In this document: in pieces, positions 1-64,000 of the stretch
How the letters are laid out: each line of letters opens with the position of its first letter
Position numbering within the stretch: the stretch's first letter is position 1
Assembly: GCF_003350475.1 (NCBI RefSeq)
Contig: NZ_QQAV01000005.1
Location: 186,001-250,000, forward strand
DNA length: 64,000 nucleotides
Reading direction: 5' to 3'
DNA from: Pseudacidovorax intermedius
GTDB lineage: Bacteria; Pseudomonadota; Gammaproteobacteria; Burkholderiales; Burkholderiaceae_C
Notes under the pieces: generated by a model
Databases searched by the model: none
Told to the model about the DNA's origin: nothing
Seen by the model: the letters and a program-made list of their open reading frames with translations, nothing else
Program-made: the position numbers and the translations under genes

Positions 1-871
1 CGGCAGCCTCACGCGGGCCGCGCTTTTCCTGGACAGCAACCAGTCCTTCCTGAGTCGCCAGGTCAATGCGCTGGAGCGCGAATGCGGCACGCGGCTCTTC
101 AACCGCACGGGCCGTGGCGTGGAGCTGTCGGAGGCGGGACAACGCCTGTTTCCCCAGGTCAAGGACTTGCTGGAGCGCGCCCAGGCGCTGGAGCACGACA
201 TCCGCGCCGACCTGCGCGAGCCCGTGGGCACCGTGACGCTGGGCAGCCTGCCCTCCATCGGCACCATCCTCACGGGCCGCCTCTTCTCGGCCGTGCGTGC
301 GCGCCTGCCGGGCGTGAGCCTCAAGGTGCTGGAGGGCTCCAGCGGCCAGGTGGAGGAATGGCTCACCGACGCGCGTGTCGACATCGCCATCCTCTACCGC
401 TATGCCCCCACGCTGCCCGAAGGGGAGGAAGCGCTCGCGACGGTGGACAGCTACCTGATCGGCCCGCGCGACGACCGGCTCACGGCGAATGGACAGGTTC
501 CGTTCGCGAGCCTCGATGGGTTGCCCTTCATCCTGCCCAGCGCGCCCAACGGGCTGCGCACGGCGCTCGATGCCGGCGCGCGGCATGCGCGCATCGCGCT
601 GGCGCCGGTGATCGAGGCGGATTCACTGCCGCTGCAGAAGCAGCTCACGGCCCAGGAAGGGCTCTACACGGTGCTGCCGCTGCACGCCGTGTGGCAGGAG
701 GTGCAGGAGGGCAGGCTGCAGGCGGCGCGCATCGTCGAGCCGCCTTTCCAGCGCACCGTGGCGATGGCCTTCTCGCGCGCGAAGGGGCCTTCGAGCGCAG
801 TGACCGCGGTGACCGGGCACATCGTTCGCATCGTCGGCGAAATGGCGGCCCAGGGCATGTGGCGCTCCTGA
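1..871 (+). CDS. LysR-family transcriptional regulator (5' truncated by window edge)
   Basis: The frame is open from base 2 and ends at TGA 869-871, giving about 289 residues with the start outside the window. The first residues are the second half of a LysR winged HTH (SNQSFLSRQVNALE, then LFNRTGRGVELSEAGQ), followed by a linker helix and a LysR substrate-binding domain starting near GTVTLGSLPSIGTI. The effector-domain motif VLEGSSGQVEEWL resembles LTEGASGQLEEWL in the LysR protein at 38409-39332, so the two may be paralogues. The gene converges on the ketosynthase gene, which ends 16 bases away. Its target is not visible here. Confidence 0.9.
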   Translation, partial: GSLTRAALFLDSNQSFLSRQVNALERECGTRLFNRTGRGVELSEAGQRLFPQVKDLLERAQALEHDIRADLREPVGTVTLGSLPSIGTILTGRLFSAVRARLPGVSLKVLEGSSGQVEEWLTDARVDIAILYRYAPTLPEGEEALATVDSYLIGPRDDRLTANGQVPFASLDGLPFILPSAPNGLRTALDAGARHARIALAPVIEADSLPLQKQLTAQEGLYTVLPLHAVWQEVQEGRLQAARIVEPPFQRTVAMAFSRAKGPSSAVTAVTGHIVRIVGEMAAQGMWRS

Positions 872-886
872 GGCCGCAGGGACCCG

Positions 887-2116
887 CTAACCCACCCGGC
901 TCGCAATCAGCACCGCATTCGTCCCGCCGAACGCGAAGGCGTTGGACATCACATGCCGGATGCCGCCGGCCGCGCGCGGGGCCAGGCCATGCACCAGGTC
1001 CACGCCCAGAGCGGCATCGGGCGCGGTGGCGCTGGCGGGCAGCTGGCCCAGGTCCATGGCGCGCAGGGCGCACAGCAGTTCGATGGCGCCACCGCCACCC
1101 ATGATGTGACCGTGCAGCGTCTTGGTGGCGCTCACCGGCACGCCGCGCGCGCCGAAGATCTCTGCCAGCGTGGCGGCCTCGGCCGCGTCGCCGGCCACCG
1201 TGCCGGTGCCGTGCGCGTTCACATGGCCGATGTCGCCGGCCGCGAGGCCGGCATCCGCCAGCGCGGCCCGCACCGCGCGCACCTGGCCGTCGCTGTTCGG
1301 ATTGCTGATGTGCACCGCATCGCAGCTGGTGCCGTAGCCCGCCAGCAGCGCGCGGACGTCCACGCCGCGCCGTTCGGCCGAGGCCACCGATTCGATGATG
1401 ACCGCGCCCGCGCCTTCGCCCAGCGCGAAGCCGGCCCGGTCGGCCGAGAAGGGGCGGCAGGTGTGGGCCGCATGCGCCTCCAGCGGCGCCAGCACGCGCA
1501 TGGCCTGCCAGCTGGCGATGACGCCCGGCGTCAGCAGTGCCTCGTGCCCACCCGCGATGGCCACGTCCACCCAGCCGCCGCGCACGGCCCGCATGGCCTC
1601 GCCGATGGCCACCGCCGACGAGGCGCATGCGCAGGCGTAGCCCACGGCCGAGGCGCGTGCGCCGAAGGCCAGCGCCAGCTCGGCCACGGCCGCATTGGGC
1701 ATGGTCGTCAGCACCGTGGTGGGCCGCAGGCGGCGCTTGCGGCCGTAGAGCTGCTCGGTGGACTGGTCGAAGCTGCTCGCGCCGCCCATGCCCGTGCCCC
1801 AGAACACGCCCAGGCGCTCGGGCGACGGCTGGCGGCTGCTCTCGAACAGGCGCGACTGCTCCGCCGCCTCGAAGGCGGCGCTCAGGGCCATCGCCGTGCC
1901 GCGATCGAGCGTCACGCCCGAAGGGGCGCGGCTCTTGCGCTCGTCGAACTCGCTGCAGGCCGCCACGCCGACGGTGAAGCGCTCCACCCCGTCGATGACG
2001 ACTTCGCGCGCCGCAATGGCGCACTGGTTGGCGGCCAGCGCCCGGTCCAGCGCCTGGACGCTGGTGCCCAGCGGGCTGACCAGGCCCAGGCCGGTGATGG
2101 CGACGGGCGTGCTCAC
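887..2116 (-). CDS. Beta-ketoacyl-ACP synthase, FabF/KAS II-like
   Basis: The 409-residue protein has the full thiolase-fold ketosynthase active site: Cys164 in ACACASSA, His302 in VNAHGTGT and His337 in TKTLHGHIMGGGG, and it ends with the usual FAFGGTNAVLI motif. It should condense an acyl chain with malonyl-ACP in the cytoplasm. It is the last gene of a three-gene set with a dedicated acyl carrier protein (96 bases upstream) and an alpha/beta hydrolase. No dehydratase or reductase is present, so it probably draws on general fatty acid enzymes or makes a short specialised acyl product. The housekeeping fabF role is unlikely because the usual fab neighbours are missing. Confidence 0.88.
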   Translation of the reverse strand: MSTPVAITGLGLVSPLGTSVQALDRALAANQCAIAAREVVIDGVERFTVGVAACSEFDERKSRAPSGVTLDRGTAMALSAAFEAAEQSRLFESSRQPSPERLGVFWGTGMGGASSFDQSTEQLYGRKRRLRPTTVLTTMPNAAVAELALAFGARASAVGYACACASSAVAIGEAMRAVRGGWVDVAIAGGHEALLTPGVIASWQAMRVLAPLEAHAAHTCRPFSADRAGFALGEGAGAVIIESVASAERRGVDVRALLAGYGTSCDAVHISNPNSDGQVRAVRAALADAGLAAGDIGHVNAHGTGTVAGDAAEAATLAEIFGARGVPVSATKTLHGHIMGGGGAIELLCALRAMDLGQLPASATAPDAALGVDLVHGLAPRAAGGIRHVMSNAFAFGGTNAVLIASRVG

Positions 2117-2212
2117 AGCGTCACCTCGGCCCGGCAGGCGGCAAGGGCGTTCACTGGACTACCCTCCGCGCAAGGCGCTCCGGGATTCGCGCTTGGGAGC
2201 GGCCCGGCGCGC

Positions 2213-2497
2213 TCATGCGTGGGCCGGCGTGGCGCCGCCGGTCTGCTGCTGCTGTGCCATGTGCGCGTCGATGGCGTCGCACAGGTCACCGAGGGTGATG
2301 CCGGCTTCGCGCGGGTCCAGGCGCTCTTCCGGCAGGCGCAGCTTGAGCGCGTCCTCGACCGAGAAGATGAATTCCATCAGCGCCAGGGAATCGAGGCCGA
2401 GGTCGGCCAGCGGCACCTCGGGGCGCAGCAGCGCGGGGTCGCAGCGGTGCTCTTCCTGGGCGATGCGGGCGATGGTCTGGAAGGTGGTCGACGGCAT
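2213..2497 (-). CDS. Acyl carrier protein
   Basis: This 94-residue four-helix ACP has the phosphopantetheine attachment motif GLDSLALMEF, with Ser37 as the modified serine. The C-terminus (QQQQTGGATPAHA) is a low-complexity tail not needed for the fold. The start lies 3 bases past the stop of the hydrolase gene, so the two should be translationally coupled. The product would carry the acyl intermediates used by the ketosynthase downstream. It is less acidic than housekeeping AcpP and lies away from fabD/fabG, which suggests a specialised carrier. Confidence 0.9.
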   Translation of the reverse strand: MPSTTFQTIARIAQEEHRCDPALLRPEVPLADLGLDSLALMEFIFSVEDALKLRLPEERLDPREAGITLGDLCDAIDAHMAQQQQTGGATPAHA

Positions 2498-2500
2498 GGA

Positions 2501-3340
2501 TCAGCTTTGGTTGGAGGTGGAAGGAGCGCGGCCCTCGGCCACGGCGCGGGCGAACTCGATCGTCTCCTCGGCCACCTGGCGGCGGTCGTTGTCGATCGAG
2601 ATCATGTGGTAGCTGTTCTCGAGCACCACCGTGTGCAGCGGTGCGTGCTTGAGGCCATGGGCCAGCAGGTCGATGTTGGACAGGCTGGCCACCTCGTCTT
2701 CGCGGGCGTGCAGGGCCAGCACGGGGCAGCGCACGCGGTCGAGGCTGCGGCGCACGGCGCGGCGCAGGCGGTCGTACTCGCGCAGATGGGCCACGCCGAT
2801 GGCGGCGCAGCCGGCGCGGGAGATCTGGCGGTCCTTGAGCTCCTGCACGATCCACTCGCGCACGCGCTGGTTCTTGACGCCGTAGGGCGCGCGCTCGCGG
2901 TACCGCCACAGGCGGCCCAGCGGCGTGTACAGGGCCAGCGGCAGCAGCCAGCGGCTGCGGCCCACGCTCCAGCCGTCCATGCGCAGCGTGGTGGACATCA
3001 GCACCACGCCGGCCGCGGCCTGCCCCAGCCGGGCCACGGCCGCCAGGGCCAGTGCCGCGCCGGCCGAGATGCCGGCCAGCAGCACCGTGCCGTACTGCTG
3101 CCTGAGCTGCGCGAACTCGGCGCAGACCCGGTCCACCCACTGGTCGAAGCCGGTGGTGCGCTGGCCATCGGCATCGAAGGAATAGCCCGCGATGTGGGGC
3201 GCACTCACGTGCCAGCCGCTTCGGCGCAGCGAGGACTGCAGGTGCAGCAGTTCGTCGGACGTGCTGCACAGGCCCGGCAGCAGCAGCACGGCGCCGCGCA
3301 CGGAAGGGGCGGCAGCGTCGGACAGGAAGGAAACGGTCAT
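2501..3340 (-). CDS. Alpha/beta hydrolase (thioesterase/carboxylesterase-like), first gene of acyl operon
   Basis: From the ATG at 3340 the product has 279 residues. It starts MTVSFLSDAAAP, followed by the strand VRGAVLLLPGLCSTSDEL, the nucleophile elbow GISAGAALAL (Ser), a later Asp region (LALHAREDEVASLSNI) and a final His region (LENSYHMISID). An upstream in-frame ATG (3388) would add 16 residues, but a GGAG ribosome site lies about 6 bases before the 3340 start, so that is preferred. With the ACP and ketosynthase it may release or transfer acyl groups; YheT- or carboxylesterase-type serine hydrolases are the nearest families I recognise. The substrate is not evident. Confidence 0.82.
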   Translation of the reverse strand: MTVSFLSDAAAPSVRGAVLLLPGLCSTSDELLHLQSSLRRSGWHVSAPHIAGYSFDADGQRTTGFDQWVDRVCAEFAQLRQQYGTVLLAGISAGAALALAAVARLGQAAAGVVLMSTTLRMDGWSVGRSRWLLPLALYTPLGRLWRYRERAPYGVKNQRVREWIVQELKDRQISRAGCAAIGVAHLREYDRLRRAVRRSLDRVRCPVLALHAREDEVASLSNIDLLAHGLKHAPLHTVVLENSYHMISIDNDRRQVAEETIEFARAVAEGRAPSTSNQS

Positions 3341-3413
3341 CGTCGGCTCCACGGACTCCTGCCTCGTGCGGGCGGACCATCCGTTCATTGGGAGCGCAGG
3401 TTACGCAGCCGTG

Positions 3414-3453
3414 CCTGAAGAAAGTCCCAAGAAATCCTGAAGAGTTCTTCAGG
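3414..3453. promoter_or_regulatory. Candidate response-regulator operator: repeated CCTGAAGA half-sites
   Basis: In the region between the divergent acyl operon and two-component operon, the 8-mer CCTGAAGA occurs at 3414-3421 and again at 3436-3443, exactly 22 bases (two helical turns) apart. The second copy forms a perfect inverted repeat with TCTTCAGG at 3446-3453. Spaced half-sites of this kind fit an OmpR/CusR-type regulator binding its own promoter. That the adjacent response regulator binds here is inference. Confidence 0.5.
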
Positions 3454-3517
3454 CGAAAAACCGGCCTGCAAAGGCATACTGCCTGCCCCATGTGCCCGCC
3501 TTCTTTGCCCACGCCCG

Positions 3518-4192
3518 ATGCGCATCCTCCTGGTTGAAGACGACCGCAAGGCCGCCCGCGTGCTGGCGCGCGGCCTGCAGGAGGAGGGCTTCGTGGTCGA
3601 CGTGGTCCATTCGGCCGAAGAGGCGGACGAGGAAGCCTTCGTCACCTCCTACGGCCTCATCGTGCTCGACCGCATGCTGCCCGGCCAGGACGGCCTGGGC
3701 TGGTGCCGCGCCCTGCGCGAGCGCGGCGTGACCACGCCCGTGCTCATGCTCACGGCCCGCGATGCATTGGTGGACCGCGTGGAGGGCCTCAACCTCGGCG
3801 CCGACGACTACCTGACCAAGCCCTTCGCCTTCGACGAACTGCTGGCCCGTGCGCGGGCCCTGCTGCGCCGCTCGGACCTGGCCCGGCCCTCGGTGCTGGT
3901 GGTGGGCGCGCTGCGGCTCGATCCGCTCAGCCATGCCCTCACCGGCCACGGGCAGCCCATCGACCTCACGCAGAAGGAGTTCGCGCTGCTGCACATCCTG
4001 ATGCGGCATCCGGGCGAGGTGGTGAGCCGGGCCCGCATCGCTGAGCAGATCTGGAAGGACGACCTGCTCGCCATCGACAACCTCATCGACGTGCACATGG
4101 GCAACCTGCGGCGCAAGCTGGAGGGCATTGCCGACCCTTCCATCGTCACCGTGCGTGGGCGCGGCTTCCGGCTGGACGTGGGGGCCGCATGA
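3518..4192 (+). CDS. OmpR/PhoB-family response regulator (CusR/CzcR-like)
   Basis: The 224-residue protein has an N-terminal receiver domain with the acidic pocket EDD, phospho-acceptor Asp51 (VLDRMLPG) and the conserved Lys in YLTKPF, then a C-terminal winged HTH of the OmpR type (LTQKEFALLHILMRHPG ... DNLIDVHMGNLRRKLE ... VRGRGFRL). The short HTH form and sequence resemble metal or copper regulators such as CusR. The gene overlaps the kinase gene by 4 bases (ATGA at 4189-4192), so they form one operon. Divergence from the acyl operon suggests that operon as a target. Confidence 0.93.
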   Translation: MRILLVEDDRKAARVLARGLQEEGFVVDVVHSAEEADEEAFVTSYGLIVLDRMLPGQDGLGWCRALRERGVTTPVLMLTARDALVDRVEGLNLGADDYLTKPFAFDELLARARALLRRSDLARPSVLVVGALRLDPLSHALTGHGQPIDLTQKEFALLHILMRHPGEVVSRARIAEQIWKDDLLAIDNLIDVHMGNLRRKLEGIADPSIVTVRGRGFRLDVGAA

Positions 4193-5610
4193 AGCCCGTG
4201 AGCATGCTGAGCTTCCGCCGGCGCCTGGCCATGGTGCACTTCGCCGTCGTCTCGCTGGTGATGGCGGTGGTGGCGGCCGTGGGCATCTGGGCCTTCTCGA
4301 CCGACCTGCGCGGCGACCTGGACGACGCCATCCTGGCGCTGGCCGAGCTGGAGTCCGGCATGTTGGCCGTGGCCGAGCCGGGCACGCCCGCCGTCGTGCA
4401 CGAGGCCGCGCGCAACCGGGGGCCTTCCTATGCGCGCGTCGACCGCCTGGTGCAGGTGGTGGACAAGGACGGGCAGGTGGTGGCACGCAGCGCCAACATG
4501 GGATCGGCCACGCTGCCGGTGCCGGCGGACCTGCGGGCCCAACTGGTCGGCGGCGGCCCGCTCTACGAGGACCTGGAGCGCTTCGCCGGGGAACCCACGC
4601 GGGTGGTGTCGGTGCCGGTGCCCAACCGGCCCGACCTGATGGCCGTGCAGGTCGCCGCCTCGCTGGAGGACCTGAACCATGCCGTGGCCAGTGCCGGCGT
4701 CATGATGCTGCTGCTGACCGTGGTGCTGATCCTGGCGCTGGGCATCGCGGGCGAGCTGCTCACCCGCCGCGTCTTCAATGCCATCGACGACATCGTGGAG
4801 CAGGCGCGCCGCATCGGCCAGCGCAACCTGACCAGCCGGCTGCCGCACCCCGGCGTGCCGGACGAGATCGGGCGGCTGGTCGACACGCTCAACGAGATGC
4901 TCGACCGCCTGGAGCGCGGCATCGAGGCGCAACGCAACTTCACGGCCGATGCCTCGCACGAGCTGCGCTCGCCGCTGTCGCGCCTGCGGGCCGAGCTGGA
5001 GATCGCGCTGCGCCGCCCGCGCGATACCGCCAGCTATGTGGAGACGCTGCACTCCGCACTCGACGAGGTGGAATCGCTCACCCTGCTGGTGGAGGAGCTG
5101 CTGGTGCTGGCCCGGCTCGACGCCGGCCAGGAGCGCGGCGAGATGGAATCGCTGTCGCTGGCCGACCTGGTGCGCGAGACCATGCGGCGCATGGCGCCCG
5201 TCGCACGCCAGCGCCAGGTGGTGCTGACGGTGAGCGAAGGTGCCGACGTGCAGGCCGTGTCGGCCCGCGTGCCGGTGCAGCTCGCACTGACCAACCTGAT
5301 CGACAACGCCATCAAGTACTCGCCGCAGGGTGGTGCCGTCAACGTGAGCCTGCTGGCCGATGCGACGGCCCGCGAGGCCATCGTGCGCGTGACGGACGAC
5401 GGCCCCGGCATCGAGCCCAGCGACCTGCCGCACCTGTTCGAGCGCTTCTACCGCGGCGCCCGCGCCCGCGAGGCGGCGGCCGGCCTGGGCCTGGGCCTGT
5501 CGCTGGCGCAGGCCGTGATGCATGCCCACGGCGCGCGGCTGGAGGCGGGCAATGCGCCGGGCGGCGGGGCGCGCTTCGACCTGCGGCTGCCGATGGTGGC
5601 GGCCGCCTGA
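4189..5610 (+). CDS. Sensor histidine kinase (partner of the OmpR-type regulator)
   Basis: The 473-residue inner-membrane kinase has transmembrane helices near residues 15-36 and 167-189 flanking a periplasmic sensor domain of about 130 residues. It continues with a HAMP linker (RRVFNAIDDIVEQARRIG), the HisKA box with phospho-acceptor His257 (ADASHELRSPLSRL), and the ATPase domain with N-box (NLIDNAIKYS), G1 (DDGPGI) and G2 (AAGLGLGLSLA). The family is that of CusS/QseC-like kinases. The ligand cannot be read from the sequence. Translation is coupled to the regulator gene by the ATGA overlap. Confidence 0.92.
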   Translation: MKPVSMLSFRRRLAMVHFAVVSLVMAVVAAVGIWAFSTDLRGDLDDAILALAELESGMLAVAEPGTPAVVHEAARNRGPSYARVDRLVQVVDKDGQVVARSANMGSATLPVPADLRAQLVGGGPLYEDLERFAGEPTRVVSVPVPNRPDLMAVQVAASLEDLNHAVASAGVMMLLLTVVLILALGIAGELLTRRVFNAIDDIVEQARRIGQRNLTSRLPHPGVPDEIGRLVDTLNEMLDRLERGIEAQRNFTADASHELRSPLSRLRAELEIALRRPRDTASYVETLHSALDEVESLTLLVEELLVLARLDAGQERGEMESLSLADLVRETMRRMAPVARQRQVVLTVSEGADVQAVSARVPVQLALTNLIDNAIKYSPQGGAVNVSLLADATAREAIVRVTDDGPGIEPSDLPHLFERFYRGARAREAAAGLGLGLSLAQAVMHAHGARLEAGNAPGGGARFDLRLPMVAAA

Positions 5611-5627
5611 GTACGTCCGCGGCCGCC

Positions 5628-6833
5628 ATGGTCCCTGCGGAGGCCGCCCTGCCGACGCTGCGGTCCTTGCGCGCGGCCATGGCGGTGGCCGCGCATGGCA
5701 GCACGACCGCCGCGGCCGGGGCGCTGCACCTGTCGCAGCCCACCGTGGCGCGGGCCATCGCGCAGATGGAAGTGGCACTGGGCCTGCGCCTCTTCGAACG
5801 CAGCCGCCAGGGCATGCGGCCGACCGCGCAGGGCGCGCCGCTCTTCGCGCGCATGCGCGAGACGCTGGCCCACCTCGCGCGTGCGGATGCCGGGCCCTGG
5901 CGGACGGCCGTCGGGGGCGGTCGCCTGGCCGCCCAGGTGAGCGAGCGCCAGCTGGACGTGGTGGCGCTGCTGGCCACCGCCGGCAGCCAGCGGCGCGCGG
6001 CGGCGCGGCTGGGCATGGCGCAGGCCTCGGTGCAGCAGGCACTGGCGCAGGTGGAACACCTGGCGGGCGAGCCGCTGTTCGACCGCCTCGCGGGCGGCCT
6101 GCGTCCCACCAGCCGTGGCGCCTGGGTGGCCTACCATGCGGCGCTGGCGCTGCGCGAGATGCAGGCGCTGGCAGAAGACGCCGCCGCCGCCCGCGGTCGC
6201 CTGCGGGGCCGCCTGGCCATCGGCACGCTGCCCTACTCCACCGGCGCCGTGGTCTCCGCAGCGCTGCAGCACGTCAGTGCGCGCTGGCCCGAGCTGCAGC
6301 TGTCGGTGGTGGACGGCACCTACGACACGCTGCGCAGCAGCCTGCAGCAGGCGCAGATCGACATCATGGTGGGCGCCTTGCGGCCCCAGGTGCCGGCGGA
6401 CCTGCGGCAGGTGCAGCTCTTCCACGACCCGCTGGCGTTTCTGGTGCGTGCCGGCCACCCGCTGCTGGCGCGCCGCCGGCTGCGTCTGGCCGACCTGGGG
6501 CGCGCCCAATGGGTGCTGCCGATGGCAGGCTCGCCCGCCTGGGAGGCGCTGGTCCGTGCCTTCGATGCCCACGACCTGCCCGCCCCGGCCGGCGTGCACA
6601 TCAACAGTCCGGCGCTGATCGCCACGCTGCTGCAGCAGAGCGATCGGCTCGCGGTGGCGCCGCCGAGCCAGTGGCATGGAGAGCTTCAGGCCGGGCTGCT
6701 CGCGACGCTCCAGGTCGAGCTGCCGCATCCGCCGCGGGCCATCGGCTTCACCGTGCGCACCGGCTTCGCGCCGCCCCCCGCCCTCGCGGCCTTCCAGGAG
6801 GCGTTGGCCGCCGCGGCGGCCCCGCGACGGTGA
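5628..6833 (+). CDS. LysR-type regulator with two tandem HTH domains
   Basis: The ATG at 5628 gives 401 residues, about 100 more than a normal LysR protein. The extra length is a second winged HTH. HTH1 covers about residues 10-67 (STTAAAGALHLSQPTVARAI ... LFERSRQGMRPTAQG) and HTH2 about 107-163 (SQRRAAARLGMAQASVQQAL ... LFDRLAGGLRPTSRG). A single LysR effector domain starts near residue 193 (RGRLAIGTLPYS). The gene sits 17 bases after the kinase stop and about 100 bases before a Bug-type binding protein gene, which it may control. Other in-frame starts exist, but they would remove part of HTH1. Confidence 0.88.
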   Translation: MVPAEAALPTLRSLRAAMAVAAHGSTTAAAGALHLSQPTVARAIAQMEVALGLRLFERSRQGMRPTAQGAPLFARMRETLAHLARADAGPWRTAVGGGRLAAQVSERQLDVVALLATAGSQRRAAARLGMAQASVQQALAQVEHLAGEPLFDRLAGGLRPTSRGAWVAYHAALALREMQALAEDAAAARGRLRGRLAIGTLPYSTGAVVSAALQHVSARWPELQLSVVDGTYDTLRSSLQQAQIDIMVGALRPQVPADLRQVQLFHDPLAFLVRAGHPLLARRRLRLADLGRAQWVLPMAGSPAWEALVRAFDAHDLPAPAGVHINSPALIATLLQQSDRLAVAPPSQWHGELQAGLLATLQVELPHPPRAIGFTVRTGFAPPPALAAFQEALAAAAAPRR

Positions 6834-6934
6834 CAGGCAGAACGCATGGAAAGGGGCGCACTCGCATGGTTGCGCGCTGCGCTGGAGGGCATCCTGCGAC
6901 GCTCGGGCTGGAGCCCGCATCGACAGGAGACGAC

Positions 6935-7951
6935 ATGATCCCAGGCAACACCGGGCGCACACAGCCGCCCGCACAACCCGGCCGCCGGCGGGCCCTGGCC
7001 ACGGCGCTGGCAGCCAGCGCCCTGCCCTGGCTGCCATGGGCCGCGCGGGCGCAGTCCGCATCGAAGGGGCCGGTGCGTGTCATCGTGCCGCATCCGCCCG
7101 GCGGGCCGGCCGACCAGATTGCGCGGATCACGGCGCAGGGCCTGCAGCAGGCGCTCGGCACGCCCTTCCTGGTCGACAACCGCCCGGGCGGCGGGGGCAT
7201 GCTCGGTGCCCAGGCCGTGGCCCAGGCGCGGCCCGACGGCGAGACGCTGCTCGTCAACGCCTCGGTGCACGTCACCTATCCCGCGCTGTTCAAGCATGTC
7301 GGCTTCGACGTGATCGAGGACTTCGCGCCCATCACGCAGCTCACCCGTGTGCCAATGCTGCTGCTGGTGAATCCGCAGCTGCCGGTGCGCGATGTGCGGG
7401 GCCTCATCGCCTATGCCAAGGCGCATCCGGGTGCGCTCTCCTTCGGCTCCTCCGGCAACGCGGGCGCCGCCCATCTGGCGGGCGAACTGCTCAAGCAACT
7501 CGCGGGCGTGGACATGGTGCACGTGCCCTACCGGGGTGCCGCACCGGCCCAGACCGACCTCATCGGCGGGCAGATCCAGGTGATGTTCGACTCGGCCTCC
7601 TCGTCGATGCAGCAGGTGCGCGCGGGCCGGCTGCGGGCACTGGCCGTGACCTCGCAGGCCCGCATGGCGTTGCTGCCCGACCTGCCCACCATGGTCGAGT
7701 CCGGTCTGCCCGGCTATGTGCTGACCAACTGGTACGGGCTGTGGGCGCCGCGCGGCACGCCGGCCGCCGCGGTGCAGCAACTGCAGGCCGCCACGGCCCG
7801 GGCGCTGCACACGCCGGAGGTCGAGGCGCAGATCCGCCCGACCGGTGCCGAGGTGGTGGCCAGCACGCCCGAGGAATTCGGCCGCTTCGTGGTGGCCGAG
7901 AAGGCGCTGTGGGCCGGCATCGTCCTCAAGTCGGGAGCCAAGCTTGACTGA
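6935..7951 (+). CDS. Bug/TctC-family periplasmic solute-binding protein
   Basis: The 338-residue protein starts with an arginine-rich signal peptide (GRRRALATALAASALP, ending near ARA) and then has the Bug fold motifs VRVIVPHPPGGPADQIAR, VDNRPGGGGMLGAQAV and the late VPYRGAAPAQTDLIGGQIQ. Bug proteins bind carboxylates in the periplasm. There are no TctA/TctB membrane genes nearby, so it is an orphan receptor of the kind abundant in Burkholderiales. The start was chosen for the AGGAGA site at 6925-6930. The hydrolase gene follows directly and may share its transcript. Confidence 0.93.
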   Translation: MIPGNTGRTQPPAQPGRRRALATALAASALPWLPWAARAQSASKGPVRVIVPHPPGGPADQIARITAQGLQQALGTPFLVDNRPGGGGMLGAQAVAQARPDGETLLVNASVHVTYPALFKHVGFDVIEDFAPITQLTRVPMLLLVNPQLPVRDVRGLIAYAKAHPGALSFGSSGNAGAAHLAGELLKQLAGVDMVHVPYRGAAPAQTDLIGGQIQVMFDSASSSMQQVRAGRLRALAVTSQARMALLPDLPTMVESGLPGYVLTNWYGLWAPRGTPAAAVQQLQAATARALHTPEVEAQIRPTGAEVVASTPEEFGRFVVAEKALWAGIVLKSGAKLD

Positions 7952-7964
7952 GGCCGCCGACGCC

Positions 7965-8720
7965 ATGCAGACGCCGGCCCGGCCGGTGCTGCTGCTGATT
8001 CCCGGGCTGCTGTGCGACGAGGCCGTGTGGCAGGCGCAGGTGCAGGCCCTGGCACCGGTGGCCGACTGCGTCGTGGCCCGCCATGGCATGGCCGACACCA
8101 TCGAGGGCATGGCCCGGCAGGCGCTGGCGCTGCTCCCGCCCGGCGCCCACTTCAGCGTGGCCGGCCACAGCATGGGTGGCCGCTGCGCGCTGGAGATCTG
8201 GCGCCAGGTGCCCGAGCGCGTGCAGCGCCTCGCGCTGCTGGACACGGGCTACCAGGCGCGCCCCGCCGGCGCGACCGGCGAGGCCGAGGCCGCCCAGCGC
8301 ATGGCCTTGCTGGCCCTGGCCCGCGCGGAGGGCATGCGCGCCATGGGCCGCCAGTGGGCCTGCGGCATGGTGCACCCGGCGCGTTGGGATTCGCCGGTGT
8401 TCGCGCAGATCCTGGACATGATCGAGCGCTTCACGCCCGCGCAGTTCGAGGCGCAGATCCGCGCCCTGCTCCACCGGCCCGAGGCCACCGACCTGCTGGC
8501 CCGCATCACGGCGCCGACCCTGCTGCTGTGCGGCCGCGAGGACGGCTGGAGTCCGTTGTCGCGTCACGAGGAGATGCAGCGCCACATTCCGCAGGCGCAG
8601 TTGGTGGCGGTGGAGGACTGCGGCCACATGAGCACGATGGAGCAGCCGGAGGCTGTGACGGCCGCGCTGCAACGATGGCTCGATGAACGGCCCTCGCAAA
8701 TCCAGAGCCGCCCGAAGTAG
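7965..8720 (+). CDS. Alpha/beta-fold hydrolase
   Basis: From ATG 7965 the product has 251 residues: strand VLLLIPGLLCDEAVWQ, nucleophile elbow GHSMGGRCAL (Ser), acid region LLCGREDGWSPLSRHEEM, and His in VEDCGHMSTMEQPEAV. This is a complete Ser-Asp-His set of a small esterase or C-C hydrolase family enzyme. A TTG at 7944 would overlap the Bug gene stop and add seven residues, so it is possible but less likely. The substrate is unknown; pairing with the Bug gene suggests an imported ester or carboxylate. Confidence 0.87.
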   Translation: MQTPARPVLLLIPGLLCDEAVWQAQVQALAPVADCVVARHGMADTIEGMARQALALLPPGAHFSVAGHSMGGRCALEIWRQVPERVQRLALLDTGYQARPAGATGEAEAAQRMALLALARAEGMRAMGRQWACGMVHPARWDSPVFAQILDMIERFTPAQFEAQIRALLHRPEATDLLARITAPTLLLCGREDGWSPLSRHEEMQRHIPQAQLVAVEDCGHMSTMEQPEAVTAALQRWLDERPSQIQSRPK

Positions 8721-8724
8721 CCAG

Positions 8725-8742
8725 GCGCCCGGCAGCGGGCGC
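8725..8742. terminator. GC-rich hairpin between convergent genes, possible bidirectional terminator
   Basis: The 7-bp arms GCGCCCG and CGGGCGC enclose a 4-base loop in the 23-base gap between the convergent hydrolase and hoxJ genes. There is no T-run on either side, so intrinsic termination would be weak; the position is the main argument. Confidence 0.4.
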
Positions 8743-8743
8743 G

Positions 8744-10099
8744 TCAGGCCGCGGGCGCGGCAAGCCGACGCAGCGCGACCTCGAACTGCGCGCCGCCCGC
8801 AGCGAGGTTCTGCGCCCGCAACACCCCGCCGTGCTGCTCCACGATCCCGTAGCTGATGGACAGGCCGAGCCCCGTGCCCTTGCCCACGGGCTTGGTCGTG
8901 AAGAAGGGCTCGAAGATGTGGGACAGATGGGCCGTGGAGATGCCGGGGCCGTTGTCGGCCACGCGCAGATGCACGTGCTCGTCGGAGCTCACGATCTCGA
9001 TGCGCACCTCGGGCGCCTGGCCCGGCAACTCGGACGTGGCATCGAGCGCGTTCTGCAGCAGGTTCATGACCACCTGCTGAAGCTGCCCCGCATTGCCGTG
9101 CACCCAGCAGGGCGCCTGCGGCTGCCAGTGCAGTGTCAGGCTGCTCGGCGCGCCTTTGGTGACCCAGAGCACGGCGCGGTCCACCACCTCGTTCAGGTCG
9201 ATGTCCTGCCGGGTTTCGGGGTCGATGGCCGAGAAGCGCTTCAGGCCGTTGACGATGTCGGCGGTGCGTTGCGCGCCCTCCAGCGTGCCTTCGAGCAGCG
9301 AGGGCAGGTCGTCCAGGATATGGTCGACGCGCAGCCGGGTCCGCATGGCGCGGAGCTCGTCGGCGTCGCGGCCTTCGTGCGCGGCCTGCAGGTAGTCGCG
9401 CAGCCGTTCGCTGTAGCGGCCCAGGGCGTGTACGTTGCCCAGCACAAAGCTGATCGGGTTGTTCAGCTCGTGCGCCACGCCCGCCACCAGGCGCCCCAGC
9501 GACGCCATCTTTTCGGAATGCAGCAGCTGCTGCTGCGTGCGCTTGAGCGCCTCGTGGGCGGTGCGCAGTTCCTCGTAGGCGCGGCGGATCTCGGCCGTGG
9601 CGCGGGCCACGAGCACGGTGCCCACACGGCGCTGCGAGGCGGCGAAGCGCGGCGTGCAGTTGGCATCCACCGGTACGGCCTCGCCGCCGGCACCCCGCAG
9701 GTTCAGTTCGATCGATTCGCCGCGCCGCGTCGGGCTGCGGTTGGCCATCACCGAACGGGCGGCGGCCACGCTGCCGTCGTCGGCCAGCAGGTCGTAGAGC
9801 GAGGTACCGCGCAACTGCTGATCGGTGCGACCCACCAGCTCGCACAGCGCGGCATTGGTCTCTTCGATCAGCCCCTGCGCATCGCAGACGACCAGCACGT
9901 CCGACATCGCCGACAGCACGCTGAAGATGAACTGCTGCGACTGCTCCAGCTCGGCGTTCTTCTTCTCCAGCTCGATCTCGTCGGTGACCAGCTGGGAATA
10001 GACCTCGTCCATCTTCTGGATCACGTCGACCCAGGCAGCGTCGTCCATGCCCTGCGGCGGCAGGGGCGGCGGGGCATCCATGCGGCGGCGTGGGGCCAT
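8744..10099 (-). CDS. hoxJ: HoxJ/HupT histidine kinase of the H2-sensing system
   Basis: The 451-residue protein has no transmembrane segment. A coiled region (about 35-55) leads to a PAS domain (about 57-170). HisKA follows with phospho-acceptor His210 (GRLVAGVAHELNNPISF), then the ATPase domain with N-box (MNLLQNALDAT), G1 (VADNGPGI) and an intact G2 (GKGTGLGLSISYG). In the Cupriavidus and Rhodobacter systems this kinase binds the sensor hydrogenase through its input domain and controls HoxA/HupR in response to H2. It is the last gene of the array and its ATG overlaps the hoxC stop by 1 base. The conserved glycines of the nucleotide site are present, so the signalling path looks functional. 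Confidence 0.92.
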   Translation of the reverse strand: MAPRRRMDAPPPLPPQGMDDAAWVDVIQKMDEVYSQLVTDEIELEKKNAELEQSQQFIFSVLSAMSDVLVVCDAQGLIEETNAALCELVGRTDQQLRGTSLYDLLADDGSVAAARSVMANRSPTRRGESIELNLRGAGGEAVPVDANCTPRFAASQRRVGTVLVARATAEIRRAYEELRTAHEALKRTQQQLLHSEKMASLGRLVAGVAHELNNPISFVLGNVHALGRYSERLRDYLQAAHEGRDADELRAMRTRLRVDHILDDLPSLLEGTLEGAQRTADIVNGLKRFSAIDPETRQDIDLNEVVDRAVLWVTKGAPSSLTLHWQPQAPCWVHGNAGQLQQVVMNLLQNALDATSELPGQAPEVRIEIVSSDEHVHLRVADNGPGISTAHLSHIFEPFFTTKPVGKGTGLGLSISYGIVEQHGGVLRAQNLAAGGAQFEVALRRLAAPAA

Positions 10100-11559
10100 C
10101 AGTGCACCGTGCAGACCATGCAGGGGTCAAAGGAGCGCACGATGTGCTGCACGGCCACCGGCGTGTCCTCGCCGTCCTGCACCGGCGCACCGACCAGGGC
10201 CTGCTCCAGGGCGCCCGGTGTGCCGGCGGCGTCGCGCGGCGAGAAGTTCCAGCTGGTGGGCGCCACGATCTGGTAGTTGGCGATGCGGCCGTCGCGCACC
10301 GACACCCAGTGGCCCAGCGCGCCCCGGGCCGCCTCGTTCAGGCCCATGCCCTCGCCCTCCGCCGGCAGCCGCGTCGGCACGCAGTACGGCTGGCCGGGCT
10401 GCAGCGCCTGCAGCCAGCGCTCGATCTGCGGCACCACGCGCGCCAGCTCCAGCACGCGGGCCAGCACGCGCGTGAACACGGTGCCGCCGTGGCGACCCAC
10501 GGCGTCGTGCACCAGGGCATGGCCCGCGGCCAGCTGGCGGGCGATGGCCCCGGTCTCCACCACCTGGCCGGCCAGGCGCGGCGCCTTGTTCCAGGTATAG
10601 GCACCGGGCTTGTCGGCGTCGGGCTCGGTCATGCCGTCGCTCGGATGGCGGGGGCCGCCGGTCGCCAGCAGCCAGGCGTGCGTGGCGTCCTCGGTGATGG
10701 CGGCGGTGTCCAGCGGCTGCAGGGCAGCGTGCGACGCATCCCACAGTCCCGCCGCGAAGCTGTGCCCGCCCTCGGGCTGGGGGTACGCGCCATAGCTCAG
10801 GTAGCGCCCCGGGCCGGGACCGAGGCCAGCGAGCGTCGGGTCGCGCATCGCGCTGAGGAAGAGGCGGAAGTCGCCGCGCGCGGGCTGCCCGGCATGCCAG
10901 GCCCACAAGGCCGGCTCGTCCGGCAGCGCATCGAAGGACTCCAGCGCCGTGCCGCCGAAGAGTTCGCGTTCCAGGAAGTTTCGGAACTCGCGCACCCGCG
11001 CCAGCAGCCGCGTGCGTTCGGCGGGCTCGATGGCGCGCGAGGAGCCCCCCGGCTCCAGGCTCTGCGTGTGCGGCCATTTGCCGGCCAGCGTGCCCAGCAG
11101 CTCGAACCAGCGCTGGCGCGCCGCGATGGCCTTGCGCACCTGCTCGCCGTGCCCGGCCGTAAAGCGCTCCATCGCATTGGCATGCCAGGGCCGGCCTGCG
11201 TAGGCGGCGCGCGCAAAGTCGGGCATGAAGAACAGGTAGAAGTGCGTCAGGTGGTCGGCCAGGTTCTCGATGGCGAGGATGGTGTTGGTCACGTGGCGGC
11301 CGTTGGGCGGCATCGCGACGCCCGCCAGGTCGGCCAGCGCATGGGCTGCGGCGACCGACTGCGAGACCGAGCAGATGCCGCAGATGCGCGGCACATAGAC
11401 CAGGGCGTCATGCGGCGCCTTGCCCTGCAGGATCTGCTCGAAGCCGCGGTACATCGGCGCATTGACGCGGGCCGAGCGCACCCGGCCATCGGCGACGTCC
11501 AGCGTCACTTCCAGGTCGCCTTCGACACGGTTGAAGGGGCCGACGAGCAGGCGCTTCAT
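10099..11559 (-). CDS. hoxC: HoxC/HupV, regulatory [NiFe] hydrogenase large subunit
   Basis: The 486-residue protein carries both Ni-binding pairs, RICGIC (Cys60, Cys63) near the N-terminus and DPCMVC (Cys480, Cys483) at the C-terminus. It ends at DPCMVCTVH, exactly where catalytic subunits are cleaved, so there is no tail for a maturation protease. This is the hallmark of group 2b H2 sensors. The subunit forms a cytoplasmic complex with HoxB and signals to HoxJ. The start at 11559 overlaps the hoxB stop (ATGA). The overall length and motifs match HupV/HoxC. Confidence 0.95.
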   Translation of the reverse strand: MKRLLVGPFNRVEGDLEVTLDVADGRVRSARVNAPMYRGFEQILQGKAPHDALVYVPRICGICSVSQSVAAAHALADLAGVAMPPNGRHVTNTILAIENLADHLTHFYLFFMPDFARAAYAGRPWHANAMERFTAGHGEQVRKAIAARQRWFELLGTLAGKWPHTQSLEPGGSSRAIEPAERTRLLARVREFRNFLERELFGGTALESFDALPDEPALWAWHAGQPARGDFRLFLSAMRDPTLAGLGPGPGRYLSYGAYPQPEGGHSFAAGLWDASHAALQPLDTAAITEDATHAWLLATGGPRHPSDGMTEPDADKPGAYTWNKAPRLAGQVVETGAIARQLAAGHALVHDAVGRHGGTVFTRVLARVLELARVVPQIERWLQALQPGQPYCVPTRLPAEGEGMGLNEAARGALGHWVSVRDGRIANYQIVAPTSWNFSPRDAAGTPGALEQALVGAPVQDGEDTPVAVQHIVRSFDPCMVCTVH

Positions 11560-12584
11560 TTCAGCCTTGTCTTGCGGATGGCCGGCGTGACGACGCGGTG
11601 GTCGGCCGTGGCATTGAGCTTGACCCGCTGCGGCGTGGCCGACTTGGACAGCGAGGCCAGCGCCACGAACCAGGCCTTGGGCATGTCGGTGGGCAGGCCG
11701 ATGGGAATGCCGGCGATCTTCGGCGTCTCGTGGAAGCGATGCCCCGGCTCCTGGAAGCCGGGCTCGGTGCAGGCGATGCAGGCATAGCCGCCGCGCGTGC
11801 AGGAACCCTCCCCGTTCCACAGCCGCGTGTTGCAGTCCGCATGCACCTGCGTGCCCTTGCAGCCCATGTGCTCCATCATGCAGCCCAGATCCGAGGGCTT
11901 CTCTGCACTGGCCTTGAACTCGTAGAACTCGTTGCGGGTGCAGCCATGGTGGACCAACTGGTCCGCATACAGCCGCGGCCGGCCCAGCGCGTCCAGCGCA
12001 TCGGCCGTCAACTCGCCCGCGGCCATGGCCATCAGAGTGTCGATCACCCAGCCGGGGTGGGTCGGGCAGCCGGCTACATTGACCACGGGCAGCCCGCCGC
12101 GGGACCGGAAGTCGGCGCCCAGCAGGCCGCCGGGGCGGTCGTCTTCGTACTGGAGGCCGCAGGCATCGGTCGGATTGGCGCCGCCCGCCGTGATGCCGCC
12201 CCAGGCCGCGCAGCTGCCCATGGCCGCGACCACACCGGCCTGCCCGGCCAGGCGCTGCACCCAGTGGATCATCGGCAGGCCCGTGCCCGCCAGCACATGG
12301 AAGCGCCCCGTGCCGTTGGGGCCGCGCAGCAACGCGCCCTCCACGCACAGCGCATCGAGCCGCACGCGCCCGTCCAGCACGTCGTTCAGGATCGCCACCA
12401 CGTCGGCGCCGGTCTCCAGCGAAAGCGAGGGATGCCACAGCAACCGGATCCCGGCGTCGCGCAGCAGCCCGTGGAAGTCCGTGGTGTCGGCGCACAGCAG
12501 CGACATGCTGCAGCCGCCGCAGCCGCCCGACTGCAGCCAAAGCACGTTGAAGGGGTCGGTTCGCGTCACGTCGGTCTCCTTCAA
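11556..12584 (-). CDS. hoxB: HoxB/HupU, regulatory [NiFe] hydrogenase small subunit
   Basis: The 342-residue protein binds Fe-S clusters, starting with LQSGGCGGCSMSLL (Cys22, Cys25), then MGSCAAWGG, VAGCPTHP and a Cys-rich C-terminal region (HHGCTRNEFYEF, CKGTQVHADCN, YACIACTEPGF). It has no Tat signal peptide and no C-terminal membrane helix, unlike HupS, which marks it as the soluble H2-sensor subunit. It transfers electrons within the HoxBC sensor complex. Overlaps by 4 bases at both ends tie it to hoxA upstream and hoxC downstream. Confidence 0.95.
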   Translation of the reverse strand: MKETDVTRTDPFNVLWLQSGGCGGCSMSLLCADTTDFHGLLRDAGIRLLWHPSLSLETGADVVAILNDVLDGRVRLDALCVEGALLRGPNGTGRFHVLAGTGLPMIHWVQRLAGQAGVVAAMGSCAAWGGITAGGANPTDACGLQYEDDRPGGLLGADFRSRGGLPVVNVAGCPTHPGWVIDTLMAMAAGELTADALDALGRPRLYADQLVHHGCTRNEFYEFKASAEKPSDLGCMMEHMGCKGTQVHADCNTRLWNGEGSCTRGGYACIACTEPGFQEPGHRFHETPKIAGIPIGLPTDMPKAWFVALASLSKSATPQRVKLNATADHRVVTPAIRKTRLK

Positions 12585-14035
12585 TCCTCGAGGCCGAAGC
12601 GCTTCATCTTGCCGCGCAGGCCCACGCGCGACAGGCCGAGCTCCAGGGCCGCCCGGGTCTTGTTCCAGTGGTGGCGCAGCAGCGTCTCGCGCAGCAGCAT
12701 GGCCTCCACGGCATCCAGCCGCTCGGCCAGGGTGCCGCTGGACGGCAGGGCCTGCGCGTGGGCCTGGGTCTGGACACTGCGCCCGGCCTGGCCCCGCAGC
12801 ACGCGCGACGAGAAGGCGGCGGCGCCCATCTCCTCGCCTTCGCTCAGGGCGACGGCGCGCGAGATCTCGTTGCGCAGCTCACGGATGTTGCCCGGCCACG
12901 GATAGGCCAGAAGCGCCGCCATGGCGTCGTCGCCCAGCCGGACCGCGCCGCGGCCGAGCGCAGGCGCGATCTCGGCCAGCAGGCGCCGGGCGATGGGCCC
13001 GATGTCGCCGCTGCGCTCGCGCAACGGAGGCACGGTGAAGGTGACGCAGGCGATGCGGTAGTAGAGGTCTTCGCGGAACAGGCCGTCGCGCACGCGCTGC
13101 TCCAGGTCGCGGTGGGTTGCGGCGATCACCCGCACGTCCACCGGCACCACGCGCGTCGCACCCACCGGGCGCACCTCGCCTTCCTGCAGCACGCGCAGCA
13201 GGCGCAGCTGGAAGGCCGGCGAGGTCTCGCCGATTTCGTCCAGGAAGATCGTGCCGCCATGGGCGCGCTGGAACAGGCCCACGTGGTCTTCGAAGGCGCC
13301 CGTGAAGGCGCCCCGCTTGTGGCCGAAGAGTTCCGATTCGAGCAGCGTGTCCGTCAGGGCCGCGCAGTTCTCGACCACGAAGGCGCCCGCGGCGCGCGGA
13401 CTGGCGTAGTGCATGGCGCGGGCCAGCAGCTCCTTGCCGGTGCCCGATTCGCCCTGCACCAGCACGCTCAGGTCCACGCGGGCAATCCGTTCGGCCAGCG
13501 CGCAGACGGCATCCATGGGGCTGCCCGCCAGGCGCTCGATGCGGTCGAAGTCGAAGGTGGCGCGGGCGCGGTCGAGCTTGCGTTCGGCCCGCTGGCGCAG
13601 CACCGGCGTGCTGGTGCGCAGCTCCAGGTCGAGCCGGTTCATGTCGCGCTGAAGCGTGCGCGCCTCGGCCGCGTTGCGAACCGTGCCCAGCAGGTGCTGG
13701 GGGATCCAGGGCTTGAGGATGTACTGGTAGATGCCGGCGTCGTTGATGCCGGCAATGATGTCCTCGGAATCGGTATAGCCCGAGATGACGATGCGCACCG
13801 TGTCGGGCCAGCGCTCGCGCACCTCCTTCAGGAAGGCCACGCCGGTGAGGCCGGGCATGCGCTGGTCGCACAGGATGACGCTCACCTCCTGCCGCTCCAG
13901 GTGGACGCGCGCCTGTTCGGCCCCGCTGGCGGTGAGCACCACGAAGTCTTCGTCCAGCGTGCGGCGCAGGGCGTCCTGCGAGCGCACCTCGTCATCGACG
14001 ACCAGCACGACGGGCAATGGCTGCGCGGGGCTCAT
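12581..14035 (-). CDS. hoxA: HoxA/HupR, NtrC-family sigma-54 activator of hydrogenase genes
   Basis: The 484-residue protein has a receiver domain (phospho-acceptor Asp57 in ILCDQRMPG), a linker helix, an AAA+ domain with Walker A GESGTGKE (195-202) and the sigma-54 contact loop GAFTGA (242-247), and a Fis-type HTH at the C-terminus (RAALELGLSRVGLRGKMKRFG). In known relatives the unphosphorylated form activates hydrogenase promoters and HoxJ phosphorylation silences it, unlike most NtrC proteins. The likely target here is the sigma-54 promoter before hupS. The gene lies 139 bases after hypE and overlaps hoxB by 4 bases. Confidence 0.94.
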   Translation of the reverse strand: MSPAQPLPVVLVVDDEVRSQDALRRTLDEDFVVLTASGAEQARVHLERQEVSVILCDQRMPGLTGVAFLKEVRERWPDTVRIVISGYTDSEDIIAGINDAGIYQYILKPWIPQHLLGTVRNAAEARTLQRDMNRLDLELRTSTPVLRQRAERKLDRARATFDFDRIERLAGSPMDAVCALAERIARVDLSVLVQGESGTGKELLARAMHYASPRAAGAFVVENCAALTDTLLESELFGHKRGAFTGAFEDHVGLFQRAHGGTIFLDEIGETSPAFQLRLLRVLQEGEVRPVGATRVVPVDVRVIAATHRDLEQRVRDGLFREDLYYRIACVTFTVPPLRERSGDIGPIARRLLAEIAPALGRGAVRLGDDAMAALLAYPWPGNIRELRNEISRAVALSEGEEMGAAAFSSRVLRGQAGRSVQTQAHAQALPSSGTLAERLDAVEAMLLRETLLRHHWNKTRAALELGLSRVGLRGKMKRFGLED

Positions 14036-14174
14036 ACGCGATGGCGGGAGTCGAGACCGAAGAAGTGGTGGTGCATGCGGGGCGTGGATCCTGGCGATGG
14101 GGGGGGTGCGCCTTGTGCCTGGCGGCGCGCCGGATTGTGCGACAGGGCCCGGGTGCGCGCCCGTCGCGGCGGGG

Positions 14175-15229
14175 TCAGCAGATGCGCGGCAGCTGCTCGC
14201 CGCTGAGCCAGTCGACGACGCGGCGGCCGCCGAAGCGGGTGGCCATCTGCACGAAGCGGTGCGGGTCTTCCGTGACGCTGCCGATGCGCGCCGCCGCGGT
14301 GCCGTGCGGATGCGCGCGCATGGCCGCGAGCACCGCCTCGGCCGCCTCGGGTGCGCAGACGGCCACCAGCTTGCCCTCGTTGGCCACGTAGAGCGGGTCC
14401 AGCCCCAGCAGCTCGCAGGCGGCGTCCACCTGCGGCTTGACCGGGATGGCGGCCTCCTCCAGCAGCATGCCCACCCCGGACTGGCGGGCGATCTCGTTCA
14501 GCGTCGTCGCCAGGCCGCCGCGCGTGGGGTCGCGCAGCGCTCGCACGCCGCCCGGCGCCGCGGCCAGCATGTCGGCCACCAGACCATGCAGCGCGGCGGA
14601 GTCGGACTCGATGGTCGTCTCGAACTCCAGCGACTCGCGCTGGGACATCACGGCCACGCCATGGTCGCCGATGGTGCCGGACAGCAGGACCACGTCGCCC
14701 GGCCGGGCGTTCGAGCCGGACACGTCCACGCCTGCCGGCACCACGCCGATGCCGGTCGTGCTGATGAACACGCCGTCGCCCTTGCCCTGCTCCACCACCT
14801 TGGTGTCGCCGGTGATGACGGGCACGCCCGCCTCCCGGGCGGCGGCGGCCATGGCGTCGACCACGCGCTTGAGCTCGGCCAGGGCAAAGCCCTCTTCGAG
14901 GATGAAGCTGGCCGAGAGGTACAGCGGCCGGGCGCCGCACATGGCCACGTCGTTGATCGTGCCGTGCACGGCCAGCGAGCCCAGGTCGCCACCGGGAAAG
15001 AAGAGCGGCGAGACCACATGGGCGTCGGTGGCCATCACCATGCGGGCGCCCACCGGGATGGCGAAGGCCGCGCCGTCGTTGCCCTGGGCCAGCCATTCGT
15101 TGGCCAGCGCCGCCTGGAACAGCTCCTCGATGAGCTGGGCCGACGCCCGTCCGCCTGCGCCGTGGCTCATGTCCACCCGGCCATGGCGGATGTCCAGCGG
15201 GCGGATGTAGCCCTTCTTGGTCGGGGCGC

Positions 15230-15233
<4 letters not shown>
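14175..15233 (-). CDS. hypE: HypE, carbamoyl dehydratase of cyanide-ligand synthesis
   Basis: The 352-residue protein starts at GTG 15233, overlapping the hypD stop as GTGA, and begins VSAPTKKGYIRPLDIRHGRVDMSHGAGG in its first 28 residues. It belongs to the PurM/ThiL-like ATPase family and ends with the required C-terminal PRIC, whose terminal Cys accepts the carbamoyl group from HypF and becomes the thiocyanate. It then hands CN to HypCD for the Fe(CN)2CO centre. The Asp/Gly-rich nucleotide segments (GDTKVVEQGKGD, RDPTRGGLATTLNE) are intact. No hypX gene follows; the next gene is hoxA. Confidence 0.95.
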
Positions 15234-16378
<1,145 letters not shown>

Positions 16379-16379
16379 G

Positions 16380-16607
16380 TCACTGGGCCTCCTGCGCGGC
16401 GAGTTCGCCGAACATGCGCAGCGTGCGCTCGGCCTCCTCCGGGTCGATCCGGCCGATGGCGTGGCCGACATGGACGATCACGTAGTCGCCCACCACCACC
16501 TCGGGCACGAGGGCGATGGAGATCTGCTTGCGGATGCCGCCGAGCTCGACGAGGGCCTGTGCGCCCGGGCGGATCTCGATCAGACGGGTGGGAATGGCTA
16601 GGCACAT
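16380..16607 (-). CDS. hypC: HypC, hydrogenase maturation chaperone
   Basis: This is a 75-residue OB-fold chaperone of the HypC/HybG/HupF family. It starts MCLAIPTRLIEI; Cys2 is the conserved residue that binds the iron centre together with HypD and later the large-subunit precursor. Its acidic C-terminal helix (IDPEEAERTLRMFGELAA) is typical. The start overlaps the end of hypF by 10 bases. The second family member in the locus is HupF at 22280-22606. Confidence 0.94.
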   Translation of the reverse strand: MCLAIPTRLIEIRPGAQALVELGGIRKQISIALVPEVVVGDYVIVHVGHAIGRIDPEEAERTLRMFGELAAQEAQ

Positions 16608-17719
16608 GGGGCGGCCTCGGTCAGGGTTGCCAGTTGGCGGGCGGCGACCCAGGCCTGGCCCAGGGATAGGCCGGCGTCGCCGCAGTTCGTGGATCGCGGC
16701 GCCAGCACACGCAGGCCGTGCGACGCGAGCCGCCCGGTCACGTGCGTTGCCAGCACCGCGTTGAAGAAGCAGCCGCCGCCGAGGCAGACGGTGCGCACGC
16801 CGGTCTCGCGCGCCGCGGCCGCCGCCCAGTCGGCGAGGGCATGGGCCAGCGACAGGTGGAACCAGGCCGCCGCCTCGGGCGCCGCAGGGCCGTCGAGCGG
16901 GTGGGCAAGCAGGTGGCCGAGCAGCGGTCGCAGGTCCAGGTGCTGCAGGGCCTGGGGATCGACGAGGTCTTCTCGGGGCCGCACCTCGGCCTGCGCCATG
17001 TGCTGCGCCGCGAGCTTTTCCAGCGCCATGGCCGCCTCGGCCTCGTGCGCCTGCCTGACGCTCAGGCCGAGCGCACCCGCGGCGGCGTCGAACCAGCGGC
17101 CGGCACTGCTGGTGACGGGACAGTTCAGCCCCGCGGCCAGCATGCGCTGCACGGCCTTGGCGGCCGGCGCGCCGACGACGGGCGCGAAGCGCGCCTCGAT
17201 CTCGCCGCCGCGCCCCAGGGCCTGCAGGGCCGAGGCCGCCATGCGCCAGGGTTCGCGCGCAGCCACATCGCCGCCGGGCAGCTGCAGCGGCCACAGCCGC
17301 CCGATGCGGCGCCATTCACGCGGCGCCACCCACAGCAGCTCGCCGCCCCAGGCCGTGCCGTCGGTGCCCAGGCCGACGCCGTCGAGGGCCAGGCCAAGGA
17401 CGGGTTCCTCCAGGCCATGGTCGGCCATGACGACACCGATGTGGGCATGGTGATGCTGCACGGGCACGGCAGGCACGCCCCAGGCGGCGGCCAGCTCGAC
17501 GGCCAGGCGGGTGCTGAAGAAGTCGGGGTGCAGGTCGTGCGCGACGCCGGCCAGGGGCCGGCGCGATTCGGCTGCCAGGCGCCGCACCGAGGCGTCCAGC
17601 GCGCGGCAGGCCTCGGGGTCGCCGAGGTCGCCGTGCACGGGCGACCACCGGGCGCCGGCGCCGTCGAGCAGGCAGGCCGCGTTCTTCAGCCAGGCGCCCA
17701 AGGCGAGCACGGCCGGCAT
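16598..17719 (-). CDS. hypF: HypF, short form lacking acylphosphatase, zinc-finger and YrdC domains
   Basis: The product has 373 residues, half the length of canonical HypF (about 750). What is present is the C-terminal Kae1/ASKHA carbamoyltransferase part: AHDLHPDFFSTR, the metal-site motif VPVQHHHAHIGVV, LALDGVGLGTDGTAWGGELL, LGGGCFFNAVL and STNCGDAGLSLGQAW. The frame of the reading upstream continues open but overlaps hypB in another frame, so the ATG at 17719 (TGATG overlap with hypB) is the real start. The Cupriavidus hypF1 product is a comparable short form reported to work. Without YrdC and acylphosphatase domains, carbamoyl-adenylate must come from another HypF or another protein. Confidence 0.9.
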   Translation of the reverse strand: MPAVLALGAWLKNAACLLDGAGARWSPVHGDLGDPEACRALDASVRRLAAESRRPLAGVAHDLHPDFFSTRLAVELAAAWGVPAVPVQHHHAHIGVVMADHGLEEPVLGLALDGVGLGTDGTAWGGELLWVAPREWRRIGRLWPLQLPGGDVAAREPWRMAASALQALGRGGEIEARFAPVVGAPAAKAVQRMLAAGLNCPVTSSAGRWFDAAAGALGLSVRQAHEAEAAMALEKLAAQHMAQAEVRPREDLVDPQALQHLDLRPLLGHLLAHPLDGPAAPEAAAWFHLSLAHALADWAAAAARETGVRTVCLGGGCFFNAVLATHVTGRLASHGLRVLAPRSTNCGDAGLSLGQAWVAARQLATLTEAAPCA

Positions 17720-18672
17720 CAGCTTTCCAGCGCGGCGCGGGCCTGGGCCAGCTCGGCCTCGAGTGCGGCGACACGGGCGCGCAGCGCATGCGGGCTGGCG
17801 TCCCGGGGCGCCGTCCATTCGAGCAGCCAGTCGAGCCAGGCATCCATGCCCTGCCCCGTCGTGGCCGACAGCTGCAGCACCTGCAGCGTCGGGTTGACGC
17901 GCCGGGCCATGTCGATGCAGCGCTGCACGTCGAAGCGCAGGTGCGGCAGCAGGTCCACCTTGTTGAGCACCATCAGCTCGGCGGCGGCGAACATGTCGGG
18001 GTACTTCAGCGGCTTGTCCTCGCCCTCGGTGACCGACAGAACGACCACTTTGGCGGCCTCGCCCAGGTCCCACAGCGCCGGGCAGACGAGGTTGCCGACG
18101 TTCTCGATGAAGAGCAGGCTGCCGGCCGCCTCGCCATGGCCGTGGTGGTGGTGATCGTGGCTGTGCAGCTGGCCGAAGGCCTCGGCCACCATCGGTGCAT
18201 CGAGGTGGCAGCCCTTGCCGGTGTTGACCTGCACGGCCGGTGCGCCGGTGGCGCGGATGCGGTCGGCGTCGAAGCTGGTCTGCTGGTCGCCTTCGATGAC
18301 GGCCACGTCCACGTGCGGTGTGCGGCTCTTGAGCGCCTCGATGGTGGCGCACAGCAGGGTGGTCTTGCCCGAACCGGGGCTGGACAGCAGATTGAGTGCC
18401 GTCACGCCATGGGCCTGGAAGTGGCCGCGGTTCTGCCGGGCGATGCGGCGGTTCTCGCCGAGGATGTCGGCCTCCAGCTTGACCGTGCGGGCCTGGCTCA
18501 TGCCCGGCACCGACACGCGCGCCGCGCCGGCACCGAAATGCAGGTCGCCATGCTTCGGGTCCACGTGGACATGGTCGTGATCGTGGCCGTGATCATGGCC
18601 TTCTTCGTGCCCATGGCCGTGGGCCTGGGTCGCTCCGTCGCCGCCGTCGGCGCATCCGCACACCACACACAT
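17719..18672 (-). CDS. hypB: HypB, nickel-binding GTPase with two histidine-rich segments
   Basis: The 317-residue protein starts [10 protein letters not shown] (the high-affinity nickel CxxCGC motif) and has a His-rich stretch at about 18-46 for nickel storage. The G-domain has P-loop SSPGSGKT (97-104), VIEGDQQTS, the metal-site CH pair in TGKGCHLDA (Cys155, His156), [11 protein letters not shown] (Cys197) and NKVD. A second His cluster ([11 protein letters not shown], about 170-180) interrupts the G-domain just before [10 protein letters not shown], where most HypB proteins have a short loop. The protein loads nickel into the large subunit with HypA. The C-terminal coiled extension ([16 protein letters not shown]) is also extra. 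Confidence 0.95.
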
Positions 18673-18682
18673 CGTCGTCTCC

Positions 18683-19027
18683 TCAATCGTCTACCAACAG
18701 GTCCAGCACCCGCAGCTCGGTCCCGTCCGTGGGCTGGAGCTGATGGCTGCCGCAGTGCGGGCAAGGGTCGCCGCGCCGGGCCAGCGGCACGGTCGCGGCG
18801 CAGGGCAGGCACCAGGCCTGGCCATCGGTTTCTTCGATGGCGATCTCGGCGCCCTGCAGAACGGTGCCGGGGGCGATGGCCTCCAGCGCAAAGCGCAGGG
18901 CCCGCACCTCGACGCCGGCCAGCCGCCCGGCTTCCAACCGCAGCACGGTCACGCGCCCGAAGGCCTCGCGCTGCGCGGCGTCTTCCACGAGCTTCAGGAT
19001 GCCTCCGGCAAGGCTGGCTTCATGCAT
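18683..19027 (-). CDS. hypA: HypA, nickel metallochaperone
   Basis: This 114-residue protein starts [10 protein letters not shown]; the amino group and His2 bind nickel. The zinc site consists of CLPC and CPHC in the second half. It docks on the hydrogenase large subunit and receives nickel from HypB. The start overlaps the end of hupK by 8 bases, and hypB follows after 10 bases. Confidence 0.95.
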
Positions 19028-20135
19028 GGGCGCGTTCCTCTTGCGTGGGCTGCGCCTCGACCTCGAAGCGCACGCAGGGATCGTAAGCCGCCACCAGCGC
19101 CGCGATGCGACGCTGCGCCAGGGCGCCCTGCGCCGGATGCAGCTGCTCCAGTGCCGTGGCGACGGGGCCGTGGGCGTGGAAGTTCCATTCCGTCGGCGCG
19201 AGCACCTGGTAGGCGGCCACGCGCCCCGCCTCGTCCAGGATGACGTGGTGGACGAGCAGGCCGCGCGCCATCTCCGCCCACGCCAGCCCTTCGCCGGGCC
19301 CGACCTGGCGCGCGCCGAAGGCCAGCCAGCCGGTGCCGCTGCGGCCCGATTCGTCGGGCAGGCTCAGCCGCACCAGCTCCGCGATGCGCGCGCCCAGCCG
19401 CTGCCAGGGCGTCGCCGGCATGGGACGGGCGGCGTCGTTCACGCGGGTCCAGCTGCCGGTTTCGGCCTCATGGTCCTGCCAGCGCGGCTGGCGGGTGAAG
19501 CTGGGCGTGTCGCGCAGGCTGGCGGCGAGCTGGTGCAGCGATGCGACGTCGGCATGCACGTGCAGCGGTGCGGCCGCGCTTACCGGCCAGTCGGCGGCCA
19601 GGCGTGCGTCGCGCGCCAGCGCGGGCAACCAGCCCGGGCTGCCCTCGCTCCAGTCGGCCCACCAGCCGGGCGAGGATTCCCAGCCGCGCAGCCAGTCGGC
19701 GGGCGGCATGGCCAGCAGATGCTGCTGCAGCCACAGGCGGGTGTCGCCCGGGTCGGCGTCTCGCACGCGCAGGGATGGGCACACCTGCAGCGACCGGGTC
19801 GCGCCGGGCGCTGCGGCGGGCGACAGCGCGGCAGGCCAGTCCAGGCAAATGCGGCGCACGTGCTCGCACAGCGTCTCGTGCTGCAGCGTGCGGGCCGCCG
19901 CGGCATCGACGGGTGCGTCGCCGTGCTGTGCCGCCTGCAAAGCCATCTGCGCGTCCAGCCGGTGGGCGTGGCCGCACAGGCTGTAGAGACTGGCGAGGAG
20001 CCCCGGCACCTCGGCCGGCGCCTTGCCCTGCGTCAGTTTGCCGGCCCAGTCGGGCCGGTCGTTGCGCAGGTTCTGCGGCCGAGGCGCACCCGGCCGCAGC
20101 CGCAGCACACCGGCCAGGCGGTCCAGGCCGCTCAC
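19020..20135 (-). CDS. hupK: HupK/HoxV, hydrogenase assembly protein related to the large subunit
   Basis: The GTG start at 20135 overlaps the hupJ stop and gives 371 residues. The C-terminal third resembles a hydrogenase large subunit (GEGLAWAEMARGLLVHHV, VLAPTEWNFHAHGP, AAYDPCVRFEVEA). The Ni-site has decayed: only the first Cys of DPCxxC is left and no N-terminal CxxC exists. HoxV/HupK is known as a scaffold that holds the Fe(CN)2CO group on its way to the catalytic subunit. The N-terminal two thirds are weakly conserved and Trp-rich. Overlaps on both sides keep it in the operon. Confidence 0.88.
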   Translation of the reverse strand: MSGLDRLAGVLRLRPGAPRPQNLRNDRPDWAGKLTQGKAPAEVPGLLASLYSLCGHAHRLDAQMALQAAQHGDAPVDAAAARTLQHETLCEHVRRICLDWPAALSPAAAPGATRSLQVCPSLRVRDADPGDTRLWLQQHLLAMPPADWLRGWESSPGWWADWSEGSPGWLPALARDARLAADWPVSAAAPLHVHADVASLHQLAASLRDTPSFTRQPRWQDHEAETGSWTRVNDAARPMPATPWQRLGARIAELVRLSLPDESGRSGTGWLAFGARQVGPGEGLAWAEMARGLLVHHVILDEAGRVAAYQVLAPTEWNFHAHGPVATALEQLHPAQGALAQRRIAALVAAYDPCVRFEVEAQPTQEERAHA

Positions 20136-20611
20136 GGCCTTGCCTCGACGGCCGAGCGGCCGAGCAGGAAGCCGCGGCGCCCTTTCGAGACCGCCGCGGC
20201 GGGTGGCCGCAACGCGTCCAGCACCGCCCGCGCGGTCGCGCGGGCCTGGGCCTGGTCGGCGAACTCGAACATGGGCGAGGCGAGGGAGCAGGCTTCGTAG
20301 GCGCCCAGACCGGCCTCGCAGGCGCCGATGAATTCGAAGCGCGTGGTGCCGACCGCTCGCACGCGCGCCTGCCCCACCCGGTCGGTCCGTGCGTCGGGCT
20401 GCAGCGGCAGCCACACGAGGTTCATGAACCAGGGCGTCAGCAGCACCCCCAACGCGGCCGGCGTCTCGGGCGGCTCGACCGGCACGGGCTCGAAGCCCAC
20501 GGCCTCGACCTGCAGCGCGGCATGGAGCACCGGCACGCCCGCCATGCGGGTGCGCTCGACATGGCGGAACAGCGCCACCAGCGCCTGCACGCGCGCCGCC
20601 AGGTCGCTCAT
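20132..20611 (-). CDS. hupJ: HupJ/HoxT, HybE-family assembly chaperone
   Basis: The 159-residue protein from ATG 20611 contains family motifs VGFEPVP, LGVLLTPWFMNLVWLP, FEFIGACEAGLGAYEACSLASPMFEF (split here over about residues 88-113) and the C-terminal GRRGFLLGR, all typical of the [NiFe]-hydrogenase assembly chaperone HybE family. In relatives it protects the small subunit or its clusters during export under oxygen. It overlaps the hupI stop by 4 bases and the hupK start by 3 bases. Confidence 0.9.
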   Translation of the reverse strand: MSDLAARVQALVALFRHVERTRMAGVPVLHAALQVEAVGFEPVPVEPPETPAALGVLLTPWFMNLVWLPLQPDARTDRVGQARVRAVGTTRFEFIGACEAGLGAYEACSLASPMFEFADQAQARATARAVLDALRPPAAAVSKGRRGFLLGRSAVEARP

Positions 20612-20820
20612 GGCGCCAGCACCATGAACTGGTCGGGATCGCCATCGCACTGGGGGCAGCGCCACCAGGCCGGCAGGTCGGCGAAGGCGGTGCCGGGCGG
20701 CACCTGCCAGACCTCGTCGCCCAGCGCCGGGTCGTAGACCCACCAGCAGATCTTGCATTCGAGCCGCGCCTCGGCCCGCAGGCGCGCGGCGTCGCCCAGG
20801 TAGCTGCCCTCGAAGCTCAT
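20608..20820 (-). CDS. hupI: HupI/HoxR, rubredoxin-like protein
   Basis: The 70-residue protein carries two rubredoxin iron-binding pairs, ECKICWWVYDP and WWRCPQCDGD, with conserved aromatic residues and the ending DQFMVLAP. Trp replaces the usual Gly-Tyr of CGYVYD. HoxR-type rubredoxins belong to oxygen-tolerant hydrogenase operons and are thought to help build or protect the special proximal Fe-S cluster under aerobic conditions. A gap of about 85 bases without evident features separates it from hupH. Confidence 0.92.
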   Translation of the reverse strand: MSFEGSYLGDAARLRAEARLECKICWWVYDPALGDEVWQVPPGTAFADLPAWWRCPQCDGDPDQFMVLAP

Positions 20821-20905
20821 GCCCGCCCCTCGCCCGCCACCACGGCGGTCAATTCCCTGAGGCGATGCGTGGCGGCCCGGGAGCGGCCCGGCGCCCGGCA
20901 CGCCC

Positions 20906-21772
20906 TCATGCCTGCTCCACCCACGCCAGCACCTCCTTCAGGCGCTCCAGCGAGTCCTCGAGGTCTTCGGCGGCCGCCTGGGCCACCTCGGGCAGTTCGC
21001 TGATCTCGACGGTGTTGAGGATGACCACGTCCTGCGAGTTGTAGTAGACGACCCGCCAGGTGTGGGGCCGCAGCGTGTTGGTGATGCGGCAGTTGCCGTA
21101 GCCGCGCGACAGGATCAGCACGCGCCCGGTGCCCAGGTGGTGGTCGAGGAAGCCGATGTCCTCCACCGACATGGGCAGCAGCGTGAGGTTGACCACATGC
21201 GCCGCCTGGCCCGGGCGCCAGACGCGCCATTGGTCTTCGATCTCGGCGAGCAGGGCCGGCGCGTTCTGCACGTTGGGCGGCAGCGCGCCCTGCCAGCGGG
21301 GCACGACTGGGTCGACGTCCTGGCGGGCCACCTGCTTGAGCACCTCGGGGATGGCGCCGAGCTCGATGGCATCGGACACCACGCGGCCATCGGCCGTGGT
21401 CACCACGCGCCAGACGCCGGCGAACACGGCCTCCTGCACCTGCACGGCCAGCCCGGCCTCACCGGCGGGGTGCACGACGGCGCTGACCTCGCCCTCGCCC
21501 AGCACCTGGTTGACCAGCGCGAGGTCGGCCGCGTCCAGACCGGCCAGGTCGACCTGGCGCGTGCCGGCGCCCTGGCAGACGGCCTCCAGCTGGGCCAGCG
21601 CCTCTCGCAGCGCCGCATGCGCGCGCTCGCGGCCGGCGAGTTGTTCGGGTTCAGGCAGCAACGGCGCGCGGAAGGTCTCCATGCCCTGGGGCATGGGCAT
21701 GTAGTGGAGCACCTCGTCCTCGACCTGGCTGCCGGGGCCGATGCTGCGCACGGGGATGGGGAAGTCTTTCAT
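20906..21772 (-). CDS. hupH: HupH/HoxQ, HyaF-family small-subunit maturation protein
   Basis: From ATG 21772 (MKDFPIPVRSIGPGSQ) the product has 288 residues. HyaF/HupH family motifs are visible: HYMPMPQGMETF, LGEGEVSA, WRVVTTADGRVVSDAIELGAIP (about 138-159) and SRGYGNCRITNT with the nearby VVYYNSQD. The family chaperones the Tat-exported small subunit with HupG. An upstream ATG at 21814 would add 14 residues that overlap the gap after hupG; the internal start fits homologues better. Confidence 0.92.
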   Translation of the reverse strand: MKDFPIPVRSIGPGSQVEDEVLHYMPMPQGMETFRAPLLPEPEQLAGRERAHAALREALAQLEAVCQGAGTRQVDLAGLDAADLALVNQVLGEGEVSAVVHPAGEAGLAVQVQEAVFAGVWRVVTTADGRVVSDAIELGAIPEVLKQVARQDVDPVVPRWQGALPPNVQNAPALLAEIEDQWRVWRPGQAAHVVNLTLLPMSVEDIGFLDHHLGTGRVLILSRGYGNCRITNTLRPHTWRVVYYNSQDVVILNTVEISELPEVAQAAAEDLEDSLERLKEVLAWVEQA

Positions 21773-21794
21773 GGGGTGTCCGCGGTCGAAGGGT

Positions 21795-22283
21795 TCAGTG
21801 GCAGCCGGCGCCATCGGCGGCGGCGGAAACCAGAGGAATGCCGATGCCCGGCGGCCGCGAGACGGGTGCGGCGAGCGCCTCCTCGGTCTTGCGCAGGAAG
21901 ACGTCCCAGTCGTGCATGCCGGGCAGCGTCGTCACGTACTGGCCGTCGCGCAGGAAGAGCAGCGTCGGCCAGCGCTGTGCGCCATAGCGGCGGGCCACGG
22001 CCTCCTCGTTGTGGCGGCGGACGACGCCGATCGCGAAGCGGCCCGGCAGGCTGCGCTGCAGCTCGGGCAGCACGACGGCCACGTCCAGTCCTTCCGGATG
22101 GCGCACCGGGTCGCCCGCGAGCAGGACGACCCGGTCGCCACCCTCGGCGGCCCAGGCGTCGAGGGTGTCGGCATCCACCCAGGTGGCGCCGCAGGATTCG
22201 GCCAGGCGGCTCACCAGCGGCGAGGTGTCCGGCACGGACTTGGGGGCCTGCACGGGCAGGCTCAGCAGGGATTCGGTGCTCAT
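21795..22283 (-). CDS. hupG: HupG/HoxO, HyaE-family thioredoxin-like chaperone
   Basis: The 162-residue protein has a thioredoxin-like fold core (DRVVLLAGDPVRHPEGLDVAVVLPEL in two strands, then GAQRWPTLLFLRDGQYVTTLPG) but no CxxC redox pair, as in HyaE/HoxO. It binds the Tat signal of the small subunit and proofreads its export. The C-terminus ends GAGCH, and the single late Cys has no known role. It overlaps hupF by 4 bases. Confidence 0.9.
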   Translation of the reverse strand: MSTESLLSLPVQAPKSVPDTSPLVSRLAESCGATWVDADTLDAWAAEGGDRVVLLAGDPVRHPEGLDVAVVLPELQRSLPGRFAIGVVRRHNEEAVARRYGAQRWPTLLFLRDGQYVTTLPGMHDWDVFLRKTEEALAAPVSRPPGIGIPLVSAAADGAGCH

Positions 22284-22606
22284 GGGGTGGTCTCCGTGAT
22301 GGGGGTGGCGCCCGTCAGCGCGGACAGGTCCGCTGCGCTCAGTTGCGAAGGCAGGGCGAAGGCGGCGTCCAGGCGGGCGCTGCCACCGTTCTGCGCGGCG
22401 GCCAGCAGGTCCAGCGTGGCGTTCACTTCCGCGGCGCGTTCCGGCGAGATGCGCTCCTGCGCGCTGTCCAGGAACACGAGCAGCCAGTCGCCGATCCGCG
22501 GCTCGCCGATCAGCGCAGTGCGCACGCGGCGGCGCTCGCCGCGGCCCTCGCACAGGGCATGGCCGGGTTCGAGCGCCAGCACCTGCATGGGAATGCCGAT
22601 GCACAT
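22280..22606 (-). CDS. hupF: HupF/HoxL, HypC-family chaperone
   Basis: The 108-residue protein starts MCIGIPMQVLALEPG, with the conserved Cys2 of HypC-type chaperones, followed by the OB-fold core GDWLLVFLDSAQERISPE. It is about 30 residues longer than HypC because of a C-terminal tail (ADLSALTGATPITETTP). HupF/HoxL escorts the large subunit under air and may carry the iron centre. It begins 2 bases after the hupD stop. Confidence 0.93.
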   Translation of the reverse strand: MCIGIPMQVLALEPGHALCEGRGERRRVRTALIGEPRIGDWLLVFLDSAQERISPERAAEVNATLDLLAAAQNGGSARLDAAFALPSQLSAADLSALTGATPITETTP

Positions 22607-22608
22607 GG

Positions 22609-23286
22609 TCAGGACACCTCCCGCGTGGGCATGAAGCGCTCGTCGCCGGTGCGGCAGGCCAAGTCTTCGCCCGGCCGCTGCGACTCGTAGCGGCCGAGGG
22701 CCAGTTCGGCGAAGGTGACGCTCTCGACCTCGCTCAGCGGCCGCTGCCGCGGCGCGGGCTGTGCGCCCCAGCGGCGCAGCGTGTCCACGCCGAGCGCGAG
22801 CGCGTCCTCCAGCGCCTGCCGCACCACCGGGCGCAGGCTGCCGCCGTAGTCCTCGATCTCCTCGGGCTGGCAGCCGACCAGCAGCACCTCTTGCGGGTAC
22901 TTCTCGGTCAGCAGGGCCAGCATCAGCACTTCCTGGAAGCCGGTCTGGTGCAGGCTCATCTTCTTGGCGCCCATGAAGCGGGGCACGTCCTCGTTCTCGA
23001 CCCGCCGGAGTTCGCCCGGCGCCAGGCCGTAGTCGATGGCGTCGAAGATCAGCAGCCGGCCGGCCTGCTGCACATGCTGCACCAGGTACAGGCCCTGGGT
23101 GCCGCCGTCGATGAGCTGCACGTGGGATGCGAATTCGTAGCGCTGCTGCAGGGCCTCGACGCAGCGCACGCCGAAGCCTTCGTCGGCCCAGAGCACGTTG
23201 CCGATGCCCAGCACGCAGATCGTCTCGGGCCTGTCACCCGAGGGGTGACAGGCGTTTTCGGGCGCAGTGGGGCGTAGCGGGTCCAT
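22609..23286 (-). CDS. hupD: HupD/HoxM, large-subunit maturation endopeptidase, with N-terminal extension
   Basis: The 225-residue protein belongs to the HybD/HupD protease family. The nickel-sensing residues line up with HybD Glu16, Asp62 and His93 at a constant offset of 20: Glu36 (LWADEGFG), Asp82 (LIFDAIDYG) and His113 (SLHQTGFQEV). It should cleave HupL after His603. The constant offset shows about 20 extra N-terminal residues before ICVLGIGN; these coincide with a perfect 11-bp inverted repeat in the DNA. There is no alternative ATG between the extension and the core. The C-terminus is also somewhat long. Confidence 0.93.
   Translation of the reverse strand: MDPLRPTAPENACHPSGDRPETICVLGIGNVLWADEGFGVRCVEALQQRYEFASHVQLIDGGTQGLYLVQHVQQAGRLLIFDAIDYGLAPGELRRVENEDVPRFMGAKKMSLHQTGFQEVLMLALLTEKYPQEVLLVGCQPEEIEDYGGSLRPVVRQALEDALALGVDTLRRWGAQPAPRQRPLSEVESVTFAELALGRYESQRPGEDLACRTGDERFMPTREVS
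23229..23253. repeat. Perfect 11-bp inverted repeat inside the 5' end of hupD
   Basis: GCCTGTCACCC (23229-23239) and GGGTGACAGGC (23243-23253) pair perfectly around a 3-base spacer. The element encodes residues about 12-20 of HupD, the part that exceeds the family length. Read on the plus strand it is followed by GTTTTC and looks like an intrinsic terminator, but no plus-strand gene ends here. On the minus strand it would form a strong hairpin soon after the hupD start. It lies 45 bases after the HigA-like gene, so it could be that protein's operator, an attenuator or a processing site. Confidence 0.75.
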
Positions 23287-23297
23287 GGCGGGGCGGA

Positions 23298-23633
23298 TCA
23301 GGAGTGGGTGCCCGGGCGCGACTGGGCGCGCATCTGCTTCCAGAGGTGGAAGCTGTCCCAGGCGGACTGCATGGCGAGCAGGAAGGCGGTGTCGCTGCCG
23401 AACACCAGGGCGCAGCGCAGGGCCGTGTCGGGCGACACGGCGCGCTGGCCATGCACGATCTCGTGCAGGCGCCGCCGCGACATGCCCAGGCGCCGCGCAG
23501 CGTCGCTCTGGTTGATGGCCAGCGGCGCGAGGTAGTGCCGCTGCAGGAAGCGGCCCGGGTGGGTCGGCAGGCGCACCGGCACGCCCGCAGGCGGGCGCTG
23601 CGGCAACGGGTCGGTGCGCTGCACGAGGCTCAT
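23298..23633 (-). CDS. HigA-like HTH (XRE) DNA-binding protein inside the hydrogenase operon
   Basis: This 111-residue protein is of the HigA antitoxin type. The HTH covers about residues 39-62 (NQSDAARRLGMSRRRLHEIV), preceded by the family's PGRFLQRHYLAPL and followed by HGQRAVSPDTALRCALVFG. HigB toxin is absent on either side, as hupC ends 7 bases upstream and hupD begins 11 bases downstream on the same strand. It is therefore an orphan regulator transcribed with the hydrogenase. The classical hup/hox gene orders I know have no such gene here. Its target may be the palindrome in hupD or the operon promoter, which is inference. Confidence 0.87.
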   Translation of the reverse strand: MSLVQRTDPLPQRPPAGVPVRLPTHPGRFLQRHYLAPLAINQSDAARRLGMSRRRLHEIVHGQRAVSPDTALRCALVFGSDTAFLLAMQSAWDSFHLWKQMRAQSRPGTHS

Positions 23634-23640
23634 GGGCTGT

Positions 23641-24378
23641 TCAGTCCTTGAACGTCCGGTGGCCGGAGATCATGGTGCTCACCACGCTGGAGCGGCCCAT
23701 GATGTCTTCGCGGATGGCCGCGTAGATGTGCAGGATGATGAAGCAGACCAGCGCCCACATGCCCACGTGGTGCCAGGTGTGCACGTCCTGCGACTGGCCG
23801 AACAGCGGGATCACCCAGCCGAACAGCCGGTCCTGCCAGGAGTCGCGCTGCGCGCCTTCGGCATACAGCGCGAAGCCGGTGACGATCATGAACAGCGTCA
23901 GCAGCAGGAAGCCGAAGAACATCGCGAAGCGCGCCAGCGGGTTGTGGCCCACATAGCGCCCGGGCCGGGCGGCCACGAAGGCATACCACTTGACCATGCC
24001 CCACATCTCGGCCCAGTAGGCGCGCTGGAACAGCGGCACCCAGAAGAGCTCGCGGGCATGGTGGTTGCCCACCAGCGCCCAGTAGAGGCGGCCGATCAGC
24101 CCGACCGCCAGCACATAGCCGGCCGCGAAGTGGGCGAAGCGGATGTAGCCCATCAGGTAGTTGGCGCTGGCCTCGCCGGGCTGCGTGGGCAGCGGCGAGC
24201 CGATGAAGTAGCCCGTCAGCGCCAGCACGGTGATGGCCGCGGCGTTGACCCAGTGCCAGATGCGCACCGGCGCTTCGTAGACGTAGACCGACTTGATCGA
24301 GCGTGCAGCGGCGACCTCGCCGGCATCGGTGATGTCGTCGCGCGAGAGGCCGTGATGGGAGGTGCTGGTGGGGGACAT
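23641..24378 (-). CDS. hupC: HupC/HoxZ, membrane b-type cytochrome of the uptake hydrogenase
   Basis: From ATG 24378 the protein has 245 residues with four transmembrane helices (about 40-60, 80-100, 145-165, 205-225). Haem-ligand histidines are present in RIWHWVNA, RFAHFAAG and WHHVGMWALVCFIILHIY. It anchors the HupSL dimer to the periplasmic face of the inner membrane and passes electrons from H2 to quinone. The conserved ending AIREDIMGRSSVVSTMISG is typical. It follows hupE by 26 bases and precedes the HigA-like gene by 7 bases. Confidence 0.95.
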   Translation of the reverse strand: MSPTSTSHHGLSRDDITDAGEVAAARSIKSVYVYEAPVRIWHWVNAAAITVLALTGYFIGSPLPTQPGEASANYLMGYIRFAHFAAGYVLAVGLIGRLYWALVGNHHARELFWVPLFQRAYWAEMWGMVKWYAFVAARPGRYVGHNPLARFAMFFGFLLLTLFMIVTGFALYAEGAQRDSWQDRLFGWVIPLFGQSQDVHTWHHVGMWALVCFIILHIYAAIREDIMGRSSVVSTMISGHRTFKD

Positions 24379-24404
24379 GGCAGCGTCCTTCCGCGGTGGC
24401 CGGC

Positions 24405-25013
24405 TCAGAGGCGCCCGGCCAGCAGCACCAGGCCGCTCAGGCCCATCAGGCCCGCGGCCGTGCGCCACGCCCAGCCGCGACCCGCCTGCAGCCAGCTGCC
24501 GGCGGCAAGACCGGCACCGTGCAGCAGGGCCGAGGCCGTCATGAAGCCGATCGCATAGCCGGCGAAGGAGTGGCCCGCGCGCAGCTCGGCGCCGTGCGCC
24601 ATGCCGTGCAGCAATGCGGCCAAGCCCACCAGCGCCAGGCCCGCGGGGATGGGCAGCTGCAGCGTCGTCGAGCGGGCCGCGATCATCAGCGCACCCAGGG
24701 CGACCACGCTCAGCGCGACACCAACTTCCACGCCCGGCAACTGCACGCCGAACTGCGGCAGCGCCGCGCCCACGAGCAGCATCGCCAGGAAGACGGCCGG
24801 CCCGGCCAGCCGCCGCCCCGCCGGCAGCGCCGCCGCCGACCACAGGCCCACGGCCAGCATGGCCAGCAGGTGGTCGAAGCCGGAGAAGGGATGGGCCAAG
24901 CCATCGACGAAGCTTTCCGTGCCGTGTCCCGGGTGGGCCTGGGCGGCACCGGCCGCCAGCAGGGCCAGCACGGCCAGACCGCCGCGGCAGGCCTTCGTGT
25001 TCGAGCGTTGCAT
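24405..25013 (-). CDS. hupE: HupE/UreJ-family nickel permease
   Basis: This 202-residue protein has a cleavable N-terminal signal (to about AQA) followed by the family signature HPFSGFDHLLAMLAVGLW and five or six hydrophobic helices. A second His motif (LHGMAHGAEL) is also conserved. HupE proteins move Ni(II) across the membrane for hydrogenase assembly. The gene sits between hupL and hupC; in Cupriavidus a different nickel permease (HoxN) lies at the end of the locus. Confidence 0.92.
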   Translation of the reverse strand: MQRSNTKACRGGLAVLALLAAGAAQAHPGHGTESFVDGLAHPFSGFDHLLAMLAVGLWSAAALPAGRRLAGPAVFLAMLLVGAALPQFGVQLPGVEVGVALSVVALGALMIAARSTTLQLPIPAGLALVGLAALLHGMAHGAELRAGHSFAGYAIGFMTASALLHGAGLAAGSWLQAGRGWAWRTAAGLMGLSGLVLLAGRL

Positions 25014-25037
25014 GGTATGTCTCCTGTTCTTGTGGGG

Positions 25038-26894
25038 TCAGCGCACCTTGACGGTGGTGAGTTCTTGGCCGTCTGGGCTCATCACATGCGTGGAGCAGGC
25101 CAGGCACGGGTCAAAGGAATGCAGGGTGCGCAGGATCTCCACCGGCTGCTCCGGGTTGACCATGGGCGTGTTCATCAGGCTGGCCTCGAAGGCGCCGATC
25201 TGGCCCTTGGTGTCGCGCGGCGAGCCGTTCCAGGTGGTGGGCACCACGCACTGGTAGTTCTCGATGCGGCCGTCCTTGATGCGGATCCAGTGGCCCAGCG
25301 CGCCGCGCGGCGCGGCCACCGTGCCGACGCCTTTCGCTTCCTTGGGCCAGGTGGCCGGGTCCCACTTCTCGACGTTGGCGGTGGCCGTGTCGCCGGCCTT
25401 GATGTTGCCGATGAGTTCCTGGTAGTCGGCCAGCATCATCTCGCCGCAGTACTGGGATTCCAGTGCACGCGCCAGCGTGCGGCCGATGGTGGTGGGCAGC
25501 AGTTGCTTGGCCGTGTAGGCCGTCGTCGGCAGGCCCAGGGCCTTGGGGAAGTCGGTGTTGATGATGCGTGCGGAGCTCTCGACCTGCTCCTTCACGCGCT
25601 GGGAGTACTTGTGGCCCTTGAGCGCATGCGCATAGCCCAGGATGTAACGCGACAGCGGCCCCACCTCCACCGCGTGGCCGCGCCAGCGCGGCGACTTGAT
25701 CCAGGAGTACTTGGCGCTTTCGTCCAGCTCCTGGATGTGGGTGCGGGTGCCCTTGGTGCCCGCGCCGAGCTGGTAGTTGGGCTCGGTGACGCCGTCCCAG
25801 GGATGCAGGCCCTTGGTCTCGTCGGCGTACTTGTACCAACTGTGGGCCACGAACTCCTGCACCTGCTCGGGGTCGCGCGGGTCCACCGGCAGGATCTCGT
25901 CCCAGTGGCCGCCGATGATGGCGCCGCCCGGCAGTTGCTGGGTGGCGGCCTGGCCCATGACCTTCTCGTAGGTGCCGTAGTCCATCACGTTGGTGGCCGA
26001 CAGGCCCCCGCCGTGCAGCCAGCCCGCCTGCTTGTAGAGCGTGCCGATGGCCAGTACATCCGGGATGTAGACGTTGTTGTTGAACTCGATCATTTCCCGG
26101 ATGCGGGCCTCGACGAAGTTCAGGCGCTCCATGTTGATCGGCGCGCCCGCGGCGCCCGTGCCGTCGAGGTTGATCGCGCAGGGCACGCCGCCGACCAGGT
26201 AGTTGGGGTGCGGGTTCTTGCCGCCGAAGATGGTGTGCACCTTGACCCATTCCTTCTGCAGGTCCAGCGCCTCCAGGTAGTGGGTCACGGCCATCAGGTT
26301 GGCCTCGGGTGGCAGCACATAGGCCTTGCTGCCCCAGTAGCCGTTCATGAAGGGGCCGAGCTGGCCGCTCTCGACGAACTTCTTCAGCCGGTTCTGGATG
26401 TCGCGGAAGTAGCCGGGCGAGGACAGCGGATGCGAGGGCGACACCGTCTGCTGCAGCTCGCTGGTCTTCCTGGGGTCGGCCTTGAGCGCGGAGACCACGT
26501 CCACCCAGTCCAGCGCATGCAGGTGATAGAAGTGCACGGCATGGTCGTGCACCTGCAGCGTCTTGGCCATGATCTCGCGGATCAGGTAGGCGTTCTTGGG
26601 GATGGTGATGCCCAGGGCGTCTTCCACCGCCCGGACCGAGGTCAGCGCATGGCAGCCGGTGCACACGCCGCAGATGCGCTCCACGAAGGCCCAGGCATCG
26701 CGCGGGTCGCGGCCCTTGAGGATGACCTCCAGACCGCGCCACATCGTGCCGGTGGAGACGGCGTTGCGGATCACGTTGTTGCTGTCGACGTTGACCTCGC
26801 AGCGCATGTGGCCCTCGATGCGGGTCACCGGGTCGACGACGATGCGCCGCCCGGAGTTGTCCATCTTGAAGCCTTGAGTTTCGTAGGCACCCAT
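25038..26894 (-). CDS. hupL: HupL/HoxG, uptake [NiFe] hydrogenase large (catalytic) subunit
   Basis: The 618-residue protein contains the N-terminal Ni-ligands RICGVC (Cys75, Cys78) and the C-terminal pair DPCLAC (Cys597, Cys600). It continues past His603 with 15 residues ([15 protein letters not shown]) that HupD must remove after nickel insertion. It starts 17 bases after the hupS stop. Together with HupS it splits H2 at the periplasmic side of the membrane, travelling with HupS through the Tat system since it has no signal of its own. The length and motifs match group 1 enzymes. Confidence 0.97.
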
Positions 26895-26911
26895 GTCGTG
26901 TCGTCTCCGTC

Positions 26912-28000
26912 TCAGACCCTGGAGGTCGTGTCCTTGTCCTGCTCGCGCTTCTGCGCCGCGCGCTTGATGGCCGAGGCGGCCGCGTGGGCCACCGCGGCGG
27001 CCCCCACCACGCTGGCAGCCGTGGCGCCGACCTTGTCGGCGTTGGCCTCAATGCCGAACTGGTGGATGTCGGTCAGCCGGTTGTAGAACGAGCCCTTATC
27101 CCAGAAGCCGTCCTCCGAGCAGCCGATGCAGCCATGGCCGGCCTTGATCGGGAAGCTGGTGCCCTCGTTCCACATCACCGTGGAGCAGGCGTTGTAGGTG
27201 GTGGGGCCCTTGCAGCCGACCTTGTAGAGACAGTAGCCCTTGCGCGCGGACTCGTCGTCGAAGGCCTCGACGAACTGACCCGCGTCGAAGTGCGGCCGCC
27301 GATAGCACTTGTCGTGGATGCGCTGGCTGTAGAACATCTTCGGGCGGCCCTGGCGGTCCAGCTCGGGGATGCGGTCGAAGGTCAGCATGTAGGTGATCAC
27401 GCCCGTCATCACCTCGGCAATCGGCGGGCAGCCCGGCACCTTGATGATGGGCTTGTCGAAGATGACCTTGTGGACGGGTGTGGCCTGCGTGGGGTTGGGC
27501 TTGGCGGCCTGCACGCAGCCCCAGCTCGCGCAGGAACCCCAGCTGATGATGGCCTTGGCATCCTTGGCGACGTGCTTCAACTGGTCGATGAAGGGCTTGC
27601 CGCCGATGATGCAGCTCATGCCGTCCTGGTTGAGCGGGGGGTTGCCCTCCACGGCCAGGATGTAGTTGCCCTTGTACTTGGTCATGATCTCTTCGAGGAT
27701 GGCCTCGGCCTGGTGGCCGGCGGCGGCCATCAGCGTGTCGTCGTAGTCCAGCGAGATCATGGACAGCACCACGTCCTTGGCGAGCGGGTGCGCGGAGCGG
27801 ATGAAGGACTCGGAGCAGCAGGTGCACTCCAGCCCGTGCAGCCACAGCACCGGTGTGCGTGGCTTGGTCTCCATGGCATGGGCGATCTGCGGCACGAAGG
27901 CGGGGCCGAGGCCGAGCGACGTGGCGGTGAGCGAGCAGTACTTCAGCAGGCTGCGGCGCGAGATGCCTTGCCGGCGCATGACCTCGTAGAAGGTTTCCAT
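26912..28000 (-). CDS. hupS: HupS/HoxK, oxygen-tolerant uptake [NiFe] hydrogenase small subunit
   Basis: The 362-residue protein has a Tat signal ([12 protein letters not shown]) likely cut after AHA at residue 42. Counting the mature protein from Met43, the proximal-cluster ligands fall at Cys17, Cys19, Cys20 ([10 protein letters not shown]), Cys115, Cys120 (SCASWGCVQ) and Cys149 (VPGCPP), with Glu76 also present. This is the exact ligand set and numbering of the [4Fe-3S] cluster in E. coli Hyd-1. A hydrophobic helix near residues 322-345 anchors it to the membrane. It is the first gene of the array, and AGGAG lies 10 bases before its ATG. Confidence 0.97.
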
Positions 28001-28066
28001 CTGGGCTTGTCTCCTTGACCTGTGCGGCCTCGTCGTGGGACCGCTCCTCGGCGGCCCCAGGCTTCT

Positions 28067-28082
28067 TACAAGTCGCGCGCCA
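28067..28082 (-). promoter_or_regulatory. Candidate sigma-54 promoter of the hydrogenase operon
   Basis: On the minus strand TGGCGCGCGACTTGTA matches the -24/-12 pattern TGGCAcG-N4-TTGCa with the correct 10-base distance between the GG and the -12 dinucleotide; GT stands in for GC at -12. It lies 67 bases before the hupS start. HoxA, a GAFTGA-type activator encoded at the end of the same array, is the expected activator. Confidence 0.55.
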
Positions 28083-28121
28083 GTTCCCGGTCGCTCAGGG
28101 AAAACACCGAACGAGGGCGCT

Positions 28122-28134
28122 TAAGTCGTTGCCA
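28122..28134 (-). promoter_or_regulatory. IHF-like site (imperfect) upstream of hupS
   Basis: TGGCAACGACTTA on the minus strand matches the IHF consensus WATCAANNNNTTR at all but two positions and lies about 40 bases upstream of the sigma-54 -24 element. IHF is known to bind the related Cupriavidus MBH promoter. The 9-mer CAACGACTT recurs in the perfect IHF-like site at 34232-34244. Confidence 0.35.
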
Positions 28135-28172
28135 CGGCTTGACTTGAAGCCGCGCCCGCGGCGTTGAAACCG

Positions 28173-28234
28173 GACGCTGCCGAAAGCCGCGCTTCCAGTT
28201 CTCGGTCCACACTGGAAGGCCGGCGTCCAGCGTC
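28173..28234. repeat. Nested inverted repeats upstream of hupS (possible HoxA enhancer site or terminator)
   Basis: CTTCCAGT (28192-28199) pairs with ACTGGAAG (28211-28218) across 11 bases, and GACGCTG (28173-28179) pairs with CAGCGTC (28228-28234) outside it. The inner repeat is about 110 bases before the sigma-54 element, a usual enhancer distance. The outer arm reaches the stop codon of the DUF3422 gene, so a hairpin terminating that gene is an equal possibility. Confidence 0.4.
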
Positions 28235-29534
28235 AATGCGCCGACGCGAGGTGGCGCCGCAGCCGCCGCAGGTTCCACATCACCACCCCGACCACCACCG
28301 GCACCAGGGCGCCGACCAGCCAGACCTCGTTGATGCCGGCCGCTTTGGCAAGCGGCTTGAGGGCATAGCCGGCCAGGCCCACGCCGTAGTAGCTCATCGC
28401 GATGACGGACAGGCCTTCCACCGTCTCCTGCAGCCGCAGCTGCATGCCCTGGCGCCGGTCCAGCGAGGCCAGCAGGGCCTGGTTCTGCCGCTCACGCTCC
28501 ACCTCGGAACGGGTCTGCAGCAGCTGCGCCGCGCGGGCGATGCGCCCGGACAGTTCCGCCTGGCGCGCAGCCGTCGCTGCGCAACTGTCGACGGCGGGGC
28601 GGAAGCGCCGGTCCAGGAATTCGGACAAGGGCTGGAGCCCGGGCAGCAGCACCTCGCGCAGCTCCGCCATGCGGCGGTCCACGATGCCGCTGTAGGCCCG
28701 CGTGGCGGAGAAGCGGGCCCCGTGATCGGCCAGCGCCTGCTCCACGCGTGCGGCCAGGCTCACCAGTTCTGCGAGCAGGGCCTCGTCGCCTTCCGCGGCG
28801 CCACGGAAGCGCTCCATCAGCGAGGCGAGCTGGGACTCCTCCGCGCCCAGCTCTCCCATGCGGCGCGCGGCCAGCGGCAGGCTCAGCAGGGCCATCATGC
28901 GGTAGGTGTCGATCTCCACCAGCCGCTGCACGGTGCGGCCCGCGCGGCGGCGGTTGAGCCGGTGGTCGAACACCAGGAAGCGGGTCACACCCTCCACGGT
29001 CCGCAGGTCGGTCATCACGGTGGCGGCGCCATCGGCGATGCGGTTGCCGACGACCGGCTCGCCGCCGAACAGCGGCGCCACCTCGCGCACATGCGGTGGT
29101 TCGCCCGCGCAGGGCTGCAGCGCCACCAGCGTGGCCGACACCATCTCGCCCGGCAGCCGTGCCAGCCAGCCCGATGGCAGCACATCCAGCCAGCCGGTGT
29201 CGAAGGTGCCGCCCCTGCCGTGTTCCCCGCGCTCGCAGAAGATGCTCAGGCTGAAGAACTCGGTATGCCGCTCCCACTTGATGCGCAGGCCGCGCCATTG
29301 CAGGCGGACGTGGGTCGTGCCCATGGCATCCGGCGCCGCCGGGTCCAGCTCGGCCAGGTGGGCCAGGCATTGCGCGTCCTGCGCGACACCGGCCCGCAGT
29401 GTGGCCACCGACAGTACCCGGCCCGGGCTCGCCAGCGTCTCGAAGGGCCGCGCGTGGAGTTCGTCGGCCAGGCGTTGGCGCTGCGGCAGTTCGCGCGGAA
29501 GGGGCAGTGTCTGCGTGGAGGGCAGGAGGCTCAT
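28233..29534 (-). CDS. DUF3422 family membrane protein
   Basis: The 433-residue protein starts MSLLPSTQTLPLPRELPQRQ and carries the N-terminal family motif LADELHARPFETL, a central region of mixed charge and long helices, and two hydrophobic helices at the C-terminus (IAMSYYGVGLAGYALKPLA and WLVGALVPVVVGVVMWNL) with a basic tail. DUF3422 proteins are widespread inner-membrane proteins of unknown function in proteobacteria. Its stop is 232 bases before hupS on the same strand, so read-through into the hydrogenase operon is possible. Nothing ties it to hydrogenase function. Confidence 0.85.
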   Translation of the reverse strand: MSLLPSTQTLPLPRELPQRQRLADELHARPFETLASPGRVLSVATLRAGVAQDAQCLAHLAELDPAAPDAMGTTHVRLQWRGLRIKWERHTEFFSLSIFCERGEHGRGGTFDTGWLDVLPSGWLARLPGEMVSATLVALQPCAGEPPHVREVAPLFGGEPVVGNRIADGAATVMTDLRTVEGVTRFLVFDHRLNRRRAGRTVQRLVEIDTYRMMALLSLPLAARRMGELGAEESQLASLMERFRGAAEGDEALLAELVSLAARVEQALADHGARFSATRAYSGIVDRRMAELREVLLPGLQPLSEFLDRRFRPAVDSCAATAARQAELSGRIARAAQLLQTRSEVERERQNQALLASLDRRQGMQLRLQETVEGLSVIAMSYYGVGLAGYALKPLAKAAGINEVWLVGALVPVVVGVVMWNLRRLRRHLASAH

Positions 29535-29596
29535 GGCGCCTTCTGCCGCACATTGCGTGCCTGCCGCGCAGGCCGCCTCTTGCGCGGACGGGCGGC

Positions 29597-31216
29597 TCAG
29601 CGGCTCTGGGCCGGGTCGGCGGCGCAGCGATCGCCGGCCGCCGCCTGCTCATGCGGCAGCGCGAGGCCCCATCGCATGGACACCGTTCGCGTGCTGCCCT
29701 GCGCCCACGGCAGCTCGATGCGGCCCTGGCAGTCCGTCTGCGCCAGCCGCGTCTCCAGCGTGGGCCATTCGGACTGGAAGGGCCGCGTGTCCAGGATCAC
29801 CACCATGCCACCCTCGCGTTCCAGCGCACCGGGCGCGATCCAGGGCGAGGTGCGTTCCTCGCCGTCGATCCACAGCTGCACCGGTGGGCCCAGCTTCAGC
29901 GCCACCGCGCCGGCGAACCAGGTGTCGCCCACCAGCAGGGGCAGCGGCCGGTCGGGCACATGGGCATGCCAGACGGCCTGCAGCCGGTCCGCGATCTGCT
30001 GCGAGGGCAGGCTGCCGCGCGTGATGTGGCCCCGGCGCGCCTCGCCGCCGCCCTCGGCCCAGGCGCCGCCGATGGCGCCCACCGCGTGGAAGAGGCCGGC
30101 GGCGGCGAGCAGCACCGCCCAGCGTCGCGGGCGCCAGTGCTCGGCATCGAGCCCCGGCACGCGCATCGCCAGCCACAGCGGCAGGGGCAGGAAGAAGGTG
30201 GTGAACCAGTGGCCGTGCGCCTTGGTGCCCAGGAGGGTGATGGCAGCGAGCACCAGCACCACCGGACCGAAGGCCGCCCAGGCCAGGAAGCGCCGATCCT
30301 CGGCCCGGAGCGCGTCGGACGCCGCTGTCCCGGTCGAAGCCGGGGGCGCGCTGGCCCTCGGCCGCAGCACGAAGGCCAGGGCCACCACCACCAGCATCGG
30401 CAGCAGCCGGCCGACCTGCATGCCCAGCTGCTGGCGCAGCTGCAGGGTGCGGTGGTGCCGGTTTCCGTGGCCTTCGACCGAGGCGGCGGCGTAACCCAGG
30501 GTCTGGTCGGTGTGGGTCAGGGCCCAGTAGAGGTGGGGCGACAGCAGCACCAGGGCCACGGCCGCCGCCAGCGTCAGGCCGCGCCAGATGCGCGGCTCAC
30601 GCCAGCGACCGGCCTGCATCAGCAGCAGGGCGCCCACCGCGAACTGCACCACGGCGCTGTATTTGGTCAGCAGCGAGAGCGCGGCAAACACCCCCAGTGC
30701 GATCCAGTGCCGCGCGCGGGCGTCGCTGCGGCACAGCGTGCGCCACAGCATCCACCAGTAGCCGGCCAGGGGCAGCAACTGCACGGTGTTGTGGTTGAAG
30801 ACGACGGTGCGCGGCAGGTGGTAGGCCACCAGCGACGCCAGCACCACCGCCAGCAGGGCCCGCTGCGGCGGCATGCATTCGCGCGCCCAGCGCCACAACA
30901 GGTACAGCGCGCCGGCCCCGCAGCCCACGCCCGCCACGTAGGTCAGCCAGGGCTCGGAGCCGGCCAGGCGCACCAGCACCGCCATGATCCAGGTCGGCAG
31001 CGGCGGGTGCTTGTAGTAACCCCACTGGAAACGCTGGGCCCAGAACAGCTCTTCCACGTTGTCCCACGGCGGCGACTGGTAGGCGAGCACCGGCGGCAGC
31101 GCCCACAGCAGTACGAGCATGGCCAGCACCAGCGCCAAGGCGCCGCGCGGGAGTACCTCGCGGGCAGGAATGGCAGGGGCCGTGGGACGGGCGGCAAAGA
31201 CCGGGAGGGACGACAT
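29597..31216 (-). CDS. GT39/ArnT-like membrane glycosyltransferase
   Basis: The 539-residue integral membrane protein of the GT-C fold has about 10-12 hydrophobic helices. The first periplasmic loop holds the catalytic acidic motif PPWDNVEELFWAQRFQWG, followed by YYKHPPLPTW and FNHNTVQLLP, as in PMT/ArnT-like enzymes that use polyprenyl-phosphate sugars. The C-terminal soluble part is periplasmic. The acceptor is unknown; no arn genes are nearby, so a strict ArnT role is not supported. It diverges from the kinase gene at 31350 with 133 bases between them. Confidence 0.82.
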   Translation of the reverse strand: MSSLPVFAARPTAPAIPAREVLPRGALALVLAMLVLLWALPPVLAYQSPPWDNVEELFWAQRFQWGYYKHPPLPTWIMAVLVRLAGSEPWLTYVAGVGCGAGALYLLWRWARECMPPQRALLAVVLASLVAYHLPRTVVFNHNTVQLLPLAGYWWMLWRTLCRSDARARHWIALGVFAALSLLTKYSAVVQFAVGALLLMQAGRWREPRIWRGLTLAAAVALVLLSPHLYWALTHTDQTLGYAAASVEGHGNRHHRTLQLRQQLGMQVGRLLPMLVVVALAFVLRPRASAPPASTGTAASDALRAEDRRFLAWAAFGPVVLVLAAITLLGTKAHGHWFTTFFLPLPLWLAMRVPGLDAEHWRPRRWAVLLAAAGLFHAVGAIGGAWAEGGGEARRGHITRGSLPSQQIADRLQAVWHAHVPDRPLPLLVGDTWFAGAVALKLGPPVQLWIDGEERTSPWIAPGALEREGGMVVILDTRPFQSEWPTLETRLAQTDCQGRIELPWAQGSTRTVSMRWGLALPHEQAAAGDRCAADPAQSR

Positions 31217-31349
31217 GGGCAGCGGTTTGTACGACGTTCCGCCTCACCAGCGTCTGACGCACCCGGAGGATGTAGGGCCATTCCGGGTACTTGTAGGCCT
31301 CGCGCATACTGGCCCGCCTTTTCCCTGTGCCACCCCGCCCTGCCCCTTG

Positions 31350-32798
31350 ATGAGATCGCTTCGCCTGCAACTTGCCGTGTTCTGGGCGCTGCTCATCGCC
31401 ATCTGCCTGCTGCTCGGCGTGGTGCTGCTCGGGCTGTACCGCCTGAGCCCCGCCATGCAGATGAAGGTGGGCCGCGCCCGGGTCGAGCAGGCCTGCGGGC
31501 AGCTGGCCCAGCGCTACGCCCAGTCGGCCCCGCCCGCGCCCGTGCTGCAGACGGACCTCGCGCGCGTGCTGCTGCAACTGGTGCTGACCGAGGCGCCCTA
31601 TGTGGAAGGTGGCGTGTGGAGCCGGGACGGCGGCATGCTGGGCTATGCCTATCCCACCTACGAGGGCGGCGGCGTGAAGACCGACGTGCCGCCTGCGGAG
31701 CGTCCGCTGCTCGAACAGCTGGCGCGCCAGGCGGTGGACACCGGCCGCGCCCAGACCCAGCAGGTGCGCGGCAGCCGCGAGTTGCTGATCGTGGCCGCCT
31801 GCCCCTTGAACGTGGGTGGCGCATCGGCCTGGACCATGACGCGCACCCAGCTCGGGGCGGTAGCGGCCGAAGGCGGCCTGCGGGCCGGCATCGCCGCGCT
31901 GGTGGCGGCCATCGTCTTCTCGGGGCTGTGGCTGGGCTGGCTGCTCTACCGTGGCCAGGCGCGGCTGCGGCGGCTCGAAGGCGCCCTGGCGGCGGCGCCC
32001 GCCGATGCCATGCCGCGGCTGCCGCGCACCGGCCTGGACGAGCTGGATCGCATCGTCGCCAGCTACAACGGCTTCGCCGGCCGCTTCGAGGAAGCCCGCG
32101 CTGCCGCCCGCGAGGCGCAGGCCCAGCGCAGCCGCGACATGCGCCTGGCGGCCCTGGGCCGCATGAGCTCGGCCGTGGCCCACGAGATTCGCAACCCCAT
32201 CGCCGCCATGCGCCTGAAGGCCGAGAACGCGCTGGCCGGCGACACGCCGGCACAGGGCCGCGCGCTGCAGACCATCGTCGGCCAGATCGACCGGCTCGAT
32301 GCCGTGGTGCAGAGCCTGCTGGCCCTGGTGCAGCCGCTGGAGCTCAAGCCACAGCCGGTCGACCTGCCCGCCTGGCTGGACGAGCGCCTGGCCGCGGCCA
32401 GCGCCGGTGCCGCGTCCCGTCAGGTACGGCTGGTGCTGATCGAAGGCGCCCCGGACCACGTCGTCTTCGATCCCATGCACTTGGCCCGCGCCGTCGACAA
32501 CCTGCTGGACAACGCCGTGCGCCATGCCCGCAGTCCCGGCGGCCAAGTGCAGCTTGCAGCCCGCCATGACGCCGACCGTGGCCAGCTCGTCCTGACCGTC
32601 AGCGACGACGGCGAGGGCGTGCCGGAGGCGCTGCGCGGCCGCCTCTTCGAACCGTTCGGCACCGGGCGCGCCGACGGTACCGGCCTGGGCCTGGCGCTGG
32701 CACGCGAGGTGGCCTTTGCCCACGGTGGCGAGCTGCGCCACGAACCCGGCGCGCCCGGCGCCCGCTTCATCCTGGAGATGCCATGGCAGACCTGCTGA
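31350..32798 (+). CDS. Membrane sensor histidine kinase of an NtrC-type pair
   Basis: The 482-residue protein has transmembrane helices at about 8-30 and 179-200 around a periplasmic domain of about 145 residues (including VEGGVWSRDGGMLGYAYP, which resembles a dCache/PAS-like pocket edge). HisKA is centred on His278 (SSAVAHEIRNPIAAMRLK), and the ATPase domain has N-box (NLLDNAVRHA), G1 (DDGEGVP) and G2 (DGTGLGLALA). The HEIRNP motif is typical of kinases that pair with NtrC-type regulators. It overlaps the regulator gene by 16 bases. The signal is unknown. Confidence 0.9.
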   Translation: MRSLRLQLAVFWALLIAICLLLGVVLLGLYRLSPAMQMKVGRARVEQACGQLAQRYAQSAPPAPVLQTDLARVLLQLVLTEAPYVEGGVWSRDGGMLGYAYPTYEGGGVKTDVPPAERPLLEQLARQAVDTGRAQTQQVRGSRELLIVAACPLNVGGASAWTMTRTQLGAVAAEGGLRAGIAALVAAIVFSGLWLGWLLYRGQARLRRLEGALAAAPADAMPRLPRTGLDELDRIVASYNGFAGRFEEARAAAREAQAQRSRDMRLAALGRMSSAVAHEIRNPIAAMRLKAENALAGDTPAQGRALQTIVGQIDRLDAVVQSLLALVQPLELKPQPVDLPAWLDERLAAASAGAASRQVRLVLIEGAPDHVVFDPMHLARAVDNLLDNAVRHARSPGGQVQLAARHDADRGQLVLTVSDDGEGVPEALRGRLFEPFGTGRADGTGLGLALAREVAFAHGGELRHEPGAPGARFILEMPWQTC

Positions 32799-34135
32799 TC
32801 GTCGATGACGACGCGGCCTTCGCCGATTCGCTGCGCGAGACGCTCGAAAGCCTGGGCCACACGGTGCAGACCGCGTCCAGCGGCGAGGACGGCCTGGCCC
32901 TGCTGGGCGCGCGCCGCGTGGACCTGGTCTTCCTCGACCACCGCATGCCCGGCATGGACGGCCTGCAGACGCTGGCCGCCATGAACGCGCGGCTGGCGCG
33001 CCGCCCGCCGGTGATCGTGCTCACCGCCCATGCGGGCAGTGCCGGCACCATCGAGGCCATGCGCCTGGGCGCCTTCGACCACTTGGCCAAGCCCGTCGGT
33101 CGCGATGCCGTGATCGACGCCGTGCGTCGCGCGCTGGCCTCGGCCACGCCCGCCTCCGCCGCGCCGGCACCCCAGGCCATGGCGGACGACGGCGAGCTGA
33201 TCGGCGTGAGCGAGGCCATGCGCGAGGTGCACAAGCGCATCGGCCTGGCCGCGGGCAGCCGGGCGCCGGTGCTGGTGATCGGCGAGACGGGCACCGGCAA
33301 GGAACTGGTGGCCCGCGCCCTGCACCGCCATTCGGACCGGGCCGATGGGCCCTTCGTCGCCGTCAACTGCGCCGCCATCCCCAAGGACCTGCTGGAGAGC
33401 GAGCTCTTCGGGCACGTCAAGGGCGCCTTCACCGGCGCGGTGGCCGAGCGGACCGGCTGCTTCAAGGCGGCGAACGGCGGCGTGCTGCTGCTCGACGAGA
33501 TCGGCGACATGGCCCTGGAGGTGCAGGCCAAGCTGCTGCGCGTGCTGCAGGAAGGTGAGGTCACGCCCGTGGGAAGCCACCGCGTGCAGAAGGTGGATGT
33601 GCGCGTGGTGGCCGCCACCCACCGCGACCTGGCCCAGGCCGTGCGCGATGGCCGCTTCCGCGAAGACCTGCGCTACCGGCTCGACGTGCTACCCATCCGC
33701 CTGCCGCCGCTGCGCGAACGGCTGGCGGACATCGTGCCGCTGGCCGAGCATTTCCTGCGGCTGGCGGCCGCGCCGGGCCCGGCCAAGCGGCTGTCGGCCG
33801 AGGCGGCCCGCGCCCTGATGGCCTACGACTGGCCCGGCAACGTGCGGGAGTTGCGCAACGCCATGGAGCGCTGCCACGCCTTGCAGCGCGGCGCCGTGAT
33901 CGCGCAGGTGGACCTGCCCGCAAGCGGCACACCCGCGGGTGAGGCGGCGGATGCCGAGGGCCTGTCCCCCGACTGGTACGACGCAACCCTGCCCGAGGCG
34001 GTGGAGCGCCTGGAGAAGCTGCTGCTGCAGCATGCCCTGGCCGCGGCAGGCGGAAACCGGTCGATGGCAGCCCGGCAGCTGGGCATCCACCGGCAGCTGC
34101 TCTATACCAAGCTGGCGCAGTACGGCCTGGAGTGA
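32783..34135 (+). CDS. NtrC-family sigma-54-dependent response regulator
   Basis: The 450-residue protein has a receiver domain (DDD acidic pocket, phospho-acceptor Asp52 in FLDHRMPG, Lys in HLAKPV), an AAA+ domain with Walker A GETGTGKE (167-174), sigma-54 loop GAFTGA (214-219) and Walker B LLLDEIGD, and a Fis-type HTH at the C-terminus (RSMAARQLGIHRQLLYTKLAQYG). It is paired by overlap with the kinase upstream. A sigma-54 promoter begins 127 bases downstream of its stop, so the likely target is the next gene cluster. Confidence 0.93.
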   Translation: MADLLIVDDDAAFADSLRETLESLGHTVQTASSGEDGLALLGARRVDLVFLDHRMPGMDGLQTLAAMNARLARRPPVIVLTAHAGSAGTIEAMRLGAFDHLAKPVGRDAVIDAVRRALASATPASAAPAPQAMADDGELIGVSEAMREVHKRIGLAAGSRAPVLVIGETGTGKELVARALHRHSDRADGPFVAVNCAAIPKDLLESELFGHVKGAFTGAVAERTGCFKAANGGVLLLDEIGDMALEVQAKLLRVLQEGEVTPVGSHRVQKVDVRVVAATHRDLAQAVRDGRFREDLRYRLDVLPIRLPPLRERLADIVPLAEHFLRLAAAPGPAKRLSAEAARALMAYDWPGNVRELRNAMERCHALQRGAVIAQVDLPASGTPAGEAADAEGLSPDWYDATLPEAVERLEKLLLQHALAAAGGNRSMAARQLGIHRQLLYTKLAQYGLE

Positions 34136-34142
34136 GCGCGGG

Positions 34143-34160
34143 CGCTCCGGCACCGGAGCG
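34143..34160. terminator. Hairpin after the NtrC-type regulator, possible terminator
   Basis: CGCTCCGG and CCGGAGCG pair perfectly around a 2-base loop 8 bases after the regulator stop. No T-run follows, so it may be a weak terminator or only separate the regulator transcript from the sigma-54-driven genes. Confidence 0.4.
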
Positions 34161-34180
34161 TCCCTCGCGCTGTCGTGTTC

Positions 34181-34217
34181 GCGGACAACCCTTGTCCGCT
34201 GCGCAGCCAAGCGCAGC
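34181..34217. promoter_or_regulatory. Inverted repeats, candidate enhancer (UAS) for the NtrC-type regulator
   Basis: GCGGACAA (34181-34188) and TTGTCCGC (34192-34199) are perfect 8-bp arms around 3 bases. A second repeat, GCTGCGC (34198-34204) and GCGCAGC (34211-34217), follows at once. They lie 45-80 bases upstream of the -24 element, the position expected for an activator of this class. Assignment to this particular regulator is inference. Confidence 0.5.
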
Positions 34218-34231
34218 GCTGGAGCGACGGC

Positions 34232-34244
34232 CAAGTCGTTGATT
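34232..34244 (-). promoter_or_regulatory. IHF binding site, perfect consensus
   Basis: Read on the minus strand, AATCAACGACTTG fits WATCAANNNNTTR at every position. It lies between the inverted repeats and the sigma-54 promoter, where IHF bends DNA to bring an enhancer-bound activator to the polymerase. Confidence 0.55.
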
Positions 34245-34261
34245 TGAAAGGGAAGCGCCGC

Positions 34262-34277
34262 TGGCACGGGTTTTGGA
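34262..34277 (+). promoter_or_regulatory. Sigma-54 promoter of the repeat-protein cluster
   Basis: TGGCACGGGTTTTGGA has an exact -24 element (TGGCACG), correct spacing and a TTGG -12 element with one deviation (GG for GC). It starts 48 bases before the ATG of the exported repeat protein and directly follows a sigma-54 activator gene. Confidence 0.65.
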
Positions 34278-34309
34278 ACTGGTCAGGCATCCGTCAACAG
34301 GAGCACGCC

Positions 34310-35185
34310 ATGACCTTGACCCGACTTCCCCTTCGCGCCGGCCTGCTGGCCGGCCTGATCGCCGCCTCCGGCATCGCCGGTGCCCAGCCGGCGCCGCAGC
34401 CCCCCGAGCCCACCGCGCCCGTCTTTCCGATGACCGACGCCGCCCCGCGCCCGATGGGCGCGCCGCGGGCGCAGGGGGCCTTGCCCGCGCCGCTGCCGGA
34501 AGCACGCCCCGGCCCGATGGCGGCCCCGCTGCCCGAGCCGCGGCCGATGCCGGTCGCCGGTCCGCTGGGCATCCAGCCCATGGCGCAGGCCAGCGTCTCC
34601 GGCACCCTGGCACGCTGGCTGATCAACCCCAACGGCGAGGCCGATGGCCTGCTGCTGCAGGACGGCACGCAGATCAGCTTTCCGCCCCACCTGTCGGCCG
34701 AGCTGACGGCGATGGTCCGCCCCGGCGAGCGCATCGACGTCACCGGCTTGCGTGCGACGGATGGCGCGCCCATCCAGGCGCAGCAGATCGGCGCGCGCGG
34801 CCGCATGGTGGTCGACCAGCCCCCGGCCCCCGGTGCGGTGCCGCCCGCACCGCGTCCGATGGGCGCCCTGGCCGCGATGAACGCCGGCGGCCGCATCGTC
34901 CGCGTGCTCGCCACCGGCCGTGGCGACGTCAACGGCGTGCTGCTGGAAGACGGCACCATCGTGCGCTTCCCGCCGCATGTGGGTCGCATGATCAGCGGCC
35001 TGCTGCAGCCTGGCGCACCCCTGTATGCGCAGGGTTGGGGCACCCGCGGTCCGCTGGGTGCCGCGCTGGAGGCCACGCGCCTGGGCGCCTCGCCGCAGGC
35101 CCTGCAGGACGTGCTCTCCGGCAGCGTGGACATGCCTGCGCCCCGGCCCGGCCCGGTGCCGGGACCGCAGCGCCGGCCGGTCTGA
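34310..35185 (+). CDS. Exported protein with proline-rich region and two tandem OB-like repeats
   Basis: The 291-residue protein has a signal peptide (cut near GIAGA/QPAP, residue 25), a Pro/Ala-rich segment (about 26-90), and two copies of a roughly 50-residue unit: residues 97-147 (SGTLARWL ... GLLLQDGTQISFPPHL ... VRPGERIDVTG) and 192-243 (GGRIVRVL ... GVLLEDGTIVRFPPHV ... LQPGAPLYAQG). The shared core G(L/V)LL(E/Q)DGT-x2-x-FPPH resembles a small beta-barrel. A second Pro-rich linker joins them. A CAGGAGC ribosome site supports the start, and the gene follows the sigma-54 promoter at 34262. I do not recognise a named family. Confidence 0.8.
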   Translation: MTLTRLPLRAGLLAGLIAASGIAGAQPAPQPPEPTAPVFPMTDAAPRPMGAPRAQGALPAPLPEARPGPMAAPLPEPRPMPVAGPLGIQPMAQASVSGTLARWLINPNGEADGLLLQDGTQISFPPHLSAELTAMVRPGERIDVTGLRATDGAPIQAQQIGARGRMVVDQPPAPGAVPPAPRPMGALAAMNAGGRIVRVLATGRGDVNGVLLEDGTIVRFPPHVGRMISGLLQPGAPLYAQGWGTRGPLGAALEATRLGASPQALQDVLSGSVDMPAPRPGPVPGPQRRPV

Positions 35186-35270
35186 GAGCGTCTGATCCGC
35201 GCCCACGCCAACGCGGCGCGGCATGCCTGCGCCGCCATCCCTCTCCCTTTTGCCAAGAACAGGAGCATCC

Positions 35271-35813
35271 ATGCCCCACCATGAAGAAATGATCGACGTC
35301 TATGCCGTCGAAGGCCAGTTCCAGCACCTCATCTACAGCCCGCGCGGCGGCTACGAGGGATTGCTGATCGACACCTACGGCATCCCCACCCAGTTCGTGT
35401 TCGACAAGCACGACGAGACCGCGGCCGATGCCTTCGCCCACCTCCAGCCCGGGCAGTCCGTGACCGTGGAAGGCAGCCTGCGCCAGCCTTCCGACAAGGG
35501 CGAAGGCGACCATGTGGTCTACGACTTCCACCGCCTGAGCCATGTGGCGGGCAAGCCGGTCGAATCCGCACACACCGAAGGCCCGGTGCGCGGGCGGGTG
35601 GTGCGCATCAACCATGCGAAGCATGGTGTGCCCAATGGCGTGGTGCTCGACTCCGGCGACTTCGTGCACCTGAAGCCCGAGGGCTTCGCCCTGGCCGGGC
35701 TGGAGGTCGGCGACGAGGTCGAGGCCGACGGCCCCTCGCGCCCGCTCGCAGGTGGGCAGGGTCGCGTGATGGAGGCCCGCACCGTCAACGGCCACGCGCT
35801 GGCGCCGCGCTGA
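35271..35813 (+). CDS. Cytoplasmic protein with two OB-like repeats related to the upstream exported protein
   Basis: The 180-residue protein from ATG 35271 (AGGAG just upstream) has no signal or membrane segment. It contains two degenerate copies of the unit seen in the upstream protein: about residues 14-68 (GQFQHLIYSPRGGYEGLLID ... LQPGQSVTVEG) and 107-154 (RGRVVRINHAKHGVPNGVVL ... HLKPEG ... LEVGDEVEADG). The second copy aligns well with repeat 2 of the exported protein (GRIVRV / GRVVRI, NGVLLEDG / NGVVLDSG). It is His-rich at the N-terminus and centre (PHHEE, HDE, DFHRLSH). Function unknown; ligand or metal binding is possible. Confidence 0.78.
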   Translation: MPHHEEMIDVYAVEGQFQHLIYSPRGGYEGLLIDTYGIPTQFVFDKHDETAADAFAHLQPGQSVTVEGSLRQPSDKGEGDHVVYDFHRLSHVAGKPVESAHTEGPVRGRVVRINHAKHGVPNGVVLDSGDFVHLKPEGFALAGLEVGDEVEADGPSRPLAGGQGRVMEARTVNGHALAPR

Positions 35814-35831
35814 CGCGCGTTCGAGGCGCCC

Positions 35832-37157
35832 ATGTCCAGCCCCCCGACCACGCGAACGATGCCCGGGGCCCCCTCCCTGCGCATGGCGCCCTCTGCCTCC
35901 ACGGCCACGGCCGGCTCCCTCACGGCCCTGGCCTGGATGGCCTTCTTCCTTGCAGATGTGCGGGATGGCCTGGGGCCCTTCCTGGCCACCTACCTGCAGA
36001 GCCAGCAGGTGGACCAGGCGCTGATCGGCGCGACCCTGACCGCTGGCGGCTTGGCCGCCGTGGTGATGACACCGCTGGCCGGCGCGTGGGTGGACCGCTC
36101 GGCCGCCAAGCGCCTGCTGCTCGGCGTCGCCGTGGTGCTGGTGCTCCTGGGCAGCGCCTTCGCCTTCACCACACGCTCGCCGGCGCTGCTGATCGCGTCG
36201 CAGGCGGTGGCCGGCGCGGCAGGGGCCCTGCTCGCCGCTGCGCTGGCCGGCCTCACGCTTGGCCTGGCGCGGCAGGAAGGCCTGCGCAGCCAGACAGGCC
36301 GCAACGAGGCCTGGAGCCATGCGGGCAACATCGTCTCGGCGCTCGGCGCCGGCGTGGTGGCTCACCTGTTCGGGGCGCCCTGGATGATGGCCGTGATGCT
36401 GGCCATGTCGGTGGGCGCGCTGCTGTGCGTGGTGGCCATCCGGGCTGGTGACATCGACCATGCGGCCGCGCGCGGCGTCGACGCGGCCCCGCGCTCGGAA
36501 GGCCGGCCAACGTCGCCTGCGGCGCCGGAAGGCTTCGGCGACCTGCTGCGCCACAAGGCCTTGTGGCTTTTCGCGCTGACCTGCGCCCTCTTCCACCTGG
36601 GCAATGCCGCGATGCTGCCCTTGCTCAACCAGCGGCTGGCGGCGACCCAGCCGGATGCGGCGCCGCTGCTGTGGACCGGCGTGGCCATCGTGGTGGCGCA
36701 GCTCACCATGGTGCCGGTGGCGCTGTGGGTGTCGCGCAGCCGGCGCTGGGACCTGTCGGCCTTCATCTATCTCGCGATCCTGATCCTGCCGGTTCGCGGC
36801 CTGCTGGCCTGGGCCTTTCCGAGCGTGTGGGCCAACCTGCCGGTGCAGGTGCTGGACGGCATCGCCGCCGGTGCGCTGGGCGTGGCCACGCCGCTGATGG
36901 TCGAGCGCTATGTGCGCGGCTCCGGCCGCTACAACCTGGCGCTGGGCCTGGTGCTCACCTGCCAGGGCGTCGGTGCGGCGCTGAGTGCCGGGGTGGCCAA
37001 CGGTGTGGTCGGACGCGAGGGGCACTTCGGCCTGGCATTCGCGGTGCTGGCCGGCTGTGCGTTGTTGGCGTTGCCGATCTTCGTCATGGCGCAGCGCGCT
37101 GCGGGCCGGGTGCCAGCGCCAGCGCCGCTTCGGGCGCGGTCTCGCGTGGCAGCGTGA
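35832..37157 (+). CDS. MFS transporter
   Basis: The 441-residue protein has about 12 transmembrane helices, with the MFS motif A-like loop between helices 2 and 3 (GAWVDRSAAKRLLLG) and a large central loop (residues about 200-235). The first helix region ADVRDGLGPFLATYL is characteristic of a proteobacterial MFS subfamily. It starts 18 bases after the repeat protein gene, so the three genes form one unit. Substrate unknown. The 3' end overlaps the end of the convergent kinase pseudogene by 74 bases. Confidence 0.88.
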   Translation: MSSPPTTRTMPGAPSLRMAPSASTATAGSLTALAWMAFFLADVRDGLGPFLATYLQSQQVDQALIGATLTAGGLAAVVMTPLAGAWVDRSAAKRLLLGVAVVLVLLGSAFAFTTRSPALLIASQAVAGAAGALLAAALAGLTLGLARQEGLRSQTGRNEAWSHAGNIVSALGAGVVAHLFGAPWMMAVMLAMSVGALLCVVAIRAGDIDHAAARGVDAAPRSEGRPTSPAAPEGFGDLLRHKALWLFALTCALFHLGNAAMLPLLNQRLAATQPDAAPLLWTGVAIVVAQLTMVPVALWVSRSRRWDLSAFIYLAILILPVRGLLAWAFPSVWANLPVQVLDGIAAGALGVATPLMVERYVRGSGRYNLALGLVLTCQGVGAALSAGVANGVVGREGHFGLAFAVLAGCALLALPIFVMAQRAAGRVPAPAPLRARSRVAA

Positions 37158-38256
37158 AGCGGAAGGTGGTGCCCTGCGCGTCGGAGGCCACCTCGATGGT
37201 GCCCCCGTGCGCGAGCACGATCTGGCGGCAGATGTAGAGCCCCAGGCCGATGCTGCCCTTGTGCGGCGGCAGCCGGCCACCGGCGCCGCGTGTGAGCGGG
37301 TCGAAGATGCGCGCCCGCAGTTCCTTCGGGATGGCCGGTCCTTCGTTGTGCACCGACACCCGCACCTCGGCGGCCAAGCCCTGCAGCCGCACGGTGATCG
37401 GCCGCTCGGCGCGGCCGTGCTGCACGGCATTGCCGCCCAGGTTGGAGATCACCTGCGCCAGGCGGCCGGCGTCCCAGTCGCCGTTGAGGTCCCCGTCGCG
37501 CTCCAGGACGAAGGTGGATGCCGGGTGATAGGCCTCCAGCTCGTCGATCACATGGCGGGCGACGGGGCCGAGGTCGGTGCGCTGGCGGTGCAGGGTCAGG
37601 GCGCGGCCCAGGCGGGTCTGGGTGAAGTCCAGCAGCTGGTCCAGCATCTGGCGCAGCCGCACGCAGCTGCTGTAGATGCGCGCGGAGACCTTGGTTTAGA
37701 CGGGCGACAGGTGGTCGTCCTTGAGCAGCACCTGCGAGCCCGACATGATCGCGCCCAGCGGCGAGCGCATGTCGTGGCCCAGCACGCCGAGGAACAGGTC
37801 GCGGCCGTGGTGAAGCTGGTCCTCCACCGAGTTGGCCGACACATTCAGGGCTTCGTCGATGGCCTCGTTGAAGCGCACGATCTCTTCGGCGTCCGTCGCC
37901 TCGTTGGCGCCCTTCTCGGCCCACAGCCGCATGACGCTGGCACGCGCCGCGCGGTACTCGGCAATCAGGGCCAGCAGCGAGAACCCCTGCGCCAACCGGG
38001 CATCCGCATGCACCAGCGCATGCCGCGTGATCGCCTCGGAGTTGCCAGGCCGCAGCCCATGCGACTTGTCGCGCTGGGCCTTCTCGGATTGGATCTTCTC
38101 CATGTCGTCCGCGATGGCGCTGAACAGCTTGCCGGCGCTGTCGCGCAGATCGTCCCGGCTGAGCACCTGTGCGGCCTTGATCTGCGCCGACGCATAGCTG
38201 GCCCATTCGTCGACCAGGCGCTCCCGGTAAGTACGGATGAGGTCGGACAGGCTCAT
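37084..38256 (-). pseudogene. Histidine kinase with RsbRD-like N-terminal domain, interrupted by one in-frame TAA
   Basis: The reading frame from ATG 38256 encodes an RsbRD_N-like helical domain (SLSDLIRTYRERLVDEW ... about residue 115) and the HisKA box with His161 (LGVLGHDMRSPLGAIM). It then meets TAA at 37696-37698 (codon 187 of 391). The same frame stays open beyond it and encodes the rest of the kinase: TKVSARIYSSCVRLRQMLDQ, N-box (NLGGNAVQHG) and G2 (SIGLGLYICR), ending at 37084. No frameshift is involved; a single base change (for example CAA to TAA) is enough. It could be a pseudogene, a read-through site or a sequencing error. The C-terminal part alone could not be phosphorylated. 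Confidence 0.82.
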
Positions 38257-38408
38257 GCAGGGCTCCTTCCAGCAGGCAGGGTGACGCACTGCCCGGCACG
38301 GCCGAGCGGTAGGCGACACCGTGCGGCGAGCATGGCGCACCGACATCCAGCTCCAAGGCTGGCCTTTTGTAGGCGAATACGGATGGCGCGGGTGCGCACA
38401 ATCCCGGC

Positions 38409-39332
38409 ATGGCCGCAGCAACCCCCACCATCCTGGACGCCAAATGGCAGCTCTTCGTCAAGATCGCCCAGGCCGGCAGCGTCACGGGCGCTGCCGTCGC
38501 GCTGGACATGCCGGCCTCGGTGGTCAGCCGCACCCTTGCCCAGCTGGAGGCGGATGCCGGGGCCCGGCTGTTCCGGCGCACCGGCCGCGGCGTGGTGCTG
38601 ACCGAGTTCGGCGAGCAGGTGCGCCCGCGCATCGAGGCGCTGCTGCGCGACGCGGCGCAACTCGCCGACGAGATGCGCACCCGCAGCGGACTGCCGATGG
38701 GCGACGTGCGCTTCGGCCTGCTGCCCTCCACCGTGGCCGTGCTGGCCGGGCCGCTGTTCACCGAGGTGCGTCGGCGATGGCCCGAGGTGCGCCTGCACCT
38801 GACCGAGGGCGCCAGCGGCCAGCTGGAGGAGTGGCTGGGCCAGGGCCGGCTCGACATGGCCACGCTGCTGCGCGAGACCGACACGCCGGACGACGCCACC
38901 GAGCCCGTGCTTGCGCGGCTGCACCTGAACCTCGTGATGCCGCGCCAGCATCCGCTGGCCGGGCGCAAGACCGTCTCCTTCGATGAGCTGGCCGGTCTGC
39001 CGCTGGTGCTGCCGAGCGACCCGCATCCGCTGCGGGCCCGGCTGGTGAAGCTGGCGCGGGACCGTGGCGTCGCGCTGACCTGCGCGCTCGAGGCCGATTC
39101 CATCCGGCTCCAGCACCAGATGGTGGCCAGTGGCGGCGGCGTGGCCATCACCGCCGGCACGCTCGACGCGCCGCTCGCGCGCCAGCTTGCCGTGGTGCGC
39201 ATCGCGCGCCCCACGCTCACCCGCGCGGTCGTACTGGCCGAGACGGCCCAACGGCCGAGCACGCTGGCCACGCGTTCGGTGGCGGCGCTGCTGCGCACGC
39301 TGGCGCCGGGTGTGCTGCGGCTGCACGGCTGA
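38409..39332 (+). CDS. LysR-family transcriptional regulator
   Basis: The 307-residue protein has an N-terminal winged HTH (GSVTGAAVALDMPASVVSRTLAQLE, about residues 23-47 with LFRRTGRGVVLTEFGEQV) and an effector domain starting at GDVRFGLLPSTVAVLAG. It shares the motif LTEGASGQLEEWL with the partial LysR protein at the start of the window. It lies 101 bases upstream of, and on the same strand as, the cyclodeaminase-DapA-dehydrogenase-Bug cluster, which it probably controls. Confidence 0.93.
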   Translation: MAAATPTILDAKWQLFVKIAQAGSVTGAAVALDMPASVVSRTLAQLEADAGARLFRRTGRGVVLTEFGEQVRPRIEALLRDAAQLADEMRTRSGLPMGDVRFGLLPSTVAVLAGPLFTEVRRRWPEVRLHLTEGASGQLEEWLGQGRLDMATLLRETDTPDDATEPVLARLHLNLVMPRQHPLAGRKTVSFDELAGLPLVLPSDPHPLRARLVKLARDRGVALTCALEADSIRLQHQMVASGGGVAITAGTLDAPLARQLAVVRIARPTLTRAVVLAETAQRPSTLATRSVAALLRTLAPGVLRLHG

Positions 39333-39351
39333 GTCTCTCCGCTTTGCGTTT

Positions 39352-39372
39352 GCGCGAATTCTGCTTTCGCGC
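39352..39372. promoter_or_regulatory. Inverted repeat before the cyclodeaminase cluster, candidate LysR operator
   Basis: GCGCGAA (39352-39358) and TTCGCGC (39366-39372) are 7-bp arms around 7 bases, 60-80 bases before the ATG at 39434. LysR proteins bind interrupted dyads of this kind. Binding by the upstream regulator is inference. Confidence 0.4.
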
Positions 39373-39433
39373 CGATGCGCTCGCCTGGGAGGCAGGGGCT
39401 CCTTAGCATCGGGTCTCTTTCCAAGGAGACACC

Positions 39434-40450
39434 ATGGGCTCGCCCCACTCAGAAGCGGCTTCTGCGCCGCCGCCGACCCTGTTCCTCAGTGACGAGGACG
39501 TGGGCCAACTGGCCGATTGGCCGGCCGCCATCGCCGCCCTGCGCCAGGCCTATGCCCAACCGACCGCACCGGCAGCAGTGCCCCCTCGCTCCATGGCCCG
39601 CGGCGACGGCCTCTGGCTGCGGGGACTGAGCGCCGTCTCGCCCACCGGCGCGCACATGGGCTGCAAGCTCATCGCCGCGTCGATGACGGCGCGGTGCGCG
39701 AGCTACCTGGTGTCGCTGTTCGACCAGCGCACCACCGCGCTGGCCGCCCTCATCGACGGCAACCGCATCACCGGCATCCGCACCGCCGCGACGGCGGCCC
39801 TGGCCGTGGATGCCGCAGCGCCCCGGCGGCCGCTCAGCGTGGCGGTGATCGGTGCGGGCTTCGAGGCGCGGGGCCTGCTGTCGGCACTGGCCGCCGCCCG
39901 CGCACTGTCGCGGGTGCGGGTCTACAGCCCCACGCCTCAGCGCCGCAAGGCCTTCGCGGCGGACTTCCACCAGCAACTGTGCGACGACGTGCAGGCCAGC
40001 CCCAGTGCCGAAGCGGCCGTGGCCGGCGCGGACGTGGTGCTGTGCGCCGCCCGCAGCCGCGACGAGACACCGGTGCTACAGGGCCGCTGGCTGGACGTCG
40101 GCACCACCGTCGTCTCCATCGGCTCCACCCTGCCCGAGCAGCGCGAGGTCGACGCGGACACCGTGGCCCGCAGCGCCTTCATCGTGGCCGACATGCCCGA
40201 GGAAGTGGCGCACGACACGGGCGACATGCTGGCCGCCCGGTCGGCCGGCGTGGCCTTCGAGGACCGCCTGCACCCGCTCACCGAACTCGTGGCCGGACGG
40301 CTGCCCCGCAAGGCGGAGGACATCGTCCTCTACAAGTCGGTCGGCTCGGCGCTGCAGGACGTCGTCGTGGCCGAGGTGCTGCTCCAACGTGCCCTGGCCA
40401 GCGGCCACGGGCAGGCACTGGCGCGGTCCATCGTGCCGGTTGCCAAGTGA
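39434..40450 (+). CDS. Ornithine cyclodeaminase / mu-crystallin family protein
   Basis: This 338-residue NAD(P)-dependent enzyme has the substrate-site Lys78 (AHMGCKLIAAS), the arginine-containing ITGIRTAATAALAVD stretch and the dinucleotide motif VAVIGAGFEARG. Members deaminate ornithine to proline, reduce cyclic imines or oxidise small amino acids, so the substrate cannot be named. The ATG follows AAGGAG. It heads a cluster with a DapA-family protein, an aldehyde dehydrogenase and a Bug protein, which suggests breakdown of an imported amino or keto acid. Confidence 0.9.
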   Translation: MGSPHSEAASAPPPTLFLSDEDVGQLADWPAAIAALRQAYAQPTAPAAVPPRSMARGDGLWLRGLSAVSPTGAHMGCKLIAASMTARCASYLVSLFDQRTTALAALIDGNRITGIRTAATAALAVDAAAPRRPLSVAVIGAGFEARGLLSALAAARALSRVRVYSPTPQRRKAFAADFHQQLCDDVQASPSAEAAVAGADVVLCAARSRDETPVLQGRWLDVGTTVVSIGSTLPEQREVDADTVARSAFIVADMPEEVAHDTGDMLAARSAGVAFEDRLHPLTELVAGRLPRKAEDIVLYKSVGSALQDVVVAEVLLQRALASGHGQALARSIVPVAK

Positions 40451-40482
40451 CGAATCCATTTCCCTTCCACCGGAGACTTTCC

Positions 40483-41502
40483 ATGCCCTCCTATGCCCGC
40501 AAAGACGCCCGTGCCTGGGCGCGCGAACACCTGACCGGCTGCTCGGCCGTGACCATTCCCAGTTACTCGGCCGACCTCAAGCGGCTCAACGAAGCCGGCA
40601 TCCGCCATGACGTGGCCCTGGCGCGCGAGTTGGGCTACCGCTACACCCTGCTGTGCAGCGAGGTGGCCATCACGCCGCAGGAGAACGCCCAGTTCACCGC
40701 CTGGGCCCGCGACACCGTGGGCCAGGAGATGGGCCTGTTCTTCCATGCCGCCTTCGGCACGCTGGCCGAGAACATCGAGGCCGTGCAGCTGGCGCAGAAG
40801 GCCGGCGCCGACATCGTGCTGCTGTCGTACCCGCCCCAGTTCTGGCCCACGACCGAGCAGGAGATCTACGACTACACCCGAGCCTTCTGCGAGGCGACCG
40901 ACCTGGCGGTGATGCTCTTTCCCATTCCCCTGTGGGGTTTCGAGCGGGTGCACCCGGCCGGCATGTCGGTGAGCCTGGTGCGCCGGCTGCTCGATGACTG
41001 CCCGAACATCGTCGCCATCAAGTCCGAGCAGGGCTTCCCGCTCATCGCCGGGCTGTGCGAGATGTACCGCCACTTCCGCGACGAGGTGGTCATCAGCTGC
41101 CCCATCGAGGGCGACGCTATTCCCATGATGAGCCTGATGCAGCTGCAGTTCTCGGGCACCAGCAACACGCAGTGGATGAGCCACTATTACCCGCGCGCCT
41201 TCGAGCTGGCCCGTCGCGGCGAATGGGACGCCGCCATGGAGGCCTACTGGCGCGTCGGCCCGGCGCGCAATGCCAATGGCGCCGCTGCACAGACCTACGC
41301 GGGCGGCACCGGCGTGCTCAACCGCACGATGTGGAAGTACCAGGATTGGCTGGCCGGCTTCAACGGGGGGCCGCTGCGCGGGCCCGCCATGCGGGTGCCC
41401 GACCGGCTGATGAAGATGCTGCGGCAGGGCCTGGTGGCCTCGGGCCTGCCGGTCACGGCCGATGCCGACAGCGCCTTCATGACGGGGCGCCATCCATGCT
41501 GA
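40483..41502 (+). CDS. DapA (dihydrodipicolinate synthase) family aldolase/lyase, with Tyr-to-Phe change
   Basis: The 339-residue TIM-barrel protein has the Schiff-base lysine Lys180 (NIVAIKSEQG) and barrel motifs VLLSYPPQFWPTTEQE. At the place where DapA has the catalytic tyrosine (LYNVPSRTG) it has LFPIPLWGFER, so the tyrosine is replaced by Phe and the SRTG loop is lost. It is longer than DapA (292 residues). It should be a class I aldolase or lyase on a keto acid rather than a lysine-pathway enzyme. It lies 32 bases after the cyclodeaminase gene and overlaps the dehydrogenase gene by 7 bases. Confidence 0.87.
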   Translation: MPSYARKDARAWAREHLTGCSAVTIPSYSADLKRLNEAGIRHDVALARELGYRYTLLCSEVAITPQENAQFTAWARDTVGQEMGLFFHAAFGTLAENIEAVQLAQKAGADIVLLSYPPQFWPTTEQEIYDYTRAFCEATDLAVMLFPIPLWGFERVHPAGMSVSLVRRLLDDCPNIVAIKSEQGFPLIAGLCEMYRHFRDEVVISCPIEGDAIPMMSLMQLQFSGTSNTQWMSHYYPRAFELARRGEWDAAMEAYWRVGPARNANGAAAQTYAGGTGVLNRTMWKYQDWLAGFNGGPLRGPAMRVPDRLMKMLRQGLVASGLPVTADADSAFMTGRHPC

Positions 41503-42989
41503 ACGCATCGCCCGTTGCATCGCTGCTCCAGGACGCCTGCCTCCTGCGAAGCGCGGCCTTCGTCGATGGCCGCTGGATCGACGAGACGCCCCATGGCCGC
41601 TCGGCCGTGCACAACCCGGCCGACGACACGCTGCTCGCCGAGCTGCCGCGGCTGCGCGAGGCCGAGACCGAGGCCGCGATCGAGGCCGCCCAGCGCGCCT
41701 TCCTGCGCTGGCGCGCGACCACGGCGCGTGAACGAGCCGATGTGCTGCGGCGCTGGTACGACGGCATGGTGACGCACCGGGAAGACCTCGCGACGCTGAT
41801 CACGCTCGAAGGCGGCAAGCCGCTGGCCGAGGCGCGTACCGAGGTGGACTATGCGGCCTCCTTCCTGCGCTGGTTCTCCGAAGAGGCGACCCGGGTGGCC
41901 GGCGAGGTGCTGGCCGGGCCGCGCACCACGGCCCGCATCGTCACGCTGCGCGAGCCCATCGGCGTTTGCGCGGCCATCACGCCCTGGAACTTCCCCGCGG
42001 CCATGATCACCCGCAAGGCAGGACCGGCGCTGGCGGCCGGCTGCACCATGGTGGTCAAGCCCGCGAGCCAGACGCCGCTGACCGCGCTGGCGCTGGCCGA
42101 ACTGGGCCGGCGCGCCGGCGTGCCCGACGGCGTCTTCAACGTGCTCACCGGCCACGACACGCGGGCCATCGGCGGCGTGCTGTGCACCCATCCGCTGGTG
42201 CGCAAGATCACCTTCACCGGCTCCACCGAGGTCGGGCGCCTGCTGCTCGCCCAGGCGGCGGACACCATCAAGAAGTGCTCGATGGAGCTGGGGGGCAACG
42301 CGCCCTTCCTGGTCTTCGACGACGCGGACCTGGATGCGGCCGTGGAAGGCGCCGTGGCCGCCAAGTTCCGCAACACCGGCCAGGCCTGCATCAGCGCCAA
42401 CCGCCTGCTGGTGCAGTCGGGCGTGCACGACGCCTTCGTCGAGCGCCTGGTCCGGCGGGTCGCGCAGCTGCGCGTGGGCCCGGGGCTGGAGGCCGGCTCG
42501 CAGCTCGGCCCGCTGATCGACGACGCGGCCGTGGCCAAGGTCGAGGCCCACATTGCCGATGCCTGCGCGCACGGCGCCCATATTGCCCACGGCGGCGGGC
42601 GGCATGCGCTGGGCGGTCGCTTCTTCGAGCCCACGGTGCTGGTCGGCGCAACACCGGCAATGGCCGTGGCGCGGGAAGAGACCTTCGGCCCGCTTGCGCC
42701 GGTGTTCCGCTTCGACACCGAGCAGGAGGCGCTGCAGATGGCCAATGCCACAGAGTTCGGCCTGGCAGCCTATTTGTACAGTCGCGATGCCGCACGCCTG
42801 TGGCGCGTGTCGGCCGGGCTCGAATCGGGCATGGTGGGCATCAACTGCGGCCTCATCTCCAACGAGGTGGCGCCCTTCGGCGGGGTCAAGCAGAGCGGCC
42901 TGGGCCGCGAGGGCTCGCGCCACGGCATCGACGAATTCATGGAGATCAAGTACCTCTGCTGGGACGGGCTGGCGCCCGCCGGCGGCTGA
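41496..42989 (+). CDS. NAD(P)-dependent aldehyde dehydrogenase (succinate-semialdehyde dehydrogenase-like)
   Basis: The 497-residue protein has all ALDH catalytic residues: Asn165 (TPWNFPAAM), Glu264 (MELGGNAPF) and Cys298 (NTGQACISANR), plus the cofactor motif FTGSTEVGRLL and the late EETFGPLAPVF. It is closest in style to GabD-type succinate-semialdehyde dehydrogenases. In context it should oxidise the aldehyde released by the DapA-family enzyme. The 7-base overlap with that gene shows coupled translation. Confidence 0.93.
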   Translation: MLNASPVASLLQDACLLRSAAFVDGRWIDETPHGRSAVHNPADDTLLAELPRLREAETEAAIEAAQRAFLRWRATTARERADVLRRWYDGMVTHREDLATLITLEGGKPLAEARTEVDYAASFLRWFSEEATRVAGEVLAGPRTTARIVTLREPIGVCAAITPWNFPAAMITRKAGPALAAGCTMVVKPASQTPLTALALAELGRRAGVPDGVFNVLTGHDTRAIGGVLCTHPLVRKITFTGSTEVGRLLLAQAADTIKKCSMELGGNAPFLVFDDADLDAAVEGAVAAKFRNTGQACISANRLLVQSGVHDAFVERLVRRVAQLRVGPGLEAGSQLGPLIDDAAVAKVEAHIADACAHGAHIAHGGGRHALGGRFFEPTVLVGATPAMAVAREETFGPLAPVFRFDTEQEALQMANATEFGLAAYLYSRDAARLWRVSAGLESGMVGINCGLISNEVAPFGGVKQSGLGREGSRHGIDEFMEIKYLCWDGLAPAGG

Positions 42990-43028
42990 GGACGCCATCC
43001 CCAGGACAGACAACGACGGAGACACCTC

Positions 43029-43991
43029 ATGACAGCCCACCCCTCCCTCCTCCGCCGCGCGCTGCTGCTCGGCCTCGGCGCCCTGGCCTGCGGGCCGGCT
43101 CTGGCCCAGCCGCAGGCGATCAAGATCGTGGTGCCCTTTCCGCCGGGCGGCGTGACCGATGTGGCCGCCCGCGCGCTGGCCGAGCGCATGTCGCGCCTGC
43201 TGGGCGAGACGATGATCGTGGAGAACCGCCCCGGCGCCGGCTCGCGCATCGGCATCGACGCCGTGGCACGCGCAACGCCCGACGGGCGCACGCTGCTGTT
43301 CACCAACACCAGCTACAGCATCCTGCCCATCGTCGACCCGACGGCGCGCTACGACCCGACGCGGCTGCTCGCGCCCGTGGCAATGGCCGGTACCTACGGC
43401 CTGCCGGTGGTGGTGAGCAACAAGCTGCCGGTGACCGACCTGCAGGGCCTGATCGACTATGCCCGCAGCCACCCGGGCAAGCTCAGCTACGGCAGCGCCG
43501 GCCAGGGCAGCGGCACCCACTTCGGCGGCGAGTACTTCAAGCTGCTGACCGGAACGAACATGGTGCACGTGCCCTACAAGTCCACCGCGGCGGCGGCGGC
43601 CGACGTGGCGGCAGGCCTGCTGGATCTGACCTTCGATGCGGCGTCGAAGGCCTATGCGGACGCAGGCAAGGTGCGCACCATCGCGGTGACCGGCTCACGG
43701 CGTGACCCACGCCTGCCCAACATTCCCACGGTGGCCGAGGCCGGGCTGCCCAAATTCACGCTCGACTCCTGGGTCGGGCTGCTGGCCCCGCAGGGCCTGC
43801 CGCAGCCACTGACGGAGAAGCTGCAACGCGTAGCGGCCACGGCCCTGGCCGACCCGGGCCTGCGCCGGACCCTGGAAGACCTGGGCCTCAATGCAGCCAG
43901 TGGCGAGCCGGGCCAGCTGAGCCGCGCCATTGCCGAGGACATGACGCTCTACCGGCGCATCGTGACCGAGGCCAGGATCCGGATCGAATGA
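43029..43991 (+). CDS. Bug/TctC-family periplasmic solute-binding protein
   Basis: The 320-residue protein has a signal peptide (LLRRALLLGLGALACGPALAQ) and Bug motifs IKIVVPFPPGGVTDVAAR, VENRPGAGSRIGIDAV, VPYKSTAAAAADVAAGLLD. It closes the cluster begun at 39434 and probably captures the carboxylate that the cluster degrades. The partner permease is not in this window. It converges with another Bug gene (44049-45035). Confidence 0.93.
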   Translation: MTAHPSLLRRALLLGLGALACGPALAQPQAIKIVVPFPPGGVTDVAARALAERMSRLLGETMIVENRPGAGSRIGIDAVARATPDGRTLLFTNTSYSILPIVDPTARYDPTRLLAPVAMAGTYGLPVVVSNKLPVTDLQGLIDYARSHPGKLSYGSAGQGSGTHFGGEYFKLLTGTNMVHVPYKSTAAAAADVAAGLLDLTFDAASKAYADAGKVRTIAVTGSRRDPRLPNIPTVAEAGLPKFTLDSWVGLLAPQGLPQPLTEKLQRVAATALADPGLRRTLEDLGLNAASGEPGQLSRAIAEDMTLYRRIVTEARIRIE

Positions 43992-44048
43992 AGGATGCGC
44001 GGCGTGTCCCGCTCCGCGCCCCACAGGCCATGGGCCGCCGCCGACCGC

Positions 44049-45035
44049 TCATTCGGCCGTGATGTGGTTGTCCTTGACCACCTTGGCCCAGGCGCGGGCG
44101 TCCTCGTCCAGGAACTTGCGGAAGGCCTCGGGCCCCTCGCCCACGGGCGTGAGACCGTAGTCGAGCAGCTTGGCGCGGAAGGCCGGGTCGGCCATGATCT
44201 TCTGCGAGGTGGCCAGCAGCGCGGCCTGGACCGCGTCGGGTGTGGCCTTGGGCACGAAGATGCCATGCCAGGAGTCGCCGACGAAGCCGGGGTACAGCTC
44301 CGCGATGGCGGGCACGTCGGGCAGGCCCGCGATGCGCTGCGCGCTGGTCACGCCGAGGGCCCGCACCTTGCCGGCGCGCACTTGCGGAATGGCGCCGGTG
44401 CTGGCGTCCAGGGCCACGTCGATGCGACCGGCGATCACGTCGGGCACGAACTGGTCCTTGTAAGGCACATGGGTCATCTTGAGGCCGGCCTGGTTCAGCC
44501 ACCGTGCCAGGGCGACGTGCGTGCCCTGGCCGATGCCTGCGCTGGCATAGCTGAGCGCATCGGGCCGGGCCTTGGCCTCGCGCACCAGGTCCTGCAGCGT
44601 GCGGTACTTCGAATCCACCGAGGTCACCAGCACATAGGGCACCGAGAGGATGCGCGTGACGGGCACGAAGTCCTCGGCCTTGTACGGCAGTTTCTTGTAG
44701 ACGTAGGGGTTGATCGAGAAGGTGTTGTTGACCGTCCAGAGCAGGGTGTAGCCGTCGGCCGGTGCATTGGCCACGGCCTGGGCGCCGATGATGGTGCTGG
44801 CACCCGGGCGGTTCTCGACCACCACCGGCTGGCCCGTGAGGCGGGTGAAGCCCTCGCCCCACAGGCGGGCGATCACGTCGGGCGAGACGCCGGGCGGAAA
44901 GGGCACCACCAGCTTGACGGCCTTGGCGGGATAGGGGGACTGGGCCAGTGCCATGCCGCCCGGCAGGCCGGCGGCCAGGAGCGACGCAGCGGCCACGGTG
45001 CACAGATGGCGTCGCGAAAGAGAAGAGAAGCGCAT
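44049..45035 (-). CDS. Bug/TctC-family periplasmic solute-binding protein
   Basis: The 328-residue protein begins with a Tat-like signal (SLSRRHLCTVAAASLLAAGLPG region, residues 6-27, cut near ALA) followed by VKLVVPFPPGVSPDVIARL, VENRPGASTIIGAQAV and VPYKDQFVPDVIAGRIDVALD. It is the last gene of the minus-strand catabolic array. Two further Bug genes in the same array are distinct in sequence, so these are separate receptors rather than recent copies. Confidence 0.93.
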   Translation of the reverse strand: MRFSSLSRRHLCTVAAASLLAAGLPGGMALAQSPYPAKAVKLVVPFPPGVSPDVIARLWGEGFTRLTGQPVVVENRPGASTIIGAQAVANAPADGYTLLWTVNNTFSINPYVYKKLPYKAEDFVPVTRILSVPYVLVTSVDSKYRTLQDLVREAKARPDALSYASAGIGQGTHVALARWLNQAGLKMTHVPYKDQFVPDVIAGRIDVALDASTGAIPQVRAGKVRALGVTSAQRIAGLPDVPAIAELYPGFVGDSWHGIFVPKATPDAVQAALLATSQKIMADPAFRAKLLDYGLTPVGEGPEAFRKFLDEDARAWAKVVKDNHITAE

Positions 45036-45134
45036 GTCGTTTGTCTCGTGATGTTCAAGGAATGGATCACGCCGGCCGCTGGCGGGCCGGGCATGGTCGT
45101 GGTGCGGCGACCGGGCGAGGAGGCGATCAGGCGA

Positions 45135-46130
45135 TCAGGCCTTCAGGTCGAGCCGGCGCACCAGCGGTGGAAAGTCGGTCATGTCCTGCCGGATCAGCGC
45201 CTCCAGGGGCGCGGGGCCGCCACCGGCCAGTTCCCAGCCGTTGACCTGGGCCCGGGCCTTCATCTGGGTGTCGGCCAGCGCGGTGTCGAGCGCCTTCGAC
45301 AGCCGGGCGATCACGGCGGCCGGCGTGCCCTGCGGCACGGCCAGGCCGATCCAGAAGGAGGCATCGAAGCGCGGGAATCCCTCTTCGGTGAGCGTGGGCA
45401 CCTCGGCCATGGAGCTCAGGCGCCGCAGGCCGGTCTGCGCCAGCGGCACGATGCTGCCGCCCTTGAGCGCCGGCTGGGCCGAGGCGAAGTCCAGCAGCGC
45501 GAGTTGCACCTCGCCCGCCATCAGGCCGGTGATGAGCGGACCCGAGCCCTTGTAGGGCACATGCACGAGCTCGATGCCCGCCAGCGTCTTGAACTGCTCC
45601 AGGGCGATGTGGTTGGTGGCGCCGATGCCGGCACTGCCGTAGAAGAGCTTGCCCGGCTGGGCCTTGGCGGTGGCCACCAGCTCGCGCAGGTTGCGCCAGG
45701 GCGAGCGCGCCGGTGTCGCCAGGATGCCCACCGCCCGCAGCGCCAGGCCCACCGGCATCAGGTCGCGTGTCGGCTGCACCGTGGCGCCCTGCTGCACCAG
45801 CGGCGCAATGATGTGGTTGGAGCGCGAGGTGACCAGCACCGTGTAGCCGTCGGCCGGCGCCGCCGCGGCGGCGGCCGTACCGATCAGGCCTGCGGCACCG
45901 GGCCGGTTGTCGATCACCAGCGGCTGGCCCAGGCTCGCACGCATGCTCTCGGCCAGGAAGCGGGCCACGATGTCCGAGGGCCCGCCGGGCGGCTGGGGCA
46001 CCACGAGCTTGATGGGACGCTGCGGGTAGCTGCTCTCTTCCGCCGCGAAGGCGGAGGTCGGAAGGGCCAGCGGCAACGCGAGCGGCGCGATGCCGGCGAG
46101 AATATGGCGGCGGGTGGATGCCATGGTCAT
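45135..46130 (-). CDS. Bug/TctC-family periplasmic solute-binding protein
   Basis: The product has 331 residues from ATG 46130, or 329 from ATG 46124, which has the better spacing to AGGAG. It has a signal peptide (STRRHILAGIAPLALPLALP ... AFA) and Bug motifs IKLVVPQPPGGPSDIVAR, IDNRPGAAGLIGTAA and VPYKGSGPLITGLMAGEVQ. The arginine pair suggests Tat export. It lies between the hydrolase gene and another Bug gene on the minus strand. Confidence 0.92.
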   Translation of the reverse strand: MTMASTRRHILAGIAPLALPLALPTSAFAAEESSYPQRPIKLVVPQPPGGPSDIVARFLAESMRASLGQPLVIDNRPGAAGLIGTAAAAAAPADGYTVLVTSRSNHIIAPLVQQGATVQPTRDLMPVGLALRAVGILATPARSPWRNLRELVATAKAQPGKLFYGSAGIGATNHIALEQFKTLAGIELVHVPYKGSGPLITGLMAGEVQLALLDFASAQPALKGGSIVPLAQTGLRRLSSMAEVPTLTEEGFPRFDASFWIGLAVPQGTPAAVIARLSKALDTALADTQMKARAQVNGWELAGGGPAPLEALIRQDMTDFPPLVRRLDLKA

Positions 46131-46150
46131 GTCTCCTTGTCGTTCTTCGT

Positions 46151-47317
46151 TCAGCGTGCGGCGGTGGTGCGTCCGCCCAGCGTCTCGGCCACCCAGTCGG
46201 CGATGTAGGCGCCGGCGTTGGCCGAGTTGTCGAAGCTGGAATGCTGGGCGCCGCCTTCGCGGTCGGTGAAGATCTTGAGCTCGCGCTTCGGGCTGTTCAC
46301 CAGTTGCTCGTAGGTGCGCTCGGCCCACTTGAGCGGGATCTGCGAATCCTTCTGCCCATGCGTGACCAGGAAGGGCACGCGGATCTTCTCGACCACGCCG
46401 TCCAGGTGCACCTGTTCGGCGATGCGCATGAAGTCGTCCATGTCCCTGGCGCCCCAGACCCAGCGCACATGCTCCCAGTAATGCGGCACGGGAAAGCTGC
46501 CCTCCTTTTCCAGCCGGCGCTTCTGCACGTCGCGCCAGTCATGGTTGGCGCCCCAGACCACGCCGCAGGCAAAGCGCGGCTCGAAGGCCACGGCCCGCGG
46601 GCAGTAGTAGCCACCCAGCGAGACGCCTTCGCAGCCGATGCGCTGCGGGTCGATGTCCTCGCGTGCCTCCAGCCAGTCGACCACGCGGCTGGCCCAGTGC
46701 TCGGCATCGAAGCGGGCCGTCATGCCGTGCAGGCGCAGTGCCTCGCCGGTGCCGGGCTGGTCGAGCACCAGCGACGAGATGCCGCGCTGCGCCAGCCAGT
46801 GCGGCAGGCCGACGCGGTACTTCATCTCCTTGGTCGAGTCCAGGCCGTTGAGCTGCAGCAGCACCGGCGCGCGGCCAGACACGCCCTGGGCGCGCACGTA
46901 CAGCCCGGCGAGCACGCCGCCCTCGTAGGGAATCTCCACGCGCTCGCAGTTCTCGCCCGCCAGCGCGATGCCGCGGGCGAAGGTGTCCAGGAAGCGCCGG
47001 TACAGCGCGGCACGGCCCGGCGCGCCATGGGCCTGAAGGCGCTCGGCGGTGATCAGGTAGGTGGCCGCGCGGCCCAGCTTGTCGCCGGCCGAGATGAGGC
47101 GGCCGCGGGCCTCGTCCTCGGCCGCCAGTTCGCACAGCCGGTCGGCCATGGCCTCCCAGCTGTGGCGGAAGGCCAGCGTGGCCGCCGCATCGGGCTGGCG
47201 TGCCGCGTCCTGCAGCGGGGCGCACATGGTCTCGATCTCGCCGATGCGCGCGCCCATCTCGATGGCAAGGTCGACCGAGAGGTTCCAGACGTAGTTGGTG
47301 GGGAAGTACTTGAACAT
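46151..47317 (-). CDS. Alpha/beta hydrolase (FrsA/pseudooxynicotine hydrolase-like)
   Basis: The 388-residue protein from ATG 47317 starts MFKYFPTNYVWNLSVDLAIE. It has a helical N-terminal domain (about 1-125), then a hydrolase core with the oxyanion segment VLLQLNGLDSTKEM, nucleophile elbow GCEGVSLGGYYCPRA (Ser), acid residue in THGQKDSQIPLKWAE and His in GGAQHSSFDN. The domain layout is like C-C bond hydrolases such as 2,6-dihydroxypseudooxynicotine hydrolase. The substrate is unknown; the genes around it suggest a carboxylate pathway. Confidence 0.86.
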   Translation of the reverse strand: MFKYFPTNYVWNLSVDLAIEMGARIGEIETMCAPLQDAARQPDAAATLAFRHSWEAMADRLCELAAEDEARGRLISAGDKLGRAATYLITAERLQAHGAPGRAALYRRFLDTFARGIALAGENCERVEIPYEGGVLAGLYVRAQGVSGRAPVLLQLNGLDSTKEMKYRVGLPHWLAQRGISSLVLDQPGTGEALRLHGMTARFDAEHWASRVVDWLEAREDIDPQRIGCEGVSLGGYYCPRAVAFEPRFACGVVWGANHDWRDVQKRRLEKEGSFPVPHYWEHVRWVWGARDMDDFMRIAEQVHLDGVVEKIRVPFLVTHGQKDSQIPLKWAERTYEQLVNSPKRELKIFTDREGGAQHSSFDNSANAGAYIADWVAETLGGRTTAAR

Positions 47318-47373
47318 GGTTGCCTGTCTCCTGCCTCTTGGATGAGGCCTGCTGTAGGGATGGTCGGCGCAGG

Positions 47374-48165
47374 TCAGCTGCCGTCCGAGATGAGCGTGCC
47401 GCCGTCCACCACCAGCATCTGCCCGGTGATGAAGCCGCCGGCCGCCGAGGCCAGCATCACGGCCACGCCCGCCACCTCGTGCGGCTCGCCGACGCGGCGC
47501 AGCGGCGTGGCGGCCAGGCGCCGGGCCATGAAGGCGGCGTTGGCCATCAGGCCGTCGGCGAGCGGTGTGCGGATCAGACCTGGGGCGATGGCGTTGACGC
47601 ACACGCCGCGCGGACTCCACTCCACAGCCAGGTTGCGGGCCATCTGCGCCAGGGCGGCCTTGCTCAGGCCGTAGAGCCCGATGGCACCGTTGCCGCGCAG
47701 CGCGGCGATGCTGGCCATCAGGACCACGCGGCCGTGGCCGCGTGCGCCCATGGCTGGCACCAGCGCGGCGCACAGCGCGTGGGCACTGGCCAGGTTGACC
47801 TGGAACACGCGCGCCCAGTCCTCTGCCGGCACCGCCAGCAGCGGTCCGGCCGGGCCCTGCATGCCGGCATTGCAGACCAGCAGGTCGATGCGCCCGAAGG
47901 CGGCCTGGGCCTGTTCGGCCAGGCGCTGCACCTGCGCGGTCTCAGCCAGGTCGGCGGCCACGGTGTGCACGGCGGTGCCGAGCGACTCGCAGCGCGCGGC
48001 CACCTCGCGCAGGCCGTCGCCCTTGCGGTCCGACAGCACGAGCCGCGCGCCGTGCTGCGCATAGGCGAGCGCAATCGCCCGGCCCAGGCCGCCGGCTGCG
48101 CCCGTGACCAGGGCCACCTGCCCGTCCAGTGCGAACAGGCGCGGCGCCGGCGAAGCCTCACTCAA
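47374..48165 (-). CDS. Short-chain dehydrogenase/reductase
   Basis: The 263-residue protein is a classical SDR with cofactor motif VTGAAGGLGRAIALAYA, NAGMQGPAG after the fourth strand, catalytic Ser in VLMASIAALRG and the YxxxK pair in IGLYGLSKAALAQM. The acidic residue VLSDRKGD after strand 2 suggests NAD(H). It ends with the family's GGFITGQMLVVDGG. The start overlaps the end of the Bug gene by 8 bases. Confidence 0.92.
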   Translation of the reverse strand: MSEASPAPRLFALDGQVALVTGAAGGLGRAIALAYAQHGARLVLSDRKGDGLREVAARCESLGTAVHTVAADLAETAQVQRLAEQAQAAFGRIDLLVCNAGMQGPAGPLLAVPAEDWARVFQVNLASAHALCAALVPAMGARGHGRVVLMASIAALRGNGAIGLYGLSKAALAQMARNLAVEWSPRGVCVNAIAPGLIRTPLADGLMANAAFMARRLAATPLRRVGEPHEVAGVAVMLASAAGGFITGQMLVVDGGTLISDGS

Positions 48166-49177
48166 GCTTCACCCCGACCTGGTGGATCACCTGGCCCCAG
48201 CGCGCCGTCTCGGTGCGGATCAGCTCGGCGAACTCGGCGCGGGAGCTGGGCGCGACGATCAGGCCCAGGTCGGTGTAGCGCTGCACCACGTCGGGCGCGG
48301 TCACGGCCTTGACCAGCTCGTCGTGCAGCCGATTGGCGATGGGCTCGGGCGTGCCGGCACGCACGACCATGCCCGTCCAGCCGGGAATGTTGAGCGCGGG
48401 CATGCCCAGCTCCGCAATGGTGGGCACCTGCGGCAGCTGGGGCAGGCGCTTGTCGCTGCCCACCACGGCCAGGGCGCGCGCCTTGTTCTCGCGCACCAGC
48501 GGGATGGCGCTGGGCGACACGTCCAGCATGGCGTCGATGTGGCCGGCCATCAGGTCCTGCACCGCCGGGGCGCCGCCCTTGTAGGCCACATGCGTGAGGT
48601 TGCCCTTGATCTGGCCGCGCAGCATCTCCATCCAGATGTGGGGCTGGCTGCCCATGCCGTAGGAGCCGTAGTTCAGGCCTGCGCCGCCGGCCTGTGCGGC
48701 GCGCACGAAGTCCGCGAAGCTCTGGTAGGGGCTGGCGGTGGGCACCAGCAGCACGGTGGGCGAGACCAGCAGCCGCGTGAGCGGCATGAAGTCCTTGAGC
48801 GTGTCGTAGCTCAGCTTGGGGTACAGGCCGGCGTTCATCGAGAAGGGGCCGAGGTCGCCGTAGAACAGCGTGTGGCCGTCGGCCGGCTGTTGCTTGACGA
48901 AGTTGGCGCCGATCTGACCGCCCGCGCCGGGCCGGTTGTCGATGACCACCGGCTGGCCCAGGCTGGCCGACAGCTTCTGCGCCAGCATGCGCGACAGCGC
49001 GTCGCCGAAGCCGCCGGCCGGATAGGGCACCACCCAGGTGATGGGGCGCGAGGGAAAGCCGGCCTGGGCGTGGGCGGCCGTGCCGGCCAGGCCCAGCGGC
49101 GCAGCGGCCAGGGCCGCGGCGCCGCGCAGCAGCGTGCGGCGGGTGGGATGGGCGAAGGGCGAGGCGGAATCGGTCAT
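48158..49177 (-). CDS. Bug/TctC-family periplasmic solute-binding protein
   Basis: The 339-residue protein starts at ATG 49177 with a signal of Tat style (PTRRTLLRGAAALAAAPLG ... AHA), then ITWVVPYPAGGFGDALSRM, IDNRPGAGGQIGANFV and VAYKGGAPAVQDLMAGHID. A longer reading upstream overlaps the DenD-like gene in another frame and is rejected. It sits in the middle of the minus-strand array between the SDR and DenD-like genes. Confidence 0.92.
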   Translation of the reverse strand: MTDSASPFAHPTRRTLLRGAAALAAAPLGLAGTAAHAQAGFPSRPITWVVPYPAGGFGDALSRMLAQKLSASLGQPVVIDNRPGAGGQIGANFVKQQPADGHTLFYGDLGPFSMNAGLYPKLSYDTLKDFMPLTRLLVSPTVLLVPTASPYQSFADFVRAAQAGGAGLNYGSYGMGSQPHIWMEMLRGQIKGNLTHVAYKGGAPAVQDLMAGHIDAMLDVSPSAIPLVRENKARALAVVGSDKRLPQLPQVPTIAELGMPALNIPGWTGMVVRAGTPEPIANRLHDELVKAVTAPDVVQRYTDLGLIVAPSSRAEFAELIRTETARWGQVIHQVGVKLE

Positions 49178-49205
49178 CGAAGAAGGTCTCCTGAATGGGG
49201 TGAAA

Positions 49206-50171
49206 TCAAAAGTCGCCGGTGTCGCCGGCCGGTGCGAGCGCCCGGCGCACCAGCGCCCGCGCGTCGCCGTCGTCGCGCAGGCCCAGGGCGCGGGGTATGC
49301 GGTCGTCCAGCGGCGGATAGCGGCCGAACACGGCCTCCACGTCCGGCTGCGGCGCATGGCGCACCAGGGCGTGGCCGTCCACGCCGAACTCGGCCGACAG
49401 CGCCTGAACGACATCGGCCATCGACAGGTGCAGCACCGGCAGTGGCCAGGCGCGGGCCGGGTCGTCGCCGACCGGCATGGTGGCGGCATGGACCAGGTTC
49501 CAGGCGCAGCGGCGGGCGGACATCCACCAGGCCGTGGCCTCGGGCCCCACGGGCAGCGTGACGGGCTCGCCGGCCGCGAGGGCATGCAGCAGCTCGCTCA
49601 TGAAGGCCGACACCAGCCCCGAAGGCGCGTGCGGGCGGGCCACGATGCCGGGCAGTCGCAGCGAGCGCCCATCGAGCCGGCCGCGGCGCGAGAAGTCCGC
49701 CAGCAGCACCTCGCAGGCCAGCTTGTGCGCCCCGTAGATCAGCGGCGGCCGCAGCGGCGTTTGGGGGGTCACCAGCTCGGGCAGCGCACTGCCGTAGACG
49801 GCGATGGTGCTGGCATAGACCACCACCGGCGGCGCATGGCCGGTGCCGGCCGCGGCCAGCGTGTCGAAGAGGTCCAGCGTGGTGTCGAGGTTGACGCGGC
49901 GGCTCAGGGCCGGATCGGCCTCGGCCGCGCCGCCGGGCACGGCCGCCAGATGAAAGCAGAGGTCCGGCGCGAGCGCGGCGATGCGTGCCAGCAGCTCGTC
50001 GCTGCCCAGGTCGCCTTCGAGCGCCACCACGCCGGCCGGCAGCGTGCCCAGCCGCTGGTCTGCCGCGGCCAGCACGTCGATGCGCCGGCCGCCCACCTGG
50101 CCCTGCCGGTGCAGCAGCGCGAGCACATGCGCGCCGATGAAGCCACCGGCACCGGTCACGAGGACTCGCAT
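49206..50171 (-). CDS. NAD-dependent epimerase/dehydratase family protein, DenD-like
   Basis: The 321-residue extended SDR has the cofactor motif VLVTGAGGFIGAHVLA, catalytic Ser/Thr region VVYASTIAVYGS and YxxxK in PLIYGAHKLACEVLL. The stretch RSLRLPGIVARP with SGLVSAFMSELLHALAAGEP is characteristic of D-erythronate dehydrogenase (DenD) and relatives, which oxidise the C2 hydroxyl of four-carbon sugar acids. OtnI/OtnC-type partners are not here, so the exact substrate is uncertain. Confidence 0.85.
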   Translation of the reverse strand: MRVLVTGAGGFIGAHVLALLHRQGQVGGRRIDVLAAADQRLGTLPAGVVALEGDLGSDELLARIAALAPDLCFHLAAVPGGAAEADPALSRRVNLDTTLDLFDTLAAAGTGHAPPVVVYASTIAVYGSALPELVTPQTPLRPPLIYGAHKLACEVLLADFSRRGRLDGRSLRLPGIVARPHAPSGLVSAFMSELLHALAAGEPVTLPVGPEATAWWMSARRCAWNLVHAATMPVGDDPARAWPLPVLHLSMADVVQALSAEFGVDGHALVRHAPQPDVEAVFGRYPPLDDRIPRALGLRDDGDARALVRRALAPAGDTGDF

Positions 50172-50177
50172 GCCTGA

Positions 50178-50963
50178 TCAGTCCTGAAAGATCGCCACGG
50201 CCCGCGTCCAGCCGGCCGAGGCGCCGCGGATCTTGTGCGGGAAGCAGCAGATGGTGAAGCCATGCCCCGGCAGCGATTCCAGGTTGTGCAGCTTCTCCAG
50301 GTGGCAGTAGCCGATGTCGCGGCCGGCCTTGTGGCCTTCCCAGATCAGCGAGGCGTCGCCGGTCTCGGCGATGCGCTGGGCGGTGTACGAGAAGGGCGCG
50401 TCCCAGCTCCAGGCATCGGTGCCGGTCAGCCGCACGCCGCGCTCCAGCAGGTACATGGTGGCCTCGTAGCCCATGCCGCAGCCGGTGTTGACGTAGTCGC
50501 TGTGGCCATAGCGGCTGCCGGCCCGGGTGTTGACCACCACGATGTCCAGCGGCTGCAGGACATGGCCGATGCGGCCGAGCTCCGCCTCCACTTCGGCCGC
50601 GCTCACCACATGGCCGTCGGGCAGGTGGCGGAAGTCCAGCTTCACGCCGGGGCGGAAGCACCAGTCCAGCGGAATCTCGTCGATGGTCATCGACGGCCGC
50701 GCGCCGCCGGCCTTGGCGTCCTGCGTGGCATGGAAGTGCCAGGGCGCGTCCAGGTGCGTGCCGCTGTGGGTGGTCAGCGTCACCCACTCGGCGGCGGCGG
50801 CCTGGCCTTCGGGGTAGTCGTTGGCACTGGTGCCAGGGATCATCTGCAGGAATTCGGGCAGCGTGTCCTGGTGGGTCTGGTAGGTGATCTTCGGCGCCAG
50901 GGGCGGCGGGTCGGAGAGCACATCGTTCTCGAGGTAGATCGACAGGTCGACGAAGCGGGGCAT
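50178..50963 (-). CDS. Cyclase family protein (KynB-like metal hydrolase)
   Basis: The 261-residue protein has the family metal-binding motif THSGTHLDAPWHF, an acidic first segment (FVDLSIYLENDVLSDPPP) and the later VVVNTRAGSRYG and GTDAWSWDAPF. Kynurenine formamidases and related amide hydrolases share this fold. It lies 6 bases before the DenD-like gene and 14 bases after the FAH-family gene, in the same array. It may open a lactone or amide intermediate. Confidence 0.88.
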   Translation of the reverse strand: MPRFVDLSIYLENDVLSDPPPLAPKITYQTHQDTLPEFLQMIPGTSANDYPEGQAAAAEWVTLTTHSGTHLDAPWHFHATQDAKAGGARPSMTIDEIPLDWCFRPGVKLDFRHLPDGHVVSAAEVEAELGRIGHVLQPLDIVVVNTRAGSRYGHSDYVNTGCGMGYEATMYLLERGVRLTGTDAWSWDAPFSYTAQRIAETGDASLIWEGHKAGRDIGYCHLEKLHNLESLPGHGFTICCFPHKIRGASAGWTRAVAIFQD

Positions 50964-50977
50964 GGCGGCAGGCTCCT

Positions 50978-51967
50978 TCAGGCGGTGGGCGGCAGGGCCT
51001 GCACCACGCGCTGGTCGATGGCGCCGAAGACCGGTGCGCCTTGCCACTGCGCTTCCATGCGTACCCGTTCGCCGAAGTGCAGGAAGGGCGTGCGGCTGGC
51101 GCCGTGCTCGATCAGCTCGATGGCGCGCCGCTCGGCGATGCAGGCCGAGCCGCGCTGGCCGCCAGCGTTCGAGACGGTGCCCGAGCCCACGATGGTCCCG
51201 GCCGTCAGGCGGCGCGTGAAGGCCGCATGCGCGATCAGCTGGTCGAAGCCGAAGCTCATCTCGCCACCATTGGGATGGCCGAAGCGCTCGTCGCCGCGCA
51301 TCACGGTCAGGTCCAGGTGCACCCGGCCGTCCCGCCAGGCCTCGCCGATCTCGTCGGGCGTGACGGCCACCGGCGCGAAGCTGGAAGAAGGCTTGGCCTG
51401 GAAGAAGCCGAAGCCGGTGCGCATCTCGCGCGGGCCGAAGCCGCGCAGGCTCACGTCGTTGATCTGCACCAGCAGGCGCACGTGGCGCAGTGCCAGCGCG
51501 GCGGGACAGCCCAGCGGCACGTCGCCGACGATCACGCCGAACTCGCCCTCGAAGTCGATGCCGTGGGCCTCGTCGGGCAGCGGCAGGTCGTCGTGCGGGC
51601 CCAGCAGGTCGTCGGAGCCGCCCTGGTACATCAGCGGGATGCGGTCCGAATCCGGCGCGGGCTCGATGTTGAAGGCCTTCTCCATCAGCCGGCCGTGGTT
51701 GAGGAAGGCCGAGCCGTCGCACCACTGCGGCGCCCGCGGCAGCGGCGCGGCGGCCTGTGTCGGGTCGAAGGCGAAGGCACCCCCGGCCTTGCCGGCGTTG
51801 AGCTGGACATACAGCGCCAGCAGCGGCGCCTCGGTCTCGTGCCAGCGCTCCAGCGCGTCGAGCAGGGTGGGCGCGATGGCCGCGGCGTCGACGGCCTGCC
51901 GGAGGTCGCGCGAGACGACGACCAGCCGGCCGTCCTTGCGGCCGTTCTTGAGGGTGGCGAGTTTCAT
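50978..51967 (-). CDS. Fumarylacetoacetate hydrolase family protein
   Basis: The 329-residue protein has the metal-binding acidic set in GIDFEGEFGVIVGD and the Asp region VQINDVSLRGFGPRE. The family cuts C-C bonds of acyl pyruvates or hydrates and decarboxylates keto acids. The N-terminal domain (KLATLKNGRKDGRLVVVSRD) is that of true FAH-like proteins. Its start overlaps the SMP-30 gene stop by 4 bases (ATGA). Confidence 0.88.
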   Translation of the reverse strand: MKLATLKNGRKDGRLVVVSRDLRQAVDAAAIAPTLLDALERWHETEAPLLALYVQLNAGKAGGAFAFDPTQAAAPLPRAPQWCDGSAFLNHGRLMEKAFNIEPAPDSDRIPLMYQGGSDDLLGPHDDLPLPDEAHGIDFEGEFGVIVGDVPLGCPAALALRHVRLLVQINDVSLRGFGPREMRTGFGFFQAKPSSSFAPVAVTPDEIGEAWRDGRVHLDLTVMRGDERFGHPNGGEMSFGFDQLIAHAAFTRRLTAGTIVGSGTVSNAGGQRGSACIAERRAIELIEHGASRTPFLHFGERVRMEAQWQGAPVFGAIDQRVVQALPPTA

Positions 51968-53001
51968 GCGGGGAAGTCCTCGTTCCAGTGGATGGGGGCC
52001 TGGCCGGCCACCGGGGCGCGGAAGCTGGGCAGGGTGGTGCCGCGCAGGCTTCCGAGGTAGACGGTCTGCAGATCGGGGCCGCCGAAGCTGAGGCTGGCCA
52101 TCCACGGCGCCAGCGTTCCGTGGGCGGCGGCCATGATCTCGGGCGTGAGCGTGCGGGCCTCGTAGTGGGCATCGAGCGACTGCGTGGCAGCGGGGTTGCC
52201 GTCGTCCAGCAGGGTGAGCAGTTCGCCGTCGGGTGTGATGGCGACCAGGCGGTCGGTCATGATCAGCGTGACCCAGAGGTTGCCGAAGACATCGAAGGCG
52301 AAGCCGTCGGGAAAGCCGGGCAGCCGTGCCGGGCCGTACACCTCGCGCTCGCCCAGCGTGCCGTCGGGCCGTACGCGCAGGCGCGAGATGCGGCGGGCAT
52401 TGCTCTCGACCACGTACATCCATTCGCCCGCATCGTCCAGCCGGATCTCGTTGGTGCCCTCGAAGCCGTCGGCCACGATGCGGGCCTGGCCGTGTTCGTC
52501 GAAGAGGGCGATGTAGCCGTCGGTGGCGCGGGCGTTGATGGACTCGGTCCAGGGCTGCATGCGCGTGGTCACCGTGAGGTAGAGCCGGCCCTGCCGGTCG
52601 CGCAGCGGAAAGTTGGCCTTGCCCAGCGGCTGGCCGTCGATGCGGTCGAACAGGCGGCGCACGCGGCCCTGGCGGTCCATGACCTCCACCGCGTCGGTGC
52701 CCCAGTTGGCGATCAGCAGCTCGCCATTGGCCAGGAAGGTCATGCCGTTGGGCAGCGAGCCTTCGCTGCGCACATAGCGCTGGTCGAAGTCGATGGCGTC
52801 CGGCTGGGCCGGTGCGGCCGGCGCCAGCAATTGCTGGCTGCCGTCGGGCGCGATGCGCATGGCGCCGCCGCGGGCGTCGGCCGCCCACACGGTGCCGTCG
52901 CGCTGGCACAGGATGCATTCGGGCCGCTGCAGGTCGCGGCCGACATGGCGGATGGCGGCGCGGTCAACCTGCCAGCCGCGCAGGGGGTTGTCTCGGGTCA
53001 T
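51964..53001 (-). CDS. SMP-30/gluconolactonase family protein
   Basis: The 345-residue beta-propeller protein carries metal-binding residues of the SMP-30/LRE family: Glu in LQRPECILCQRDG, Asn in EGTNEIRLDD, and Asp in LPGFPDGFAFD with FGNLWVTL. Such enzymes hydrolyse sugar-acid or other lactones. It is the first gene of the minus-strand array and is divergent from the LysR gene at 53179. The ATG at 53001 was chosen because the longer reading runs through the LysR gene. Confidence 0.9.
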   Translation of the reverse strand: MTRDNPLRGWQVDRAAIRHVGRDLQRPECILCQRDGTVWAADARGGAMRIAPDGSQQLLAPAAPAQPDAIDFDQRYVRSEGSLPNGMTFLANGELLIANWGTDAVEVMDRQGRVRRLFDRIDGQPLGKANFPLRDRQGRLYLTVTTRMQPWTESINARATDGYIALFDEHGQARIVADGFEGTNEIRLDDAGEWMYVVESNARRISRLRVRPDGTLGEREVYGPARLPGFPDGFAFDVFGNLWVTLIMTDRLVAITPDGELLTLLDDGNPAATQSLDAHYEARTLTPEIMAAAHGTLAPWMASLSFGGPDLQTVYLGSLRGTTLPSFRAPVAGQAPIHWNEDFPA

Positions 53002-53059
53002 GGGGAATCTCGAAGCGGGCCGCAGTGTGTTTCGGCGCCGCCACGAAGACCAACAGATT

Positions 53060-53082
53060 CGGCCGATGCCAGCCATCGGCCG
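53060..53082. promoter_or_regulatory. Perfect 9-bp inverted repeat between divergent LysR and catabolic genes
   Basis: CGGCCGATG (53060-53068) and CATCGGCCG (53074-53082) face each other across 5 bases, midway in the 177-base gap between the SMP-30 gene and the LysR gene. The size and place fit a LysR operator controlling both directions. Confidence 0.55.
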
Positions 53083-53178
53083 GCGCGATGGATCGGCTCC
53101 CGCCATATGCGTGCGCAGCCCGGGCCCGCCTTCGCGAGGCGCCTCCTTATGATCGGCGCCCCACCGGAGACGACCTGT

Positions 53179-54096
53179 ATGCGCTACCAACGCATCGACC
53201 TCAACCTGCTGGCCGCGCTCGACGCGCTGCTGGCCGAGCGCAACGTGACCCGCGCCGCCGAGCGGCTGCACATGACGCAGTCGGCCATGAGCGGCGTGCT
53301 GGCGCGCCTGCGCGACTATTTCGGCGACGCCCTGCTCGTGCCCGTCGGGCGCACGCTGCAGCTCACGCCGCGGGCCGAGGCGCTGATCGCGCCGGTGCGC
53401 CAGATCATCCTGCAGGTGGATGCCACGCTGGGCGTGCAGCCCGAGTTCGACCCGGCCACGGCGCGGCGGCACTTCACCGTCATTGCTTCCGACTACGTGG
53501 TGCAGGTGCTGATGGCCGAGGCCCTGCGCCGCATCGCGCAGATGGCGCCGGGCCTCAGCTTCGACGTGCGGCCCACGCATGCCGCCATGGCGCAGGACCT
53601 GGACCAGGGCCGCGTGGACCTGCTGGTCACACCCGCGCACCTGACGCTGGCCGACCATCCGCAGGAGCTGCTGTTCGAGGACACCTACCACGTCGTCGCC
53701 TGTGCGCAGAACGACGCCTTGGCCGATGGCATCAGCGCCGCGCAATATGTGGAACTCGGTCATGTTGTCTATCAGGCCGACCTGGGCGCCAACCCGTGGT
53801 TCGAGCAGTGGTACGCCAACGAGCATGGTGGCAACCGTCGCGTCGAGGTGGTGGCTCACGGCTTCCTGCTGATGCCGCGCTTCATCGTGGGCACGAAGCG
53901 CATCGCTACCATCCAGACCCGGTTGGCCCAGCAGTTCGTGCAGGCCATGCCGCTGCGGCTGCTGTCGCCGCCCATGCCCACGCCGCGGCTGACCGAGGTG
54001 CTGCAGTGGCACCGCCTGCGCGACGATGACCCTGGCGTGCGCTGGGTGCGCGAGCAGATCGTCGCCGTCGCGCAGCAGATGCCGCCAGTGAGCTGA
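53179..54096 (+). CDS. LysR-family (NodD-like) transcriptional regulator
   Basis: The 305-residue protein starts MRYQRIDLNLLAALDALL. The HTH is NVTRAAERLHMTQSAMSGVLARL and is followed by LTPRAEALIAPVRQIILQVD. The effector domain (FTVIASDYVVQVLMAEALRRI, DLLVTP) is of the NodD/NahR type, whose members usually sense aromatic compounds. It diverges from the ten-gene minus-strand array ending at 44049, its most likely target. Confidence 0.93.
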   Translation: MRYQRIDLNLLAALDALLAERNVTRAAERLHMTQSAMSGVLARLRDYFGDALLVPVGRTLQLTPRAEALIAPVRQIILQVDATLGVQPEFDPATARRHFTVIASDYVVQVLMAEALRRIAQMAPGLSFDVRPTHAAMAQDLDQGRVDLLVTPAHLTLADHPQELLFEDTYHVVACAQNDALADGISAAQYVELGHVVYQADLGANPWFEQWYANEHGGNRRVEVVAHGFLLMPRFIVGTKRIATIQTRLAQQFVQAMPLRLLSPPMPTPRLTEVLQWHRLRDDDPGVRWVREQIVAVAQQMPPVS

Positions 54097-54227
54097 ACGC
54101 AGGCTGACCATCCGGGGGCGCGGCGGCCCCGCCGGCGCGGTAGATGACACGGGCTGGCCGTCTGGCCTACGCAGCGGGCGCGCCCGGGACGACGCGGCGA
54201 TGCGTGAGGCGGTCCGACGCTCATGCG

Positions 54228-56519
54228 ATGACCCGAAGCTCCACCGATCCCCAAGAACCCATGGCCGCCGGCGGCTGGCAGTCGCTGAAGGCCGTGGCCC
54301 GCTACACCCTGGAAGAAGGCAACGCCGCGCTGATCACGCGTGCCCTGCTCCAGCAGAACAAGACCGACGGCTTCGCCTGCGTGAGCTGTGCCTGGGCCAA
54401 GCCGGCCGAGCCCCGGGTGGCCGAGTTCTGCGAGAACGGCGCCAAGGCCACGGCCTGGGAGCTGACCTCGCGTCGCCTGTCGCCCGAGTTCTTCGACACC
54501 CATCCGGTGAGCGAGCTGCGCGGCTGGTCGGACCATGACCTGGAGGCGGGCGGCCGGCTCACCGCGCCGATGCGCTATGACCGCGCGACCGACCGCTATG
54601 TCGAGGTGACGTGGGACGAGGCCATTGCGGACATCGCGGCCCGGTTGCGGGCCCTTCGCGCCGAGGACCCGAAGTCCGCGGTCTTCTACGCCTCGGGCCG
54701 CGCCTCGCTGGAGACCAGCTATGCGTGGCAGCTCTTCGCCCGCGTCTACGGCAACAACAACTTGCCCGACAGTTCGAACATGTGCCACGAGAGCACCTCG
54801 GTGGCGTTGCCGGAGAGCATCGGCGTGCCCATCGGCACGGTGCACCTGGAGGACTTCGGCCAGGCCGACTGCCTGCTCTTCGTCGGTCAGAACCCGGGCG
54901 TGAACAGCCCGCGCATGCTGCACCTGATCAAGGAGGCGCGCGACCGGGGCGTGCCGATCATCAGCTTCAACCCGCTGCGTGAGTCCGGCCTGGTGCGCTT
55001 CGTCGACCCGCAGTCGCCGATGCAGATGCTCACGCCGGCGTCGACGACGGTGTCCACGCAGTACCTGCAGGTGAAGGTGGGTGGCGACCTGGCCGCCATG
55101 ACCGGCGTGGCGAAGGCCTTGCTCACCTCGGCCGTAGCTGGCGGCCAAGGCCTGGACCGCGAATTCATTGCGCAGCACACACACGGCTTCGACGCGTTCG
55201 CCGCGTGGGCGATGCAGCAGCCCTGGGAAGACATCGAGCGCGAGTCGGGGCTGGCGCGTGCCGCGCTGGAGCGCGTGGCCGCCGTATTGGGCGGCGCCAA
55301 GGCGGTGATCGCCGTCTACGGCATGGGCCTTACGCAACACCGCCTGGGCGTCAAGAACGTCCAGATGCTGTGCAACCTGCTGCTGATGGGCGGGCACATG
55401 GGCAGGCCGGGCGCTGGCATCTGCCCCGTCCGCGGCCATTCCAACGTGCAGGGCCAACGCACCGTGGGCATCACCGAAAAGCCGGAGCTCGCGCCGCTGG
55501 ACCAGTTGGCGGCGCAGTACGTCTTCAAGCCGCCGCGGGACAAGGGGTTGGACACGGTGGGGGCGTGCCAGGGTGTGCTGGACGGTAGCGTGCGCGCCAT
55601 GCTCAACCTGGGCGGCAACCTGCTGCGCTCGGTACCCGACAACACACGGCTGGAACCCGCATGGTCTCGGCTGGCGCTGACCGTGCATGTGGCGACCAAG
55701 CTCAACCACACCCACCTGGTACCCGGCGAGACGAGCTACCTGCTGCCCTGCATCGGCCGCATCGAAATCGACCGGCAGGCAGGTCGCGAACAGCGTGTGT
55801 CGATGGAAGACTCGACCGGCTTCATCCACGCCTCGCAGGGGGTGGCCGAGCCGGCCGACGAGCGCTTCCGATCGGAGCTGGCCATCGTCAGTGCGCTGGC
55901 CGAGGCCACGGTGGGCGATGCGGCGCAGGTGCCCTGGGCCGGGTGGCGCGAGGACTATGCCCGCGTGCGCGCCGCCATCGCCACGACCTATCCGAAGATC
56001 TTCCACGACTTCGAGACCCGTTTCGTGTTGCCCGGCGGCTTTCCCAAGCCCAACGCGGCGCGCGAGCGCGACTGGAAGACACCCACGGGCAAGGCCAACT
56101 TCATCGTGCCCGGCGCGCTGGTGGCCGACCCCGATGCACCGGGCCACCCGCCGCAGACGCTGCGCCTGATGACGATGCGCAGCGACGACCAGTTCAACAC
56201 CACCATCTACAGCCTGGACGACCGCTTCCGCGATGTGAGCGGCACGCGCAATGTGCTCTTCATGAACGAGGCCGACATCGCCCGCCACGGCCTGCAGGCC
56301 GGCCAGCGCATCGACGTGCGCACGGCCGCAGACGACGGCGTGGTGCGCGAGGTGCGCGGCCTGACCGTGCGCGCCTACGACATTCCCGAAGGCTGCGTGG
56401 CCGGCTACTACCCCGAATGCAACCCGCTGGTGCCGCTGTGGCACCACGCGGAAGGCAGCCATGTGCCGGCCTACAAGTCGGTGCCCATCCTCGTCCAACC
56501 CGAGAACGCCATCCCATGA
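54228..56519 (+). CDS. FdhF/YdeP-family molybdopterin oxidoreductase
   Basis: From ATG 54228 the protein has 763 residues. It is a DMSO-reductase-superfamily enzyme with the YdeP-type N-terminus (DGFACVSCAWAKP), where only a CxxC pair is left of the usual Fe-S binding set. Other motifs are SSNMCHESTSVALPESIG, LLFVGQNPGVNSPRML, MGGHMGRPGAGICPVRGHSNVQGQR (about residues 385-410) and the C-terminal molybdopterin domain (MRSDDQFNTTIYS). Substrates of the family are not settled; YdeP is linked to acid resistance in E. coli. No Tat signal is present, so it is cytoplasmic. Its stop overlaps the catalase-like start (ATGA). Confidence 0.88.
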   Translation: MTRSSTDPQEPMAAGGWQSLKAVARYTLEEGNAALITRALLQQNKTDGFACVSCAWAKPAEPRVAEFCENGAKATAWELTSRRLSPEFFDTHPVSELRGWSDHDLEAGGRLTAPMRYDRATDRYVEVTWDEAIADIAARLRALRAEDPKSAVFYASGRASLETSYAWQLFARVYGNNNLPDSSNMCHESTSVALPESIGVPIGTVHLEDFGQADCLLFVGQNPGVNSPRMLHLIKEARDRGVPIISFNPLRESGLVRFVDPQSPMQMLTPASTTVSTQYLQVKVGGDLAAMTGVAKALLTSAVAGGQGLDREFIAQHTHGFDAFAAWAMQQPWEDIERESGLARAALERVAAVLGGAKAVIAVYGMGLTQHRLGVKNVQMLCNLLLMGGHMGRPGAGICPVRGHSNVQGQRTVGITEKPELAPLDQLAAQYVFKPPRDKGLDTVGACQGVLDGSVRAMLNLGGNLLRSVPDNTRLEPAWSRLALTVHVATKLNHTHLVPGETSYLLPCIGRIEIDRQAGREQRVSMEDSTGFIHASQGVAEPADERFRSELAIVSALAEATVGDAAQVPWAGWREDYARVRAAIATTYPKIFHDFETRFVLPGGFPKPNAARERDWKTPTGKANFIVPGALVADPDAPGHPPQTLRLMTMRSDDQFNTTIYSLDDRFRDVSGTRNVLFMNEADIARHGLQAGQRIDVRTAADDGVVREVRGLTVRAYDIPEGCVAGYYPECNPLVPLWHHAEGSHVPAYKSVPILVQPENAIP

Positions 56520-57628
56520 CCCCACCCTCCCCCGCTGCCGTCGCGCCCCTGGCCTACCGGCCCGAGTTCGAGCACACCGAGGACGACGAGCTGCAGACCG
56601 CACGCGAGCTGGGCGAAACCATGATCGCGATCGCGCAAAAGGTGCATCGCGACGAAGGTCACGCCTACCGGAGCGTGCACGCCAAGTCGCACGGGCTTCT
56701 TCGTGCCGAGGTCGAGGTGCTGTCGGGCCTGCCGCCCGGGTACGCCCAGGGCCTGTTCGCCACGCCGGCGCACTATCCGGCCGTGATGCGCCTGTCCACG
56801 CCGCCGGGCGACCTGCTGAGCGACAAGGTGTCGACACCCCGCGGCGTGGCGCTGAAGCTGGTGGGCGTGCCGGGCGAGCGCATGGAAGGCTCCGAGGGGG
56901 AGGTGACGCAGGACTTCGTCATGGTCAACGGGCCCGTGTTCCGCACGCCCAATGCGAAGAAATTCCTGGGCAACCTCAAGCTGCTGGCCGCCACCACCGA
57001 CCGTGCGCCCAAGGCAAAGGAGCTGCTCTCGGCGGCCCTGCGCGGCGTGGAGAAGACACTGGAGGCCGTGGGTGCAGAAAGCGGCGCGCTCAAGTCCATG
57101 GGTGCGCATCCGCTCACGCACCTGCTCGGTGAGACTTTCTTCACCCAGGTGCCGATGCTGTACGGCACGTACATGGCCAAGCTGCGCCTGACGCCGGTGT
57201 CGCCGGAGCTGCGGGCGCTCAAGGACCAGGTGTTGGATATGGGCGACAGCCCCAACGCCATCCGCGATGCCGTTGTAGAGCACTTCCGGACGCAGGGCGG
57301 CACATGGGCGCTGCAGGTGCAGCTGTGCACCGACCTCGACCCGATGCCCATCGAGGACGCGACGGTCGAGTGGCCGGAGGACCGCAGTCCCTACGTGACG
57401 GTGGCCCGCGTGACGGCCGGGCCGCAGAACGCCTGGAGCGAAGCGCGGGTCAAGGCCATCGACGACGGCATGGCCTTCTCGCCCTGGCACGGCCTGGCGG
57501 CGCACCGGCCGCTGGGCTCCATCATGCGGGTGCGGCGCATTGCCTACGTGGCCGCCGCGGCATACCGCGAGACGGGCAACCGCACCTCCGTCGCGCAACC
57601 CACCACGCTGGACGGTCTGCCGGACTGA
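56516..57628 (+). CDS. Catalase-family (short, SrpA-like) protein
   Basis: The 370-residue protein belongs to the short catalase-related family. The distal haem His region is visible as YRSVHAKSHGLLRAEVEV, followed by VMRLSTPPGD and TPRGVALKLVGV. The C-terminal part AFSPWHGLAAHRPLGSIMRVR lacks the proximal Tyr motif of full catalases (RxFxYxDT), so true catalase activity is doubtful and a peroxidase or lipid-peroxide role is possible. It is coupled by ATGA to the molybdoenzyme gene. Confidence 0.85.
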   Translation: MTPPSPAAVAPLAYRPEFEHTEDDELQTARELGETMIAIAQKVHRDEGHAYRSVHAKSHGLLRAEVEVLSGLPPGYAQGLFATPAHYPAVMRLSTPPGDLLSDKVSTPRGVALKLVGVPGERMEGSEGEVTQDFVMVNGPVFRTPNAKKFLGNLKLLAATTDRAPKAKELLSAALRGVEKTLEAVGAESGALKSMGAHPLTHLLGETFFTQVPMLYGTYMAKLRLTPVSPELRALKDQVLDMGDSPNAIRDAVVEHFRTQGGTWALQVQLCTDLDPMPIEDATVEWPEDRSPYVTVARVTAGPQNAWSEARVKAIDDGMAFSPWHGLAAHRPLGSIMRVRRIAYVAAAAYRETGNRTSVAQPTTLDGLPD

Positions 57629-57754
57629 GGGCGAAGACTCGGCGCCGCGGGTAGCGGCGCGGTCACCGCATGCGCCGTGACGCTTCGGCCCAACCCGAAG
57701 CATCTGCCCGCACGCGGCGCCTACGCTCGGGGCACTTCATCAGTTCGAGTGCCC

Positions 57755-58114
57755 ATGACCCTCACCTGCTTCATCCGCTACGAGATCGACCCCCTCCAGA
57801 AGGAGGCCTTCCGCCTCTATGCCCAGGCCTGGGGCCGCATCATTCCCCGCTGCGGCGGCCACCTGCTGGGCTACTTCCTGCCGCACGAGGGCTCCAATGT
57901 CGAGGCCTGGGGCCTCGTCGCCTTCGACAGCTTGGCCGCCTACGAGGCCTACCGCGCCCGCCTGCGCGACGATGCCGAGGGCCGCGCCAACTTTGCCTAT
58001 GCCCAGCGCGAGCGCTTCATCCTGCGGGAGGAGCGGCGCTTCCTGGAGGTCGTGCCCGAGGCCTGGCTGCGGCCGGCCGAGCTGCCGCCGCCCGCCGCGG
58101 GAGCGGCGGCGTGA
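57755..58114 (+). CDS. NIPSNAP family dimeric alpha/beta-barrel protein
   Basis: From ATG 57755 ([19 protein letters not shown]) the product has 119 residues. The beta-alpha-beta pattern and the [23 protein letters not shown] segment mark the NIPSNAP domain, small stress- or catabolism-linked proteins of unclear activity. A longer in-frame start at 57677 adds residues with no family support. It overlaps the next gene as GTGA. Confidence 0.85.
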
Positions 58115-58482
58115 TCGCCGTCCTCTTCGAGGTCGAGCCGCAGGACGGCCGCACGGACCAGTACCTGCAGATCGCCGCAGGGCTGGCGGGCGAGCTGCGC
58201 GGCATCGATGGCTTCATCGCCGTGGAGCGCTTCCAGAGCCTGTCCGTCCCCGGCAAGCTGTTGTCGCTGAGCTTCTGGCGAGACGAGGAAGCGGTGCGGC
58301 AGTGGCGCAACCGGCCTGCCCACCGCGGCGCGCAGCAAGTCGGGCGCGGCGGCCTGTTCCGCGGCTACCGGCTGCGCGTGGCCCAGGTGCTGCGGGATTA
58401 CGGACTCGACGAACGTGCCGAGGCGCCGGCGGACTCACGCGAGGCGCACCCCATGCACCATGCGCACGACGCCGCGCGCTGA
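58111..58482 (+). CDS. Antibiotic biosynthesis monooxygenase (ABM) domain protein
   Basis: The 123-residue protein begins at GTG 58111, overlapping the NIPSNAP stop. The ABM fold is visible in [53 protein letters not shown] (two strands and a helix) and the haem-oxygenase-like [12 protein letters not shown]. The C-terminal tail is His-rich (HPMHHAHD). ABM proteins form dimers and may be cofactor-free oxygenases; the pair with NIPSNAP suggests they act together. Confidence 0.83.
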
Positions 58483-58494
58483 GAAGATCGCAGG

Positions 58495-59199
58495 ATGACC
58501 TCCCCCACCGACGAACCCCGCATCGCCCGGGTCGCGGCCCAGATCGCCGAGCCCGCCCGCGCCCGCATGCTGACCTACCTGATGGGCGGCGACCTGGCCA
58601 GCGCCGGCGAGCTGGCGCGCACGGCCGGCGTGGCGGCGTCCACTGCGAGCGGCCACCTGGCCCGGCTGGAGGCCGAAGGCCTGGTGACGGCCGAGGTGCG
58701 CGGCCGTCACCGTTACTTCCGGCTCGCGGGCGAGGACATCCTGCGCGTGCTGGAGGCGCTGGCGCTGGTGGCCGAGCGCGAAGGCCATGCGCGGGCCTGG
58801 TCCAGCCCGGCGCGGCTTCGTCTGCGCTGCGCGCGCAGCTGCTACGGTCATCTGGCCGGGCGCCTGGGCGTGCAGATGCTGGACGCGATGCTGCGGCAGG
58901 GCTGGCTGCGCAGCGTGCCCGGCGGCTACGGCCTGACCGCGGCGGGCGGTGAGGCGCTGGTGGCCCTGGGCGTGAGGCTGGACGGGCTGGAGGCGAAGCC
59001 GGCCGGCGCCGCCATCGCCAAGCCATGCCTGGACTGGTCGGAGCGCCGCGACCATCTGGCGGGCCCGCTGGCCACTGCGCTGCTGCGCCATTGCCTGGAT
59101 GCCGGCTGGCTGCGCCGACGCGACGGCGAGCGTTCGCTCGCGGTCACACCGCCCGGTCTGCAGGCCCTGGGTCGCTGGATGACGGTGCCCGAGACTTGA
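58495..59199 (+). CDS. ArsR-like winged-helix transcriptional regulator
   Basis: The 234-residue protein has an N-terminal ArsR-type winged helix (ARARMLTYLMGGDLASAGELARTAGVAASTASGHLARLEAEGLV, about residues 20-63) with wing VRGRHRYFRLAG. The C-terminal half (CYGHLAGRLGVQMLDAMLRQG) is of a type found in ArsR proteins encoded beside NIPSNAP/ABM-like genes. There is no ArsR metal-binding CxC motif. It lies 12 bases after the ABM gene, so all three are likely one operon under its control. Confidence 0.88.
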   Translation: MTSPTDEPRIARVAAQIAEPARARMLTYLMGGDLASAGELARTAGVAASTASGHLARLEAEGLVTAEVRGRHRYFRLAGEDILRVLEALALVAEREGHARAWSSPARLRLRCARSCYGHLAGRLGVQMLDAMLRQGWLRSVPGGYGLTAAGGEALVALGVRLDGLEAKPAGAAIAKPCLDWSERRDHLAGPLATALLRHCLDAGWLRRRDGERSLAVTPPGLQALGRWMTVPET

Positions 59200-59247
59200 G
59201 CGTGCGGCCGTCGGGGCGACGTGGCGCCGCAGCGTCGTGGCGGGCCG

Positions 59248-59724
59248 TCAGGCGATGTCCTGCGCCGGCACGGGCGCGCTCATGCCGACCGCCATGCGGT
59301 TCCAGGCGTTGATCTGGGCGATGGCCCAGCTGAGCTCGACGATCTCCTGCTCGCTGAAATGCGCGCGCAGGTGGTCGAAGACCTCGTCGTGGCCTGCGTG
59401 ACCATCGGGCAGGCGCGTCAGGGCTTCGGCCCAGGCCAGCGCGGCGCGCTCCCGTTCGGTGTAGAGGCGCGCGTCGCGCCAGGTGGCCAGGCTGTTGATT
59501 CGCTGCCAGAGCTCGCCCAGCTTGCGCAGGTCGCGCACATGCATGTCGAGGCAGAAGGCGCAGCCGTTGATCTGCGAGACGCGGGTCTTGACCAGCTCGA
59601 TGAGCACCGGTCCGAGGGAGGACTCGGCCAGCGTGGCGCCGGCGGCGATCATGGCCTGGTAGGGCCTGGGCGCGATGCGCATCCAGGAGAGTCGGGGTTG
59701 GGCGTGCAGGGTCATGGCGGTCAT
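59248..59724 (-). CDS. Carboxymuconolactone decarboxylase / AhpD-like protein, ECF41-linked
   Basis: The 158-residue all-helical protein has the AhpD-type redox motif GCAFCLDMHVRDLRKLGE (Cys-x-x-Cys with His three on) and ends with the WAIAQINAWNRMAVGM helix. It is likely a peroxide or thiol-disulphide enzyme rather than a true decarboxylase. Genes of this type are the usual neighbours of ECF41 sigma factors, as here. An ECF41-type promoter at 59753-59779 would give a leader of about 20 bases. A second ATG at 59715 is possible. Confidence 0.9.
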   Translation of the reverse strand: MTAMTLHAQPRLSWMRIAPRPYQAMIAAGATLAESSLGPVLIELVKTRVSQINGCAFCLDMHVRDLRKLGELWQRINSLATWRDARLYTERERAALAWAEALTRLPDGHAGHDEVFDHLRAHFSEQEIVELSWAIAQINAWNRMAVGMSAPVPAQDIA

Positions 59725-59748
59725 CTCGAAGAGGGTTGGAACACACCC

Positions 59749-60669
59749 TCAAGACGAGCGGGACCCGGCCCCTGTGACAGCGGCCAGTGGCCGGCCCAGT
59801 GCGGCGGCGATGCGGGCCAGTTTGTCGGGATTGCGCTGGGTATGGACGACCTGGATGTGCTGACCATCGGTCTGGAAGGTCTGGGCCGATTCGAGCGCCT
59901 CGTCAATGAAGCGCAGCACGCTCCATTGGCCGTTGAGCACCACCACCTCGTAACGCACGCGCGCGCCATGGCGCCGGTGCACGGCCCAGTAGAGCTGGGC
60001 GATGCGGCGCGACCCCACGAGCGGAACGCCGAAGCTCGGCACCTTGCCGCCGCCGTCGCTGACCAGTTGCGCATCTTCGGCCAGCAAGGCCTGCAGGTCG
60101 GCGAACTGACCGCTGGCAGCCGCGTCGGCGAAGCCGCGCAGCAGGCGCAACTGGTGCTCGGGCGGCACATGATGGCGGGGCCGTGCGTCCTGCAACTGGG
60201 TGCGGGCCCGGTGCACGATCTGCCGGCAGGCGGCCTCGCTCTTGCCCAGGGTGCGGGCGACCTCGTCGTAGCCCGCATCGAAGACCTCGCGCAGAAGGAA
60301 GGCCGCGCGGGCCTCCGGGGTCAGGCGTTCGAGCACCGCGAGGAAGGCGACCGACAGGTCGTCGGCCCGCTCCAGCAGGGCCTCGGGCGAGGGCGCCGCC
60401 CCGTCGGCCATCAGAGGCTCGGGCAGCCAGGTGCCGACATAGTGCTCGCGCTGGTGCTGGGCACTGCGCAGCCGGTCGATGGCCAGGCGCGTGGTGATGG
60501 TGACCAGCCAGGCCTCGGCGCTTGCGAGCGCGTCGTGCGGGCTGGACTGCCAGCGCAGCCAGGCGTCCTGGACCACGTCCTCCGCCTCGGCGGGCGAGCC
60601 GAGCATGCGGTAGGCGATGCCATGCAGCCGGGGCCGCAGGCGCAGGAACAGGTCGGTCGTGTCGCTCAT
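59749..60669 (-). CDS. ECF41-type RNA polymerase sigma factor with SnoaL-like C-terminal domain
   Basis: From ATG 60669 the protein has 306 residues. It has sigma2 (LHGIAYRMLGSPAEAEDVVQDAWLRW in residues 15-40) and sigma4 (LTPEARAAFLLREVFDAGYDEVA, then SEAACRQIVHRAR), followed by a roughly 110-residue NTF2/SnoaL-like domain (about 195-290). ECF41 factors have no separate anti-sigma; the C-terminal domain senses and switches the activity. The AhpD-like partner gene follows after 24 bases. An exact ECF41-type promoter lies just upstream, so it should be autoregulated. Confidence 0.92.
   Translation of the reverse strand: MSDTTDLFLRLRPRLHGIAYRMLGSPAEAEDVVQDAWLRWQSSPHDALASAEAWLVTITTRLAIDRLRSAQHQREHYVGTWLPEPLMADGAAPSPEALLERADDLSVAFLAVLERLTPEARAAFLLREVFDAGYDEVARTLGKSEAACRQIVHRARTQLQDARPRHHVPPEHQLRLLRGFADAAASGQFADLQALLAEDAQLVSDGGGKVPSFGVPLVGSRRIAQLYWAVHRRHGARVRYEVVVLNGQWSVLRFIDEALESAQTFQTDGQHIQVVHTQRNPDKLARIAAALGRPLAAVTGAGSRSS
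59753..59779 (-). promoter_or_regulatory. ECF41-type promoter of the AhpD-like gene
   Basis: On the minus strand TGTCACA (59779-59773) is followed after exactly 16 bases by CGTC (59756-59753), the published ECF41 -35/-10 pattern. It lies within the last codons of the sigma factor gene and about 30 bases before the AhpD-like ATG, so that gene can be transcribed on its own. Confidence 0.75.
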
Positions 60670-60677
60670 GTCCGGCA

Positions 60678-60704
60678 GACGGATGGGCCGGGCCGTTTGT
60701 GACA
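60678..60704 (-). promoter_or_regulatory. ECF41-type promoter of the sigma factor gene
   Basis: TGTCACA (60704-60698) and CGTC (60681-60678) on the minus strand are again separated by exactly 16 bases, immediately upstream of the sigma factor ATG at 60669. The CGTC box ends 8 bases from the start, so the mRNA would be leaderless or nearly so. Confidence 0.75.
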
Positions 60705-60737
60705 GGTCGTGGCGAGGGCGCTGCCGAAAGGATGCGC

Positions 60738-62039
60738 TCAGCGGCGGGGAAGCACGTCGCGATGGGTGCGGATCGCGTCCTCGAAGGCGGCGGCCAGCGT
60801 GTCGCACTCGGCGTCGCCGAAGGGCAGCGAGAGCGCGATCATCCCGCGGCGGGCCATGAAGATGCCGCGTTCGAGCAGGGCGAAGAAGACCAGGTCCTTG
60901 GCGCGGCCGTCCGTGCCGGCCAGGTCGGCCGGCGAGCGTACCGGCCGGGCCGTGGCATGCAGCGTCATGAGGGAGCCGAGACCGGTGAACTGCATGTCGA
61001 CGGCCTGGTCCGCCAGCGTGGCGTTCAGGCGCTCGCGCAGCGCATCACCGCGGCGGTTGAGCGCATCGAGCGCCTCGGCCGTGAGTACCTGCGTCAGCCC
61101 GGCCAGGCCGGCTGCCATGGTCAGCACGTTGTTGTTGAAGGTGCCGGCATGGGCCAGGGCATCGGGCCGGCGCGGGTCGAAGCGGGCCATGACTTCGGCG
61201 CGTCCACCGAAGACGCCGAAGGACAGGCCGCCACCCAGGTACTTGCCGGCCGTGGTCAGGTCGGGGGCGATGTCCAGCAGCGCCTGGCGTCCGCCGAAGG
61301 ACAGGCGCGAGGTCATGACCTCGTCGAAGATGAGTTGCACGCCGTGCTCGGTCGCCAGCGCGCGCAGGCCGGCCAGAAAGGCGGGGTCACCCGGGATCGT
61401 GCCGCCGGCGCCCAGCATCGGCTCGACCAGGATGGCGGCCACGTCGGGGCCATGGTCGGCCAGCAGGGCTTGCACGCTACCCAGGTCGTTGTACCGCGCG
61501 AAGACGAAGTCGTGCGGCACGTTCATGGGCGAGGGGCCGCCGCCGAAGGTGAGGACGCCGCCGTGGTACGCACCCTCGAACACCACGACCTTGCCGCGGC
61601 CGGTGTGGGCCTTGGCAACTGCCAGTGCCAGCAGGTTGGCCTCGGTGCCCGAGTTGGCGAATCGCAGCAGCGCCATGCCGGGAAAGCGGCGCTGGATCTC
61701 GCGGGCCAGCGCCGCCTCGCGCGCCGTGTGGGACGACAGGTTCAGGCCCGCCGAGAGCGCATCGGCGATGGCCGCGCGGATGTGCGCGTTGGAGTGGCCA
61801 TAGAGGGCAGCGGTGAACTCCCCAAGGGCGTCGAGGTAGGCATGGCCGTCCTCGTCCCACAGGCGGCAGCCCTCGCCCCTGCTCATCGCGAGGGGGAAAG
61901 GTGGGTGAAAGAGCACGCTTCGGGTGTTGCCACCGGGCATCGCCGTGGCTGCTTCGTCGAGCAGGCGCGCGCTGGTTGGATTGCGCGCCGCATAACGCGC
62001 AAGGGTGGCTTCGAGGGCGTGGGAAAGGGCGTCGTTCAT
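60738..62039 (-). CDS. Class III pyridoxal-phosphate aminotransferase (glutamate-1-semialdehyde aminomutase-like)
   Basis: The 433-residue protein from ATG 62039 has PLP-binding motifs FANSGTEANLLALAVAKA, FEGAYHGG, LIFDEVMTSRLSFGG and the Schiff-base lysine in DLTTAGKYLGGGLSFG. It resembles HemL and related aminotransferases, but the context (no hem genes) and the N-terminus (ARNPTSARLLDEAATAMPGGNTRSV) fit an amino-acid or amine transaminase rather than haem synthesis. The substrate is not known. Confidence 0.88.
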   Translation of the reverse strand: MNDALSHALEATLARYAARNPTSARLLDEAATAMPGGNTRSVLFHPPFPLAMSRGEGCRLWDEDGHAYLDALGEFTAALYGHSNAHIRAAIADALSAGLNLSSHTAREAALAREIQRRFPGMALLRFANSGTEANLLALAVAKAHTGRGKVVVFEGAYHGGVLTFGGGPSPMNVPHDFVFARYNDLGSVQALLADHGPDVAAILVEPMLGAGGTIPGDPAFLAGLRALATEHGVQLIFDEVMTSRLSFGGRQALLDIAPDLTTAGKYLGGGLSFGVFGGRAEVMARFDPRRPDALAHAGTFNNNVLTMAAGLAGLTQVLTAEALDALNRRGDALRERLNATLADQAVDMQFTGLGSLMTLHATARPVRSPADLAGTDGRAKDLVFFALLERGIFMARRGMIALSLPFGDAECDTLAAAFEDAIRTHRDVLPRR

Positions 62040-62139
62040 GGCAGGCACGGAGGGGTGATGCGGCAAGCCGGCCATCTTAGGCCGCAAGAGCCGCCTGCTC
62101 GCAAAGTCGACGGCCCACGTGGCGGGGTCGGGTGGCGCC

Positions 62140-62628
62140 TCAGCCCGCGGCCTGGTCGTTCTGCTGCCGGGATGGCTCCTGCGCGCCCTCCTCCTGCTTG
62201 ATGAAGCTGATCTTTCCGTTGGGTTCGAGCACGGCCCAGGCCACGTCGCCCATTGATGCGATGCCCGCCAGGCGCATCTCTGATTCGATCTCCGAGCGCG
62301 TCAGCCGGTCGCGGCGCAGGCTGTGTTCCAGCAGTTGGCCGTGCTGGATCAGCACGCGGGGTTCTCCCTCCAGCAGGCGCTCGGCCTTGGGCGACAGGTA
62401 GGCGGCCCAGCTCAGCACCACGCCCCAGAAGGCGAAGGTGCTGATCGCGAGCGTGGCGCCGGTCAGGCTGAAGTCGTTCTGCGTGATGCCCTGCTGGATC
62501 AGGTCGCCCACCACGACCATGACGATGAATTCGAAGGGGGTCATCTGCCCCAGTTCGCGCTTGCCGAGGACTCGCACCAGCAGGTACACGACCGCAAACA
62601 TGGCGGTGGCGCGCAGGACGACTTCCAT
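62140..62628 (-). CDS. DUF421 (YetF/YcaP-like) membrane protein
   Basis: The 162-residue protein has three N-terminal hydrophobic helices (VVLRATAMFAVVYLLVRVLG, FEFIVMVVVGDLIQQGI, ATLAISTFAFWGVVLSWAAYL) and the cytoplasmic DUF421 domain (GEPRVLIQHGQLLEHSLRRDRLTRSEIESEMR... IKQEE). The motif GKRELGQMTPFEFIV is diagnostic of the family, whose function is poorly known. Its ATG overlaps the stop of the upstream gene by 1 base (TGATG). Confidence 0.9.
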   Translation of the reverse strand: MEVVLRATAMFAVVYLLVRVLGKRELGQMTPFEFIVMVVVGDLIQQGITQNDFSLTGATLAISTFAFWGVVLSWAAYLSPKAERLLEGEPRVLIQHGQLLEHSLRRDRLTRSEIESEMRLAGIASMGDVAWAVLEPNGKISFIKQEEGAQEPSRQQNDQAAG

Positions 62629-63182
62629 CAGGGCAGCACCCGCAGTCGGCGCGGCGCACGCACCAGAACACGTTCGCCATCGCGCAGTTCGAGGTCGCCT
62701 TCGAGGACGCCATGCAGGCGCGGGTTGACCTGGGCCGCGATCTTGATGCGCATCTCCTTGCCGGCGCGAAGCGGGCCGAAGTCGAAGGTGTAGGCCTCGC
62801 CGTCGGCGCTTTCGGACTCGGGCTGAGGGACCATCGCGTTGACGGTGATCTCCCGCCACAGGCCGACCGGTACGGCCAGGGTGAGTTTCGCAATGTCGGC
62901 ACCTGCTTTGACGTGCAACCGCGTCTCGAAGAAGTCACCCGTGCGGATCACCACGGGCATCTCGACATCGAGGGTGTGGGACAGCGTGTCGCTGCGGTAC
63001 GTATCGCGGTCCATTCCCGCATGACCGAGCAGACCTGATACGCCCAGCAGCAGCACCCCGCCCAGTACCAGCAGTGACAAGGGGCTGGCGTGCCGAACCA
63101 GCCCTTTGTGCGGCAGTGTGTGGGCCCGGACGATGCCGTCGGGCGCCCGGGTCATGGGCAGCGGGTTGTTTTCTTGGGACAT
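62628..63182 (-). CDS. Membrane-anchored hypothetical protein paired with DUF421
   Basis: The 184-residue protein has a charged N-terminus, one transmembrane helix (about 34-54, LSLLVLGGVLLLGVSGLLGH) and a soluble domain that appears beta-rich (DTLSHTLDVEMPVVIRTGD, AKLTLAVPVGLWREITV, RMKIAA-like strands) with a late basic segment (VLVRAPRRLRVLP). I recognise no named family. One-base overlap with the DUF421 gene implies a functional pair at the inner membrane. Confidence 0.82.
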   Translation of the reverse strand: MSQENNPLPMTRAPDGIVRAHTLPHKGLVRHASPLSLLVLGGVLLLGVSGLLGHAGMDRDTYRSDTLSHTLDVEMPVVIRTGDFFETRLHVKAGADIAKLTLAVPVGLWREITVNAMVPQPESESADGEAYTFDFGPLRAGKEMRIKIAAQVNPRLHGVLEGDLELRDGERVLVRAPRRLRVLP

Positions 63183-63295
63183 GGTGCGCGGGCGGTTAAC
63201 GCGGGTGATCGTCCCGGATTGGGGAGGTGTTTACGTCAGCGGGCGTTGACGAGCCGTGCCAGCCATCGGTGGAGGAGCCGAGCAGGTCGGTCAAT

Positions 63296-63372
63296 AAATA
63301 AGTTAACGGCAAACACAACACCCAAACAGGCTGGCCTTCAATCCAGAAGACACTCCGACCGTTAACTTATTT
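63296..63372. repeat. AT-rich 14-bp perfect inverted repeat before the recombinase-like gene
   Basis: AAATAAGTTAACGG (63296-63309) and CCGTTAACTTATTT (63359-63372) pair perfectly over 14 bases around a 49-base centre. Each arm holds the palindrome GTTAAC. The arms are strikingly AT-rich against a GC-rich background and stop 19 bases before the recombinase ATG. They could be recombinase or regulator binding sites, an attachment site or the edge of an element. Otherwise the gap 63183-63391 shows nothing. Confidence 0.7.
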
Positions 63373-63391
63373 TTATGGTGTCTCCCCTCCC

Positions 63392-64000
63392 ATGATCGAC
63401 ACGTCCCTTCCCCCGATCTCCGTGGACTTCCAGCATGCCTTCGAGGCATGGGCTGCCGACCAGCAGGGTGCCGGCGTTCTTCGCAAGGCAGGGGCCCACG
63501 AGGTCTACCGCGCGATGTGGGAGAGCTTTGCCACTTGGTGCATCGGCCAGTCCCCCGCCGTCCGGCTGGACGCCGTCGACCCGCGCGACCTGCATGCCTT
63601 CCAGGCGGCGCGTTATGGCCGCAAGGCGTCGGACCAGTCCCTCTCGCCCCGCTACGCCCTGCGGCTGATGCGGCTGATCGAGCGGGTACTCGCCCACCAT
63701 GCCAGCCGCACCGGCCGCCGTCCCAATCGCGCCCCTGCAGACTGGGTCCGCGCGAATCCCCAGGTGCGCTATGCCGAATCGCAACAGGCCGACCCGCCAC
63801 CCGAGGTGCTGACGCCCCAGGAGGCCAGGCAGCTGCTGACCCACCTGTCCGCCGCTCGGCCCCGCCCGGGCCAGGACCCCGCCGCCCTCGCCAGCCTGCC
63901 CTGGCAGGAGGTGCGCAACCGCGCCTCCGTCGCGCTCCAGTTGGGTGCCGGGCTGGCGCCCAGCGATGTGCGCGCCCTCACCCTGGCGTCACCCGTGATG
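63392..64000 (+). CDS. Tyrosine recombinase/integrase-like protein (3' truncated by window edge)
   Basis: The frame is open from ATG 63392 to the window end (203 residues). The N-terminal part resembles a SAM-like core-binding domain (AHEVYRAMWESFATWC ... LHAFQAARYG ... YALRLMRLIERVLAHH), and the region EVLTPQEARQLLTHLSAA ... NRASVALQLGAGLAPSDVRALTL resembles the start of a phage-integrase catalytic domain. At the usual first catalytic Arg (TGLR) it reads GAGLA, so that residue seems changed; the rest of the catalytic set lies beyond the window. A tiny reading MVSPLP starting at 63375 overlaps the ATG as ATGA, which may only be chance. Confidence 0.7.
   Translation, partial: MIDTSLPPISVDFQHAFEAWAADQQGAGVLRKAGAHEVYRAMWESFATWCIGQSPAVRLDAVDPRDLHAFQAARYGRKASDQSLSPRYALRLMRLIERVLAHHASRTGRRPNRAPADWVRANPQVRYAESQQADPPPEVLTPQEARQLLTHLSAARPRPGQDPAALASLPWQEVRNRASVALQLGAGLAPSDVRALTLASPVM

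Follow-up and report, generated by a model that had tools for sequence, protein, structure and literature searches.

An apparently undescribed sigma-54 regulon predicted in Pseudacidovorax intermedius, with tandem OB-fold proteins and unrelated transporters

Described systems and the locus in the window

In Pseudomonas aeruginosa, alpha-ketoglutarate transport involves MifS-MifR, a sensor kinase and an NtrC-family regulator which, together with RpoN, act on the carrier PA5530. The gene set analysed here is alike in its regulation (an NtrC-type pair and a carrier), whereas MifSR-PA5530 serves uptake and our gene set presumably export; moreover, OB proteins, a phosphoesterase and an ArsB-type permease go unmentioned in the abstract of that report (PMC4482717). 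A second point of comparison is SipA/VisP, a periplasmic protein whose induction runs through a two-component system; SipA is reported to bind antimicrobial peptides and to have OmpA as an interaction partner (PMC6370654; PMC5636140). In location and two-component control, the presumably exported protein of our gene set (EXP) resembles SipA, VisP and YgiW. The latter contain an OB fold, one per protein, and to our knowledge a two-sided OB pair occurs in neither MifSR-PA5530 nor SipA/VisP.

The window, that is, the whole 64,000-nucleotide stretch that was analysed, corresponds to positions 186001-250000 of contig C5 in the 5.98-Mb P. intermedius genome (G000). Five plus-strand ORFs lie head to tail at 31350-37157, running from a kinase gene to an MFS gene; all of them were recovered by ORF calling on the window, as the earlier note had described. 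Judged from sequence, the five genes and a second operon on another contig make up a real and apparently undescribed sigma-54 regulon, larger than first reported. The literature searched, which covered open-licence papers only, contained no description of the module that we recognised, in line with the earlier statement that no such system was known.

The first gene (31350..32798, plus strand) encodes a membrane sensor histidine kinase of 482 aa with HisKA and HATPase_c domains (Pfam). Hydrophobic segments, estimated by hydropathy, flank a periplasmic domain of ~ 150 aa that holds Cys49 and Cys151. All 16 kinases that were aligned share both cysteines, which were also present in five further kinases that we inspected; we infer that the two may form a disulfide or take part in metal/thiol sensing. 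The second gene (32783..34135, plus strand), whose ORF overlaps that of the kinase by 16 nt, encodes the response regulator. Its Response_reg (PF00072), Sigma54_activat (PF00158) and HTH_8 (PF02954) domains give the order REC, AAA+ and Fis-type HTH, and GAFTGA was read in the translation. A HisKA/HATPase kinase thus adjoins a REC-AAA+-Fis regulator with a sigma-54 interaction domain, i.e. an NtrC-type two-component pair. The genes for EXP and for its cytoplasmic counterpart (CYT) follow, and the last gene (35832..37157, plus strand) encodes an MFS carrier (MFS_1, Pfam).

Two tandem OB-fold proteins

EXP (34310..35185, plus strand) has 48 prolines in 291 aa; a signal-peptide-like N terminus, judged by eye, is followed by a proline-rich stretch. 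CYT (35271..35813, plus strand) lacks such an N terminus. These features agree with the earlier assignment of one protein as probably exported and the other as probably cytoplasmic. Neither protein had a Pfam domain above cut-off or an NCBIfam name, and among the best 120 homologues listed, all were unnamed or called "hypothetical", "uncharacterised" or "secreted" protein.

Comparison of the EXP and CYT family alignments gave 98.7% probability and an E value of 1.9e-16, which upheld the claim of a shared repeat. The duplication was also visible within each protein (1e-20 between the EXP halves e1 and e2, 2e-6 between the CYT halves c1 and c2), and across the proteins the N-terminal halves matched each other (e1-c1, 5e-11), as did the C-terminal halves (e2-c2, 4.6e-11). 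When the columns of the EXP C-terminal half were shuffled, the 24 resulting controls gave E values of 0.1-0.65. Because N-terminal matches N-terminal and C-terminal matches C-terminal half, the alignments suggest that the two-domain form predates the split between the EXP and CYT families.

AlphaFold2 modelled two OB folds in each protein, each a five-stranded barrel with a helix between strands 3 and 4, and the repeat had indeed been called OB-like in the earlier note. In EXP (mean pLDDT 79.2, most OB blocks > 90) they span residues ~ 90-168 and 185-262; the mean pLDDT of the CYT model was 85.4. The best Foldseek matches of the models were SSB and PriB proteins, which on the models would reflect the OB fold and not nucleic-acid binding. 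The tandem-OB SSBs of Thermus and Deinococcus, the top matches of both models, likewise have two OB folds per chain; however, they share 14-18% identity with EXP and CYT and superpose as whole chains with rmsd ~ 15-17, a hint at the fold only, and EXP looks exported. A sequence search against solved structures returned no match for the MFS carrier and only matches with E > 0.02 for CYT and EXP.

Could the OB proteins nevertheless bind nucleotides or single-stranded nucleic acid, with the phosphoesterase found in the second operon and the carriers handling nucleotides? We regard this as highly improbable, in spite of the fold matches. The whole-chain TM-scores of the top SSB matches were 0.19-0.33 on the query, single OB domains alone superposing; export of such a binder would be unexpected; and OB folds bind many ligand types. 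In Pfam, neither EXP nor CYT matched any SSB family at E up to 1, and SSB membership was rejected. CYT matched DUF5666 (PF18914) weakly (E 0.01), with 16.5 bits against a curated cut-off of 27, and EXP did not match it; membership in this family was also rejected.

The OB fold and the presumed export of EXP agree with another proposal, a response to envelope stress with the exported protein as a binder of cationic peptides or of products of envelope damage, in the manner of SipA, VisP and YgiW; the periplasmic location, peptide binding and two-component control of SipA described above speak for it as well. EXP, however, showed no Pfam match to the YgiW/VisP/SipA family at E up to 1, and for SipA-type systems we know of no cytoplasmic twin, no sigma-54 dependence and no MFS carrier. 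An envelope-stress role is therefore quite unlikely in our estimate.

Operator geometry and the second operon

The gap between the regulator and EXP genes contains, in this order, a dyad TGTC-N9-GACA, the motif CAA-N4-TTGAT and the motif TGGCACG-N4-TTG, at a spacing of 91/61/30 bp. The dyad (34171..34187, plus strand), a putative upstream activator site, lies 91 bp before the -24 box, a spacing shared by distant loci. The second putative activator site (34193..34209, plus strand), 69 bp upstream, is a half-dyad, TGTCCG, in the window and a full dyad in other loci (e.g. L077 and L138). The IHF-like site CAAGTCGTTGATT (34232..34244, plus strand), called by comparison with the IHF consensus, lies 30 bp before the -24 box. 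The putative sigma-54 promoter TGGCACGGGTTTTGGA (34262..34277, plus strand) reads TGGCACG-N4-TTGG, with an imperfect -12 box (GG for GC).

The distance from dyad to -24 box was 91 bp in the window, L005-L011, L013, L015, L065, L067, L068 and L077, and 90 bp in L063. In L058-L060, L062, L064, L070 and L078, the dyad before EXP was degenerate, differently spaced or missed by the scan, and the spacing of 29-30 bp from the IHF-like site to the -24 box was retained. The -12 box was TTGC in L068, L070, L077 and L078, TTGG in the window, L005-L011, L013, L015 and L065, TTGA in L060, L061, L063, L064 and L067, and GTGA in L058, L059 and L062; the last three forms are carried by many Comamonadaceae loci. 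A pattern combining the dyad with the -24/-12 boxes matched the genome of the window twice, at the promoter before EXP and on contig C7 (G000:C7:163169), and its reversed control had no match. A chance promoter was rejected on the fixed spacing across many loci and the empty control. The -24/-12 boxes go together with putative upstream activator sites whose spacing is conserved, and, as far as such patterns can tell, the predicted sigma-54 promoter before EXP is real. The conserved arrangement of activator sites, IHF-like site and boxes supports the earlier proposal of a sigma-54-type promoter ahead of the last three genes.

In the family-wide search, the promoter pattern matched in 19 of 250 genomes, the control in none. 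Ten of the 19 sites belong to the module (G000, G003, G020, G068, G071, G175, G177, G183, G190 and G232), and those of G020, G068 and G232 precede the CIT permease. The other nine had no obvious IHF-like site in the inspected part and may be chance matches, although the control gave none. A match with three mismatches in G175 (C5:236154, within L118) had no matching regulon gene there. A CitMHS-type permease gene in L058, L059 and L062 has a further dyad before it, followed at a distance of 93 bp by GGGCACG-N4-TTGA.

At the C7 site the spacing of 61/30/91 recurs, with a poor second half-site. The operon that follows it encodes an ArsB/CitMHS-type permease, a second MFS carrier, to which that of the window is 37% identical, and a calcineurin-like phosphoesterase. 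Since this second operon shares the enhancer/promoter geometry, the module is not self-contained, as it had been termed. The operon and its site were also present in three more Pseudacidovorax genomes, those of L006 (spacing 90), L007 and L008. A close ArsB-type permease occurred in 8 of 22 genomes searched, all of which had module genes or the promoter; the promoter preceded the permease operon in five of these eight, was looked for and not found in G088 and G869, and in G868 the contig ends within the apparent preceding gene. In G366, a genome outside the family, a phosphoesterase-MFS-permease-DMT operon lies on another contig than the module and is preceded by dyads at -91 and -69 and by CGGCATACGACTTGCT.

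The permease of the second operon passed the Pfam ArsB model (PF02040, 1.4e-29) but fell far under the NCBIfam ArsB cut-offs (164 vs 457; 133.6 vs 415), so that membership among ArsB arsenite permeases was rejected and no arsenic specificity is implied. The MFS carrier of the window matched the H+ antiporter family TIGR00900 weakly, far below cut-off.

Distribution, transporters and proposed function

We found 11 module loci, and the named loci closest to the window belong to Pseudacidovorax. In 10 of the 11 (L005-L011 and L013-L015), the kinase, regulator, CYT and MFS genes occur in one order, the MFS gene of L005 being cut by the contig end; L012 begins inside the module, with CYT and MFS visible. 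The neighbourhood is thus conserved in related genomes, where its absence would have counted against the earlier note. By BLAST, EXP lies between regulator and CYT in eight of these ten; in L013 and L014 there was no BLAST match with the EXP of the window at that place. G071, whose other four genes show the same identities to those of the window, has an EXP-profile match between regulator and CYT. The flanking genes of the window that were searched (PMT, DUF3422, LysR and OCD) were found beside none of L010-L015, and a tie between the module and its flanks was rejected on that ground; the module is retained in related Comamonadaceae while the flanks vary.

Profiles extended this picture. The CYT profile matched in 17 of 250 family genomes, 12 times strongly and over nearly the full length and otherwise as weak cross-matches, partial matches or fragments. 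The EXP profile matched in 14 of the 250, and 13 of the 14 have kinase and regulator upstream and the MFS gene downstream, in some cases with intervening genes (in L068, the MFS gene was read in three pieces). With E values up to 1e-130 accepted, a limit of our choosing, 12 of 200 family genomes had an orthologue of the regulator. Eleven of these also had EXP matches; in the twelfth, G177, the contig stops just past the promoter. G061, with only weak and partial EXP matches, had no regulator orthologue match, if it is within the 200, not all of which are listed. CYT was absent in L068 and L070, a fragment in L067, and present without the module in L066 and L133; since it can be missing or stand apart in this way, the EXP/CYT pair appears to be common but not obligatory. 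Seven loci (L058-L062, L065 and L067) have a CitMHS-type permease gene (PF03600) close to the module.

Searches that included the own family found the CYT profile in 6 and the EXP profile in 5 of 300 genomes of the order, and profile matches in 4 of 349 genomes of the phylum. Outside the family, G366 has kinase, regulator, EXP and a cytoplasmic OB protein, with the MFS gene not adjoining; G423 has kinase, regulator, two opposite-strand ORFs that look SDR-like by eye, EXP and MFS; and G425 has a fragment matching the CYT profile.

EXP also matched 21 plasmid or secondary-replicon records, of which 15 were inspected, together with one CYT record. Twelve of the 15 have kinase and regulator with EXP (in L135 the regulator is in two pieces), and the other three hold lone OB genes (L132, L134 and L142). 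Among the 12 loci, 10 have a second, cytoplasmic-looking OB gene adjoining EXP, 11 an MFS gene, 3 a phosphoesterase gene and 9 an ArsB/CitMHS-type permease gene, plus one fragment (L127). L140, from Paraburkholderia sp. D15, is a row of nine genes: kinase, regulator, EXP, cytoplasmic OB, phosphoesterase, MFS, permease, YdcZ-type DMT and CHASE3. L128 has a divergent phosphoesterase-MFS-permease operon, preceded by separate dyads and -24/-12 boxes. A -24/-12-like sequence precedes EXP in all 12 loci (at most two mismatches in the four scanned). Two dyads lie at about -91 and -69 in L131, L137, L138 and L139 and at -101 and -69 in L127 and L135, and L128 has two degenerate ones; there is one at -69 in L136 and L140 (L140 has another at -120) and one at -91 in L141. 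No dyad was found before EXP in L129 and L130. The IHF-like site appears to be mostly a Comamonadaceae feature. In Burkholderiaceae, and in part in Alphaproteobacteria, a single locus brings together the gene types of the module and of the second operon. The set occurs in a range of soil and water bacteria. Because genes joined here by the promoter alone adjoin the module elsewhere, the Burkholderiaceae replicon loci independently support the predicted regulon. Some copies lie near quinol monooxygenase and alcohol dehydrogenase genes, glyoxalase and alkene reductase genes occur near a related MFS-ArsB pair, and the SBC2 copy is beside genes annotated for aromatic catabolism.

These loci also bear on whether the neighbourhood is functionally loose, the regulator controlling OB genes and an MFS gene whose products do unrelated jobs. 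CYT stands without the module in the two loci named above, as do EXP in L132 and MHW-type copies (see below) in L134 and L142. The retention of kinase, regulator and MFS in 13 of 14 family genomes with EXP, and of kinase and regulator with EXP in 12 of 15 plasmid records, nevertheless makes a loose neighbourhood very unlikely.

Burkholderiaceae and Bradyrhizobium also have an exported/cytoplasmic pair, whose cytoplasmic member belongs to a different subfamily and begins with MHW in three of three sequences inspected (L127-L129). In a tree built with every second EXP row of the A2 alignment, five MHW proteins form one clade (100/97) within the exported side, apart from the CYT clade (100/100). 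The tree suggests that the cytoplasmic partner arose twice, as CYT and as MHW, and the AU test is compatible with a single origin (p 0.233 in the larger tree; p 0.386 for the G366 copy in the first tree).

With respect to function, uptake of an organic acid or another anion in the manner of MifSR deserves comparison. The kinase would sense a nutrient, sigma-54 would activate the carriers and the OB proteins would be accessory binders. The pairing of an NtrC-type system with a carrier is that of MifS-MifR/PA5530 (PMC4482717), the CIT and ArsB-type permeases match PF03600 (Citrate transporter), RefSeq names two alphaproteobacterial permeases "anion transporter", and the catabolic surroundings of the SBC2 copy would fit as well. 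However, the loci seen have no catabolic gene in common, the weak TIGR00900 match of the MFS carrier points to an antiporter, and several carrier types, unrelated families (MFS, ArsB/CitMHS and YdcZ-type DMT) in one gene set, are hard to reconcile with uptake. We consider uptake unlikely. We favour export, given that the set is accompanied by several types of carrier, among them a putative YdcZ exporter.

Our preferred reading, which we put close to but short of an even chance, is an inducible sigma-54 export/detoxification regulon in which the OB proteins are predicted to bind the ligand as partners, one on each side of the membrane. The kinase would sense a periplasmic ligand or the redox state through its two-cysteine domain, and the phosphorylated regulator would bind the dyads. 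IHF would bend the DNA between dyads and promoter, after which the sigma-54 polymerase could open it. The OB proteins would bind a toxic ligand, or its complexes, in periplasm and cytoplasm, and the MFS carrier and ArsB-type permease would export the ligand or its product. The ligand might, as a guess from the transporter types and the redox enzymes beside some copies, be a small anionic or electrophilic compound; the neighbouring redox genes hint at electrophiles, as a lead only. We must also note what speaks against this export regulon. CitMHS-type permeases and MFS carriers can also import, and the OB fold tells little about the ligand. The promoter precedes the ArsB-type operon in five of eight genomes and was not found in two, and the window has the second dyad as a half-site only, while at C7 it is poor. 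Moreover, inspected stretches of Novosphingobium, Acetobacter and Sphingomonas have an MFS-ArsB cassette without kinase, regulator or OB matches. The more specific proposal, in which the matched tandem-OB pair collects a toxic ligand in both compartments and passes it to dedicated exporters, controlled by the two-cysteine kinase and sigma-54, would describe a new two-compartment response, and we regard it as doubtful.

Through a defined operator/promoter geometry, the regulon would join unannotated protein families and generically named transporters, a link open to testing within a single strain. Should they prove functional, homologous binding units placed on either side of a membrane next to transporters would represent an unusual means of handling a ligand. 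If the cytoplasmic partner did arise twice, selection may have favoured a copy of the unit in each compartment.

Promoter and second kinase gene in the window

The −12 box of the sigma-54 promoter of EXP, the gene of the exported OB-fold protein, lay at window positions 34274–34277. Across Comamonadaceae lineages (the window and the EXP promoters of L058–L067, the module loci of related genomes), this box was TTGG, TTGA or GTGA, and the −24 and IHF-like sites were retained despite its variation. A second kinase gene, located just 3′ of the module (37084–38421, minus strand), had its reading frame broken by an in-frame stop; the domain search, run separately for each piece, identified RsbRD_N, HisKA and HATPase pieces.

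Neighbouring genes

In several loci, a gene for a CHASE3-type membrane protein adjoined an ArsB-type permease, EXP or DMT gene. It occupied 781–1323 (minus strand) in L148 and, in the plasmid or secondary-replicon loci, 7611–8306 (L131), 12332–12910 (L140) and 11193–11756 (L141). The same arrangement occurs in G088, a genome with an ArsB-type permease operon for which no sigma-54 site was found. Single module copies had further neighbours: two chromate-transporter-type genes (PF02417; 9265–10364, minus strand) convergent to the module in G366 (locus L077), and a metallo-beta-lactamase-fold hydrolase gene (8365–9249, minus strand) separating the permease from EXP in L061.

MFS and ArsB-type permease in Sphingomonadaceae and Acetobacter

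In Sphingomonadaceae and Acetobacter, the MFS and ArsB-type permease genes occurred together (L143, L144 and L146), joined in L146 by the phosphoesterase. The opened stretches of these loci contained no match to the module kinase, regulator or OB proteins; the sensor kinase annotated in L143 is a different one. Their MFS proteins share 69–83% identity with that of C7, the contig carrying the second operon of the P. intermedius genome, a level suggestive of transfer.
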